This document shows, one piece after another, positions 1 through 64,000 of a stretch of 64,000 nucleotides of DNA. Origin of the DNA: Anaeramoeba flamelloides (Eukaryota; Metamonada; Anaeramoebidae). Each line of letters begins with the position of its first letter. Positions within the stretch are counted from its first letter, which is position 1. Where the stretch lies: contig JANTQA010000051.1 in NCBI GenBank assembly GCA_027625915.1, positions 4,340,501 to 4,404,500 on the forward strand, in the 5' to 3' direction. The translations under genes and the position numbers were made by a program. The notes below the pieces were generated by a model. It made no database searches, was not told where the DNA came from, and worked only from the letters and a program-made list of their open reading frames with translations.

Positions 1-1
1 T

Positions 2-958
2 GAATCAAAACAATTGATATTAAATTTTAATTGGAATAAATTAATAATAAGCAAAGATGAAAATATTAAACAAAATGGTATACTTATTGAAAAAATCTTG
101 AATAATAAAAAAAACACGGTTAAACCAGTAATTAATTGGACCACCTTCCATGATATTGAAAATAAAATAACTCATTATAATCGCAAACTAAAAGTACCAA
201 AAAAAATTCCAAAATTTAAAAAAGATTTAAAGGAAATGAATATTTTTGATTTTAAAACAGAATATATTGGAAACTTGTTATCATTATTTGGACAGAATTT
301 ATTGTCAAAAATCAAAATAAACGAATTTTTGGATGTATCTTGGACAAGGAAAAATAAATACGAGCTGTGCCCAAATTTAATGCCTTTTATAAAACGATTT
401 AATTGGCTATCAGATTGGACTTGTAGTTCAATTTTAAAAGAAACCGAAGATGAAAAAATGAGAATAAAAATAATTATCCAATTTATAAAAATAAGTCAAA
501 TCTTGCAAAAAATGAATAATTATAATGATTTAATGTCAATTGTTTCTGCGCTGGAATCGTCTGTGATAAGTAGACTTGAAACAACTTGGAAAAATGTCCC
601 TGAACAATATTTATCTATTTTTAAAGATTTAAGAAAATTAACTAGTGCAATTGGTGGATACCAAGAATTAAGATCACTCTATAACAAGTTTGATCCGCCA
701 ATGGTTCCCTACATTGGTGTTTTCCTTTCCGATTTGGTTTATATTGAAGAATTGCCAAACAGGTTGGATGGTAATCTAATTAATTGGGCAAAAAAACGAA
801 GAATATATGAAATAATAAGTTTTCTTAAAAAATGTCAAGCAGTGAAATATAATTGTATTTATTTTAGGAAAATTAAACAATTTTTTGAAAGAGACACCAA
901 TTTAACACAAGACGATTTGTGGAATTTAAGTGAGAAAATTGAACCTCCAAATTATTAA
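2..958 (+). CDS. RasGEF (CDC25-type) domain protein, 5' partial
   Basis: Guanine-nucleotide exchange factor for a Ras-family GTPase; only the C-terminal ~318 residues are in the window. The frame is open to the left edge, so the first in-frame TTG is not a start. The catalytic CDC25/RasGEF domain fills residues ~75-300. Visible family landmarks are a helix beginning FDFKTEYIGNLL, the block LMSIVSALESSVISRLETTW, then VPYIGVFLSDLVYIEE, and finally NLINWAKKRRIYEII. These match in order the conserved motifs of Sos/Cdc25/Dictyostelium Gef proteins, including the PP-x-VPY-x-G-x-x-LSDL core. The stop is TAA shortly after the domain, which is usual for amoeboid RasGEFs. An N-terminal RasGEF_N module and any other domains would lie outside the window. 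Which GTPase it acts on cannot be told. Confidence 0.95.
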   Translation, partial: ESKQLILNFNWNKLIISKDENIKQNGILIEKILNNKKNTVKPVINWTTFHDIENKITHYNRKLKVPKKIPKFKKDLKEMNIFDFKTEYIGNLLSLFGQNLLSKIKINEFLDVSWTRKNKYELCPNLMPFIKRFNWLSDWTCSSILKETEDEKMRIKIIIQFIKISQILQKMNNYNDLMSIVSALESSVISRLETTWKNVPEQYLSIFKDLRKLTSAIGGYQELRSLYNKFDPPMVPYIGVFLSDLVYIEELPNRLDGNLINWAKKRRIYEIISFLKKCQAVKYNCIYFRKIKQFFERDTNLTQDDLWNLSEKIEPPNY

Positions 959-1651
959 TAATATTCAATTGCAATTTTTAAATATGTTGTAAATTCAAAT
1001 TATGTCTTTTTTTATTATTTTTTTTTTTTTTTATTTATTTTTATTTCTGGGTTAACTATGAAATATTTTATTTATGATCATTGGAATTCTAATGATCACA
1101 TATAAATTCTTTAAGATGTTATCTGTTTAGGTTCTCTCATAAAAGGAATTTTAATTTTTATATAATTTGTAATCAGATACAATAAAAATTTGAAGGAATA
1201 ATAATAATCAATAAATATGAAAATATAATAGTTTATAATTTATTCAAAATGATTTTTGACTTTTTTTGTAATATGAAGGTTTTTTTTTTTTTTTGATTCT
1301 AATTATAAAATCAAAGGTTATTTTGATATTTCTTAATAATATATAATATAGAATTTTATCAAAATAATTCATTTTAGAAATAATTTCGATTATCAAATAC
1401 TTGTAAATTAAATTAAGAAGATGATAATTAAGACTTTTTTTTAATTTTAGCCTTTTAAAATAATAAATAACTTTTTTCTTGGCTTTAAAATTTTAATTTA
1501 TTTATTCCTTGAAGGACTAACCAGATTTTATTGATATGCGGATATTAATTTTATGATTAACAATATATTTAATTCCTTCAAAGAATGGTAAGTTAATAAA
1601 TTTTGTTTTAGATATTTGAAAATTTTCAGTTTTTTTTTCTTTATTAATTTA

Positions 1652-1900
1652 GAGAAAGGAGTAATTAAAAAAAATTTATCAAATTTGAAAGAGAGGAAGA
1701 AAAATAATTAAAATATGTATAAAAAATAATATTATCATTTTCATGGCCAAATAGAAACTATATGTGTACTGAATACACAGGAGGGATAAAAAACCGATAG
1801 AAAGATTATCAATTATAGATAAAAATTCCATAATCCGTGATTAATAATTGGTATTCCACAACTCTCAGAGTGGGGCCTAGATACCCGAATTTATTTTGTT
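1652..1900 (+). repeat. Dispersed repeat, copy 1 (hairpin-free)
   Basis: Shares a colinear series of blocks with 40428-40760: GAGAAAGGAGTAAT, then GATAGAAAGATTAT, then GTGATTAATAA, then AGTGGGGC. The copy here lacks the ~75-bp hairpin present inside the other copy, so it shows the arrangement without the hairpin. No ORF or terminal repeat is visible. Family unknown. Confidence 0.55.
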
Positions 1901-2441
1901 TTTGTTGAAGTGTTTCAAAATTTTCAGTTTGTTTCAAAGTTTTCCCTTTAGGTAAATACTATTATTTTAAAAAGTTAAATTTGAAATTTTGGTTGAAAAT
2001 GTAGAAAAAGTTACAATTTAAATTTTAAATCTTCATTCCAGTTCGTTTTCGAGTCTTATGGATTTTAGATAAAGGTATAAATATCTATTAAAATTAAGAG
2101 ATAAGTAAATATGGTGATAATAAAATTGATGTCAAATTTATGGTTTCTTTCAGATTTTCAAAATTGTTTTCTGTCTATAAATGTTTTTTTTTTTAATTCT
2201 TTTCAGAAATCAAAAAAACTAAAATTTTAGAATATTTTAATTCTCCACTACTACTTTAATTATTTTTTAAAAAAAATTATTAATCAACATATTATATTGT
2301 TTTTCAGACCTACACTTAATAAATATGAAACAGTTTAAAGCTGTATGAAATTAAATATAAAAGCAATATTGATATTTAATGGATAAATGGTATAAATTTT
2401 TCACTTCATTTTACTATTTTTGGCTTATCAAACTTTTGTAT

Positions 2442-4101
2442 TTTAAGGGATTAGCGTCACTGTAGATTCTTTTATAATTAAAGTATGTTTTAAATGGGTG
2501 TAAATGGTATTAGTGCAACATATCTCGAATTGATCTAGAAAATTAACTCCATTCCAAAAATTTAAAAGTATCCAAAATCAAAAATAAGCAAATAAAAAAA
2601 CTCGATTTATTATATTTTTACAAACATGATATAAAACGTATTTGTGTTACCTAATATTAATGTTTTTATAAGTTATAATTATTACTAAAATCAAAGAAAA
2701 AAAATATAAAACGAAAAAAAAAATCGATGTTCTCTAAATAATTAAATGAACTGAATATAAAATTGTATTGGTAAATTTGTTGAAATTTCCAAAATAATTA
2801 TTAATCGATCAAATGATAATATATCATAAACCAATTGTAAGTGATGTTTATCTTTAACAAACTTGAAACTAACCTTCTATCAACCATCTAAAAAAATCCA
2901 CTGAACGAAATAGATTATGTAATGAAAAAATGAAATGAAAACAAAACAATTAAAAAGATAAAAAATGAATTGGTTTGTAAAATCAAAATTATTTACAAAT
3001 TGAATAAAAGGGTGTATTAATTATTCCTTCAACTATTTAAAATTTGTCCAAGTTTTTGTGATTTATTTTTTAATATAAATATTATTTATCAGTGTTTTTA
3101 AATATTTTTTCCAAATGATCACTATTAAAACTTTTCATTTTTGAAAATTTTATTTTGAATCCTTTGTCAAATCTAATTTAGATGTTCCAAAATAATATTA
3201 TTTCGTATTTAATAATTCATATTTGGAACTTACAAAAGTAAAATTTTTTCAAATTTTTAATTTCAAAGAGTAACTAAATAATTATCAAAATTGAATCCAA
3301 AGACTGATTAGCTTTGTTTACTTTTGATAAATCTAATTGTAATTTCACATATATTGAAAATATATGTGAAATAGATTGTAAAAAGAATCATAAACTTTTA
3401 TTATTTAATTTTTTAAAACATTGAATTATTAAGAAACTAATAGATATTTCGCCACAAATTGAAGAAAGATATTTTACAACTTCGGAATATTTATATTTGA
3501 TATAGATTTAAATATGGACTCTTGATAAAAACCGAGTTTTTATTAGTGTCAGAAGAAATAAAGAGTTGCATGCATTTATCAAAATTTTGGTAAAATAAAC
3601 AAAACGTCCGTTTTGATTTTTGAACTAAAGGGGATTGAAATAATAAAATTGTTTGGTATTTATCAATACTTTGTTGAAAAAATGATTTTTTTTTAAAAAA
3701 AAAATATTAGTAATAACCAAACGAAATTTTGATTAAAATCATTATTATTCTATTAAGATTATAAGATATTATATTTTTACTCAAATCATAATTTGGGTAA
3801 ATGCTTGGAACTCTATATTTATCTCTAAAAATGTAAAAACTCTATTTTATTCCAACATTCTATATTTAGATAAGTGGATAATTCAACCTTTAATTTTGTC
3901 TGGAATTGCTGGTTTTTTTCTAAAATTCTTGGGTGTTTTACTAATACAAGGGTCATATTTAATTGATTGAATCAACAAATAGTCCTATTTTACCTTATCG
4001 ATTTTTTTTAGACTTTTTTGAAACATGAAGCAATTATCCGATTTCAATACATTAACAACTTACAATAATCTTCCGCTTCTCCTAGGGAGACTTTAATCCC
4101 T
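2442..4101 (-). mobile_element. TTAA-type non-autonomous element with nested insertion
   Basis: The ends are TTAAGGGATTAGCGTC on the left and GACTTTAATCCCTT on the right. The interior aligns in reverse orientation, block by block, with the 758-bp element at 31647-32404 (for example CCAAATGATCACTATTAAAA, and a stretch around 3290-3330). The left ~100 bp is separated from the rest by a TA-flanked element at about 2546-3065, which accounts for part of the larger size. There is no transposase ORF. A 13-bp perfect stem (3342-3354 with 3359-3371) lies inside. TTAA at the ends suggests a piggyBac-like target preference; that assignment is inference. Confidence 0.6.
2546..3065 (+). mobile_element. 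Diverged Tc1/mariner-like non-autonomous element (nested)
   Basis: A diverged copy of the element at 53868-54395. It shares the order of blocks ATTCCAAAAATTT, CCAAAATCAAAAATA, GGTAAATTTGTTGAAATTTC, ATCGATCAAATG and AACCTTCTATCAA, and ends near GTCCAAGTTTTTG. It interrupts the larger TTAA-type element at 2442-4101, so it is the younger insertion even though its termini have decayed. No ORF. Confidence 0.6.
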
Positions 4102-4703
4102 TCAAGACAGAGAATAAAAAAATTGGCTAACCCTGATCGATATTATTTATTTTTTTTTATCCTTTTGTGTATTTATTTTGTCTCATTTCAAAATTAGTTA
4201 ACATAATAATTATTTAATTTAGATATCAATATTTTATAAAAGAAGTTTCTCGGAAACCAAAAATATGACATTTTTTTTTTATAAAAAAATTTTTACAGTC
4301 ATCCTTCAGACGATCTTATATTATTAGAATTTTTTTTTTAATTTTGAAAATTGAATTTTTTGAAGTAAATTTTTTTATAACCTGATTGATTTTTAAAGTA
4401 AATTTTATGAATTTTGAAATAAATTTATAGAATTTTTCATTCTCGGATTGGAAATTAATGTTTAAAAAATAAAGATTATTTTCAAGAAAGAAAAATGGGC
4501 CAAATTGGAAATCATTTTTTTATTCCCTTTTAAAGTTTTAAGAACTGTAATTATTGAAAGGGGTTTTACTATTTGATTTCCATTTATAAATTAGAGTGGT
4601 TGTGCTATTTATTACCAAGTATAAATCGTATTGTAATTGTATTATAATAAAACTGGTTTAAAATATCAATCTTTATTAATTATATTTTTCAAGTTGATTT
4701 CTA

Positions 4704-4880
4704 TTAAGGGATTAATCTCTATTATTTTTTTTACCTAAATTTAATAGTGATTGAGAAAATTTTTTGAAAATTAGTAAGATTTGAAAACTCGGTTTATTTT
4801 CAATATACAACATATTTAGAGATAAAAAATCCTTATTTAGAAATTGATCAAAAAAAAAATAATAGAGACTAGTCCCTTAA
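4704..4880. mobile_element. Small TTAA-flanked MITE, copy 1
   Basis: About 177 bp from TTAA to TTAA. The left end is TTAAGGGATTAATCTCTATT and the right end is AATAGAGACTAGTCCCTTAA, which are inverted repeats of each other. Near-identical interiors occur at 60312-60492 and 63300-63477. Non-coding. TTAA as putative target duplication plus short GGGA-starting inverted repeats suggests a piggyBac-type MITE (inference). Confidence 0.75.
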
Positions 4881-6816
4881 AATAAAAATAAAAAACATGA
4901 AAGATGTTTTTTTAAACCCAGTAAATTGAAAAAAATAATTAATCGTTTAGCTTGACTAATCTTCAGTAATTCGGGATTGAATTGGTAAAAATTTTAGGGA
5001 CTTTTGAGAAATAGTACATATAACAAATTAATTTGTAAAGAGTCATTGGTATTAGAATTATAAATTCGAAAAATTCTCGCCATATTGTCCTTTTTTCTTT
5101 TAATATTACTTAAGGAATATTCAATTTTTATTCTCTCTAAAGGTTGTTATCCAATTTAGTATTCAAAATAACTAAATATTTGATTTTTTGTTGAAGGAAA
5201 ATCCAAATACTTCGTTTTTTGTTTTATTTTTATTGATTCTTTTGTATTATCTTGAAAGGTACAAAAACTTTGTGATTATCATAACTGTTAATAGTAAAAA
5301 TGTTGGACACAGAAAAATGGTTGGTAACCATATTTAATTGGAAACCTTAGTAAAATTGTAAATTAAATCCTATTGATAACTAGGTGAATTTTATATAAAT
5401 CGAGGTTTAAAGGTGTTATAAGTTCATTAATCTGTGGTGTGTGTAGAATACTCATTTGAATGGTTGATAACTAAAGTAGATCATGCTATTTTAACAAAAA
5501 TCCAAGTTTTTGTAAAGTTTACTATTAATTCTGAAAATGGTAATTTTTAAACTTGCTTTAGATTATAAGAGATAAGATTTTGAAAAAGTAGAATTATATT
5601 AGTCCTTATTATAATAAGTAGATTTTTGTTATTTTCTTTAGTTATTTCGCAAAAGAAAGAATTTAAAAATCATTTTCAGTAATGTTCAAAATTAAAATTG
5701 CTGTCCAACTATTTTTCTCTTTCCAACATCTTTCTCTCAATAGTAATATTTCAAGGTAAATTTGAAATCGATTTTATTTGCCTCTTGTTAAACTGTCCAT
5801 CCAGATGATTTTGAAGTATATTTAGACTCATCCTTTCACCTCATAATACTTGGGTATAAAGTGGAGGGATTACAACGCAAAGAATTTTGGATTTTTCGAT
5901 CTTTTTGTGATAAATTTCGAATTTGATTTGTACAAAAATGATATAACCTCAGCTATTCAGATTGGAAAATACCACAAAACATTCCATTTTAAGAAGATCT
6001 TTTAACTTACAATTCTTTTAGGCAAATAAAACATGCTGTTGATAAATCTAAAAGTAATTGTTGCAATGTATAAAAAACGCAAAAACCTTAGCAAAGAAAT
6101 TTAATTTTGTGATCTCTATTTCTTTCTTTTGTTCTTTTTTGTTATACACACAAATCAAATTTACAATTCAGAATGCTTAAAAAACTTCAGAATTGAAAAA
6201 AGATCATCTAATTAAATTTTTGTCATTTTAATTACAAATACTCGTTGTATACTCTTTGGAAAGTTAACTTTTTATTCTTAAACAAGGTAAAACCTTTCTG
6301 ATTTCAAAAACACATTGAAGGGTACTTTAAAAAAAATAGTCTCTTGTTCGGTAAGCAAAGCTCAAGTTTGTTTGAAGAAAAGTTTCCAAAAGAAGGTAAA
6401 ATTTCATTAATTTTTATTAGCATTTTGGACACACAAAGTAATTTTCCCTTTGAGAGATGTTTTTTTGCAAAACTTCATTAGTTTGAGAACATGTATTCTG
6501 TTTTTAAATACAACTGAAAAAAACATAATGGAAATATAAAAATAAGAAAAATTCTTAATATTTTTAAAATACTTGTGAGTTACTCTTTAAAAAACCTTGA
6601 AAGAAACAGAAGAAGAAATATAAATTCAATTTTCAAGATGATAAATCTCAAATTTCAAGAAACCAAAAAAACATTCAACAACAATCATTTTTTTTACTTT
6701 TAATTAATTAATTACCCAGCCCTTTCAATTTTTTCAGCTATTTTTCATTCAAAAGAAATTTCAAATTAATTAGATCTATATTTGAAGAAACACAGCCCAC
6801 TTTTAGTTTGTAAAAA

Positions 6817-8696
6817 ATGGAAAATGAGATTCTGTTTCAAGATGACGATTTGAATAATTCTTCATTTAATGAGCTTTGTGAATTGTGCTATGAAGAGCAA
6901 TACAGTTTATATTGCTTTGAATGTAAATTACACATTTGTTCAAAATGTAATGAATCTCTTCACTACAACAGTAATCTGAAAATGACACATCAAATTAAAA
7001 CAACCAAACCCAATAGTACAAGTAAAATAACTTTTTCTTTTTTATTAATTTTTTTTTTGTTTTTTTTTGTTTTTTTTTTTGTTTTAACATTTTTTGAGAA
7101 AAAACCTTTTTTTGAATTTTAATTATACAAAACAAATATCATCCAATTTCCAAATAAAAGCGAAATTTCTCTCAAATATTCAATTACTAGAAATTAAAGA
7201 AGAACAAAATGATAGCCAAACAAGATTTGGACAAGATTTTGGCAATAATACAATTTTTCCTTTTGATGCTTCCTTGAATCAAAAAGAAACAGAAAAATCT
7301 GAAGGGGCAAAGAAAATAAAAGACAAAGAAGAGATTAGTGGTGATCAAAAAATTGAAATAGAATTAGAAAAAGAAAACGAACAAGAAAAACATAAAGAAA
7401 AAGAAAAACATAAAGAAAAAGAAATACAAAAAGAAAAGGAAAAGGAAAAAGAAGAATTAAAAATGAGAATTGAAAAAGAAAACGAAAAAGAAAACGGAAA
7501 AGAAAAAGAAAAACAAAAACAAAAAGAAAAACAAAAAGAAAAACAAAAACTAAAACAAATGGAAAAAGAAAGGAAAAGAAAGGAAAGACTCAAGAGAGAA
7601 AGGCTTAAGAGAGAAAAGATCAAGAGAGAAAAGAAAAAAAGAGAACAACAAAAAATAAGACAGATGAAAAAAAAACGAGAAATGGAAAGAAAAAGAAAAA
7701 GAGACACTGATCACCAAAAGGAATTAGAAATGGAAAAGGAATTGGAAATGGAAATTGCTAAAGAAAACCCAATCAAAAACGAACAAATTGTAAAATTCTT
7801 AAACAAACCAGAGAAAATTAATTCATACAATATCAATAGCCCATTTAGTAATTGTATTTCAAGGCTCGGGTGGATGTGTAGCAAACAAAATGTGATTGAG
7901 CCAAATTTGGAAATTATTAAGTTCTTCATCAAATATGGATCCAATTGTAATTTGAATACTGGAAAATTTCATAATATTACCCCTTTTCAACAATATTGTA
8001 ATAGATACGATGAAATTAATGAAGAAAGAGAAGAAATTTTACGATATTTTTTACAAATTGGTCAGGCGAATGTTTTTATAAAAAATAATCACAGAAAGAA
8101 TGCACTTTATTATTTATCAAAAAAAAGAAATTCCACAAAAATTGTTAGAGATTTATTATTATCGTTTTTAACGAAAAAAAGTAGCAAATATATCAATGAT
8201 TTGAAGGAGTATGATTTTAATAAGGCTTCATTTCTTAAAAAAAGACTATCAAAAAAAAAGATTGCCAAGTTTTATTTTTTGCCATTATTAGTTTTCACTT
8301 TACTAAAAAATGGTAAGTATGAATCATTGTACCGATTATTTGATGAATACCAGCAGATGGCTCAAAAAGATTTTTATTTAAATTTATATAAAAAACAAGA
8401 AAATAATAATAATGATAATCAGAACAACAACAATAATAATAATAATAATAAGTCTGGGAATGATAATAATAATAAAAAAACAATATCTAGAAAAAAGAAA
8501 AAAAAAAGACCAAATAAAACTGGAAAATCACAAAAGCACATAGATCTTGTGAAAATTTGTGAAAAAAAAACTCATGCAACTATCGTGCATCTTTTATGTT
8601 TAATGGGAAATAATAATTCTAATACTAAAAATAAGGATGACAGTAGTACACATAACAGCAATAATCTTATTAATATCCATAATAAGAATATTAATA

Positions 8697-8729
<33 letters not shown>

Positions 8730-11700
8730 ATAATTCTAATAATTCTAATAATCCTAATAACAATAATAATCATAACAATAGCAATAACAATAACAATAAC
8801 AATAACGTTAATTCAAACGGGGGGGTTACACATATGATTAATTATATACCAAAAATCAAATGTTTAGAAAGATTAATCCAATATGATGACTTTGACATAA
8901 ATTGTAAAATGATTCAAAATTTGAGACCACTTCATTGTTTATGTTTGCGATCCAATCCATCAGTAGAATTAATACAATTTTTAATTGATAATGGGGCCAA
9001 TGTTAATTGCAAAGATGATTTACAATTAACCCCATTGCATTGGCATTGTAATCAGCCCAATCCGTCGATTAATGTGATTAAAGTGTTGATTAATAACGGT
9101 GCATATATCAACTGTGCCAATGCGAGTCATGAAGCTGCTTTGCATTTAATTTGCGATCGTAATAATCCAAATTATAAAATTATTGAGTTTTTAATCCAAA
9201 ATGGTGCGAATATTAATCAACCGGGCAAGGAAAAAACAACTCCTTTCCAATGTCTTTGTGATCAAATTAATAATCCTCCATTTAATATTGTAAAATTAAT
9301 GATTGAAAATGGTGCAAATATGAATTTGCAGGACGAGTTAGGTGAAACGCCAATACATTGCTTATTGAAAAAACTGAATCCAAGTTATCAAATTATTGAA
9401 TACCTGATTCAAATGGGTGCCGATATGAATAAGAGATATTACAAAACTAAATGGACGCCATTGCATTTTCTTTGTAATCCCAAATTAATGAAAAAAGACT
9501 TTACAAAATTTTCGCATCCGAAAAATCTACAAATTCAATTACAAGATAAAGGTAATGATAAAATAAATAATTTTTATAGTGATCAATCAATAAAAATATT
9601 TTCATTAATAATATCAAGTGGTGTTGATTTAAATGTGCAAGACTTAAATCGAGATACCCCATTGCATTTTTTATGTAATCAAAAAAAGCCTTCATTTGAC
9701 ATTATTAAACTATTCCTTGAAAACGGCGCTGATAAAAATCTACAGGGTTATAATAAAAATACACCTTTACATTGGGTTTGTTGCCAAAAAAATCCTAATA
9801 ATGAGATAATTAAATTATTCCTTCAAAGCGGTGCTGATATTAATATATTAAATCACGAATCAAAATCCATTTTACATTTGATTTGTGAAAAAAATATAAG
9901 CCCATCCAAAGAAATAATACAATTATTAATTAATGATGGTATCAATTTAAATACTCAAGATATTAATTCTGATACTCCATTGCATTTTTTATGTAATCAA
10001 AAAAACCCTTCATTTGAAATTATTAAATTAGTGGTGATAAATGGTGGTGATATTAATATGAGGGGTTTCTTGAATCAAACCCCATTGCATTGGCTGTGTG
10101 ATCAACAAATACCAAGTTATGAAATAATTGAATACTTTATGAAAAATAATGTATTGGTTAATGTACAAAACAAAGAATTAGAAACACCCATGCATTTGCT
10201 TTGTAAATCACATACTGATGATGATGATGATGACTATGGGGATGAGGATGGAAGTGAGGGGGATGAGGATGATGATGATGATGATATTATTGATGATGAT
10301 GATTATGATGAAAAAATGAGAAAAAAAAATCAATTAAAATATAGTTTCAAAAGTGACAAAAAAGCATGGAATATAATTCATAATAAAAAAGTGGAAAAGA
10401 TGGAAAAGATGGAAAAGGAAGGAGATGACAAAGATGCAATTGAAAAGAAAGATGACAAGGATACAATTGGAAATAAAGATGATAAAGATGTAATTGAAAA
10501 GAAAGAAGAAAAAGAAGATGATGATGATGATGAGAAATTGCAGAACACCTTTCAAATCCAAAATTTAATTAAGATTGTAACTTTATTCACAAATAATAAA
10601 GCTGATTTTACTCTTAAAAATGAAGATTTCTCCACCCCCTTTCATTACTATTACCAACAGAAAAATCCGTCTCTAAAGGTATTAGATATGTTGTTACAGA
10701 ATATTCCAAAAATAAATTTAATAAAAACACCCAATAAGGAAACATTCTTACATCTGGTTTGTAAATCAAAAAATCCATCAATAAAAATAATCAAATTATT
10801 GCTTGATCATAAAAATAATCCAAACCTGGAAACAAGTGATCGAAAAAAAACAGCCCTTCATTTTCTATGCAAATCAAAAACCCCATCATATGACATCATA
10901 AAATTGCTTCTTGATAATAAAGTTAAAGTAAATGTGCAAGATTATAAATTAAGAACACCTTTACATTTATTGATGAAAATGATTTTTAATCAGCAAGATA
11001 TCCAAAAGGTAAGGGAATTGGTCCCCTTTCTAAATTTATTTCTCAGTCGGAGTGTGAATCTCAGATTGAAAGACCAAAGCAATAACACTATTTTCCATTT
11101 GATTATTGATCAAATAACTTTTAGCAATCAGCAGATCCTATATGAAATTTTTATGCTATTGATTAATAAACTTGATTATTATTATCCCAAAAATAAGAAA
11201 TGCTATTATTCGATTTTTAAATATTTAATTTTTGAAATATCAGATTCCTCAATCAATCTGTATTTGCCATTTTTAAACGTCTTTTTGAACAAAGGCTTAT
11301 CCCTTAATCAGCTAGACAAAAAGAATAATAATAATTCCATCCTACACATCTATTTTGAAAGGCAAAGATGCCCTTCATTGGTGTTGGTCAAGCTTCTACT
11401 AAAGTGGGGGTTTAATATTAATAATCAAAATGATACGCTGCAAACGGCAATACATATACTTTCTAATAATATAAGTATTTATCGTGCCGTTGTTAATCGG
11501 GATGTGATGAATAATCAGGGTGTAAATTACAATATGCAACTACAAATAAATACAGGAAATAAAAAGAAGAAAAAGACAAAAAAAAAACACATTGCTACAA
11601 TCAAAGGTAAGGCCAAAATTAAAAGCAATCTATTGCTAGTGAATCTTTATAAATGCTTCCTCAAGTATAACGCAAATCTGGCATTGAAGGACCACCGGGG

Positions 11701-12247
11701 GAGAACAGTCCTGCATTTCATGATTTTCAAAATGCCAAGAAACCTTCGATTTTATAGAGAATTTTTCCAATTGTTAGAAAATTATAACCAAATTCATTTA
11801 ATCAATTCCACAGATTCAAGAAATCAAACAATCCTACATTTGCTCTGTAAAACCAAAAGATGCAACACCGATTTAATAAAGGTATTGGTTCAATTTAATC
11901 CCGATTTTAATATCCAAGATATTAACCGTGAAACTGCATTGCATTTGCTTACCTATAAAGATCGCAAAAATCGTAAAAAGTATCCTCTCATCGAACTGTT
12001 ACTCAAGAAGGGGGCAGACATCAATATTCTCAATAAGAACGATTTGACACCCATATTCACTCAATGCATGAATAATTTAAGTTTTAAGGTTATTCAATTA
12101 TTCGTTTCCTACAAGGCTAACCTTAATATCCTGAATAATAAACAAGAAACTTTGCTTGATTATATTCTTAGAAGAAGAAGTGCTAATAAAATAGTCATTA
12201 ATTTTTTAATAGAAAATGGTGCTAAGACAAGCAACCAAGTAAAATAA
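6817..12247 (+). CDS. B-box zinc finger / coiled-coil / ankyrin-repeat protein
   Basis: Two exons: 6817-7021 and 7161-12247. The donor is GTAAAA at 7022, and the acceptor after 7160 keeps frame; an acceptor after 7190 also does. The product is ~1763 residues. Residues 21-58 form a type-1 B-box with ligand pattern C21/C24, C33/C36, C41/C44, H49, H58. A Lys/Glu/Arg coiled-coil follows (~135-275), then Asn runs (~480-620). An ankyrin block spans ~635-1083, an Asp/Glu/Lys linker ~1085-1190, and a second ankyrin block ~1195-1758. Most ankyrin units are ~35 residues with TPLHxLCxxxNPSxxII, two residues longer between the helices than the usual 33. The likely role is a scaffold; the B-box may mediate self-association. 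No RING, kinase or other enzymatic domain is visible, so the function is unknown. Confidence 0.9.
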
Positions 12248-13240
12248 TAATTTTTTTAATTTTATTTTATTTTATTTTTTTTAATTTTTGACGAATACTT
12301 AAAAGTGGTAAACCTTGAACTTAATCATGAGAATGTTATTAATTTTAATTAAAATAATTCCTTTTATTTTTAATAATTTATTTTTTTTGTCATCAAGGCA
12401 GATTTTTTTTTCCTGAATTTTTAATATATTATTTTATGGATTTTTCATATTAATATTATTAAAAATAATTTATAAAAAAAATTATTGGACAATAGTTAAG
12501 AATTTAAAAGGTGTTTGTATACTAATTATAGAATACAAATTTAATTTTGAAATTGATAATTATTCATGAGATATGTGATCAAGAAAAACTAATTATTAAA
12601 TCTGATTAATAATTCACATTGAAATTCTTTCTAATCTTAAAAAATATTATGGGCTTGAATTCCCAGTATTTTTTAAAATGAAAAGTAAAATTATTCGCAC
12701 ATTTGGGGAAAATCATGTTTCACTTTTTTTTCTCAATGATAAAATGTGTTTTTTTTTACGATGAACTTTCACTGAAAAAATTTCATCAACAAGATTTTTT
12801 TATTAATAATTAAATTCATTTTAAAGGACATTACTTAGTATCAATTTTCTTAGTGAACATTTGTCTTTTTAAAGATCTTTTTTTTTTATTTTGATGTGAT
12901 CTTTCACAATTAAAAAAGAATTAAAAAGAAAAAAAATTCTGAAAAGGAAAAAAAAATGATTAATATGAAAAAGAAAAAGAAAGAAAAACATAAATTTGAA
13001 ATCAAAAAAAAAAAAAGAAAATTTTTTTAAAAAAAAGAGAAAGAAATCAAAAGAAAAACAAAATCAAAGAAAGATCAAAACAAAAGAAAAATAAAAATTT
13101 GGAAAAGCAAAACTAAAATTTTCAAAATTAGAAAAAATGGTTCTGATCTAAAAATTGAAATTCTAATTGAAAAAATTTTTAATATTATTTTTAACACTTA
13201 TCACGTAAAAAGTTCCATCACTTTGAAATCAAGATATAAA

Positions 13241-13505
13241 CCCTAATAAAAAAAAAGTTTTTATATAACATGTTATAAACATGTTGTTAAGGTTTTATAA
13301 ACATTAAAAATGTTATAAAATTTTTAAATAACAAATTTAATCACATTTATTTTTATAACATAAATGTTTGTTATAAAATATCTAACATATTTAAAACATG
13401 ATATAAGATCATTTTTTGAAAAAATATTGAAAAAATCATTATATAAAAGGAAATTTTGTTATAAAAATGTTATATAGAGGTTATTAAAAATATTTTTTAT
13501 TAGGG
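13241..13505. mobile_element. Inverted-repeat element rich in TTATAAC motifs
   Basis: Bounded by CCCTAATAAAAAA at the left and TTTTTTATTAGGG at the right, which are inverted repeats. The interior is built from repeated TTATAAC/GTTATAA-like words such as AACATGTTATAAACATGTT, giving many small palindromes. About 265 bp, non-coding. Could be a MITE or a structured non-coding element; only one copy was seen. Confidence 0.45.
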
Positions 13506-13544
13506 ATAGATTACGAGATTTTTTGAAAAAAGTCAAAAAAATAA

Positions 13545-13870
13545 TAATAATAAATTTATTCAAATGATAAAATCAATTTTAAAAAGAAATTCAACTAATT
13601 AAGAACTTAGTAAAAAAATTCGCAAAAATAATAATTTTTAAGTTAGAAACACAAAAAAAAACATAAGTTACTTCAATTCTCTTATTATTTCATCTGTTGA
13701 TTAAAAAATAATGTTTTGTGATCTTTTAAACTTTTTTTCTACAATTTTTTTACTATTCAAAAAAAAATAGTTAATTTTTTCAATTTTATCTATTTTAAAA
13801 TGAAGTTTTCAACTTATTTAAAACAATCTATAAAGTTTAAGATTATTTTATTGTAATTTAAAGGGGGGAT
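13545..13870 (+). repeat. Dispersed repeat, copy 1 (pair with 56690-57010)
   Basis: Colinear similarity with 56690-57010: TTTAAAAAGAAATT, TTGTGATCTT, a tract ending TCAATTTTATC, then AATTTTCAAC or TTTTCAAC followed by TAAAACAAT. Diverged, without visible termini. Family unknown. Confidence 0.4.
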
Positions 13871-14361
13871 TGTACTACAAAAAGGAAACTAATTTCTTTA
13901 GTGAAAAATTATTGTGAATGTTAGAGGATTTGATGATATCTTTTTCGAATTCATAATAAAGTTTCAAAAAGTATGATTCTTGTTATCAAATTATAATATT
14001 GTATAAAATTATGATAATGAACAAAAATCGCAATATTCAATAAAATCTCTAGAATTGTCTAAAAATCGTGATAAATGCTAGAATATCATGATAAAATATT
14101 TATCATAATTTAATTTTTAAATACTTATAGTATAATTCATTGAGCAATATTTTTTTTCAGAAACATTTTGTTTGATCTAAAAACAGATTATGAAAAAAAA
14201 AGTTATTCTTTTAAAAAACAACAGAAAAAGATAAATAAATCAATAAAGGGTTGGATAAATATTTTTATTGTATTTTATTTTAGTTTTGGTTGATAGATTG
14301 ATCAATCAATTCTTATCATCAAAAAAAAATAACAACAATAGGTAAATAATCAGTTTCTCAG

Positions 14362-14362
<1 letters not shown>

Positions 14363-14421
<59 letters not shown>

Positions 14422-14463
14422 ATATGTATGTATGTATATGTATGTATGTATGTATGTATATGA
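14363..14463. repeat. TA / TATG microsatellite
   Basis: About 50 bp of pure TA dinucleotide repeat passing into TATG/TATA tetranucleotide repeats. Any apparent reading frame here (Tyr-Ile runs) is an artefact of the repeat. Confidence 0.95.
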
Positions 14464-14921
14464 TATAATAAATTAATTGAATGAATAAAAGAGCTTCTGA
14501 AACAACCAACTCTTCATATGTTCTTTAAAGAATGTGTTATTGGGTAAAAAAATTTTCAATATTCTCAGAAAACATAAATAGTGGTGGATAACTTTTCAAA
14601 AGGATTTCGCAATAACCTCTCCAAATTATAATTCATTCTCAAGATTGCATGCGTAATTGTTTTCGTCTGTTCTTTTTCTCTTTCCCGTATCTTGGTTTTA
14701 CACTCAAAAGTCAACAAGGGTTTAAAGGTTTTTTAATTGATTGCTAATAAGAAGGAAAATTATTATTTCTTCTTTATGTTTAATTAAACTTGTGTAGGTA
14801 ACAATCCCCCATTTTAATAAAATAAATCTATGAGATATTCAAGTATATTGTTGAAGTGGATTATTATTCGTTGACAATAGAATTTGTTTAAGGTAGTAAT
14901 CATTATTTAAAATCAAATATA

Positions 14922-15410
14922 TAGTAGGGAAAAAAATACCGGACATGAAAAAAATCCCGAACAAGATTTTTAATTGTGGGTATTAGTAAAATTTTTGTCT
15001 AATTTCAATGAAATCCTTATTATAAATAACCAATTTTTTTATGAGATTAGTAATAAACCTACCTAAAGTCCACCAAAGTAAGGTGTCTCTAGAATACTCG
15101 AGTAATTGCTTGATAGCTATATTTTGATCAACTTTTTTTGAAAAATAATCCAGTTTTATTGAGGTTTACTAGAGTTTGGAAAATGGTAATTTTTCTTCTT
15201 GTTTTTTGATTGATTGAATGGTGTTTTGAACAAGTGTGATTTCATCAATCATCATTCTAATAAGTGGGCGAGTTATAATTGAAAAAGTTCGATTCTTAAA
15301 AAAAGGAATTTGATTGTAAATAAATGAAATTACACAATAATTTTACTAATATTCACAATTAAAAATCTTGTCCGGGATTTTTTTCATGTCCGGTATTTTT
15401 TTCACTACTC
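14922..15410. mobile_element. 489-bp TA-flanked MITE, copy 1
   Basis: Terminal inverted repeats of ~75 bp. The left end reads TAGTAGGGAAAAAAATACC followed by GGACATG; the right end reads CATGTCCGGTATTTTTTTCA followed by CTACTC. Both flanks are TA, the target duplication typical of Tc1/mariner-type elements. An equally long, ~95% similar copy lies at 28897-29385. There is no transposase; short ORFs across its right end are artefacts. Confidence 0.85.
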
Positions 15411-18400
15411 TAAATCTTATAAAGATCTTTAAAAAATATTTAATAATCTTTTTTTGGAGAACTGAATTAACCTTAGCTAAAATATTTATTAATTTGAATA
15501 TATTTTTTGATATTCCAAAATTTAGATGTTTCCAATCTAATATTATCAAAAGAATGAGTCCTAAAAGGGTTAATCTTTGTTTTAAAATACAAAGAGTGTT
15601 TTTTTTTTTTGTTATATAAGAACTATACATTAATTGGTCAAAGAAACTATCAATAAATCCTAAGTAAATATGGTAGTAGTTTCTTAAAGTTTTATTATAC
15701 AAAAATAAATTCTAAAAATAAAGGATCAAATTAGAAAAATTTATCTCAAAAAATGAGTAAATTATTTATTAAATTTTTATCATTAAAATAAAAAATAAAT
15801 AATTTTGAGAAAATTATGTAAAATTTTCAACAAATTACATTCCTAATTTAAATTTTGTTAAAAATATCATGGGGTTTACCTTCAAATTTTATTTGAACTT
15901 AGGTATACTATTGGGTAGTTAATTGGGTGTTCCATTGGAATATGAAAAAAAAAAGAAAACATGGTTTTTAATATTGAAACATGAATTATCGTTGTTGGGA
16001 TGCATGATTTTGATCACTGTAAAACTCAAAAAAGTAAAATATTATTTTTGATTAACAATTAAGTTAATTCTTGAAAATAGAAAATATATTTTTTATTTTA
16101 TGTTGGAAATTTTTGATTTTGTAAGAAAAGTTTTTATTTTTCTACATATTGTTAATTTTTCATATTACGATTCAAATCTCAGCCATTAAAACTAATTGGA
16201 GCATAGACGATTAAATAGATGAAATTTTCATAGAAGTTTAACTACAATTTATCAATGAAATTTCGATCTTTTTTCGTAAAAATCTTTTTTTTTTCATTTT
16301 TTTAAAAAAGTTGTTTTTTGGTTTTCAAATAAATAAAAAAAATTTTTTATTGTGGAAAAGTGTTTTTAACAAATTTTTTAGTCTTATTCAAAAGAATCCG
16401 GATAGAAATTTAAATCATTTTTGGCAGAAAAAAAATTGATTTTGATTTTTTGAGGATAAAATGGTAAAAATATGAAATATCTTGAAAAAAAGTTTAATAT
16501 GAAAAATCGAATGTCCAATAAGAACAAAAACAGAATTTCAAAGTATAATTTTTAAATGACTTAAAATTTTAATGGTTATAACTATTCTTCTTCTAGAACA
16601 AAAATAATAAGAATGTTCCAGATGTGTTGACTAAATCATTTTTTTCTTTTTTTTTGGTTAATCAAAAGAATTATTCTCAAAAAAGATAAAAAATTCTATT
16701 ATTAATATTCCTGGTAAAAAAGACTTGTCATTATGTAATAATGGTTGAAGTGGTAATTAACATTTTAAAAACTTTTTGTAGTGTAAGAAATTAAAGGTAT
16801 TTAATTTTTTACTTTTTTAGATTAAATGTAAAAACAAAATTGATCTAACAAAAAAAATATTCTATTTTGTGCTTCCTTAGTCGATCAGAATTTTTTAAGT
16901 CTTGGAATCTACAAAATTTGTAAGTAAGGTACACCATCATGAATAAAATATTTTAAAATTTTGCCCTGTTTTGTTGAGTTCTAATACCTTAAATATTTTT
17001 TATTCAAAATTAATTGAATAACTGGTAAAAAAATTACACTTAAATATTTTGGTTTTTTCCAAATTTGTAATTTTTACCTTTAAAGCTGAAACTTTTCACA
17101 AGTGCCAAAAATGGAGCGGGTAGTTGTTATGCGGTACTAAAGCAACAAATTTGATCTACCTATTAAGATGTTTGTTTTTGAATTTTGGAAAAATTATTTT
17201 TCGTTTTCTGAATTCTGTTTTTTCACAAACATTTTTATTCTTTTCTTATATTGTATTTAGAGCTGGTACAAACTTAAGTTTTTTGTCATGGAGTATCTTA
17301 CTTACGAGATCGCGAGAGAAGTGTCAACGTAGGGATAATTTCATAATAATGAAAAAATTTAGGATCTATGTTCAACTTTTGAAGTTGAAAAAAATTATAA
17401 CTTAAATATTAAAGTAAATGAAATGAAGATTAAATAATTCTTTTCTAGTATGTTTCTTAATGGCAAATTTTAAAGTGGGTTTGGATGGAGAGTACTTTTG
17501 GAAATAATTTAAAAGTTGGAAGAAGCAAATAGAATTATTTTCTGGAATTTTTATATCGGAAATTTTTGAAAGTGGAAAATTTCAAGTTTTTCTACTAAAC
17601 CTTGTAAAAGAGTTTCCACAAACTTAATAGTAAGTCTGGTACTACACTCCAAACCTTTCTTCTTCATTATGATCAAAGTCTAACCAAAAATAGTATCAAA
17701 CTAATGCAATTTCAAAAGATACCATTCAAATACTCCCTATCATGTTATAGTTTGCAAATACAACACCTCGAAAGAAACAAAAGTTTCAAGTTTGCCATTA
17801 CAAGTAAAGATTAGTAGATTGATTTTTTACTTAATTCTTACAGATTCTTTTAGAAACAATTTTTTTCATTGAGCAATGTAAATTAAACCGATTAATAAGA
17901 TCACTTAAATACCAAAGTTTTTTTTACAAAAAAGTTAGGTAAAAAGATTTTGATTTCTGGAAACCAAGTTCTGGTACACCCCCAAACTCACCATTTACTC
18001 TTGGAAAAGGTCAGTATTTCGTTTTTTTTTTTTCTGATCATAAAATGATTGAGATTGAACAAATCAGTGATTAAAAACTCCATGGTTTAGTGCAATTCCG
18101 CCAATTTGTTGACTATTTTGCAAATAAGGTTATTTTCTGTTTTGAAAAATAAAAAAATTAATTCAATTTTCTTTACAATCATTTTACAAATTATTACAAA
18201 CACCTTTTCACTAATAAAAAAAAATCTACAAAACCATTTTTCGAAAAAAATTCCTATTCTAAAGTTGGTATCAGTGTTTGTCTTTAATCTGTTTGAAAAT
18301 AAAACCGTAATCGAAAAGGTATTAATTTCAGTTTTACAAAACAAGACAATGATTACTCAAAAGAGTTTGTCACTTTGACTTTTCAAAATAGTTTGTGAAC

Positions 18401-18771
18401 TCTTAACTCGTCGTTTTTTTCAAAATTGTTCTTGTTGTTTTTAGTTTTTAATAAATTTTGTCGAAAAAATTTTTCTTATTAAAAGTTAGAACAATGGACT
18501 CAAAAAATGACAGCTTATATTTAAAGGTGTTTCTTTTTTTTCATTTAACCGAGATTCTCTTCAAGATTTAATTTTTTTGAAAATTTAGCAAAAAAATTAA
18601 ACATTTGTAAATTTTGTCTCACTCAACCTTTTTATTTGGTTTGTAAACCAAGAAGAGTGTTTTCTTTTTTTGTATTTGTTAAATTGATTTTTAAAATAAT
18701 TCTTGTGGAAAAATAATTATTTTTTTTTAGAATTCAAAATATTTAAATTACAAAAAAATTTCTTCTTTTGT

Positions 18772-19467
18772 ATGAATCCACAATTTACAGATCCATTAGC
18801 ACTTTTACAATGCTGTTATGCACTCCTTCGTTTAAATTCGCCAATCAAGTGCCAAACCTCAATTCAAATTAGCCAAAGTGAAAACGATCATATCAGGATT
18901 GTCACAAAGAAACAACAAAATTTAACTTTATTCAACTCTTTATGTATTGAGGCTAGATCGAAACTTAATAACGGCGAAGAAGCAACAAGAAAAACAAACA
19001 CATGCACTTCGTCTCCAAAATCTTTCGAAATTATGAAACAAAATTGCAAAAGGCAACAAATCCCGATCCTTTCCGAATTGGAGCTCAAAAAGTTTTTAAC
19101 CAAACGACCAAAGCCATCTTGGGGACGAAGGTTGGAAAAGCTCAACCAATATGATCCAAGCTACATCACAGGCTGGTACCCAAACCTTTCCAAAGTGTAT
19201 GCTTCCACAAACACAAACAATAATACAAACACATACCTTTGCATCCTTCCAAATGCTCCGATTGATCTCCCAAAAAAAATAATCATCGACAAGGCCATCT
19301 TCAAGAAATGTGCAGACTTGACAACAAAAAACAACACCCAAGAAGAATGGATTAAAAGCTACAAGTCCGCCCAAAGAGGCATTGAGGAATACTTTAAAAG
19401 GAATAACTACAAAAGGCAATGCAGATATACGCGAAAAAAATTGCAATTTATTTTGAAAGAGGACTAA
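18772..19467 (+). CDS. Intronless orphan protein, 231 aa
   Basis: Function not recognised. The start chosen is the ATG at 18772; the frame extends 69 nt upstream from another ATG at 18703, but that part is AT-rich and encodes a Phe/Lys/Asn-rich stretch typical of read-through leader. The body has balanced codons and a higher GC content than anything nearby, clear signs of real coding sequence. The product is basic. Notable blocks are a Leu-rich start (LALLQCCYALLRL), KRPKPSWGRRLEKLNQYDP, SYITGWYPNLSKVYAS, and a C-terminal Arg/Lys-rich tail. No signal peptide, membrane segment or catalytic motif is visible. No intron was needed. A possible upstream exon at 18494-18526 was tested but its phase does not fit the only good acceptor (18730). 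Confidence 0.7.
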   Translation: MNPQFTDPLALLQCCYALLRLNSPIKCQTSIQISQSENDHIRIVTKKQQNLTLFNSLCIEARSKLNNGEEATRKTNTCTSSPKSFEIMKQNCKRQQIPILSELELKKFLTKRPKPSWGRRLEKLNQYDPSYITGWYPNLSKVYASTNTNNNTNTYLCILPNAPIDLPKKIIIDKAIFKKCADLTTKNNTQEEWIKSYKSAQRGIEEYFKRNNYKRQCRYTRKKLQFILKED

Positions 19468-22117
19468 TCAACACAACACACTCAAGACAATTCCCCTTTC
19501 CTTGTTGGCTTTTTTCTTTTTGTTGTTGATTCTTTCTTTCCTTATTAATTTATTTCTTTCGTTCTTTTGGTTTACCTTTCTTGAATATTATTTTTTGTTT
19601 TTTTACAAAAAAAATCAATACCATTTGCATATTTGAAGACACCTTCTTTATTTTTAATTTATTTTGTATCATGTCATTCTATTATTTGGTATTTTGAAAT
19701 TCTTGAAAAATTCTTTTACAACAATTTATTCTTTTTCTTTTTTTTTATTCAAATTGACAAATCAATTCTGATGATCACTAAAATGGTTTCCTTCGATCCG
19801 TTGTCACCAAATTTGGTGTTCTAATCAGATTTATTAGTGAATAGAATAAAAATGCAAATTTATTTATTTTAATACATCGATTTTGAAAATCTGAAAAATA
19901 AAAAAAAACCTTTTTAAATTCCGACTTTTGTTGAGCTTTTTTTTGTCTTTGAAGTTTTTTTTATCTTTTAACTTTTTTTTTTTCTTTTTTTAAAAAATTT
20001 TTTATTTTATGTTGTTGGGATAAAATCTGATCTTTTTCTTGAAGAAATTGAACAGAAAATTACCGAGGTTCTCGATTTCTTTGAAGAGAATCTGAAAAGT
20101 AAACCATTCAGATTCGGTTTGGTTGTTAATATTTTTTTTTCAACAATTTACAAAACTTTGGATAACTTTGTTGATCTCAAGAATGAGAAAAATAATTGTT
20201 CATCTGTGTCTTCATGATAATTGAGAAGAGATGAGTGAAGTGGGAATATGAATTCAAAAAAAATAATATCTTTTTGTATTTGGTGGTTAGTGTTGATTAA
20301 ATTTTCGAATTTTCCAAAAAGTTGAGCAGTCAAATTTGAAAATGGAAAAGTTAAATACCCTGAACTCATTTTATCTGTTCAGGAATTTTTTAAATTTTTT
20401 TCAAAATTACAAATCAAAAAATCCCTAATAAAAGAATATAAAATCGCTTAAAAAATCAAAATAATTTGTATTGACAAAACAATACCATCTTACTTGCTAT
20501 TTATTTTTTGAAAGCTTTCAATTTATTAAAGAGAAACTTTTTTCATATATAAACTTTTTGATCGAAAGACATATTCCTATTTTTGAAGATCAACAAAGTT
20601 TGAGTGTTTGACTGAAGTTTCTCTTGAGGTTGTGATAAAAATGGTAAACAGGCTAAAAACATCAAATCCTTTTTAAAAAACGATAAAGTAAACTCAATTA
20701 ACCGAAATAACCAATTAGTGTAAAAGAATCTTATAGGGTAAATTACAAAACAAACGAACAAATTGATTTTATTTTCGATGATTATCAGAATCTAATCAAT
20801 AGTTGATCAAGAGATTTCAAAAATTATCAAATTTTTCGACACATTTTCAAGACAGTAATTTTTAAATTAAGAACGAAATATTTTTTGTTCAGATTCTAAA
20901 ATATTTATCCAACTATTGTATTTGTCATCAAAAAAAAACAAGACATTGAAAATATCATTGATTAGGAAAATCTTGAGTTTAATTAATTTGACTCTCTTAA
21001 TGTAAAAACTGAGAGATTTTAATTTTTTTTAACTTGAAAATTACCGTAAGAAAAAGAGTATTAGTCAAGAGTAGTAAACTCTAATTAATTTTTTTAAATG
21101 TTTTTGAATTTTTTTACACATAATTGTTGTTTAATTTTTTGGGAACTTGAATGAAAAAATTTCATATATAAATTAGAAAAAGATAGTAATATATCAGTCA
21201 AAGAAAAAACCTTACCAAAGAAAAGTATTAATATTAATTTTTATTCTCTTTACTTCACCATTTTGGCTTTCATCATTTATATTTTCTATTATGAGTCGAA
21301 TATTCTTTTGATTTTCAATTTCTATTAATGGTTGCCAATTAAAAATCATCTTTAATTTTTTTCCAAATACCTATTTGATAACTCAGATTTTATTTTTCAA
21401 CATAATTCGATCTAAGATTTACTAAAAAACACTCCAAAAATGTCAATTCAAATTACTATTTTTATTTTGACAAATAATCTACTTTTCTATTTTCTTTTTA
21501 AAAAAGAACAAATTAAAAATTCAGAAAACTTCCTTATGATAGTGTTGTGCCAAAGACTATCTGGAAAAATGAGATCCAGTAACGTCAAGAAATCTTACTC
21601 AAAATTATAAATACACATAATTTTTCTGTAATATTGTAAACAACAACTTTTTATAAATCTTGAAAAATTACTATTCGTTTTGAAAGTTTTAAAAGAGTCC
21701 ATTAATACAAGTAAAATGGAAACCAATTGCCGTTTAATGTGTTACTCTCAGTAATTTTTTCATTTTATAAATATTGAATTATTTGGAAAAAATTTACTCC
21801 TCAAATTCCAAATACCATCCTATTGAATTGTTTCATTGAGTAAAAACGTTGAAAAGGGATGTTCTTTTTTTGCTTTGGTAAAAAATCATTGTTTAGGAAA
21901 TAAATTGATAAGATCTCAAATAAATTAAACTTTCAAAAACATTAAAAAATTGTTGTTCGAAATTAAAAAAAAATCATTTTTCGATTTGTGTTTAAAGCAA
22001 CTTAAATAAAGTTCTGTTTTGAACTCTGAGACTTTGTATACCAAAAAAGTATTTTTTCCAAAACTTATTTCTCAAAATTTAAAGTACAGTGATCATCATA
22101 ATGCTTGCACAACACTT

Positions 22118-22257
22118 ATATCCATGTTTCAAAATAAATTTCATGTTTTTTTTTCCTCTTGTTCCAATGCAACATCCTAGTCACTATCCAATGGTATACC
22201 TAAGTTCTAATCAATTTTGAAAGTAAACTCGCTGAAATTTTCTGCAAAATTTAGATT
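22118..22257 (+). repeat. Dispersed repeat shared with 41188-41640 and 47380-47850
   Basis: Blocks CCTCTTGTTCCAATG, AACATC, TATCCAAT and TATACCT followed by TTGAAAGTAAA are shared in order with 41210-41300. Its right side is interrupted at 22258 by the foldback element; similarity appears to resume weakly after 22797. No ORF. Confidence 0.5.
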
Positions 22258-22797
22258 ATTAAGGACTATTCGAATTTTATGCTCTGCGAGGGTTGAAATA
22301 CCATACTGTAAATGGTTCAAACCTTGTTAAAAAGTTGTAGGTTTTTCTGAAAGTCAAAATATTACAATTTTTGGAATTATTAACAATTTGTTGAAAATTA
22401 AAAAAATATTTTGAGATCCAAAATTTAACTGAATTCCCTCAAAAAACATTGCAAATTTGAATTACTAATTTTTAACCTATTGCTGCTGTGACTTTCCACT
22501 TTGTATATTTATATTTGAAGAGTTTAGTGGAGTGGTATCAATATAGTTTAATATTAAGTGGAAAGTCACAGCAGAAAGAGGTTAAAAATTAGTAATTCAA
22601 ATTTGCAATGTTTTTTGAGGGAATTCAGTTAAATTTTGGATCTCAAAATATTTTTTTAATTTTCAAGCAAACATTTAATATCCCAAAAATTGCAATATTT
22701 TGACTTTCAGCAAAACCTATAACTTTTTAAAGATTTGAACCATTTACTGTATGATATTCCAACCCTCGCAGAGCATAAAATTAGAATAGTCGTTAAT
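22258..22797. mobile_element. 540-bp foldback element with ~240-bp inverted arms
   Basis: The left arm (22258-22502) and right arm (22556-22797) are near-perfect inverted copies: ATTAAGGACTATTCGAATTT against its complement at the right end, TATGCTCTGCGAGGGTTG in both, and GTGGAAAGTCACAGCAG next to the ~53-bp loop. A transcript would form a very long hairpin. No coding capacity. It sits inside an older dispersed repeat. Confidence 0.9.
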
Positions 22798-23259
22798 GTA
22801 ATTGGATGAAAAATTTTCGTAATTTTTCCAAATGTTTTTTTATGTTTTTTGAAAAAGATTAAAAACTTTTAAGATTTATGACCATTTTTTGACATATAGT
22901 AATAATTCAGTCTCTTATAAACTTGGGTAAATTTTTTTTAATAACTTCCTTTATTAATAAAAAAATTTGATTTTTTTGAGACTTTGATCATTTGTTGGCA
23001 TTCCTCTTTTGGGTGTCTGGTTCCAATTTAAGTCAAAACAACCAAAATTACCATTTGAGGAAATACTTTTAAATTTCTTTTGGTTCCAACCAATTACTGG
23101 TATTTAAATTATAAATGGAAAAAATTTCCAGTTCATTTTCCTTTTTTCTTGGTTGATAAAAACAAAAGAAATAGTAAGAAATTTGTGATCACTGTTTATT
23201 TGTTTTTTTTTTCTTATACACACTGAACAAACGAAATCAACCCGAATAAAATTAAATAA

Positions 23260-23780
23260 ACTAAATTTCAGAATAAATGACCCATGTTGCATTTGAATTT
23301 TGAACTATATTTGTATTGTTTTGATGTTTTTCCACTCACAATGAAAAGTTTGAAAATACATTATTTTTTCTCTTATTTATTTTTTCTTCCTGTCTTTTGT
23401 TAAAATGGAAAATGAAAATGAAAATTTGGAAAGAAGTAACAGATGAATTAATGAAAAAATTGGTTTCAAATATGTAAAAGAGATTATATTTTGTTATTCA
23501 AATGGAAGGAGAATCGATAAAATGAGTTTATTACTTTTATGAAATTTTCTATTTTTTATTTAATGCTTATTTCAAAATAAATATCCCAATTTTTTTAAAT
23601 TGTTTTTTTTTTACTTTTTTTTCTTTTATTTTTTGCCGAAAAACAAATATCTCTCGAATATATAACTGAATATTAAAATCGAAATTTTTATATTATAATA
23701 GATAAATTTTATTATTAAAAATATTTTTCTTTAAATTTTGATTTTTAATGGGTTAATGATTTTGAAATAGAGTTTATTTT
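23260..23780 (+). repeat. ~520-bp dispersed repeat, copy 1
   Basis: Matches 25262-25770 along its length (for example AATGGAAAATGAAAAT, GAAGTAACAGATGAATTAAT, TATTATAATAGATAA). Direct orientation, 2 kb apart, moderately diverged. Not coding in any frame. Family unknown. Confidence 0.7.
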
Positions 23781-24026
23781 AGAATTTTAAATATGAATTT
23801 CAGTTTAAATTTTATCCCTTTTGAAATTCAAATACCAGTATCAAAAAAAAAATAAAAATATTCGAGCATGATCTTATTATTGGATACAAATTTTCTTTTT
23901 GTCAAATATTTCTATAAGATATGATCTTTTATAAAATTTCAAAAAAAAAAAACCAAATAGATTGTTCCTTGGCCGATTCTTTCTATATTTGACTGAAAAA
24001 ACTGTTTAACTTTCTTAAATATGTCT

Positions 24027-24380
24027 TGAAATGTAGATTAGTTGATAAAAAATTCAAATTTTTTTGAAAAATTAAATAATTAACAAATATCTTTTTTTGG
24101 CCAATTATTTCAAAAATACTGAACTTATATTAATGATCCACTAAGCTTATATAAAAAATGGAAATAAAACCAACTAGTTTTTGGGTTATTATGTTGCTGA
24201 TTATTGGGTTGAACTTTGAAATTATAAAAATAATAAAAATAGTTACTTTTGAAGATTCTAAATCCGAATTTTGGAATATGTGAATTATATTTTTTTGGAG
24301 TTTCTATGTTTAGATTTGGAAAAGGAATTATAGAAAAAATCTTTCCAAAAATTAAAATTTTTAATTCTTAACATTACTGA
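24027..24380 (+). repeat. Fragment of the larger TTAA-type element
   Basis: Aligns with 31917-32275: AAATGTAGATTAGTT, AAAATTAAATAATTAA, a central ATTATTGGGTTGAAC-like block, and TTTAGATTTGGAAAAGGAAT. The terminal inverted repeats are not present, so this is a partial, old copy. Confidence 0.55.
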
Positions 24381-25261
24381 TAAATTCAAATAAATATCTG
24401 AAAATTTTACTTCTTTTTCCATTTTACAAATTTTTTTTGACAAGCTTTGAAGAAAGCATTTTATTGGTCTACATGTTAAAAAACTAAGTAAAACTGTTTG
24501 TGATTCAAAAGGTACTTTCTCCTGAGTTGTTTTTAAAAGTTAAGTGAACTTATTACAAAATCGGAAATTGAACAAAAAATTTTATAAAATATATTTGAAA
24601 CAATCAGCAGTAAAAAATGCAATAATAGAGTTTTTGATGATTACATATATATCATGATATTAACAATTAATTAGCCATAACATTAAAAAAATCGCGATTA
24701 GTCCAAATTATCTCGATATTCCTAATTATCACAATAAAATGAAAAATAATTTTTTTGAAATCACCATAAATAAATTCCTTAACTTTTAAAAAAATATCTC
24801 GAGACTTTACAACATTTTTCCCCTTTAAAAAATGTTAGAAAGTGTTTACAAGAGCCGTGGATTGTCTTCAAGTGTTTGAAAGTTTTGAAAGACAGAAAAC
24901 TTTTGTAAACGGAATGAGTTTGTTTTTAGTGGAAAAAAAATTTTTTCTTTTCATTTTTTTTTATAAAAATATAAAATCTCCAACAAATTTTGTGATCATG
25001 TTAATAATAAGCAATTTCAACAATATTATTGAATATAAAATAAACCCCAATACAAAATTTTTAACACACCAAAATTCGATTTGTTTAAAAAAAAACTTAT
25101 TTAATCAATTCAAGAAGATTTACCAAATTAGAATCATTCACTAATTGAAATGTTAACACTTGTTCATAAATTACAATACTCGCAAAACAATAAATAAATA
25201 ATTATCAATACAAATAAATCAAGGGTGTGTTAAAAATTTTGGAGGTAGCAGAATTAAAAAA

Positions 25262-25770
25262 TAAACTAAAATTCAAAATAAATGGCCCACCTTATATTTC
25301 AATTTTGAATTGCTTTTGTATCGTTTTAAAGTTTTTCCTCCCACAATGAAAAGTTTGTAAATAAATCATTTTTTCTCTTTTTTATTTTTTCCAAAGTGTT
25401 TTGTTAAAATGGAAAATGAAAATCAAAATTTGAAAAGAAGTAACAGATGAATTAATGAAAAATTCGTTTCAAAAATGAAAAAGAGATTAGATTTAGTTAT
25501 TCAAAGGGAAGGAGGATCGATAAATGGGTTTTATTAATTTTTAAAAAAATTTTTTTTCATGTAATGCTTCATTCAAAATAAATTTCCCAATTTTTTTTAA
25601 AATTTTTTTTTAACTTTTTTTATTTTATTTTTTGAAGAAAAACAAATACCCCTGGAGTAGTGAACCAAATACTAAAATAAAAATTTTGATATTATAATAG
25701 ATAACTACAAGTATTAAAAATATTTTTCTTTAAATTTTGATTTTTGATGGGCCAATGATTTTGAATGATA
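25262..25770 (+). repeat. ~510-bp dispersed repeat, copy 2
   Basis: Second copy of the repeat at 23260-23780, in direct orientation. Immediately followed by a fragment of the Tc1/mariner-like element. Confidence 0.7.
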
Positions 25771-25774
25771 GTTT

Positions 25775-26092
25775 ACATTAGTAAATTTGTTTAAATTCTA
25801 TTAGGAATATTGATCGATCAAATGGTTAGATACTAACAACTAATTTTATTTGAGCTCTTCTATTTGGAACAACTCAACTTTAACCTAATATCAATGGTTG
25901 AAAAAAATTATTGATCCAACGAAACAAATTACGCAATTCAAACAATGAAATGAAAACAAAAACTAAAAGATGAAAAAATGATTTTCATATTTTACAAAAA
26001 TCAATATTATCTCCAATTTCAATGGAATTGTATTCTTGTGATTCTTTGATCCCTTTTAACTGTCTGGAAAATTTTGAATTTTAGTTTAGATG
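25775..26092 (+). repeat. Fragment of the Tc1/mariner-like element
   Basis: Similar to the 3' part of 53868-54395 (TTGATCGATCAAATG, CAACTC, AACGAAACAAAT, then a terminal-like TTTTAGTTTA). The left terminus is missing. Confidence 0.45.
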
Positions 26093-26165
26093 TACTTTTT
26101 TAAAATGGGGTTGTTACCTTCTCAAATTAAATTAATTCAACAGAAAAAGAGCTAAACACATACAA

Positions 26166-26188
26166 ATACACACACACACACACACACA
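26166..26188. repeat. CA microsatellite
   Basis: An uninterrupted run of about 11 CA units just downstream of the macrodomain gene. Confidence 0.9.
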
Positions 26189-26258
26189 TTTAATTTTATA
26201 CCTAACAGATCTATTTTATAAAAAATAGAAATCTTAAATGATTTTTAAAAAAATGAAT

Positions 26259-29200
26259 TTATTTTAGAGTTTCAATTGTAGAACGATATATATGAAGATC
26301 GGATTCTTTAAATACGTCAAAAAGTATTAATTCAAATTGTGGATTTTCTTTCAAAAATTTTTTAGCAACACCTACTGCAATTTCGGAGCTAACCTTTGGT
26401 GAAAATCCAAACAGCCCAGTTGAAATACCACAAAAAGCAAGTGATTTTAGGTTATTATCCTTTGCAATCTGAAGGCAGTTTTCATAGCATAACTTTAAAA
26501 TCCGTTCTCCCTCGTCCGTCCCATATCTTTGCTTTGGCCCCATTACATGAATTACGTATTTGCTTGGTAGATTATATCCACTTGTGATTTCAACATTTCC
26601 GATTTCTAAATTTGGTGATGTTTTTGCAAGGATAATCTTTTTGCATTCTAAACGTAATCTTGGACCAGATGAAGAATGAATCGCGTTATCAACGCATGGG
26701 TGGTTAGGTGTTGTACATCCCAACAATCTATTTTAATTTATTATTATTATTTAGAAACAAACAGAATTTAGAAAGATCAAGAAAAGAATCAATAGTTAAA
26801 AAATCGAATAAATTATTTTTTTGATTAATATTGTAAAGTTTTTTTTCTCGCAATAATTCTTTTATTTTTATTTATATTTTTATTTGTATTTTTATTTTTA
26901 TTTGTATTTGTATTTGTATTTTTATTTATATCTGTATTTGTATTTGTATTTTTATTTACATCCTATCAATGATTAATTTCAAAATTAATTCTTCGAGTAA
27001 TTATTTATTTCGGATACAAAAAATAATAATAAAAATCTTGATTTACAATCAAAAAATAATCTCGACAAATAAAATTAACTCTAAATGCTAAAAAAATTAA
27101 AAATTGCTAAAAAAAAGCACAACATCAAATTCTTGCCCTTAGGGAAGTTTCGTTTATTAGTAACATTTTTTAGAACCTGAAATAATTTCTAAGGTTTGTA
27201 TTTGAAATTAATATTAAAAAATATATCTGATTTTGATTATTTTTCCATTTATTCTTTTTGAGATTTTTTTCCATCTCCTTTTTTTGAGTTTAGGTTTTTT
27301 TTCTCTTCTAAAAAAAAATAATTTTTTTTATTTTAGTTGTTTTTTTTGTTTTAATTAAAAAGTAGAGAAGAAGAAAAATAATGAATTTTGTGATTCTAAT
27401 TTGGTGAGCAACGCGTTGGAGATGATAAATAGTGGCGACAATTTTGCATCTTCTTATTTACAATTACCTTTACTAAGAATAAGTTCTGACCAGCACAGTA
27501 ATAATTCCTTTTACTTGGATCAACTTCTGTCTTATTACGTTAATAATGTCTTTTTCTGGGATCAACCGAACTCAATTACGGTATTACACAAACAGTTGGT
27601 ATCATGGCGGTGATCCAGAAATTTTCTACATAATTAACCTTAAAGGAAACAACCAACACCCCATTCAACATTCGGGGTACAAAAAAAAATTCAAATTAAT
27701 AAATTTATTTATTATGACCGGAATTGAATCAAAACAGATTCCCCTTATATGAAAGAAGTCCTTCCAAAAAAAAAATTAAGCTTTTTTTTTTTTTTTGTTA
27801 TGTTTTTTTTCCACTCTTCATTTTTTACTCTTTTTTTTCTTATTTTTTTCAGAAAACTAAATTGAGTTTAAAATACTTCTAATGACTGTAATTAAAAGGT
27901 TCTTTTGACTACTCTTTGAATTAGGAGTAACAAATTTAGTCACTTCAAAACTCTCTATTTAACAGATTAAAAGCTCTTGAACACTTAATCCTTACCAATA
28001 AAGCTAATCTCTTTTTTTTTCTCTTTCTCTTTTAATTAAAAATTATAATTTTTTCTTTTCATTTTTTAAAGAAAAACTATCTCATGGGTTATAATCTTGC
28101 CCACATTATAACTAGGATAAAAAAATCTACATAAATTTTACGTTTCAGGAAGTTCCGTCAAGTTTCTAGGTTTTTGTTAATTTCTAAAGTTAATAAAAAT
28201 CTAATGGCGATTTTCCAGAATTCAAAAGAATTGAGCAAAATCTTAGATTTTTCTCAATTCATTTCAATTATGGTGAACCTAACGTGAAGTGCAGTGGGGT
28301 GATAAGCTTTTCCAGAATTCAAAAGAATTGAGCAAAATCTTAGATTTTTCTCAATTCATTTAAATTCTGGAAAAGTTAACAGCGGGTTTTATTAATTTCT
28401 AAAATTAATAAAAACCTAACGGTGGATATGGGGTAATTTTTTCGAATAACCTATCCCCAATAATAAAATAAAAAACAAATAAAGATAATTCTCAAGAAAG
28501 AAAAATGTAATAGTTTATTTGATATTGTTAAGAATTAAGTATTTAAAAAGCACTTAATATGTTAAAGAGAGAATTTTGAAGTGTCTAAATTCGTAACTTC
28601 TAATTCAAAGAGTTTCTAAAAGAGATACAGTCGTTAGAAGCATTTAAAACTTAATTTAGTTTTCTAATTAGAAAAACAACCGTTTTAAAAATTAAATATT
28701 GAAAAAACAAAACACAGTTCGGGATCCTTTTTATAATTTAATTAAGTAAAAAATCATGATACCAAGACTTGTTCATCACTTGTGCCTTAATTATCGATTT
28801 ATTTTTTCTTATTATAAAAAACTTTTCCAATAATACTGGTATTTGATTAATAAATAGGAAAAACATTTTCATTTCAATTTTTTGTTTTTTCAATTATAGT
28901 AGGGAAAAAAATACCGGACATGAAAAAAATCCTGGACAAGATTTTTAATTGTGAGTATTAGTAAAATTTTTGTCTAATTTCAATGAAATCCTTATTATAA
29001 ATAACCAATTTTTTTATGAGATTAGTAATAAACCTACCTAAAGTCCATCAAAGTAAGGTGTCTCTAGAATACTCGAGTATTTGTTTGATAGCCATATGTT
29101 GATCAACTTTTTTTGAAAAACAATCCAGTTTTATTGAGGTTTACTAGAGTTTGGAAAATGATAATTTTTCTTCTTGTTTTTTGATTTATTGAATGGTGTT

Positions 29201-31472
29201 TTGAACAAATGTGATTTCATCAATCATCATTCTAATAAGTGGGGGAGTTATAATTTTAAAAGTTCGATTCTTAAAAAAAGGAATTTGATTGTAAATAAAT
29301 GAAACCACACAATAATTTTACTAATATTCACAATTAAAAATCTTGCCAGGTATTTTTTTCATGTCCGGTATTTTTTTCACTGCTCTACTTTAAAATTTTA
29401 TAACAGTCATAGAACTTTTTAAATAATACGATAATTAATCAAATAAGTCACATCATAAAAATTTATTTTTAACGTACAATTCTTGAATATAAGGCAAATA
29501 TTTTTTTTTAAATTATTTGAGTTGAAAAAAAAACAAAAAAAGATTGTGAGCTATTATAACCAATCCTTTTTTGTGTGTTATTGTTTTTTTTTGTTCCTTA
29601 TTTTGATTATTTTGTGCCTTATTTGCGATCTGAGAGTGTGCTCGAAAAAGTACTCGGGATTTCTAATAAATCAATTTAATTTTGGTTTGCACATATTAAT
29701 TAAATATCTTCCTTATATATTGTTAGTCTAGATTAAGTCACCTTTGTTGTTTTACAACAGAAAAATAGCTTTACATCAATAAAGAAAAAGAAAAAAAAAA
29801 AAAAAAGATCAAATGTAATTTTTTTTCCCATTTAATCTGAAAATCGCTCGATTGAAAAATATTTTTTAATAATCTCGTCACATACCCTGAGTTTGCTCCA
29901 AACTCGTGGAGTGACTTGGCACCAAAGAAAAATATTGTGAAATTGGCCTTGTTTTGAATTGACAAAATTCAAATAACTAAAAAAAAAAATTTCATAGGAT
30001 CTCATTGACAAAAAATTCGATAAACAAAAAAACGTATTCTCAATTCTAAAAAATTAAAAATAAAAAAAAATTAGTCTTTTCTTATTTAATATTTCCATAG
30101 GGTTAAATTTCTTCAATTTGAAACAAATTGTTTTCTTTCGGTACACAATCAATTTAATTCGATTTGATCTAATTTTTGTTTATTTTGGAAGGCATCTAGA
30201 TTTTATAAAGTAAAGATTTTGAAATCATTCTTTTGATAAAAAGAACTCATTTGAAAAAGTAAAAAATGAAAAAAAAAAATCTTTGAGATCATCAGAAAGC
30301 AGACAAAAGAGCAACCTTCGAAACCAACATAGTTGTTTTCAGAATCATAATTCAGAACGATTCAAATTGAAAATTGAGTGTCGCTCTTTGGCTCTTTTTT
30401 ATAAAAATGTCATTGTTTTTGATTGCTGGTTTTTAGGAGATCGGTCTTTTGTCACAGTTTGGTTGGTTTTTGGTTTGGTACTAAGGTACTTATAAAATTT
30501 CCAAACTATAATTTTTTTAATCCATTTCAAAAAAAATTATTTTTCGCCATAATGACGGGACACTTAATTACTATTGTATTGTTTTAATATTCCTAAAACC
30601 AACTTCTTATTTCGACTCTTTCCACATTTTTCCAATTATTGGAATGAATGGTGGTGTTCGATGTGAGAAATAAAATAATTTTAACTTTTTTCTCAAGCAC
30701 CAAACCCGTTTGCAAAAACAACCAAAAATAAAAAGATCAGCAAAAGTGTTTTGGAAGTATAAATATAAATTTACGAGATCTTTTGTTTTTTAAAAATAAA
30801 AATATCCTTGAAGAAGAATTTTTGGTTTTTTTTTTTTTTTAAAGCTCAAAGGAGAAAATTCTTAATCACCTTCATTTTTTTCTTTCTTATAACCCATCAA
30901 AAGAAAATAGAAAAAAGAAAAAACCTGAATTAAATGATTGTCTTTTTATTATTGATCTTACAAATTAAAAAAACTATTCAGTCTGGTAAATTCTTCAATA
31001 CCCAATCTTTTTCATTCGTAAAACAGAAATTTGATTTTAAAAAAAAAATAAAAATAAAAAGAAAAAAAAGAAAAAAAACACAAAAAAAAACAAACCCTTG
31101 ATTTGCAGCATTTACAATACCATCAATACGAATGTTTGTAATGTCCCCTCTCCAAACACTCATCCTTGATTTGTTTATAAGAGTTTTATAATCTAAAATT
31201 GTTTTTTTTTTAAGATCATACTGAAAAATTAGATCGATATCAAACAGTAGGTTGTTATCCAAATTGTCTGTCATTGTTGTCAGCATATTTTTTAAAGTTT
31301 GACGCTTTGTTGAGGTGTCGTGCTTTTTGATTTCTTGTTTAAACTGGTTATTTAATTCTTCAACAGGAAGGTATAAAGTAGCTGATGGCCGCTTTAAAAT
31401 AACAAGTTGAAGTGATGTTAACACGTTTGTTAGTAAATCATCATATTCTTTTTCATTTAGCTCATAGGTCAT
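26259..31472 (-). CDS. Zinc-type macrodomain protein-ADP-ribose hydrolase
   Basis: Removes ADP-ribose from modified proteins, by analogy with the bacterial zinc-macrodomain family. Two exons on the minus strand: 31472-31096 and 26727-26259, together 281 aa. The donor is GTTTGT at 31095 and the acceptor is AAATAG before 26727; joining them restores NAANQGLLGC without a gap. Residues 1-~105 are a helical N-terminal extension typical of the family; the macro fold follows. Seen directly: GDIT and NAAN nucleotide-binding motif, then GC-x4-H-x-C (Cys130, His135, Cys137), the zinc-binding signature inserted in the substrate loop, DNAIH, and the phosphate loop GISTGLFGFS. All key residues are present. 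The start at 31472 (MTYELNEKE) was preferred to an ATG 66 nt upstream that adds only a hydrophobic AT-rich leader. The intron is 4368 nt and carries mobile elements. Confidence 0.93.
26867..26960. repeat. TTTTTATTTGTA-type simple repeat
   Basis: Irregular tandem array of 6- and 12-base units made of TATTTG, TATTTT and TATTTA, inside the macrodomain intron. Confidence 0.85.
28167..28420. repeat. Hairpin-repeat cluster A (four hairpins)
   Basis: Four imperfect palindromes in mirror order. 28167-28204 is an AGGTTTTT...AAAAATCT stem. 28211-28283 and 28307-28376 are stems beginning TTTTCCAGAATTCAAAAGAA, and the second ends AATTCTGGAAAA. 28384-28420 is a GGTTTTATTAATTT stem ending AAAACCTAAC. The same two hairpin types recur at 40547, 47141-47300 and 59706-60283. 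Non-coding; family not recognised. Confidence 0.85.
28897..29385. mobile_element. 489-bp TA-flanked MITE, copy 2
   Basis: Same length, termini and TA flanks as the copy at 14922-15410, with about 5% differences. It lies in the large intron of the macrodomain gene, so it must be spliced out with it. Confidence 0.87.
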
Positions 31473-33651
31473 TTTCTTAGTGTGTTTAAAAAATTTTGAA
31501 AAACAGATAGAAATAAAAAAAGAAAAAATGATTACCAAAAACTCATTAAGATGCTAAATTGTCACCGAAGGAATAAGTTTTGAATTTAGTCTTTTTAATA
31601 ATCAATTTTTTACTCTTAAATTAAGAAATTGTTCAGTTTTAATTTGTTAAGGGATTAGAGTCTCCAAAGGAGAAACCTAGGATTAAAGCATGTTGTTATT
31701 GGGCCTAACCACGTTAGTGATACATGGTTCAAATGTCTCGAAAAAATCGATTAGTCAAGTAGTACAGTTGGTGAATCTCATCAATTAAAAATGATCTATT
31801 TGTTAGTAAAAAACTCAACAATTTCATAATAAAATCTACATTTCGATACAAATTTAAAGGTCGAATTATCAATATTCAGACTACAAAGTCACAAAATATC
31901 TTTCTTAAATTTGTGGCAAAATGTAGATTAGTTACTAAAAAATTCTTTTTTTTTTAAAAATTAAATAATTAATCAATAAATTTTTTTGACAAATTATTTC
32001 TCAAATCATGCAAATATATTGATACTAGAAGAACCTTTATCAAAGTAAACAAAAACTATCAGTCTTTGTGCTTTTATGTTGATGATTATTGAGTTAATCT
32101 TTGAAATTAAAAAATTCTAAAAATTGTTACTTTTGGAAGTTCTAAATCTAAATTATTAACTACCAGAATACTATTATTTTGGTTTTCTATTTTTAGATTT
32201 GGAAAAGGAATTAAAAAAATTTTTTTTCAAAATAAAACTTTTTTAATAGTGATCATTAGTAAAAAATGAAATAATTTATTGTGCAATAAGATTTATAATA
32301 GATTTTTTAGAGCTATTTGAGTCATAGCGCACACTAATCTCATTTATACCCTATTACAACATACTTTGATTATAGAGAAATCTATGGTGACGCTAATCCC
32401 TTAAATTACTGTTTTCTGTTCTAATATGAAAATAATGGATTTTCAGAATAAATAGAAACCTCAAAAAAAAATAAAAAAAAAAACTAACAGGGGTTTACCA
32501 GAGTTCAAAATAAAGTAATAATAATAAAGATTTGACTATATACTTTTAAATTTCGGTAATTTTAATTACAACCACTAACCCTTTTTTCTTACTCTTTCTT
32601 GAAAAAAAAAAAAAAAGAGATTATTATTATTATTATTATTTTCTTTGCTTATTATGAGTTTTTAATCAAGTTATAATTTTTGTGTATCAGTAGTGATATC
32701 TCTGATATTTAAATATTAAACAATTATATTTTTATATTATACTCATAAATTTTGCTTTGTTATCAAAAATGATCGAAAATTGAAGAAAATATTTATTTAA
32801 CAAGTTAATAAAAACGATTACAAATATTTTCAAAAAATTAAAATAATTTTTTTTTATCAAAAAACCTAAAAACCATATAATAATAATAAAAAAATCAATA
32901 AAAAACATAAAAAAAAAAAAAAAAGAAATGTTTAACAAAAAATGATCACAATGCACATTTAATGTAAATTAAAGTATTAAACAATACTAGTTTAACCTTG
33001 TATAATATTCTAAAATTGTGGGTTATATGGAGTTTTTCAAAATAAAAATAGAATTCAAATTATTCAATTAAAATACTTATAAAATACCTAAAAACACTCA
33101 AATACTTTTAGTGGCATTAAGCAAATATAATCAAATTTGTGATCATTTGGAAAACATTTTTTTTTTACCACAAGATAAACCCCACCCATGAATCAATAAA
33201 ATTGTTTCGAAAGATAAAATTAAGTTGTCGGCTAACTATAATGATTTTTGAAAAAAAACAATAATAAAATGATAACTAAAAAAATAAAATTAAAAATTGA
33301 GAATAAAAATAGAAGAAGAAATAGAAATAAATTAAAATTAAAGTATATATATATTATTTCATTTAATAAGTATAGCCATCAAAGTACTATTTTTTATTTT
33401 TTTATTATAAAAATATTGTAGTAATTTATGAAAAGAAAGATTTTAAGGAAAATAAAATATCTAAAATCGCCTTTTTACTTGTTTATAATTTTCAAATAAA
33501 TGTTGTTAATTTTGGTGTATATTTATGCTTATAATTAAAATTAAAAAAATAAATTGTATAAAATAAATAAAAAAAAACATTATTTTATAAAAATAAAAAC
33601 TATAAAAGAAAACAAAATAATACCTTTTCCACCAGTAGATGAAAATTAGAA
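31473..33651. other. Spacer between macrodomain and GYF genes
   Basis: Holds the 758-bp TTAA-type element (31647-32404) and a short ATT repeat (about 32619-32641). The first ~170 bases are presumably the promoter/5' region of the macrodomain gene. Nothing coding is recognised. Confidence 0.6.
31647..32404 (+). mobile_element. 758-bp TTAA-type non-autonomous element
   Basis: The left end is TTAAGGGATTAGAGTCTCC and the right end is GGTGACGCTAATCCCTTAA: short inverted repeats flanked by TTAA on both sides. The interior matches 2442-4101 (reverse orientation) and 24027-24380. No ORF. Its ends resemble those of the small TTAA elements, so both probably used the same, absent transposase (inference). 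Confidence 0.75.
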
Positions 33652-35883
33652 TTATTTTTTATTCTTTTTATTCTTTTTTTTGTTTCTTTGAATGTTTTTA
33701 TTATTGGGTTGCTTTTGTTGTTTATTGTTTGTTGTTGATTGGGATAAAGATGGAAATTCTTCTTGATTTTTTAAGTTTCTAGAATTTGGTTTTTTGTTTT
33801 TGTCCCAGGCGCCATATTTTCTTTTGTAAATATTTTTCTTTGAATTATTTTTTTGGGTTTTTTTCTTTGAATTATTTTTTTCTTCTTGTTTATTTTTCGG
33901 AATACTTGGCTTTAAAACTGGAAATTCTTCATCGTCTTCAAATTTTTGATTTTTAGAATTCTTGTTTGTATATTTATTAGAATTATTTTGCTTCTTTTTG
34001 TTTGGATTTTGTTTTTTATTTTTCTTTTCAATGTTATTATTATTAGAATTATTATTATTTTTATTATTATTGGTTGAATCTGGCTCACTATCTTCATTAT
34101 AATCCCATAACGATTCAATTTTTTCGGACCCTGAATCTGATTCTACATCTGAGGCATAACTTATACTTGAATTGTTTTCTTCTAATTCATCTTTGTTTTG
34201 TTTCTTTTTGTTACTGATTTCTCGTAAAGATAGTTTGCCTTCATCCAATTGGACTGCTTGATTAAATAGCTCTTGTTCTTGTTCTTGTTCTTGTTCTTGT
34301 TCTTGTTCTTGTTCTTTTCTAATACTTTTTAAAGATTCTTTATTTTGGTTTTTTTGTGGCGAATTATTTTTGTTTTGCTTGGCTTGTTGTTTTTGTTTTT
34401 GCTTTTGCTTTTGTTTCTGTTTTTTTAGTTTTGCTTGTTGTTGTTGCTGCTGTTGCTTCTGCTTCTGCTGCTGTTGTTGTTTTTCTTCAAGGAGTTGTTG
34501 TTCTTTTTGAATTTCTAAAAATGATTTTGGTCTTGTGACTTTTTGATTTTTTATTTCATTTTGTTTTGTCTTTTTGTTTTTTCGTTTATTATTTTTTGAT
34601 TTCTTTCGAGTTTTTGTTTCGTTTTCTTTTTCTTGTTGTCTAATGTCTAATAATGAAAATTTTTGTTTGTTTGTTGTTGGCTTTTCCCACCCTACTTTTT
34701 TTTGGCTTGATTTTTTATTTTTTGGATTAACTTTTTTTGGATTAACTTTTTTTGTTTCAGTTTTTTTTGCTTTTTGATTTGGTTCATTCTTTTTTTGGTT
34801 TTGTTTTTTTGTCTTTTGGTTATTATTTTTTTTTGTCTTTTGGCTGTTATTGTGATTGGTCTGATTGTTATTATTTTTTTTAGTCTTTTGGTTATTAATT
34901 TTTTTTGAATTTTTGTTTTGGTTACTATCTTTCTTGGGTGACTTTTCTTTTAAATTATTAATATTTTTTGTTTTTTTATCGTTCTTTGGACTATTTTGGT
35001 TCTTCTTTTCTGGGTTGTTATTTTGGTTTTTACTTTGATTATTTTTTTGTTTATTATTTTTCATGCTTTGGTTTGTTATATTTTGATTGGTCTGATCGTT
35101 ATTATTTTTTTTAGTCTTTTGGTTATTAATTTTTTTTGAATTTTTGATTTGGTTACGATCGTTGTTTGGTGACTTTCCCTTTGTTTTGTTATTGTTCTCG
35201 TTATCTTTCTTATTGCCCTGTTGGTTCTCCTGCTCCTTTTTTGTTAAAGATTGAAAATCGATTTTCTTTTCTTTGATCTTTGTAAAGCAATCTTTTGGCC
35301 TTGACCATAAGGATTTTAAAGTAGAAAAGGATGGCCATTCTTTTCTTTTAACTTGTGTGCTTGATGCCAAATTGCCAGATCGCAATAACTTTTGCATTTC
35401 TCTTCTCGAAAAAGGACCTTTTGTTTTGTTTTCTTGATCAACATAAAACCAATTCTCCTTGTCTTTCTTTTTCTCTTTTGTTTGCTTTTTTTTTTTATTA
35501 CTGACGTGTTTTTCTTTTGGAGAATTTTTGGACATTTTTAATTCAAGTTCCTTTGTTTTTCTCATTAAATTTGCATACTTTTGTTCCTTTTCATTCAATT
35601 TATTTTTTTGTGGCTTTTGTTCTTTTTCAGAATTTGAATCATTGCTGCTATGGCTTCTTTTATTTAAATTTGTTTTGTTGGAAATCCGGAGTGCCAGAGA
35701 ACTATTAATTTCTGAACGATCTTGATATTTGTTTGTATTTGGAAAAAAATTCATCGGGGCTAAAGGAAGGTGAACATACAAATGCTCATTTTGGACAAAG
35801 TCCTTGGGTAATGGTAAGTCTTGAGAATATAAATCAATTAAGGACTTTTTAGTAAAACAAATTTTATCGATAGTTTGGATCAT
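33652..35883 (-). CDS. GYF-domain protein, GIGYF/EXA1-like
   Basis: A single exon, 743 aa, ATG at 35883, TAA at 33652. GYF domains bind proline-rich peptides; GIGYF/Smy2/EXA1 proteins use this in translational repression and mRNA decay. A GYF domain lies at residues ~145-193: WFYVDQ, GPFSRREM, then LLRSG. The usual G-Y-F tripeptide is G-N-L here, so ligand binding may differ. The N-terminus, CFTKKSLIDLYSQDLPLP, resembles the eIF4E/4EHP-binding segment at the start of GIGYF proteins (inference). From ~205 to 690 the chain is extreme low complexity: Lys/Asn/Gln blocks including a Gln-Glu run. Two EEFP[SV]L motifs near 637 and 715 recall short linear motifs of RNP proteins. Likely cytoplasmic. 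The family assignment is fair; partners are unknown. Confidence 0.85.
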   Translation of the reverse strand: MIQTIDKICFTKKSLIDLYSQDLPLPKDFVQNEHLYVHLPLAPMNFFPNTNKYQDRSEINSSLALRISNKTNLNKRSHSSNDSNSEKEQKPQKNKLNEKEQKYANLMRKTKELELKMSKNSPKEKHVSNKKKKQTKEKKKDKENWFYVDQENKTKGPFSRREMQKLLRSGNLASSTQVKRKEWPSFSTLKSLWSRPKDCFTKIKEKKIDFQSLTKKEQENQQGNKKDNENNNKTKGKSPNNDRNQIKNSKKINNQKTKKNNNDQTNQNITNQSMKNNKQKNNQSKNQNNNPEKKNQNSPKNDKKTKNINNLKEKSPKKDSNQNKNSKKINNQKTKKNNNNQTNHNNSQKTKKNNNQKTKKQNQKKNEPNQKAKKTETKKVNPKKVNPKNKKSSQKKVGWEKPTTNKQKFSLLDIRQQEKENETKTRKKSKNNKRKNKKTKQNEIKNQKVTRPKSFLEIQKEQQLLEEKQQQQQKQKQQQQQQQAKLKKQKQKQKQKQKQQAKQNKNNSPQKNQNKESLKSIRKEQEQEQEQEQEQEQELFNQAVQLDEGKLSLREISNKKKQNKDELEENNSSISYASDVESDSGSEKIESLWDYNEDSEPDSTNNNKNNNNSNNNNIEKKNKKQNPNKKKQNNSNKYTNKNSKNQKFEDDEEFPVLKPSIPKNKQEEKNNSKKKTQKNNSKKNIYKRKYGAWDKNKKPNSRNLKNQEEFPSLSQSTTNNKQQKQPNNKNIQRNKKKNKKNKK

Positions 35884-38265
35884 TATTTGTTAAAGGATAA
35901 TTTTGTGTATTTTTTGAAAAAGTGAAAAAAATAAAAATTACATCTGACCCAAAAACATTTGTTGGTTGAAATTAAACATTCTTTAAATAATAAAAAGTGG
36001 AGAGAAAAATCTATTTTTCATTTATTATAGTTGTATTTTTACGATTTTACCGTTTAAAAGGAAAAAAGTTAATTTTTTGGAGACATTCCAATATATTTAA
36101 TCAGATACAAACCAAAAACAATTTTTAAGATTACTTTAGTTTGATTATTTTGTTGTTGAAGAACACCAACGAAATATTGTCAAGAAGTATTTTTGAAATT
36201 ATTTAGCTGTATCCCAAGTCTAACAATCTTCAAACTAAAATATCAAAAACTTTTATCTTATATCTGTGTTTATTGATTGATTTTGAAACAGTCTCCTTGT
36301 TATAATCTGAGTTTGGTCTGGAATAACGAAAAATATGAGATTGTTCGAAGTGATATAAGACGATATTGAGGAGTTCGAAGAACGATGATTAATATCATCT
36401 TAGCACTAGAATAATCTCATTATTTTGATTCTTGAAGGAGAACCAAAACGAAGAATTATAAAAGGTGATTGTTGAACAAATGAAACAATATGAGATCCTT
36501 TTTCTTTTTTCAACCTGGGATCTAACTCGTAAAAACAAAAAACAAATAAATTTAACCGAAACAAGTAATTTGTTATTCTTAATGGTACTTTGAAGAACCT
36601 ACTCTTAAAAGGATCTCATTCTCCCAATGTATTTAGTGAAAGCATTGAAGTTAAATTTTGAATTTTGATCATTGGTGACAAAACTTGGTTTAAATTTTCT
36701 CGTGATAAACTAGATCGTTCATCCATTCAATGAGATCTATTTATCCTTTTATTTTCCGTTTGTCAACCAATTCTCGAAAAGGATCAAACTTAAAAATCAA
36801 CATGCATCGATTAGTTTTTTTGACTATGAAGTATTTTGAACATTCCTAAAAAATTTCTTAACTTGACATAGTAAAAAATAATGTTTTTCTTTTTTTTTCC
36901 TTAAATGATCATTTATTTTTTTCCCCTTTCCATAACCTCTTATAAATAGTCTTTTCTCTCCTTTTTTCAAAGAAAAAAGAGAACAAACAAAATTTTTTTT
37001 TAAAAAATGATATTACTTTTTTTTGGAAAAGAGAAACAAACAATGTTTGTAAATAGACATTGTTTTCAATAAAGAAATGGAATTTATTCTTTTTCCAAAC
37101 TTTCCCCAAATGATCAAACACTTTTTTTTTAGTTTTTTTTGAACAAGTATTTTGGTTCCTTGGACCAAAATATGTGTTCAATCGGTTTTAAATTGAGACA
37201 TTTGCAAATCTCAGTGTTATCGATTAAACAACGTCGTAAATAAAAATTTCAAAGTACTGTTAAATAACTTTAAATAACAGATTTAATTACAAAATTATTG
37301 GTAAAATACATATTAATTCTCTTTGTTAGAATTGGAAATAAGAAGATCAGAAAATTCCCAAACTTTGCCTAAGAATACAAGTAATTCTCAAAATCTTTCC
37401 ACAACAACTACAATGCTATCTTTTACTTTTAAAAGTTCTAATCTCAATCGTATCTGTAGTTATCTAAAATTATTTACTTAAATTTTCTCTAAGAAAAAGT
37501 TTATGTTTAAAAAAAAATAAATAGCTTTATTAGCTCTAGTAGATAAGAAAACTATGTCTGAATCTTTTAAAAAATTTCTAAATACAAGTTTAGCAATTTG
37601 GTTAAAAGTGAGGAATTCTAAACTTTTCCCTTAAATTACAATAAAAAAAGAATTCTGTTTTTATTTAAATCATTTTAAATTTCGAAATTGTTACACCTTA
37701 AAATTTTTTCAAACTTTTTTCTCTTGATAGTTTGTGATACTTTCTCAATTAAAAATATTTACAAAAATATCAAAAATGATGCTAATATTTGTCTGATCTA
37801 AATCACTTGACAGATTTGATATTATTTTGAAAAAAATTATCATTACTAATAAATTCACAAAAATGTTTTTAACTTTTTTGTTCACTTTTTTATTGTGAAA
37901 AATATTTTTATGAGCTTCCAAGTAAGATTTTTAAACAAATATGATTCATGACAAAAATGAATTCATAATTTTATTTTTTTCTGATAATGGCTTGTTAATT
38001 AAATATTCAATTTCATAAAATGAAATTCCATTAAAATAAAAAAATTAAAATCAAATTAAATATTAACAGGAAATTAAATTGACAGAATCACAAAACAAAA
38101 ACAAATGGGTCTTTTATTTAGAATCTCGGTTTTATTATTCCAACCTCATATTAGTTATTTTTCTTTTCTTGACAGAAAAAATCAAAATTAAAAATAATTT
38201 TAATTATCAATTAATTATATTTTATTAGATAATATTTTTTTAACAATCAGACTTGGATTTTTAAA
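35884..38265. other. Divergent intergenic region, 2.4 kb
   Basis: Lies between the start of the minus-strand GYF gene and the start of the plus-strand CENP-S gene, so it should contain both promoters. No recognised repeat, exon or RNA gene. Confidence 0.6.
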
Positions 38266-39053
38266 ATGGAAAAAAAAAAACGCAATGCATATAAAAAAAG
38301 CTATAATCAAAAACAAAACAAATCTAATTTGAAAGAAAGAAGTCAAAAACTTCGAGATTCCTTTGATAATAGTGTATTTGAAATCATGACTTTAGAGGCA
38401 AGAAAAAATTCGCTTTTGGTACCGAAAATTGTTCTTCACACATATTCACAATTGTTGTATGATTATACAAGTACGTTTTGTTTCTACTTTCAGAACTGAA
38501 TAAGAAATCATCATCGTCGTTTATTAAAAATTCACTTGCTACCCTTTTGTTTAATTATTTTTCATAATAATAACCATTAAAAGTAAGCAGAATTTGTTAC
38601 GATCTTGAAGTATTTGCCCAACACACTGGAAGACTTACCATTAAACCAGCTGATTTGTTTTTAATGTGCCGAAGAAATAAAACATTACAGGATCTAATGA
38701 GAAACAAATTCAAAGAATTAAAAGAACCTTGTAAAAAAGAAGCTGATTTTCCTTTACCAAACCAAATCATTTCTAGTAGTCAAAATCATAATACAAATGA
38801 AGAAGGATTATTAAATAATTGTTCATTGGAAGAGATCCCCCAAAAAGAAAACAGATTTGAAAATCAAGTAGAACCAAAAGAAACAAATGAACTTGATCTT
38901 GAGGAGAATAAAGAAAACAATCTCAACTTTTGTACAAAAGAAGAACTAACCCACAATCATAAAATCACTCTTGAAGATTTTATTTTCAAAGAAGATGAAG
39001 ATCTGGAATCAAAATTTTCATTAATGTTGGATGGACACCAATCTAATAATTAA
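38266..39053 (+). CDS. CENPS: CENP-S / MHF1-like histone-fold protein
   Basis: CENP-S (MHF1) pairs with CENP-X to bind DNA at kinetochores and with FANCM at stalled forks. Exon 1 is 38266-38470 (donor GTACGT). Exon 2 is best taken as 38584-39053 because that acceptor keeps frame, giving 224 aa. The histone fold runs from LKERSQKLRDSF through YDLEVFAQHTGRLTIKPADL to CRRNKTLQDLM, matching the conserved DLE-x-FA-x-HA-x-R, T-I-x-x-x-D and ARR-N-x-x-L of the family. The ~110-residue acidic, Asn/Glu-rich tail is longer than in animal CENP-S. Other acceptors (after 38493 or 38590) have better pyrimidine tracts but lead to a stop or a frame clash, so the exact junction inside helix 2 is uncertain. 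Confidence 0.8.
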
Positions 39054-40427
39054 CAAGTTAGGGTCACTTATGGCCTTGTAAAAAGTTATTCATTTTCAAA
39101 AATAAAATTTTACTTTAATTTATCAATACATGATTACTTATATATTGTCTTATTTTTAGAGAATTGGAATTTTTCCAAAAATCTATAAAACTTTTCCTAT
39201 GCATCCCGATCGGGAAGTTTTTTTTCTAAAGAATAAGAATTTTACTCACAACAAAATTCAATTTACGAAAAATAATAACAGTTTTGCTGGTTTTGTTTTT
39301 TGTTTTACAATGAATTATTTTCCATTTTTAAAAAATTCTGTTTCTTCCTCAAACATTTTTATTTTATGATAAAATTGAATTTTTTTGCTATTAGAAACTT
39401 TACCTTATTCGACATGAAACCCCTCTAGTGATACACCTTAACAATTGTTTTATTTTTTGAATAACTACAATATGATTTAAAAAACTTAAATATATAGATA
39501 GTTGTTTGATCACGTTTATTAACAGAACAATCTAAAATTTTGAGTACAACTATCATATTTTTCTATTATTTAAGAAGGTATGTTTATAAAAAAAATCATA
39601 AACCAGTTAAAAGTATTTTGTAAAGATAGTATATATTGTAATTATATAAAGCTTTTTGAGAATTTTTTTATTGTAGTGTGATTGTTTTTACAAGTTATTT
39701 ATCAAATGAATTTCTAAAAAATTGTATTTTTTTTTTTTTTTACATTCAAAATTTTAATCCTCTTAACAAAAGAATTATTATTATTTAAAATTTTTATATT
39801 AAAAAATTTAACTTGAAACGGTTACAAAATTAAAATGTCGATAGTATATGTTTCTATCCAAATTATTTTAAATTCCTATTATACTTTACACTTATAGTAC
39901 CAATTTACTTTAAAATAATATAGGTAAGAGAGTATATAACATCAAAAAACAACCTTTAAAGTTGTTTTGTTTAACTGAAGAATTCATCAAATTATTGGTA
40001 TCAATAAACTTTTTTTGTTTTTCTTCCTAAACAATACCAAAATTTTGAATTATTTTAATTTTATTTTAATTTTATTTTAATAGAGAATTATTTAATTCAT
40101 TTTTTGTTGGTGTGTAACATTACATAAAAATAATTACAGTTGATAAAATACTAATAATTTAGAAAACCGTTAATTTTTTTTTTTCTTAATTTCTATAGGA
40201 TTTTAAAAAATTATTTGTACTTTTTTTTATTTAATAAAACCGAATAACAAAAACCTTCAAAATAACAACAAAAGAAAAAAGAAAAAATTGGAGAATAAAG
40301 GAAAATAAAAAATTAAATAAATCCCTGAAACTACAGATAAACATTTTACATTAAAATTAACTCGTCCCTGACTAACATTATTTCCCTATAATATGAAAAC
40401 AATAGTTTATTATTTATTTATTGTGAG

Positions 40428-40760
40428 AAAGGAGTAATCAAAGAAAATTTACTAAATAAAAATGAGAAGTAGAACAATAATTAAAATATTAAATATAAAA
40501 AAATATTATTTCATTTATATGACGAAATTAAAAATTATTCAATGTTGTTAGGTTTTTCAGGATTTGAAAGAATTGAGTAAAATCTTTGATTTTAATAAAT
40601 TATTTCGAATTCTGGAAAACATAGACACGTCCCCCGAAACATGAGGAGTAAAAACCTGATAGAAAGATTATGAGCGAGAAATAAGATTCCACAAACTGTG
40701 ATTAATAAATTTGTATTTCAAGACTGCAAAAAGTGGGGCACTATGTACCTGAATTTGTAT
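40428..40760 (+). repeat. Dispersed repeat, copy 2 (contains a hairpin)
   Basis: Colinear with 1652-1900 but interrupted at 40547-40620 by a hairpin of the TTTTCCAGAATT family. The flanking blocks AAAATTATTCAATG and CCTGATAGAAAGATTAT continue the alignment on both sides. Confidence 0.55.
40547..40620. repeat. Solo hairpin repeat B
   Basis: A single ~74-bp imperfect palindrome, GTTAGGTTTTTCAGGATTTG at the left and CGAATTCTGGAAAAC at the right, with GAATTGAGTAAAATC and a central GATTTTA. Member of the same family as clusters A, C and D. Lies within an older repeat. Confidence 0.75.
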
Positions 40761-41187
40761 ATTTTTTTTTACTATTTTAGGAATTTTTTATTTTCAATTT
40801 TTTATTTTCATTTTTTCTTTATTACCTTAAAACAATAGTTTTTTACAACTTAATTCTTAAATGAGAAATTGATTGAAAATAATAAAAGAACACAAGGGAA
40901 TAGTAATATGAAAAAAGTAAAATTATTAAGAAAGAATGTGTTTCACCTTATACAAAAAAAATTGATAGGATGTTTCATGACATTTATATAAAACTAAATC
41001 TGTAATTTATTGAATATAAAGGAAAAAATTTAACTTAATTTTACTCTGAATATTCTTTTAAAATATGAGAGTTTTACAAAGATGTGTCATGTAATTGGTG
41101 GCTCTCTTTTTTACAATAACAAAAATGTAGAGGAAGTAAAATTTTTTTCTTACAGTTATCAAAAAAAAGTGTTCAATAAGATACTGA

Positions 41188-41640
41188 TCCATGTTCTAAA
41201 TAAAATTCATAATTTTTTTTCCTCTTGTTCCAATGTAACATCTGGTCTAATATCCAATAATATACCTTAGGTCAAATTAAAAATTGAAAGTAAAACTCCT
41301 TGATATTTTTAAGCAAGTTTTAAATTCTTCATTCAATTTGTTTAAATATTTTTGCAATTTTTTTGTTTTTTTTTGTTTTATTTTTTGTTTTTCAAATTTA
41401 CTTGATTTTTTGAGATAAATTTTGCAATTTGATCCTTCATTTTTAGAATTTCTTTTGAAATAATAGAACTTTAAAAAACCAATAGCATATTTTTTAGGCT
41501 TTATTTTCATTTTCTTGGATAGAATATATGTTTAGTTCTTATATAACAAAAAAAAAACAAGTTTTTTATTTTGAAACACCGAATTAAACAATTCTGAACC
41601 CATTATTTTGACAACAGCTTAGTAACTCAAACTTTAGTAT
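41188..41640 (+). repeat. Dispersed repeat, copy 2
   Basis: The left part matches 22118-22257 (CCTCTTGTTCCAATG, TATCCAAT, TATACCT). The right part matches 47600-47850 (ATTTTTTGAGATA, ATCCTTCATTT, TTATATAACAAAAAA, ATTATTTTGACAACAG). No ORF of substance. Family unknown. Confidence 0.55.
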
Positions 41641-42805
41641 CAATTCTAAAATTTAACTTTCTTTTCCGATTGAGGTATTTGCAAAAAAAGTGGTGCATTT
41701 TTTTTTACATTTCATGAAAAATCATCTTTGTTAGTGGAGGTATTCATTAATTAACAATACCAAATTAAGTTTAGTATTAATGCTAATAGAGTCAATGACT
41801 AAGGTATTTATTTCAAAAAATGTATTTTGAAATATTTCCAAAAAATGAAAAAAATAATAGCACTTTTTTAGTGAAAGCATGTACAACCAATTTCAATAAA
41901 GAACTGGAAATATAGAAAGGGTATAAAGGATTTTTTAAACAATAAAGTGCGGTTATTATTTTCAATTCTATTTGAAAATTAATTGAGGTTAAACAAGTTA
42001 TGAAAACTATTTTTTCAATCAAAAAATAAATAATCAACACTAATTTTCAAGCATAAAACTATTAGATAAAATTGAGATCAGAAAAGTTGATTATTTTATT
42101 TATATAATATAATACTAATAAACAAATTGAATTATTACCAAGAATCAATAAATGGTATTTAATGATTTTGGATATTTAAATACTTTTTTGAAGATTTTAT
42201 TTAAGAGATATTTTAAAAGAAATGTTCCCCACTTTCAGGTTTTTTGCTTATACTGTTAATTCTAAAATAAAGAGATCAAAATTTTAATTCATCCTTTCCA
42301 AAAAATAATCACTAACCCAATAAAACAAATAAACCATTAAAAGTCCCCAATTCTAAAAGGGAAATAAATAATTTAAGCCCATCTTTTTGGAAGAATGAAA
42401 ATTCGAAATTTTATTAGGACCTAAAGAAATCTTTGTCTTTGGAAATCTGAATGAAAATATTTTGTTCTATTTATTTTTCGACAAATAGTAAGTTTATTCC
42501 AATAGACACTTTAGAGATATTAAAAAAATAATTCAAACAATTTAATGAGATTAAAATTATAACTGACTTGTTCGAAAACTTTATTTTTTCAGCAAAAATC
42601 AAGAAATAAGAAGTAAAAAAATAATGTACTTTTATTAGTCAATTACCTGCTCATAAATAGGCTTTTAAAACAGTCAGTGCATTTTTATAAAAAATAATCA
42701 AGAGAGTTTATCCACAATTTGTTTCAAATGTGCTGAAAAATATCTTTGATGAGTCATAAATACAAACCAAGAAATCATTTTTTAATGTTTTTTTAAAAAT
42801 CCAAA

Positions 42806-44302
42806 ATGTTAAGTGCTTTATCTGAACCAAATCGAAGATATGTCTCGATTATGTTAATTGTTATAATATTTATCTTTTTTACTGTTGGGATCTTTTATCC
42901 AAATGAACAAAACATAAAAAATACAGAATTAAATAACGAAGAAGAAAAAGAAACACAAAATCAAGATCATAATTTTCAAGAAGAAAATAAACATTCAGAA
43001 AAAGAAAAAGAAAAAGAAAATAATAAACAAAAAGAAAAAGAAAAAGATAACGAAAAAGAAAAAGAAAAAGAAAAAAATAATGAAAAAGACTTTGAAAAAT
43101 CAGATTTTAATAACTTGATTGCCAAAGTCGATTTTCTTATAGAAAAAGCAGATTTGAATTCAAATAATAATTATTTAGAGAAAAGAATTTCCTTTCTTGA
43201 AGATCAGATCCGTTTTCTTGAAAAGAAAATTGAATTTTATCATATAGATAATCCATTAAAACAAGAACAAGAAGTAGAACAAATTTTTAAACAATTTTGT
43301 TCGGCCACAGAACAAAAAGAAAAATTCGTTGGTTGTAAAAAGGAATGGGAAACAATCAAAAATCAAATAGGTGATTTAATAATTACAGATGAATTTTATC
43401 CATATTATTCAAACAATGGTGACTGCCAACGAGAAATTTGGCTCAAATGTGCTGGACAAAATTTGATACCAAAGCAAGTCTATCAAATTGTCTTTGGTGA
43501 CAATCCAAATGAAAAAAAAATTAAAACCAAATTTAGGGAGACCAAAGATGAATTAATTGGTTCCAATGATGGCTATCAGTTTAATTTGTTTACAGACAAT
43601 GAGTTTGAAAAATTGCTTTCCTTATTTGCAACAGACGAAGAGCAAATTCTATTTCAAAATATTCGATCTCCCGCCTTAAGATCCGAATTCTCACGGGTGC
43701 TCTTAATGTATCATTTAGGAGGTATCTTCATGTCTCCACAAGTTAATATAAAGAGCCCATTTCAAAATTGGATTTCGACGCACGACTCATGTGTGCTCTT
43801 TTATTCTCTTTCCAAAGATTGGGATCAACATAGCGACAGAATTGGGGCTTTTGGAAATGCGGAGAAACTAATTCCAAAACCAAAATTTTGGGAGAAAATT
43901 GAAAATTCTTTTTTTGCATGTAGCCCAAGGCATCCATTTATGGAATATCTGAAAGAAGAAATGATTCACCAACTTAAACAATTATTGTTTGAACAGGTCG
44001 ATGCCTTAAATACAATGGAAATCACAGGAACAATAATCTGGAAACACACTTTTCAAAAATATTATCGCTATTTAAAAAATAATTTTTATTTCGTCAATAT
44101 GAACCAAATGTGTTTAGATTCTGAAAAAAATTGTAACATGAATAATTATATTTCTTTTGAAAAAGGTCCTGATAATGACAGTTTAGTATTTGATATATAC
44201 GTTAATAAAGAAGATGCATTTTATTCGACAAAAATTGAAGAGTTATACTTTCAATGGATCGAAGAAAAACAAAAATTACAAGAATCATTAATCCCTAATT
44301 GA
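42806..44302 (+). CDS. GT32/OCH1-like type II membrane protein lacking the DXD motif
   Basis: A single exon, 498 aa, stop TGA. A short cytoplasmic N-terminus is followed by one membrane segment (~12-31, SIMLIVIIFIFFTVGIFYP), a Lys/Glu stem (~45-95) and a coiled-coil (~105-150). From ~225 a fold like the DXD sugar-transferase family (OCH1, GT32) begins: PKQVYQIVFGDNP, then FNLFTDNEF, then RSEFSRVLLMYHLGGIFMSP. In active members the last block is RxDxxRYxxLxxxGGxYxDxD and binds the metal and sugar nucleotide. Here the two Asp are Ser310 and Gln312. The fold and Golgi-type topology are clear, but catalysis as GT32 is doubtful. It may be a pseudoenzyme or use other residues. The neighbours do not help. 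Confidence 0.85.
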   Translation: MLSALSEPNRRYVSIMLIVIIFIFFTVGIFYPNEQNIKNTELNNEEEKETQNQDHNFQEENKHSEKEKEKENNKQKEKEKDNEKEKEKEKNNEKDFEKSDFNNLIAKVDFLIEKADLNSNNNYLEKRISFLEDQIRFLEKKIEFYHIDNPLKQEQEVEQIFKQFCSATEQKEKFVGCKKEWETIKNQIGDLIITDEFYPYYSNNGDCQREIWLKCAGQNLIPKQVYQIVFGDNPNEKKIKTKFRETKDELIGSNDGYQFNLFTDNEFEKLLSLFATDEEQILFQNIRSPALRSEFSRVLLMYHLGGIFMSPQVNIKSPFQNWISTHDSCVLFYSLSKDWDQHSDRIGAFGNAEKLIPKPKFWEKIENSFFACSPRHPFMEYLKEEMIHQLKQLLFEQVDALNTMEITGTIIWKHTFQKYYRYLKNNFYFVNMNQMCLDSEKNCNMNNYISFEKGPDNDSLVFDIYVNKEDAFYSTKIEELYFQWIEEKQKLQESLIPN

Positions 44303-47140
44303 AATTAATCAACAAATATTCTATTCATCCAGATGATTTACTAATATATCCATTGATATGTCTACACACGCATTTCTTTTTATAAAATTCTTTTATAAAA
44401 CATTTTTATTTTAAATTGTATATATTACACTTAAAATAATCAAAAATATACATTTTCAGCAAATATCATTTTCAATTTTATTATCATTTATATTTACTTG
44501 AGTACAAACGAATCCTTATTTATATGTCTGAAATGCAGCGATAATTCATTCTTGAAATCAGAAAACGATCAAAATTTGTCATTAAACTTAGTCGGTCGAC
44601 CTCGTTTTTTTTTGTCAATTCTTTAATAATGAACCAATTTTGATAAAATTTTATATTTGATTTTATTATCCCAAATACTACTTGAGTTATAAGAAGAAAA
44701 ATGCAAGATCTATCAGTTCTTCAAAATATTAAATAAAGATGTTTTATTGTAAAAATAAACCCATTCTACAATCTCAAAAAATATCCAATAATAAGTATTC
44801 TTAGATATCTGAAATAATTCTTTTTTATATATTAATTCAATTTCATCTTGGTAGAATTCATTTTGAGTCTTTTATTTAACTCTAATTCAATTTTTAAATT
44901 TATTTGTCAAATTAAAAACTTTTTTAAATATCAAAAGTCATTTTTGGCAAATAACAAAAAACAAAAGAAAAAGAAATTTTCAAAGAGAGACAATTAAAAT
45001 GAAATTCCAAAACTCACACCCAACAACAACTATAACTACATATCACTTTAAATATTGCTTTCGTTTTGAAATATTTCCAAGATAAGAGGAATTATTACCT
45101 AATGAACACTCAAAATTGAAAATTGCAGAACAACATTTTGAGGTTAAAAAAAACTTTCCATACTTTAATGATCAGAAATTTAAATAGAAGAAACCCACAC
45201 AATCATTCCTTTCTTTATAAAAATAACAAATTAATTCCAAATAGAGGAAAAATAAACCTCATATTTTTAATCGAGGTCGTTTCAATTGTTTATTGCCTTT
45301 GAAGACATGATAAAGGAGGTGATGGTTTTGGACGAATACACATTATATAAAATAATGGATAAAAAATTTTCATAAATATTTTGTAAAAAATTCAGTGATG
45401 TTGACGGTATGATTAAATTTATCAGTGTTTGTCTATTTTTTTTTTTTAATTATAAGTTTAAAAGTTTTATAAAATAGTAACCAATTTTACATCAAATAAT
45501 TTCTCGAAACTTTGTGAAACACTATTTTTATTATCAAAATTGTAATAGGAGAAGATAAAAAAATTGTTCAATTCCTCTTTCTTCTTGAAAATCTTCAAAT
45601 CTGATGTACGAAATTTTTAAAGTGCATATTTTCTCCTCCATCTGTCTTTTTTTTTTTTTGTTTTAATTGTGTTATTCTGATTTGAATTTTTAGTAATTTG
45701 TTAATATTAAATATTAATTACTAATTTTTTTCTTTTTAATTGTTTTTGATTTTTTTACATCTTTGACTAATCTTGGAAAATTGGTTCATAAGTAAAATCA
45801 TAACCAGAATCTTTTGTAAAAAAATATTTTCTATCTTTAAAGATATATATTGAAACAGGACATGAATAGTTTTTGTTAACAGTTGTGCCAAAATCTCCAA
45901 ATTATTCATTCGAGGTGTTTTTTTTTTTTTTTTTAGAGAATAGGCTTGTATTAAATATTCAATTTTTTTTTATAGAGAAAAAACTCTTGATAAATTTAGA
46001 AATATGTTTTAAAAATGAAAAATTGGGAATTAAACAGCCACTTTTAATTCAAATAAAAACAAATTTTGATGTTGTTTTTGAAAAAACAAATTCATTGGTG
46101 TTATCCAGTAAAAAAAGTATTTAATTTTTCATTCTTTTTAGTTTGGAAAAAACAAATACCAAATATTTAGAGATTTTAATAGTCAGAGAACCATACTATA
46201 ATGTTATAAAGGAGATATTTTTTTTTTTGATTTTCACATTTAATAATATTTTAATAATAATTAATAAAAAAAAGAATTGATTAAAAACAGATAAAATATT
46301 ATCCTTTAAGCCCCCTTCTCCAATAATTCATTTTATATTGTCATTTCTATTTTGTTAAAATATACATGAAAAAAGTTATACTGTATTGTAATCATAAAGA
46401 ACGCCGAAATAATTGTAATATTAATTAAAAATATAAGTTGAATAATAATACAATTTTACACAGTATATTAACTAAATTATCTATTTAATTCTAATGTCAT
46501 TAATTCTGATTTATCGTTTGGAACTATTGTTTAAGGTTAGAATTACAATTTTAAAATACACAGTGATCAAAAATATCAATACCCCAAACATAAAACCCAC
46601 TTTTTATTGTTTACTATTTTTTCCCTTGTTGAATATCATTTTTATTGGGAAGATGAGTTACTAAGGAGAAAAATAAAGTGGTTAACTACTAATACTCGGA
46701 AGGATAGAAACCAGTTAGTATGATTAACTTGGAAATAAAAAGAAAAGACAAAAACAAAAAATGGAACGATCAAAAAAGGTTAGATTAAAAAGAAAAAAAA
46801 TTGCAGCTAATAAACAACTACCTCTCAATGAAATATTCAGGATTTCTTAGAAATTATTAAAAGATAAAATTTTAAATAAAATGATCCCATCTGTTTTTTA
46901 AGTGTGGTTGATAAAAATGTACTATTGTGTTTTTTTTTTTTGATTTTTTACCAACTGCCTTGGAAAAATCCTTATTTTTGTTTTTCAACTTGCTTTTTTT
47001 TTTTTTTTTCTTTATAATTTTTCTTAATGTTTTTTCAACAAATAAAAATTTGGAACTTGGAAGATTCCTAAATATTTTTTTCTCTTCATCATCTAAATTA
47101 CTAATTTGCCATTAGTAATCAGGGTGGGTACTGTAGAGTG

Positions 47141-47300
47141 CCTAGGTTTTTTAAATTTCTGAAATAAACTGAAAATTAAATAAATTTTCAGTTTATTTCT
47201 CAAAGTAAAAAAAAACCTATAGGCGGTTTTCTAGAATTTAAAAGAATTCAGTATAATATTTTGATTTTACTACATTCTTTTGGTTTCTGGAAAACTTAAC
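47141..47300. repeat. Hairpin-repeat cluster C (two hairpins)
   Basis: 47141-47222 is a stem starting CCTAGGTTTTTTAAATTTCT and ending AAAAAAAAACCTATAGG. 47226-47300 is a stem of the other type, from GTTTTCTAGAATTTAAAAGA to TTCTGGAAAACTTAAC. It is preceded by CTGTAGAGTGCCTAGG, a junction also present at cluster D (59700). Confidence 0.8.
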
Positions 47301-47379
47301 AGCTGTATGAATGTCTTTGTACACCCCATGAATAAATTTATATTAAAATAATACCCACGTTTTGAATTAAACCTGTTCT

Positions 47380-47850
47380 TTTTTTCTTCTTGTTCAAATA
47401 GAGAATCTACACCACTATCGTAACATTAAACTTAATTTTAAAAGCTATTTTAAATTTTAATTCCTTTATATTACAAAAAAAAATTTAAATTATCATTGAA
47501 TTGGTTAGAGATTTTTTATAATTTTTATAATTTTATGAAATAAAATTTGTGTATTTTTCTGATCAAAATATTCTCAAAAGTTTAACTCTTTTTTTTGAGA
47601 TATTCTCTAATTTATCCTTCATTTAAGTATTATTTTTGTAATTAAAGAACTTTAAGAAATCAATAACAAATTTTATACTGGCTTATTGATAATTTCTTTG
47701 ATTAATTAATGTATAGGTCTTTTATAACAAAAAACCTACCTATTTTTATTTAGAGACACCTATTAATCTTTTCTACACGAATTATTTTGACAACAGTGTT
47801 TATTGACAATTCTCGAAAACACCCGGTTAAAACTTCAATATCATGAAAAA
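47380..47850 (+). repeat. Dispersed repeat, copy 3
   Basis: Diverged relative of 41188-41640, with shared TTTTTTGAGATAT, ATCCTTCATTTA, TTTTATAACAAAAAA and ATTATTTTGACAACAG in the same order. Confidence 0.5.
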
Positions 47851-48108
47851 CTATAATAAACTTTTTAATAAGTTCACAGTTTGTGCTACTAAAATAATTC
47901 TATAAAATATTTAATTTTTTTCAAAAAAATACTTAAAAATTAAGCAAATCTTGGAAACTTTGGTCTATCTAGTAGTCATTTAGATTTTGTCAAAACTATT
48001 ATCTTTAATGATTACTTCACAAAAATAACTTTATCTTTTCTCCTTAAAAAATTATGTAAAAAATTTCTTTCATTTTTTTCAAATTGTTCTTTTAGTTCAC
48101 AAATAACA

Positions 48109-51100
48109 ATGTCAAAAAGCCTTTTTGAAGAAAAAAAACATGTTACAGAATTATTATCAAAACATTCAGAACAAATTTGTGGTGAATTTTGGTACATGAT
48201 CGAAAAATCATGGTTTAAAACATGGAAAAGATACATTGAACAAAAAATAAATCATAATGAAGAGTTAAGATTTGCAGAGCCAAAAGAAATCAACAACTTC
48301 CCCTTGTTGAGTTCCCAAAATCAATTAAAAAACAATTTAATTCAAGATCTCGACTACGTTGCAGTTCACTCAAAAGTATGGGAGTACCTATATAAAATGT
48401 ATTAATTAGAATATCTTTTTTGTTTTTTTCTTTTTTTTTCAGATCTGAGAAACAAATTAACATTCTTTCCTTTGGTGAGTGAAATTGTAAAACCATAAAA
48501 TAATGGTGATTATATTAACTCATTAAATTGGAAACTTTTAAAAGGCATTTCAATTGAAAAGATACAGAAAGAGAAAAAATTGATAAAGAGTTTTTTAAAA
48601 AGAGAGATAATATTTTTCTCACAAAGTATTAATAATATTTTGTCTGAAAGTTCGTCAGCCATTTGTGAGATAATTTACAAATCTTTTTTGTCACACTTTT
48701 TTAAAAGCACAGAGGTGTAAATAAGCGTGTTTTTTAGTCTTGTCACATTACCAAAATTTAACCAGTCTTCAAAATATTGGATCACTGAAGAAAGAAATGA
48801 AAGTAATTAAGGGGATGAAAACACATAAATAAGAAATAGTGTTCTTTAAATATATTTTAAAAAAGAATTCTGAAGATATTGAAAGGTTAAGGTGGGGTTT
48901 CCTAAAAAGGCTAAAAAAAGATCATTTTTTCCATTTTTGAAAAAAATCCATTTTTGTCTCAACAAAATTTTATAAATTTGCAAAATTTTTGAAACACAAT
49001 CATTTAATATTTTTTACAATCGTTTCCATTAATCAAAGATATAACCCCAAAAACAAATTTGCATCTGAACCAAGTTTGTGCATACTAATTCTTATCTTCA
49101 AATATCAAAGCCTGAAAAAAAATAAAAAAAGAAAAGAATTTTGTAAAATTTACCTTTAATCAAAAATAAATGTCGAGAATCAGTTAGATTGTTTTTTTTT
49201 GTAAATTAGAGGAGTAAATTGAAAAAAAAGTTCACAATTAGACACTTTATTTGTTATATACAAACTTTAAATAAAATAAATTAATTTTTCACCAGTAAAC
49301 TGAAATTTAAAAATGATGGTTATAAAAATTAAAAAGATATAAGCTATTTCCAAAAAAGAAGCGCAAATTTATTTTAAAATATCTTTATTAAAACTAATTC
49401 CACTATTACGATTCAAGTATCCAAAATTTTTATTTACCCTTGATTGATTCTAGATAATATTCAATTTGCTTATTTGTAAGAAAATTCCTTAAAAAAAGAT
49501 ATAAAAGTTTCTGATCACGATTTTATATGATATTTTTTAGGTGTGAAAATTGGTGATTATTTTTTACTTTTTAATCCTGATAAATTATTTCCTCCAAAGA
49601 AGTTTAATGCCTGATAAATTTTCTCAAATAAAGGGAAAACTTATAAATGCCTTTTATTATTTAAAAAAATACCTTTGTAGACTTACTATATTTTGGATTT
49701 TTTATTGAATTATGTATTACAGTGTCTTTTACATAAAAAAAAAGTTTCAATTTTTTTATCATTTTTTGGAAATATTTTGATGGAAATATTTCTTGAAATA
49801 GAAACAATAGACACTGTTTCATCCAGTTGTAATGTTCTTCTTAATTGTAAATTTTCAATTTAAGAATAAAACAACTCAAAAAGAAAATATTATTTGAAAT
49901 CTAAAAAAAAAAAAGTACCCACCTTTTTCAAAATATTTTATTCTATTTATAATCAAATTATTAAAATTATTCGTCATATTAAAAAAAGAAAAAGAAAGAA
50001 AGAAAATATAAGAAAGTGTACAAAACAGCTTTTTACAACAATAAAAACAAAATTTTGTATGAGAGTGATGTGATAAATTAGATATTTCTCTACCTTATCA
50101 AGAATTATTTGATATAAATTTCTTTTTAATTAATTCATTTTTTATAAAAATACAATTTCTAAAACAAAAATAATATGGAAATAGATATTCAGGTGGTCCC
50201 GTGATTAAATATGTAATACAAGAAGCGCAAAATAATAATGAAAATATTAATGAAAAGAAATTGATGTATTTTTATTATTATAAATTCATGAATTCAAAAT
50301 ACCAATTAATTACCATAATTCAATTCAGATTAACGAATAAAGTATCTGATATTTGGGATCAAATTAGTAATATTATTAAAACACCTGCAAAATTGATAAG
50401 GATTTATTTAATGGATAAAAATGAAAAAAAATCACATGAACTAATTAATTTTACAAAAAAAAGTATTTTACATTATTTTAAAGAAGACACAAAATTAATA
50501 TTTGACATAGCGGATTCGTCTAATAAAACTACGTTAAATCCCATCATAGAACAACAATACATGTATGCAGGATTAACGGGTATTAGAAATATTGGGAATA
50601 GTTGTTGGTTCATTTCTGCAATACAATGTTTATTAAATACACAGCCTTTATGTGAATATTTTTTAACACAAAAGCATTTATTAGATATTAATACAACCAA
50701 CCCACTTGGAATGAAAGGAGAGTTGGCAGCATGTTTTAGTAAGATGTGTCAAGATTATTGGTCAGGAAATTATTCAATTATTTCCATGCAAGAGCTAAAA
50801 TCTGTAATTGGTAACTTTTCAACACAATTTAAAACTAATGACCAATTTGATTCTCATGAATTAATCACTTTTTTAATCGATGCTTTACATGAAGATTTGA
50901 ACAGAATACTTAAAAAGCCCTATATAGAAGAAATTACTGGTAAAAATAATGTTGATCTTAAGAAATTAGCAAAAGAGAGTTTATCAAATTTTAAAAAACG
51001 GAACGATAGCTTTATTTGTGGTAAGTTAATTATTATTATCTTTTTTTTAAATTTATTGATAGCATATAATTTTTTGTTTACGGAATTGTATTTTTTTTTT

Positions 51101-54100
51101 TTTTTTTTTAATAATGTTTTAATTTTTTACTTTTAAAGATCTAGACCTAAAATAAACAACATTCATAAATAAGAGGTAATAGAACAAAAAGTTATTTTTA
51201 AAGATCTTGAGTTAATTTAGATTGAAAAATTCAATTTTCACAGAGTTTTTTTTCAATTTTTTTCCAACCACAAAATACAATAGAAGAGATTAAATTATTT
51301 TTGGTTCAGGAGATTAATTGGATATATTATTAAATTTCAAATTTGGTAAATTGTTAAAATTGGTGTAATTGAATTTTTGCGTATTTTTAATGAGTATCTT
51401 GATTAATTTCATCAGTATGATAGGTTTTAAAAATATTTAATGATTTTGAGAGTAAAAATAAAAAATATTTGTTTGTGGTTAGTAATATTTAATTCCTTAA
51501 ACTGTCGAAAATCCAAAATAGTTGTAATAATCTTTAACAATTATTTTTTAAAAAATTGTTCTAAACACAATTTTAACCCCAAAGTTTAGTGGGAAATTTT
51601 TACACCTTTAAATTCCAAAAAAAAAAATCTTTAACTTGATCAATTGTTTTTGCTTGGTTTGAAACTTCAGATTTAAATCTATAAAATTGAAAAATTTTAT
51701 GAAATTTTTTCGAAGAGCAAAAAAAAATCACAAGATCACAAAATATTATTTTTTGGTTATCATTAAAAAAAAGATTTTACAAAAAATAATTTTTTTTAAG
51801 GTGGAAAAATGAAGAAAAAATAAGTTGATTAATGGGATAGCCACCATAAAGTAAAAATTTTCATTTTTTAATATTTTGAAAGATGATTAGAAAACAACAT
51901 TTTTTACTTTACTTCTGTCTAGTTGCATTTTTAGAATTCAAAGTACTGGTTGAAAAATAATTTATTAATTTTAATTTCACACGTAAAATTAAATGCCACA
52001 ATAGAATGCCAAGTTGATTTGTTTGATCTATTTTGGGCAATGTTAAATAGTTTAACTTTTGTTCTTATCCCAACATTCTATTTTGTAATTTTATTTTATG
52101 TTGGAAAAAAATATAACAAATCATTTTTAAGAAAGGTATTTTAAATACCCTAAAATCAAGCAAAACCCTCAACTAAATAAACAAGACAGTATTAAGATCT
52201 AATTGTAAATTAAAAAAAAAGTTAAAGTGTTTACTACTGGTATAAGACTCATATTTTATTTGAACTTTCTCTACAATTTAAAAGGGAACAATATGTACTT
52301 AGATAAATAAAAAAAAAAAAAAATGAAATGGTAAACAATCTTTAGATCCTTCATTTTATATTAAACGTTTTTTTGTGTGAAATATTTTGAATTTAAACTG
52401 CTTTTTTCAAAAAAATGATTGCGTAAAGAAAATTTTTCAACTAAATAGAATTAAAAATTATAGAAAAAAATTAATGATTTCCATAATTCTGGGTATTTTT
52501 CTTGTTACTAAATCTAATCTGATAATAAGTTAGGATTCAGGGGTTATTCCAAAAATAATAAGCATTTTTGATGTAAATGTTCAACCAACCCAGTCAACCA
52601 GGTATAAAACAACAAGAAAAATATTTTTTAATCTGATCACTGGATTAATTTGTTTTTTTTAATTTATTTTTCAAAATTAATTTTTTTTTTGAAGATCTTT
52701 TATATGATCAAATTCATATTTTTCTAATTATAAAGTGTGTTAAAATGACTTGAAAAGTTAACAAATATGAAATTCGAATTTATTTATAACACTGGTATGA
52801 AGATCAATATCATTATTTGTAATTTAAATCCTTATAAAATATAATCTCACAATTCCTAATATTTACATATTTTACTAAAACTGATTAGGAATTGAAATAA
52901 AAATGCAAAATTAAACTTGTACTTCGCAATGAATAATTATTATGAGTTCAAAGTATTGTTTAAACTGTACAAAACAATGAATTTTAAAGATTGAAAAGGT
53001 AATAGAAATAGTTTTTTTTTTTTGATTTTATTTTCCTGATATATTTTGTTAAATTGATTAGTTGAAGTTGAGTAAATATTTTAAAAATAGTGTTTAAATT
53101 AATCCAAGATAATAGTTCTAAAATAAGGATATATTTGTATTTATTAAAATTCAAAAGAATTATCTAGAAAATATTATGGTACTTTTATAAGTTCAAGAAA
53201 AAAACTAGTTTTTATTTTATTAATATTAAATAAGTTACTAAAAAATTTTAAGAAAGGTAAAAAAAAGAATTTAATTAATTAATTAACGATAAAATTGTTT
53301 AATAATATCCAAAGAATATTACCAAATAAAATGAAATTGCTTTTTAAAAGAAATGACACTATTAAATAAAAAATATATAAGAAACACCAATGAAACCTGG
53401 ATTTCTCTTTTCTAAAATAGAATTTTGAAAAAAAAAATATTATAATTATTTTTTGAGATCTCTCGAATATTTGGTTTTGGTGAATATTTGCCGATCTGGT
53501 TATAATCAAATCATTACAAAGAATTATGTAAATATAATCTGAAAATACAAAGTGGATGAGTTTATTTTTATCCCAAAAGTAAATCTCCTAAAAAAATTAA
53601 ATAAATTTCTCAAAATTAATTTTTTTTTTTATTATATTATTTTCTCTGAAATTTTAATTGTTGATATTAGCAAAATTAAAGTTTTTGATTTATTTTTTTA
53701 AAATTTTTGGGAATCGAGAACTTTAGAACACCAATATAACTTTTAATAAACTATCACATACTTCAATATCAGTGGTTTTTATGATGTTGCTTCTCTCTTA
53801 AATACTATTATTTGAGTTCTGAATTTGTCGATTTTTTTTTATAATCGATTTTCTTTTTGCGATAATAAACCCCGTTCCAAAAATTTGGACACACCCAAAA
53901 TCAAAAATAGGCAAAAAAAAACCCAATTTATTGTATTTTTCCAGACCTAATATAAAACCACATTTAAGTTGCCCAGTATTAATGTTTAAATAAGTAATCA
54001 CTTTAACCCAAGTAAAAGAAAAAAATATAAAACTCAAAAATAAAAACAGGTGTGTCTAAAATAATGAAACGAGTGGAACAAAAAATGTATTGGTAAATTT

Positions 54101-56112
54101 GTTGAAATTTCACCAACAATTGTTGATCGATCAAATGTTAAGATACCTTCTATCAATTGTATGTTATTTTTCAATTTAACAAACTCAACTTTTAACCTTC
54201 TATCAATTATTGAAAAAAAATTTCAGATCTAACGAAACAAATCACGTTACTACAAAAAAGGAAATAAAAACAAAACAAAAAAGATAAAAAATGAAATAGT
54301 TTGTATAATCAAAATTCTTTCCAAATTGAATTTAAAGCACAGTAATGATGTTCTTTCAACTGTTTAAACTGTGTCCAAATTTTTGGAATCTAGTTTAATA
54401 TATATATATATTTGTATTTTTTATTATCAATTTTCTTAGATTCCAAAAGGGGGAATAGAACAAGATTGCCTAAAAATTACATAATTATTTTAATATTAAA
54501 TGATAATTTACAATATACATTGTGAGATTTTCGGCAAAAAGTAAAAATAAAATAAACCATAATACGGTTAATTTTTCATAATAAAAACTCTTTTTTTAAA
54601 ATACGTCACTTATTTTTTTATTATTTATTTCTCCTAAACAAAATCTCAAATCGTTGTAACTAATAAATAAAAAATAAATAAAAATAAAAAATAGATAAAT
54701 TTCAAGGGCTATTGTTAAATAAATTAAAATGTACAAGTTGTGATTTAATATCTTATAAATTCGAACCTATGATGTCGTTATCTATACCATTGGTCACAAA
54801 AAAAAATAACGAATATGATGTGGTTGTAATACCGATTGATCGAAGTATTGAGCCTATAATGCAATACCATGTAACGAGTAAGAAAAGCGAAGGTTTAAAG
54901 GGGTTTTTGAAATCTCTTTCTGGGATGTGTGGAATTGAAGGCGAAAGTTTACAACTAACTGATGTTTTTGGATCAAGTATTTATAAAATTCATAACACTG
55001 AAAGATCATTTGAAAACATACGAAAGTCTGATAATTTAGTTGCATATCAGATCCCAAAATATGATAAATATAATGAAGTGCTAATACCAATATATTTTTA
55101 TTATTTGAATGGTACGCAAGATTACAGGTTTGGTTATCCAGGAAGAATCAAATTAAAAATTCGGGAAATAAATTATGATGAATTTTTTAAACTATTAAAT
55201 GAAAAAATATACGAATTATTGCCTAATTTGGAAGAATATTGTAAAAATTTTGAAGAGGGGAATTTTGAAATAATTACTAATTTGAAAATTAATTCAAATG
55301 AACAAAACAAGAACAATAGTAATAAATTTAAAAAAAATAAAAGAATTTTGAATCAAGAGGAAAAACAAGAATTATATGAGCAATATGGTTTTAAAAAATC
55401 TAAATTTACGCCAGCTTATAAAATATCTATTGGAAAACAAAACTTTTCCGGAAGATTTGAAGAAGAATTTATTGATTTTGAATCAAAAAGTAATACAACA
55501 TTTTTAATTCATGAAAAAATTAGAATTGGCATCAAATTAAATCCAATTTTTACGGACAAATTCCCTCAATATATTAATCTCATATCCAAATTTAACAAAC
55601 ACGAAAGTGTTAATATTTATCAAGAAAAAGTTAAAGAATTGAAATTGAAGAATAAATTTGGAATTCCATTGGAATTGTGCATCAAAAACTTTCTTCAAGA
55701 AGAACAATTAAGTGATAATAATGAATGGTTTTGTCCTTCTTGTAAAAAGCATATCAACGCCATTAAAAAAATTTCAATCTGGGATTTGCCCGAGATCTTA
55801 ATTATTCAGCTTAAGCGTTTCCAAAATAATAATTTTTTCCGTTCCAAATTACAATCCTTAATCGATTTCCCATTAGTACTTGATATTTCAGATTATATTA
55901 ATGATAATTTAAATCTATCGCGTTTCAAATATCAATTATTTGCTATTTCAAATCACGATGGTGCATTTAATGGTGGCCACTATTATTCATACTGTAAAAA
56001 TTTTAAATCAGATATCTGGTTTAAATACAACGATTCTGTGATTTCAGAAATTACCGATCTCGGCTCTCTCAAAACAGAATCAGCTTATATTTTACTTTAT
56101 CAAAGGATATAA
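48109..56112 (+). CDS. DUSP-UBL-USP ubiquitin-specific protease (USP4/11/15 type)
   Basis: Cysteine protease that removes ubiquitin from proteins. Four exons: 48109-48398, 48443-48474, 50193-51020 and 54695-56112, phases consistent, 855 aa. Residues ~1-117 form a DUSP domain (WYMIEKSWFKTWKRYIE, DYVAVHSKVWEYL, then GGPVIKYVI). A ubiquitin-like domain follows (~130-215). The USP catalytic core holds the Cys box GIRNIGNSCWFISAIQCL (Cys ~245), zinc ligands CTSC (~396/399) and CPSC (~730/733), and the His box NGGHYYSYC (His ~812) with YNDS (~829). All catalytic residues are present. The last acceptor is the AG before 54695, which yields DKFQG; a later AG would lose these residues. Introns are 44, 1718 and 3674 nt. 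Likely a functional housekeeping deubiquitinase. Confidence 0.93.
48475..50192 (+). other. Intron 2 of the USP gene (1.7 kb)
   Basis: GTGAGT donor and TTCAG acceptor. AT-rich; no repeat, exon or RNA recognised inside. Confidence 0.8.
51021..54694 (+). other. Intron 3 of the USP gene (3.7 kb)
   Basis: GTAAGT donor, ATAG acceptor. It contains a complete TA-flanked Tc1/mariner-like MITE (53868-54395); otherwise AT-rich with nothing recognised. Confidence 0.85.
53868..54395. mobile_element. 528-bp Tc1/mariner-like MITE
   Basis: The terminal repeats contain TTCCAAAAATTTGGACACA at the left and TGTGTCCAAATTTTTGGAA at the right, with TA on both outer flanks and AAAC/GTTT at the extreme ends. The terminal sequence with GGACAC recalls Tc1/mariner-type ends. 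There is no transposase ORF. Older copies are at 2546-3065 and 25775-26092. Confidence 0.8.
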
Positions 56113-57401
56113 CTTTTGTTTAATTTCATTTACTTTTTGTTCTTTTTATTCTTTTTCAAAATTAATTGAAAAAAAAATATATGAAAAATTGATTATTCTG
56201 GTTTAATGGTCTTTTTTACCAAAACATGAAATAATAATTTTTTTTATTCAGAAATTGTTTTTGGTAAAAAAAAATATTTTAAAGTTTTTTTATAATCTTT
56301 TTTATTCTAAATTTGTTTTTTTTTAAAGATATATTAAAATTATCTTTAATATAAACTCCATTTTAAAATCATTAACGCATTAAAAATCAAATTTTGAAAA
56401 TAAATATTGTTATAAATTGAAGTTATCAATTATAATAAAAAAATTTTCTATTTTAATATTTGGTTCTATACACTAGAAATATTTGTTTTTCGTCCAAAAA
56501 TAAAATAAAAATAAAAAAATAATAAAATAATAAAATAATAAAAAAATTGGGCCATTTATTATGAAATTTAGTTTATAACTAATTATATTCAAGTTATTTT
56601 GATTTATTTATAATATATCTATAAATCAAGACATGTATGTATGAAAATATGTAAATACATTTTAAGATTTATACAAAAATCAAAAAAAAAAAACATTAAT
56701 TTATTGAAAATATCAAATCGATTTAAAAAGAAATTTTATCAATTAAAAACTCAATTTAAAGGGTTTATAGTAACCCATTGTTTTTTTTTTCATTTTTCTA
56801 CTTCTAAATGATGTTTTTATTTTTTTCAAATTTTTTAGTAAAATAGGTAATCAAAAAATAATAAGTTGTGATCTTATGATTTTTTTTATAAAAAGGCTCC
56901 TATTTCAAAAAAGCATGTTTAACTTTTTTAATTTTATCGATTTAAGGTTGAATTTTCAACTGATCTAAAACAATTGAAGAAGTTGAAGATTTTTTTGTTG
57001 GGATTTGATAGGAGAATTCTTTCAAAAAAAAAATAAAAATAAAAATAAGTTGCTTTGTGAAAAGTTCATTAGAATATTCTAGACCCTTTTTTTTTTTTTT
57101 TTTATAAAACCTTTAAAAATTGTTCTTGGTTAATAGTGAATGGATTCAATTGTACTCATTTTCTATTAGCTAAGGTAAAAGAAAAAGATTTAAAGTTTGA
57201 AAAATTAATAAAATTTATTCGGTATTAATAATTTGTTTTATTTTTAATAAAATATTTTTGATTAACTTTAATATTTTTTTAAAAAAATATTTAAAAGGGA
57301 TGGAGAATATTAATTTTGGAGAAAATTAAAAAATAAAGTTTATATATAAATATAGAATATCGATATCGATACTTATATATTTGAATAAAATTAAAATTGC
57401 A
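56113..57401. other. Convergent intergenic region, 1.3 kb
   Basis: Lies between the 3' ends of the USP (+) and Rab (-) genes. Contains the repeat at 56690-57010. No RNA gene or exon seen. Confidence 0.65.
56690..57010 (+). repeat. Dispersed repeat, copy 2 (pair with 13545-13870)
   Basis: Shares TTTAAAAAGAAATTTTATC-like, TTGTGATCTTATG-like and ATTTTCAACTGATCTAAAAC-like blocks in order with 13545-13870. Diverged. Confidence 0.4.
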
Positions 57402-60400
57402 TTAACAACATCCAGAATCTTTTTTTCTATCTTCATTAGAAATTTCCTCAAACTCTCCAAGATTTTCAATTTTTTGATCCTTTTTCGTTGAAGAATTTGC
57501 CTTTTCGATGTTATTTTTCAATATGTAATCTAAAAGAAATTCCACTGATTCTGAAACATTTTGGCCTGTTTTAGCACTTGTTTCAAACCAACCAATATAA
57601 CCTTGCTCTTCACAGATAGTATCCATTTCCTTTTTGGTTTTATTCCAACTACTTTCCTCATCTATTAAATCAATCTTGTTTGCACATAAGATCACAGGGA
57701 TTGGTGAATTTGTGTTTGTCCTGACTTTTTCATCAATATCCTTTTTCCATTCATTGATCACTTCAAAAGATGATCGGCTGTCAACATCAAAGACAAGTAA
57801 AGCACCAATCGAATCTTTATAATATACTCTCGTCATATGTCTAAACATTTCTTGTCCTAAATTTAGAAATTATATTGAAAAATTTTAAAAGGTATTCATA
57901 AAAAGGGTAAATAATGTTCAAAAGAGAACAGTTTGTTGATAAAAGATTCAAAACATTGATGTTTTTACTTGTTGAAAAAGACTGTTCAAAAAAAATATAT
58001 TAAGCTTTTATATTATTAATAAAAAGAATTTGTCATTTATATTATCATTAGTAAGTGATAATAAAATTTTTGATACTTCACTACAAGGAAAATTTAAATA
58101 CCTAAAATTAAAGTTAGCCAAAACTATACATTGGATTTAAGTTATACTTCTTTTATAAATTATTTTTTCAAAGTTATCATAATTTTATGTAATAAAAAAA
58201 GGATAGCTATTAAACTCTTGAAAATCTGAATACCCCCCATTTCAAAAATACCGACTTGTGAAAAAAACACCTATTTTCAGGGTATTTTTATATTGGAAAA
58301 AGTTGAAATGAATTAATTTTTTGATTGAACATTAAGATTGAAAAAAAGAATATATGTTAAAGCAATTTGCAGAAAACAACCGGGAACGTATATAAAAACT
58401 TAAACAGGGAAAAAAATAAAATGATAAAAAATAGTCCAAAAACAGATAAAAAATCAGATTTTCAATTTAATTGAGCAATATCTTTTGATTGAAATATTTT
58501 GTACTATTTTCAAATTGAAAAAATATGTTTCCTTTTATACTATTAAAAAAAATACTTGAAAATTATCTCTCTACTAAGTCAATTAAAAAATTCAAAAATT
58601 TTACAATTAAAAATGAAAAAAATATTACTGAAAAATTTCATTTTTTTTTCAATTCATATTAATATCTATTAAAGTTGTAAACCTCATTGAAAATTGTTAT
58701 GTATAATAATATTTATTATATGAGTGTATTTCAAAAAATACAAAATTTAGAATTTTTTTGAAAAAATTTTCCTTGTACACTACAAGGAAAATTTAAATAC
58801 CGAAAATTAAAGTTAGCCAAAACTATTCATTGGATTTCAGTTATACTTCTTTTATAAATTATTTTTTCAAAGTTATCATAATTTTATGTAATAAAAAAAG
58901 GATAGCTATTAAACTCTTGAAGATCTGAATACCCCACTTTTCAAAAATACCGACTTTTGAAAAAAACACCTATTTTCAGGGTATTTTTATATTGGAAAAA
59001 GTTGAAATGAATTAATTTTTGATTGAACATTAAGATTGAAAAAAGAATATATGTTAAAGCAATTTACAGAAAAAAACCAGGAACGTATATAAAAACTCAA
59101 ACATGGAAAAAAATAAAATGATAAAAAAATATTCCAAAAAACAGATAAAAAATCAGATTTTCAATTTAATTGAGCAATATCTTTTGATTGAAATATTTTG
59201 TGCTATTTTCAAATTGAAAAATATGTTTCCTTTTAGACTAGTAAAAAAATACTTGAAAATTATCTCTCTGCTAAGTCAATTAAAAAATTCAAAAATTTTA
59301 CAATTAAAAATGAAAAAAATATTACTGAAAAATTTCATTTTTTTTTCAATTCCTATTAATATCTATTAAAGTTGTAAACCTCATTGAAAATTGTTATGTA
59401 TAATAATATTTATTATATGAGTGTATTTCAAAAATACAAAATTTAGAGATTTTTTTTTGAAAAAATTTTCCTTGTAGTGTAGTGTTGTACAAAATATTCT
59501 AAAAAAAAGTTTAGAAATTGTGGAAAGTGCCTGAGAGTGCCAAGTTTTTCTTTTTTATTCTTAAAATCTATCGATTTATCAAATAAACAGAAAAGTCAAG
59601 TGCATTCAAATTGCTAGGTTTTTCTTTAGGTTGTATGTTTATCTGTAAATTCTATTGAATTTTCTTTTAATTTCTTTTTAAATTCTAGAAATAATGGTAA
59701 GTGCCGTAGAGTGCCTAGCTTTTTTTTAATTTAAGAAATTAAAAGAAAATTTTTGAAATTTTCTTTTTATTTCTTAAATTAAAAAAAAGCTAACTGCGGT
59801 TTTCCAGAATTAAGTCAAAAGAATTGAATAAAAGCTGTGATTGTATTCAATTCGTTTAAATTCTGGAAAACCTAACGAAAAGTGTCCGTGGAGTGCCTAG
59901 GTTTTTTTGAGGTTTTCTGTTTTATCTGTTAAGTGTTCTAGGTTTTTTTGAGGTTTTCTATTTTATTTGGAAAATCTATTGATTTTCGTTAGGTTTTTTT
60001 TTACTTTAGAAATAAACAGAAAATTTTAATAAATTTTCTGCTTATTTCTAAAGTAAAAAAAACCTAGGACACTTCACAAATAAATAGAAAACTCAAGAAA
60101 ACTTAACGTCCGTTTTTTTCAATTTGAGAAATAAACCAGAAATTAAATAAATTTATCTATTTTCCAAATAAACAGAAAACTCAAGAAAACCTAACAGAAG
60201 TGATTAGGTTTTCCAGGATCCAAAAGAATAAAGTAAAATCTTTGATTTAACTCTATTCTTTTCAATTCTGGAAAACCTAACGGCAAACAAGAGGAATTAA
60301 AAACTCCTCCCTTAAGGGACTAATCTCTATTAAATTTTTTTACCTAAATTTAATAGAGATTGAGAAAATTTTTTGCCAATTACTTATATTTGAAAATCCC

Positions 60401-62254
60401 TCTGTTTATTTTCAATATTAAACATATTTCTAGAGAAGGAATCCTTAATTAGAAATTGGTTAAAAAAAAAATAATAGAGACTAATCATTTAAGTGGCGAA
60501 GTATCAATGTTTTATATAAGTAGTACCTTAAACAATAAAAAAAAAATAATAAAAAAAAATAATTAATTTTTTAACTATTAATACTTTTATTTTCCAATTA
60601 ACAAATAAAATTTTTGTTTCAAATTCTCAAATATTTTACAAAATACTGTTAATGTGTTGAATCCTCCTTTTAGCCTTTAATAATTTATATTTTTTCTTTT
60701 ATTAATTCATCTTACTTTTCATTTTCAGGTTCTATTTAGGTTTCCAATTTAAAAATCATGTTGGACTATTATTTCCAAATGGTTAAACCTTTTTACTCAA
60801 AGGTGATTCAAGAAATTTTGATCTCCTCAGTGACTGACAAATTTAAATAAATATTTGGAAAATCATTTTTCATTTTGAAATTTTGGAAAGTTTTACCCTA
60901 ACTTTTTAAAAAAGCATTTTATGAGTTTTCATTGTAATGAAACTTTGTAAAATTGCTTGTTCTTCAAAATATTCGTTGTCAAAGAGCTGTTTTAAAAGTA
61001 GAGTTTGCAAGATTTTCAAAAATGGAAATTGAACTAAAAATTGTTTTACATTTTTTTGAATTTATCAGTGATAGATCAATCAAAGAAAAACCCATACTAA
61101 AAGATAGTATTAATAAACTATTAATGTGTTGAATCTTCCTTTTTGCTGTTAATCATTTATATTTTTTCTTTTATTAATTCATCTTAATTTTCATTTTCAG
61201 GTTCTATTTAGGTTTCCAATCATAAAAAAGGTGTTGAATTTTTTTTTCTGTTTAACTTTTTTTCTCCAAATGGTAATTTTTGTAACATATTTTTTTACAT
61301 TACTTTGAATTAACCGCAATTCAATTTTTGTGCAGTTCGAAATTCATGTTATATCGGACACAAACCTGAAATATTTGCTTTCTGCAAAAAAGAAAGAGCC
61401 AAAAAAGTAATTTCAAAAAAAATTGGAAATAACTCTCTTTTAAGGACTTGGTCTTGATGTAATACTAAATTAGAACGTTTTTTTTGATCTCTTTTAGATC
61501 AAGTCGATTTCTGATAAATTTAAACGTAATTGTAGCGAAAGTCAATTAGTAGCAGTGGTAAGATTAAAGCAAGAATAATACATGAATTGTATACAAAGAA
61601 GATACGAATTAGAATTAATAAAGAAGAAAAATATTTACCAGCAATGTCCCATAGTTGCAGTTTTACTGTTTCGTTTTCTCTTGTAAGATCTTTCATAAAA
61701 AAATCCACACCAATCTTTTGTTAAATAATTTTTTTTGGATTAACAACCAAAAACAAGACAAAAAAAAAAATATAAAAAAAAAATAAAAAAAAAGAAAAAA
61801 AATTAATATCTTTTTTGTTAGCAAGATCTCAAAGGTAAGTGGTTTCAATTAACCAAAAAAAAAAAAAGAGGTAAAGAGAATTACTGTTGCTTTGTAAGAA
61901 TTTGAAAATACATCGTTAGTATATCTTTGGATGATCGAAGTCTTTCCAGCGCCTATAGAATTTAGGAAATATTTTGTTAAAGTTAAAACACATTTCGCTT
62001 TGTTCAAGAACGATCCAAAAATTCAAAAAGAAAAAGAAAAGGAAAAAAATAACAAACCCATATCCTTTTTATTTGATAAAATTTTGAATTGAAAGCAAAA
62101 TTCGCAAAGTTGATTTTTCATTAATATTTCACAAGAGTACCAACAAAAAGAAATAAAAAAAAAAAAAATTGAAAAATTAAAATAAAAAGATAAATCTTAC
62201 CCCAACAACAATAAATTTGTACCTCCTTTCATTTTCTACATTTTGTTCTGACAT
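57402..62254 (-). CDS. rab32: Rab32-family small GTPase, five exons
   Basis: Membrane-traffic GTPase of the Rab32/38/29 group (lysosome-related organelles, mitochondria). Exons on the minus strand: 62254-62201, 62064-62058, 61952-61885, 61714-61639 and 57856-57402; 660 nt, 219 aa, all phases consistent. The P-loop GDMGAGKTS (residues 18-26) is assembled from three exons, the middle one only 7 nt. Switch I has YKAT43IGVDF. WDIAGQE (65-71) carries the Ile that marks the Rab32 group, and Gln70 is intact. It continues with MTRVYYKDSIGALLVFD, SPIPVILCANKIDL, GWFETSAK and a C-terminal GCC for double geranylgeranylation. All five G-motifs are present, so it should be active. The start at 62254 gives a short N-terminus of normal length. 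Intron 4 is 3.8 kb and full of repeats. Confidence 0.95.
58079..58777. mobile_element. TIR element, tandem copy 1
   Basis: Starts CACTACAAGGAAAATTT and ends AAAATTTTCCTTGTA: terminal inverted repeats. Directly followed, without spacer, by a second copy in the same orientation. About 97% alike by eye. No coding capacity; small reading frames inside are chance. Confidence 0.85.
58778..59479. mobile_element. TIR element, tandem copy 2
   Basis: Same as the preceding copy; ends CCTTGTAGTG, a perfect inverted repeat of its own CACTACAAGG start. The head-to-tail junction reads CCTTGTACACTACAAGG. Confidence 0.85.
59706..60283. repeat. Hairpin-repeat cluster D (several nested hairpins)
   Basis: The largest cluster. 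59706-59797 is a stem from GTGCCTAGCTTTTTTTTAAT to its complement. 59803-59877 is a TTTTCCAGAATT stem. About 59936-60105 is a large stem (CTAGGTTTTTTTGAGGTTTT pairing with AAAACTCAAGAAAACTTAAC) that encloses a second perfect stem at 59994-60066 (AGGTTTTTTTTTACTTTAGA and its complement). Another AAAACTCAAGAAAACCTAAC tract follows. 60204-60283 is a TTTTCCAGGATCCAAAAGAA stem. Non-coding, inside the Rab32 intron. Confidence 0.85.
60312..60492. mobile_element. Small TTAA-flanked MITE, copy 2
   Basis: TTAAGGGACTAATCTCTATT at the left, AATAGAGACTAATCATTTAA at the right, TTAA at both ends. Immediately adjacent to hairpin cluster D in the Rab32 intron. Confidence 0.8.
62058..62064 (-). other. rab32: 7-nt microexon of the Rab32 gene
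   Basis: The minus strand reads ...AAAAG, then GATATGG, then GTTTGT. The 7 bases are flanked by AG and GT and supply exactly the missing Asp-Met-Gly of the P-loop: exon 1 ends in GGG and exon 3 begins GCGCTGG. Without it the frame is lost and the P-loop is two residues short. Confidence 0.9.
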
Positions 62255-63299
62255 AGGATATATTTTATAAGTGATGAATTTCAAAAAAGAAAGAGTTTAT
62301 GAATTGAATAAATAAGAAAAAATGTTAAATCCACATCATTTCCTCTAAAAGTAAAACAAATCGTCTCTTTAAATATGATTTGATTCTTTGTCCACAAAGT
62401 TCAAACGTGTTTAAACAACTAAAATGGATATGAGTCAACTAAACGAACCTTCTGAACATCTACTTCATACTATTATTTTCCAATTAAGAAATGAAAATTT
62501 TTCGATTCCATTTCTAAAAAATTTTTCGAGTTTATAATTGGTTGAAGAAAACCCAAAGATCTTGGCAATATCGTTTAGAAATGATATTTTTGAACAATAA
62601 ATTAAACTTCCTATCGTTGAACCCAAAGACAAAATTTTGACTCTACTAATTTGATTCTAACAGGAAGAATTAATATTCATTTTGGAAATTCATATATAAA
62701 TTTGTATTTATTGATTGGAAAATAAGAAGAGTTTCCAATAAAGTGTTCTATTTATTGTAAAATAAATAGAAAGGGAACAAAATTTTTATTCAACTTTCTG
62801 AAAAATGATGTTTTGAACTATTGAACTTTACAAATTTTTAATTCTGAAAAGAAGTTTAAGGGACCAGTCCTCAACAACAAGGCAAAAATTTTAAAATATG
62901 TTATTGGTTGTATTCTCTACTTACAAATTTTGTATATGCAAAGTGTCAAAAAATTCTGATCGACAAGAAACTCAAAAAAGAATAATTTTCTCAGAGATCA
63001 ATTTATTGTTTCCATTTTTTCTGAAAAAGAAAGCATTAAATTCATTTTATTTCTCACATTATAAAATTTTTTTACCTCATTTATTACCATTACCATCATT
63101 ATTATACAACAACAAGTCTTGATTACTAAGAATATTAAAATAAAGATTTTTTTTTTCTTTTTTGAGATAATTCTTTTGGTTAACTAAAAAAATAAATTAT
63201 TCATCCGATTGAAAAACAATTATATTTGATTTAAGGGACTAGTTATAATCATTAAATTTTTCAAGTAATTTGGAAATTTTACAATTAACAGTATCCTTC

Positions 63300-63477
63300 T
63301 TAAGGGACTAATCTCTATTAAATTTTTTTATCTAAATTTAAGAGAGATTGAGAAAATATTTTGTCAATTACTTAGATTTGAAAGACCCTGTTTATTTTCA
63401 TATTAAACTTATTTCTAGATAAGGAATCCTTTTTTGAAATAGTAAAAAAAAAATAATAATAGAGACTAGTCCCTTAA
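63300..63477. mobile_element. Small TTAA-flanked MITE, copy 3
   Basis: TTAAGGGACTAATCTCTATT to AGAGACTAGTCCCTTAA with TTAA on both sides. The 23 bp outside each end (63277-63299 and 63478-63500) are perfect inverted repeats of each other, unlike copies 1 and 2. Confidence 0.85.
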
Positions 63478-63849
63478 GAAGGATACTGTTAATTGTAAAA
63501 TAAAAAGATCAAAATTTTCATTTAGCTTTCGAAAATAACACATCCCAATTATTTAAATAAATCGCCAAAGAACCAATTCTGAAGGGGAAAGTTAATAACT
63601 TAAACTGCGTTAAAGAATTTAAGATTTGAAAGGTTAAATCATTTCAAAATCTGTTTTTTTTGATTTTTTAGACTTTTTACCTTTTCCAATTTTCCTTTTT
63701 TAAGTTGTTTGGGTTTCTCCTCTTTTTGTTTTTTTAGGTGCTTAGGGGGGTAAAAGGAATAAAAAATCATTATAAGAATTGGTGTACTTGGTCATGACTA
63801 ACCTAACCAAACTTGTTAATAATCATATTTAAAATGAATTGAGCTGGAC

Positions 63850-63999
63850 TTATGCAACTGTAGAGAACTGAATCCAACGAATGCGATCTGAAGCCAACAA
63901 AAGTGGACCAAATTGGACTTTCCGTACAATCTGTCGAGTCGTTATCTGGACTGGGTTTTTGTTGTAGAGTCGGTATCTTATACTAGGATTTTGCGAAAA
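63850..63999 (-). CDS. Possible C-terminal end of a gene cut by the window edge
   Basis: A minus-strand frame is open from the right edge to a TAA at 63850 (49 codons). Its composition is clearly GC-richer than the flanks, and it includes blocks such as RYRLYNKNPVQITTRQIVRK and PLLLASDRIRWIQF. No domain is recognised. It could be a real terminal exon, or a fragment of an element. Confidence 0.25.
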   Translation of the reverse strand, partial: FSQNPSIRYRLYNKNPVQITTRQIVRKVQFGPLLLASDRIRWIQFSTVA

Positions 64000-64000
64000 C

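Follow-up and report, generated by a model that had tools for sequence, protein, structure and literature searches.

Conserved microexons that encode the core of a protein motif are already known from land plants, where, in the accessible text of PMC8831610, the small exons described include a 9-nt exon of invertase that encodes D-P-N/D-G/A of the beta-fructosidase motif. Smaller exons have been described as well, and APC11 of Arabidopsis carries a constitutive single-nucleotide exon documented by transcription and translation assays (PMC4674806, accessible text). In this study, we report a predicted 7-nt exon in the P-loop of a Rab32-family GTPase gene of Anaeramoeba flamelloides, and the motif-encoding microexons of plants are the systems to which it is closest. 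The invertase and Rab32 exons are alike in being ultra-short, in lying at the core of a family motif, in being retained within a gene family and in being easily missed in annotation. They differ in that the invertase exon has a length that is a multiple of three and belongs to a glycosidase, whereas the Rab32 exon breaks the frame and belongs to a protist small GTPase. The APC11 exon shares with the Rab32 exon a size far under the usual and a length not divisible by three, and is constitutive; at 1 nt, it indicates that the initial annotation of the present locus, which placed a 7-nt exon near the lower limit of exon size, had overstated that point. The plant microexon set is backed by RNA-seq (PMC8831610) and the APC11 exon by the assays mentioned above, whereas the Rab32 exon is a prediction from genome sequence. 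No report of a microexon in a Rab P-loop was found among the papers listed from the open-licence PMC literature on microexons, Rab32/38/29, GTPases, protists and Anaeramoeba introns; a comparison of Rab introns in C. elegans covers, in the part accessible, Rab5, 6, 21, 22, 23, 31 and 34.

The window analysed here, a stretch of 64,000 nt, is low in G+C (0.205-0.274 in 4-kb steps), and a search of the genome (254 Mb, 76 contigs) returned 474 first-look candidates for Rab/Ras-like matches, of which 150 were scored. In both its A+T richness and its many Rab/Ras-like matches, the genome resembles Anaeramoeba as described in the accessible part of PMC11550330. The window contains a Rab32-family gene at 62254-57402 on the minus strand, with five coding exons and with its P-loop interrupted by two short introns that leave 7 nt between them. 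Exon 1 (62201..62254) encodes MSEQNVENERRYKFIVVG and ends in phase 0 after the first Gly of the P-loop, its 3' end reading GTTGTTGGG followed by gtaaga. Intron 1 (62065..62200, 136 nt, GT-AG, phase 0) is followed by the microexon GATATGG (62058..62064), flanked by aaaaag upstream and gtttgt downstream, which comprises the codons for D and M and the first base of the next Gly. Intron 2 (61953..62057, 105 nt, GT-AG) interrupts this Gly codon, and exon 3 (61885..61952), which starts GCGCTGGAAAGACT, encodes (G)AGKTSIIQRYTNDVFSNSYKAT and contains GKT. The predicted spliced reading across the P-loop is MSEQNVENERRYKFIVVG-DM(G)-AGKTSIIQRY, and the residues of the microexon are those that we take to be Ras positions 11-13. 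The earlier description of the phases stands for the end of exon 1 and required correction for exon 3: intron 2 is a phase 1 intron, and the second and third bases of the interrupted Gly codon come from exon 3. Intron 3 (61715..61884, 170 nt) precedes exon 4 (61639..61714), which encodes IGVDFFMKDLTRENETVKLQLWDIAG with the WDIAG motif, and intron 4 (57857..61638, 3782 nt) precedes exon 5 (57402..57856), which runs from QEMFRHMTRVYY through a C-terminal DSGCC and the stop codon.

Intron 4 contains internal direct repeats. Long repeats at 58063-59463 with a spacing of about 699 nt (259 nt at 95%, 221 nt at 94% and 134 nt at 82%) resemble a unit of about 0.7 kb duplicated in tandem, and a second direct repeat at 60640-61227 consists of 2 x 116 nt, 90% identical, with starts 472 nt apart. 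Further coding stretches of the window, at 2-958, 7094-12247, 26259-26726, 33652-35883, 50201-51136 and 54712-56112, gave Pfam matches to RasGEF, ankyrin repeats, Macro domain, GYF domain and ubiquitin carboxyl-terminal hydrolase (two pieces); the open reading frame at 42806-44302 had no Pfam match at 1e-5.

The spliced protein of the window gene has 219 residues and a Ras domain (PF00071, E 3e-45). Its nine top distinct PDB sequences were Rab32, Rab38 and Rab-7L1 (Rab29), with E values from 2.3e-55 to 3.1e-45; the best match was solved Rab32 (E 2.3e-55), and the next after the Rab32/38/29 set was Rab27A (7.9e-36). WDIAG instead of WDTAG at the start of switch II is a hallmark of the Rab32 subfamily (Rab32/38/29), and the window gene contains LQLWDIAGQE, the WDIAG of which is shared by solved Rab32 in the PDB alignment. 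The cysteines of the C-terminal DSGCC are placed as for predicted prenylation. From these sequence features we infer that the product functions as a Rab32.

Splice routes through the P-loop were enumerated with GT-AG sites, allowing either one intron or two introns, each 30 nt or longer, with an exon of 1-12 nt between them, and were filtered for exactly four residues from the first P-loop Gly to GK. GATATGG was the sole route through the window gene giving a P-loop of the right length; it is bordered by canonical splice sites at either end, and within the enumerated routes the frame was restored solely with this segment. Dinucleotide shuffling of the 248-nt interval of the window gene produced any AG-N7-GT in 8.5% of cases, and a stop-free one encoding [DEN]x[GAS] in 0.43%, the latter rule having been set after the data were seen. 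A spliced alignment with the window protein, two P-loop residues masked, recovered GATATGG as well, but is a consistency check only, as the query was derived from the same gene.

Related genes were sought with the peptides of exons 3 and 4. The exon 3 peptide gave 16 matches, comprising ten Rab32-like, three Rab7-like and three Ras-like exons (labelled by motif). With the exon 4 peptide, 19 matches were obtained: 13 belong to the assembled WDIAG/WDIGG genes, and the other six read WDT, five of these being in loci that were read together and the sixth lying at C46:403203. Since only the best candidates are scored in such a search, the counts of paralogues are lower bounds. There are thus at least 13 WDIAG/WDIGG genes, ten with a two-intron interval and three with intron 1 only. 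Nine of the ten two-intron genes contain a 7-nt exon at the identical position, with phase 0 upstream and phase 1 downstream, and these nine loci are spread over eight contigs. They fall into four subgroups. Group A (the window gene C51, C9 and C70a) has GATATGG, GACATGG and GATATGG, respectively, with P-loop GDMGAGKTS; group B (C22 and C70b) has GATCTTG in both, with GDLGTGKTS; group C (C46 and C64a) has GAAAAAG in both, with GEKATGKTS; and group D (C33 and C48) has GATCTCT in both, with GDLSTGKTS. In group E (C64b, C70c and C70d), which has intron 1 only, the rest of the P-loop (NLGTGKTS) lies in one exon. The proposal that an AG/GT-flanked GATATGG restores the P-loop of a Rab32-family GTPase is borne out by the enumeration, in which it is the sole solution, and, as the main new evidence, by the nine genes that share a 7-nt exon.

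The tenth two-intron gene, C17 (L016, C17:4177469-4180531), which the tree places in group C, has an 8-nt candidate, GAAAAAAG. An in-frame ATG was not seen in its exon 1, and its one-intron full-length route reads GVCSTGKTS. This gene may reflect an assembly error in an A-run, a decaying copy, or a true loss of the microexon with a shifted donor. Its A-run shows that a one-base difference is possible in this assembly or gene family, which speaks for the reading that the 7-nt exon itself is a chance match or a product of assembly error and does not exist. We regard that explanation as scarcely credible, and it is largely refuted by the occurrence of the same arrangement at nine paralogous loci on eight contigs. 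When 3000 dinucleotide shuffles were made for each of the nine genes, any AG-N7-GT was found in 5.8-19.4% of intervals and a stop-free [DEN]x[GAS] one in 0.03-1.3%; the product of these latter probabilities over one gene per subgroup is 1.8e-10, a figure that assumes independence and a rule set after the fact. One further AG-N7-GT candidate was present in each of C22, C33 and C48. These were rejected: that of C22 holds a stop, and those of C33 and C48 differ between these sister genes.

A spliced aligner that charged 14 per intron, and for which the two P-loop residues were masked, took the microexon in five of the ten genes. Under these fixed costs it chose a donor 4 nt downstream in C46, C64a, C33 and C48, which omits the microexon and keeps the frame with a P-loop one residue short, and a donor 7 nt downstream in C17. 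Some genes might have no microexon and instead read GVTTGKTS or GVCSTGKTS in the P-loop, and the route in C17 does have the correct P-loop length. The GxxxxGK[ST] spacing is fixed in P-loop NTPases, and the P-loop left one residue short of it by the 4-nt shift is therefore held to be implausible. An in-register 7-nt exon, giving GEKATGKTS or GDLSTGKTS, is moreover available in all four of the genes concerned, and at the position of the shifted donor GT is absent from both the window gene and C9. We consider the shifted donor very unlikely as a replacement for the microexon.

Microexon and introns were compared in six gene pairs. Ungapped identity of the introns was 54-90%; the microexon was identical in four pairs and had one synonymous difference in two. 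The introns of the window gene and C70a were 57 and 54% identical, those of C22 and C70b 58 and 60%, and those of C46 and C64a 69 and 73%, the microexon being identical within each of these pairs. The microexon of C9 was one synonymous base apart from that of the window gene and from that of C70a. C33 and C48 say little on selection, because their introns (89 and 86% identical) are nearly as alike as their coding exons (91%). Retrocopies were searched for with the window gene and with group D. An intronless copy across the microexon was absent from the genome search with the 315 bases of joined window exons (15 matches, 10 scored candidates), and the 88-residue protein of group D gave top P-loop-spanning matches that were only 44-45% identical (150 of 630 candidates scored).

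Skipping of the microexon shifts the frame, as the initial annotation stated; in the window gene a stop then follows after 47 residues, and across all nine resolved genes this distance is 24-50 residues. If intron 2 is retained, a stop comes before exon 3 is complete in nine of nine genes, and if intron 1 is retained, the same holds in eight of nine. Accurate inclusion is thus needed for a working protein, since skipping and intron retention both give early stops; regulation is not implied. The early stops on skipping also speak for the rival reading that the microexon is alternatively spliced and that its skipping turns the Rab off in some conditions. Splice sites of intron 2 also score below those of the other introns of these genes, with means of 3.17 for donors and 4.88 for acceptors (n=9) against 7.82 and 7.15 (n=38) on matrices built from the 38 comparison introns themselves; the donors (8.23) and acceptors (8.22) of intron 1 are not weaker than those of other introns. 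Most exons with a length not divisible by three shift the frame when skipped, and the frameshift as such therefore says nothing of regulation. A functional regulated microexon has been reported, in the accessible text of PMC11121469, for Xlr2 of the fungus Trichoderma. Both splice sites are nevertheless kept in nine of ten two-intron genes across four diverged subgroups, and constitutive inclusion fits this better than a switch; we therefore consider a regulated switch unlikely.

The introns that flank the microexon all measure 88-184 nt (18 of 18). Of the remaining 22 introns in these nine genes, by contrast, 11 are longer than 300 nt, with a maximum of 5734 (Mann-Whitney p 2e-5, Fisher p 3e-4; the genes are related and the tests non-independent). 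Such short flanking introns fit recognition across introns, and a location near the 5' end may by itself account for their length. It is likely, in our judgement, that GATATGG is a real coding microexon, most probably constitutive and intron-defined, which has been kept since two introns came to be separated by 7 nt. This reading draws on the position and phase of the segment, its uniqueness in the enumeration, its recurrence in paralogues, the lengths of the introns and the effects on the frame. The functional mRNA would join exon 1, the 7-nt segment and exon 3, most likely constitutively. Introns 1 and 2 would each be recognised as a short intron, so that the microexon need not hold the splicing machinery on both of its sides simultaneously. 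Skipping it, or retaining either flanking intron, would nearly always give an early stop and no GTPase. In plants, the introns that flank microexons are spliced late (PMC8831610, accessible text), and by analogy such delayed splicing may be a useful model here.

The arrangement would have had a single origin, in which two introns came to sit 7 nt apart within the P-loop codons, and would then have been retained through gene duplication into at least four diverged subgroups. Subgroups A-D share 50-66% protein identity and are about as distant from one another as from solved Rab32 and Rab38 (49-67%; 47-67% for all thirteen proteins). It is conceivable, though we rate it as rather doubtful, that the P-loop microexon is an ancient Rab32 feature of the lineage that predates the split of A-D, and maybe a shared splicing checkpoint that sets the dose of the whole Rab32 set. 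Group E matches groups A-D in the position and phase of intron 1 but has no intron 2; since the backbone of the tree is open (7 of 15 inner branches), gain versus loss of intron 2 is without polarity.

Other Rab genes of the genome differ in their P-loops. Six genes (L021, L025, L026, L067, L068 and L069), which we take by motif to be Rab7-like, have a single P-loop intron of 117-132 nt in phase 2 (GDSGG|T), one base from the site of intron 2 in the Rab32 genes. Their P-loops are thus intron-split, as in the Rab32 genes, but by one intron and without a microexon. L077 and L078 are intronless and Rab32-like, with FDIAG and a continuous P-loop (GSFATGKTS and GSYATGKTS), and share 33-42% identity with the genes in which two introns split the P-loop. 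A microexon common to all Rabs was ruled out, as the P-loop is continuous in 12 other Rab/Ras-like loci (L047, L063, L064, L070-L072 and L077-L082, a non-random sample that leaves out L001-L008). The P-loop pattern was not found in the fetched loci L045 and L046, both of which were dropped.

The microexon is thus in all likelihood real and conserved among paralogues, and is probably constitutive. If spliced as predicted, it would be a microexon that breaks the frame, has long been kept and occupies the motif under the strongest constraint in a small GTPase, here one of a protist. Rab gene models in such genomes may consequently drop the P-loop. This one genome also holds a natural series, with genes that have both introns, the upstream intron only, a Rab7-like intron offset by one base, or no introns; given splicing as predicted, this series would allow direct tests of how a microexon arises, is maintained and is lost.
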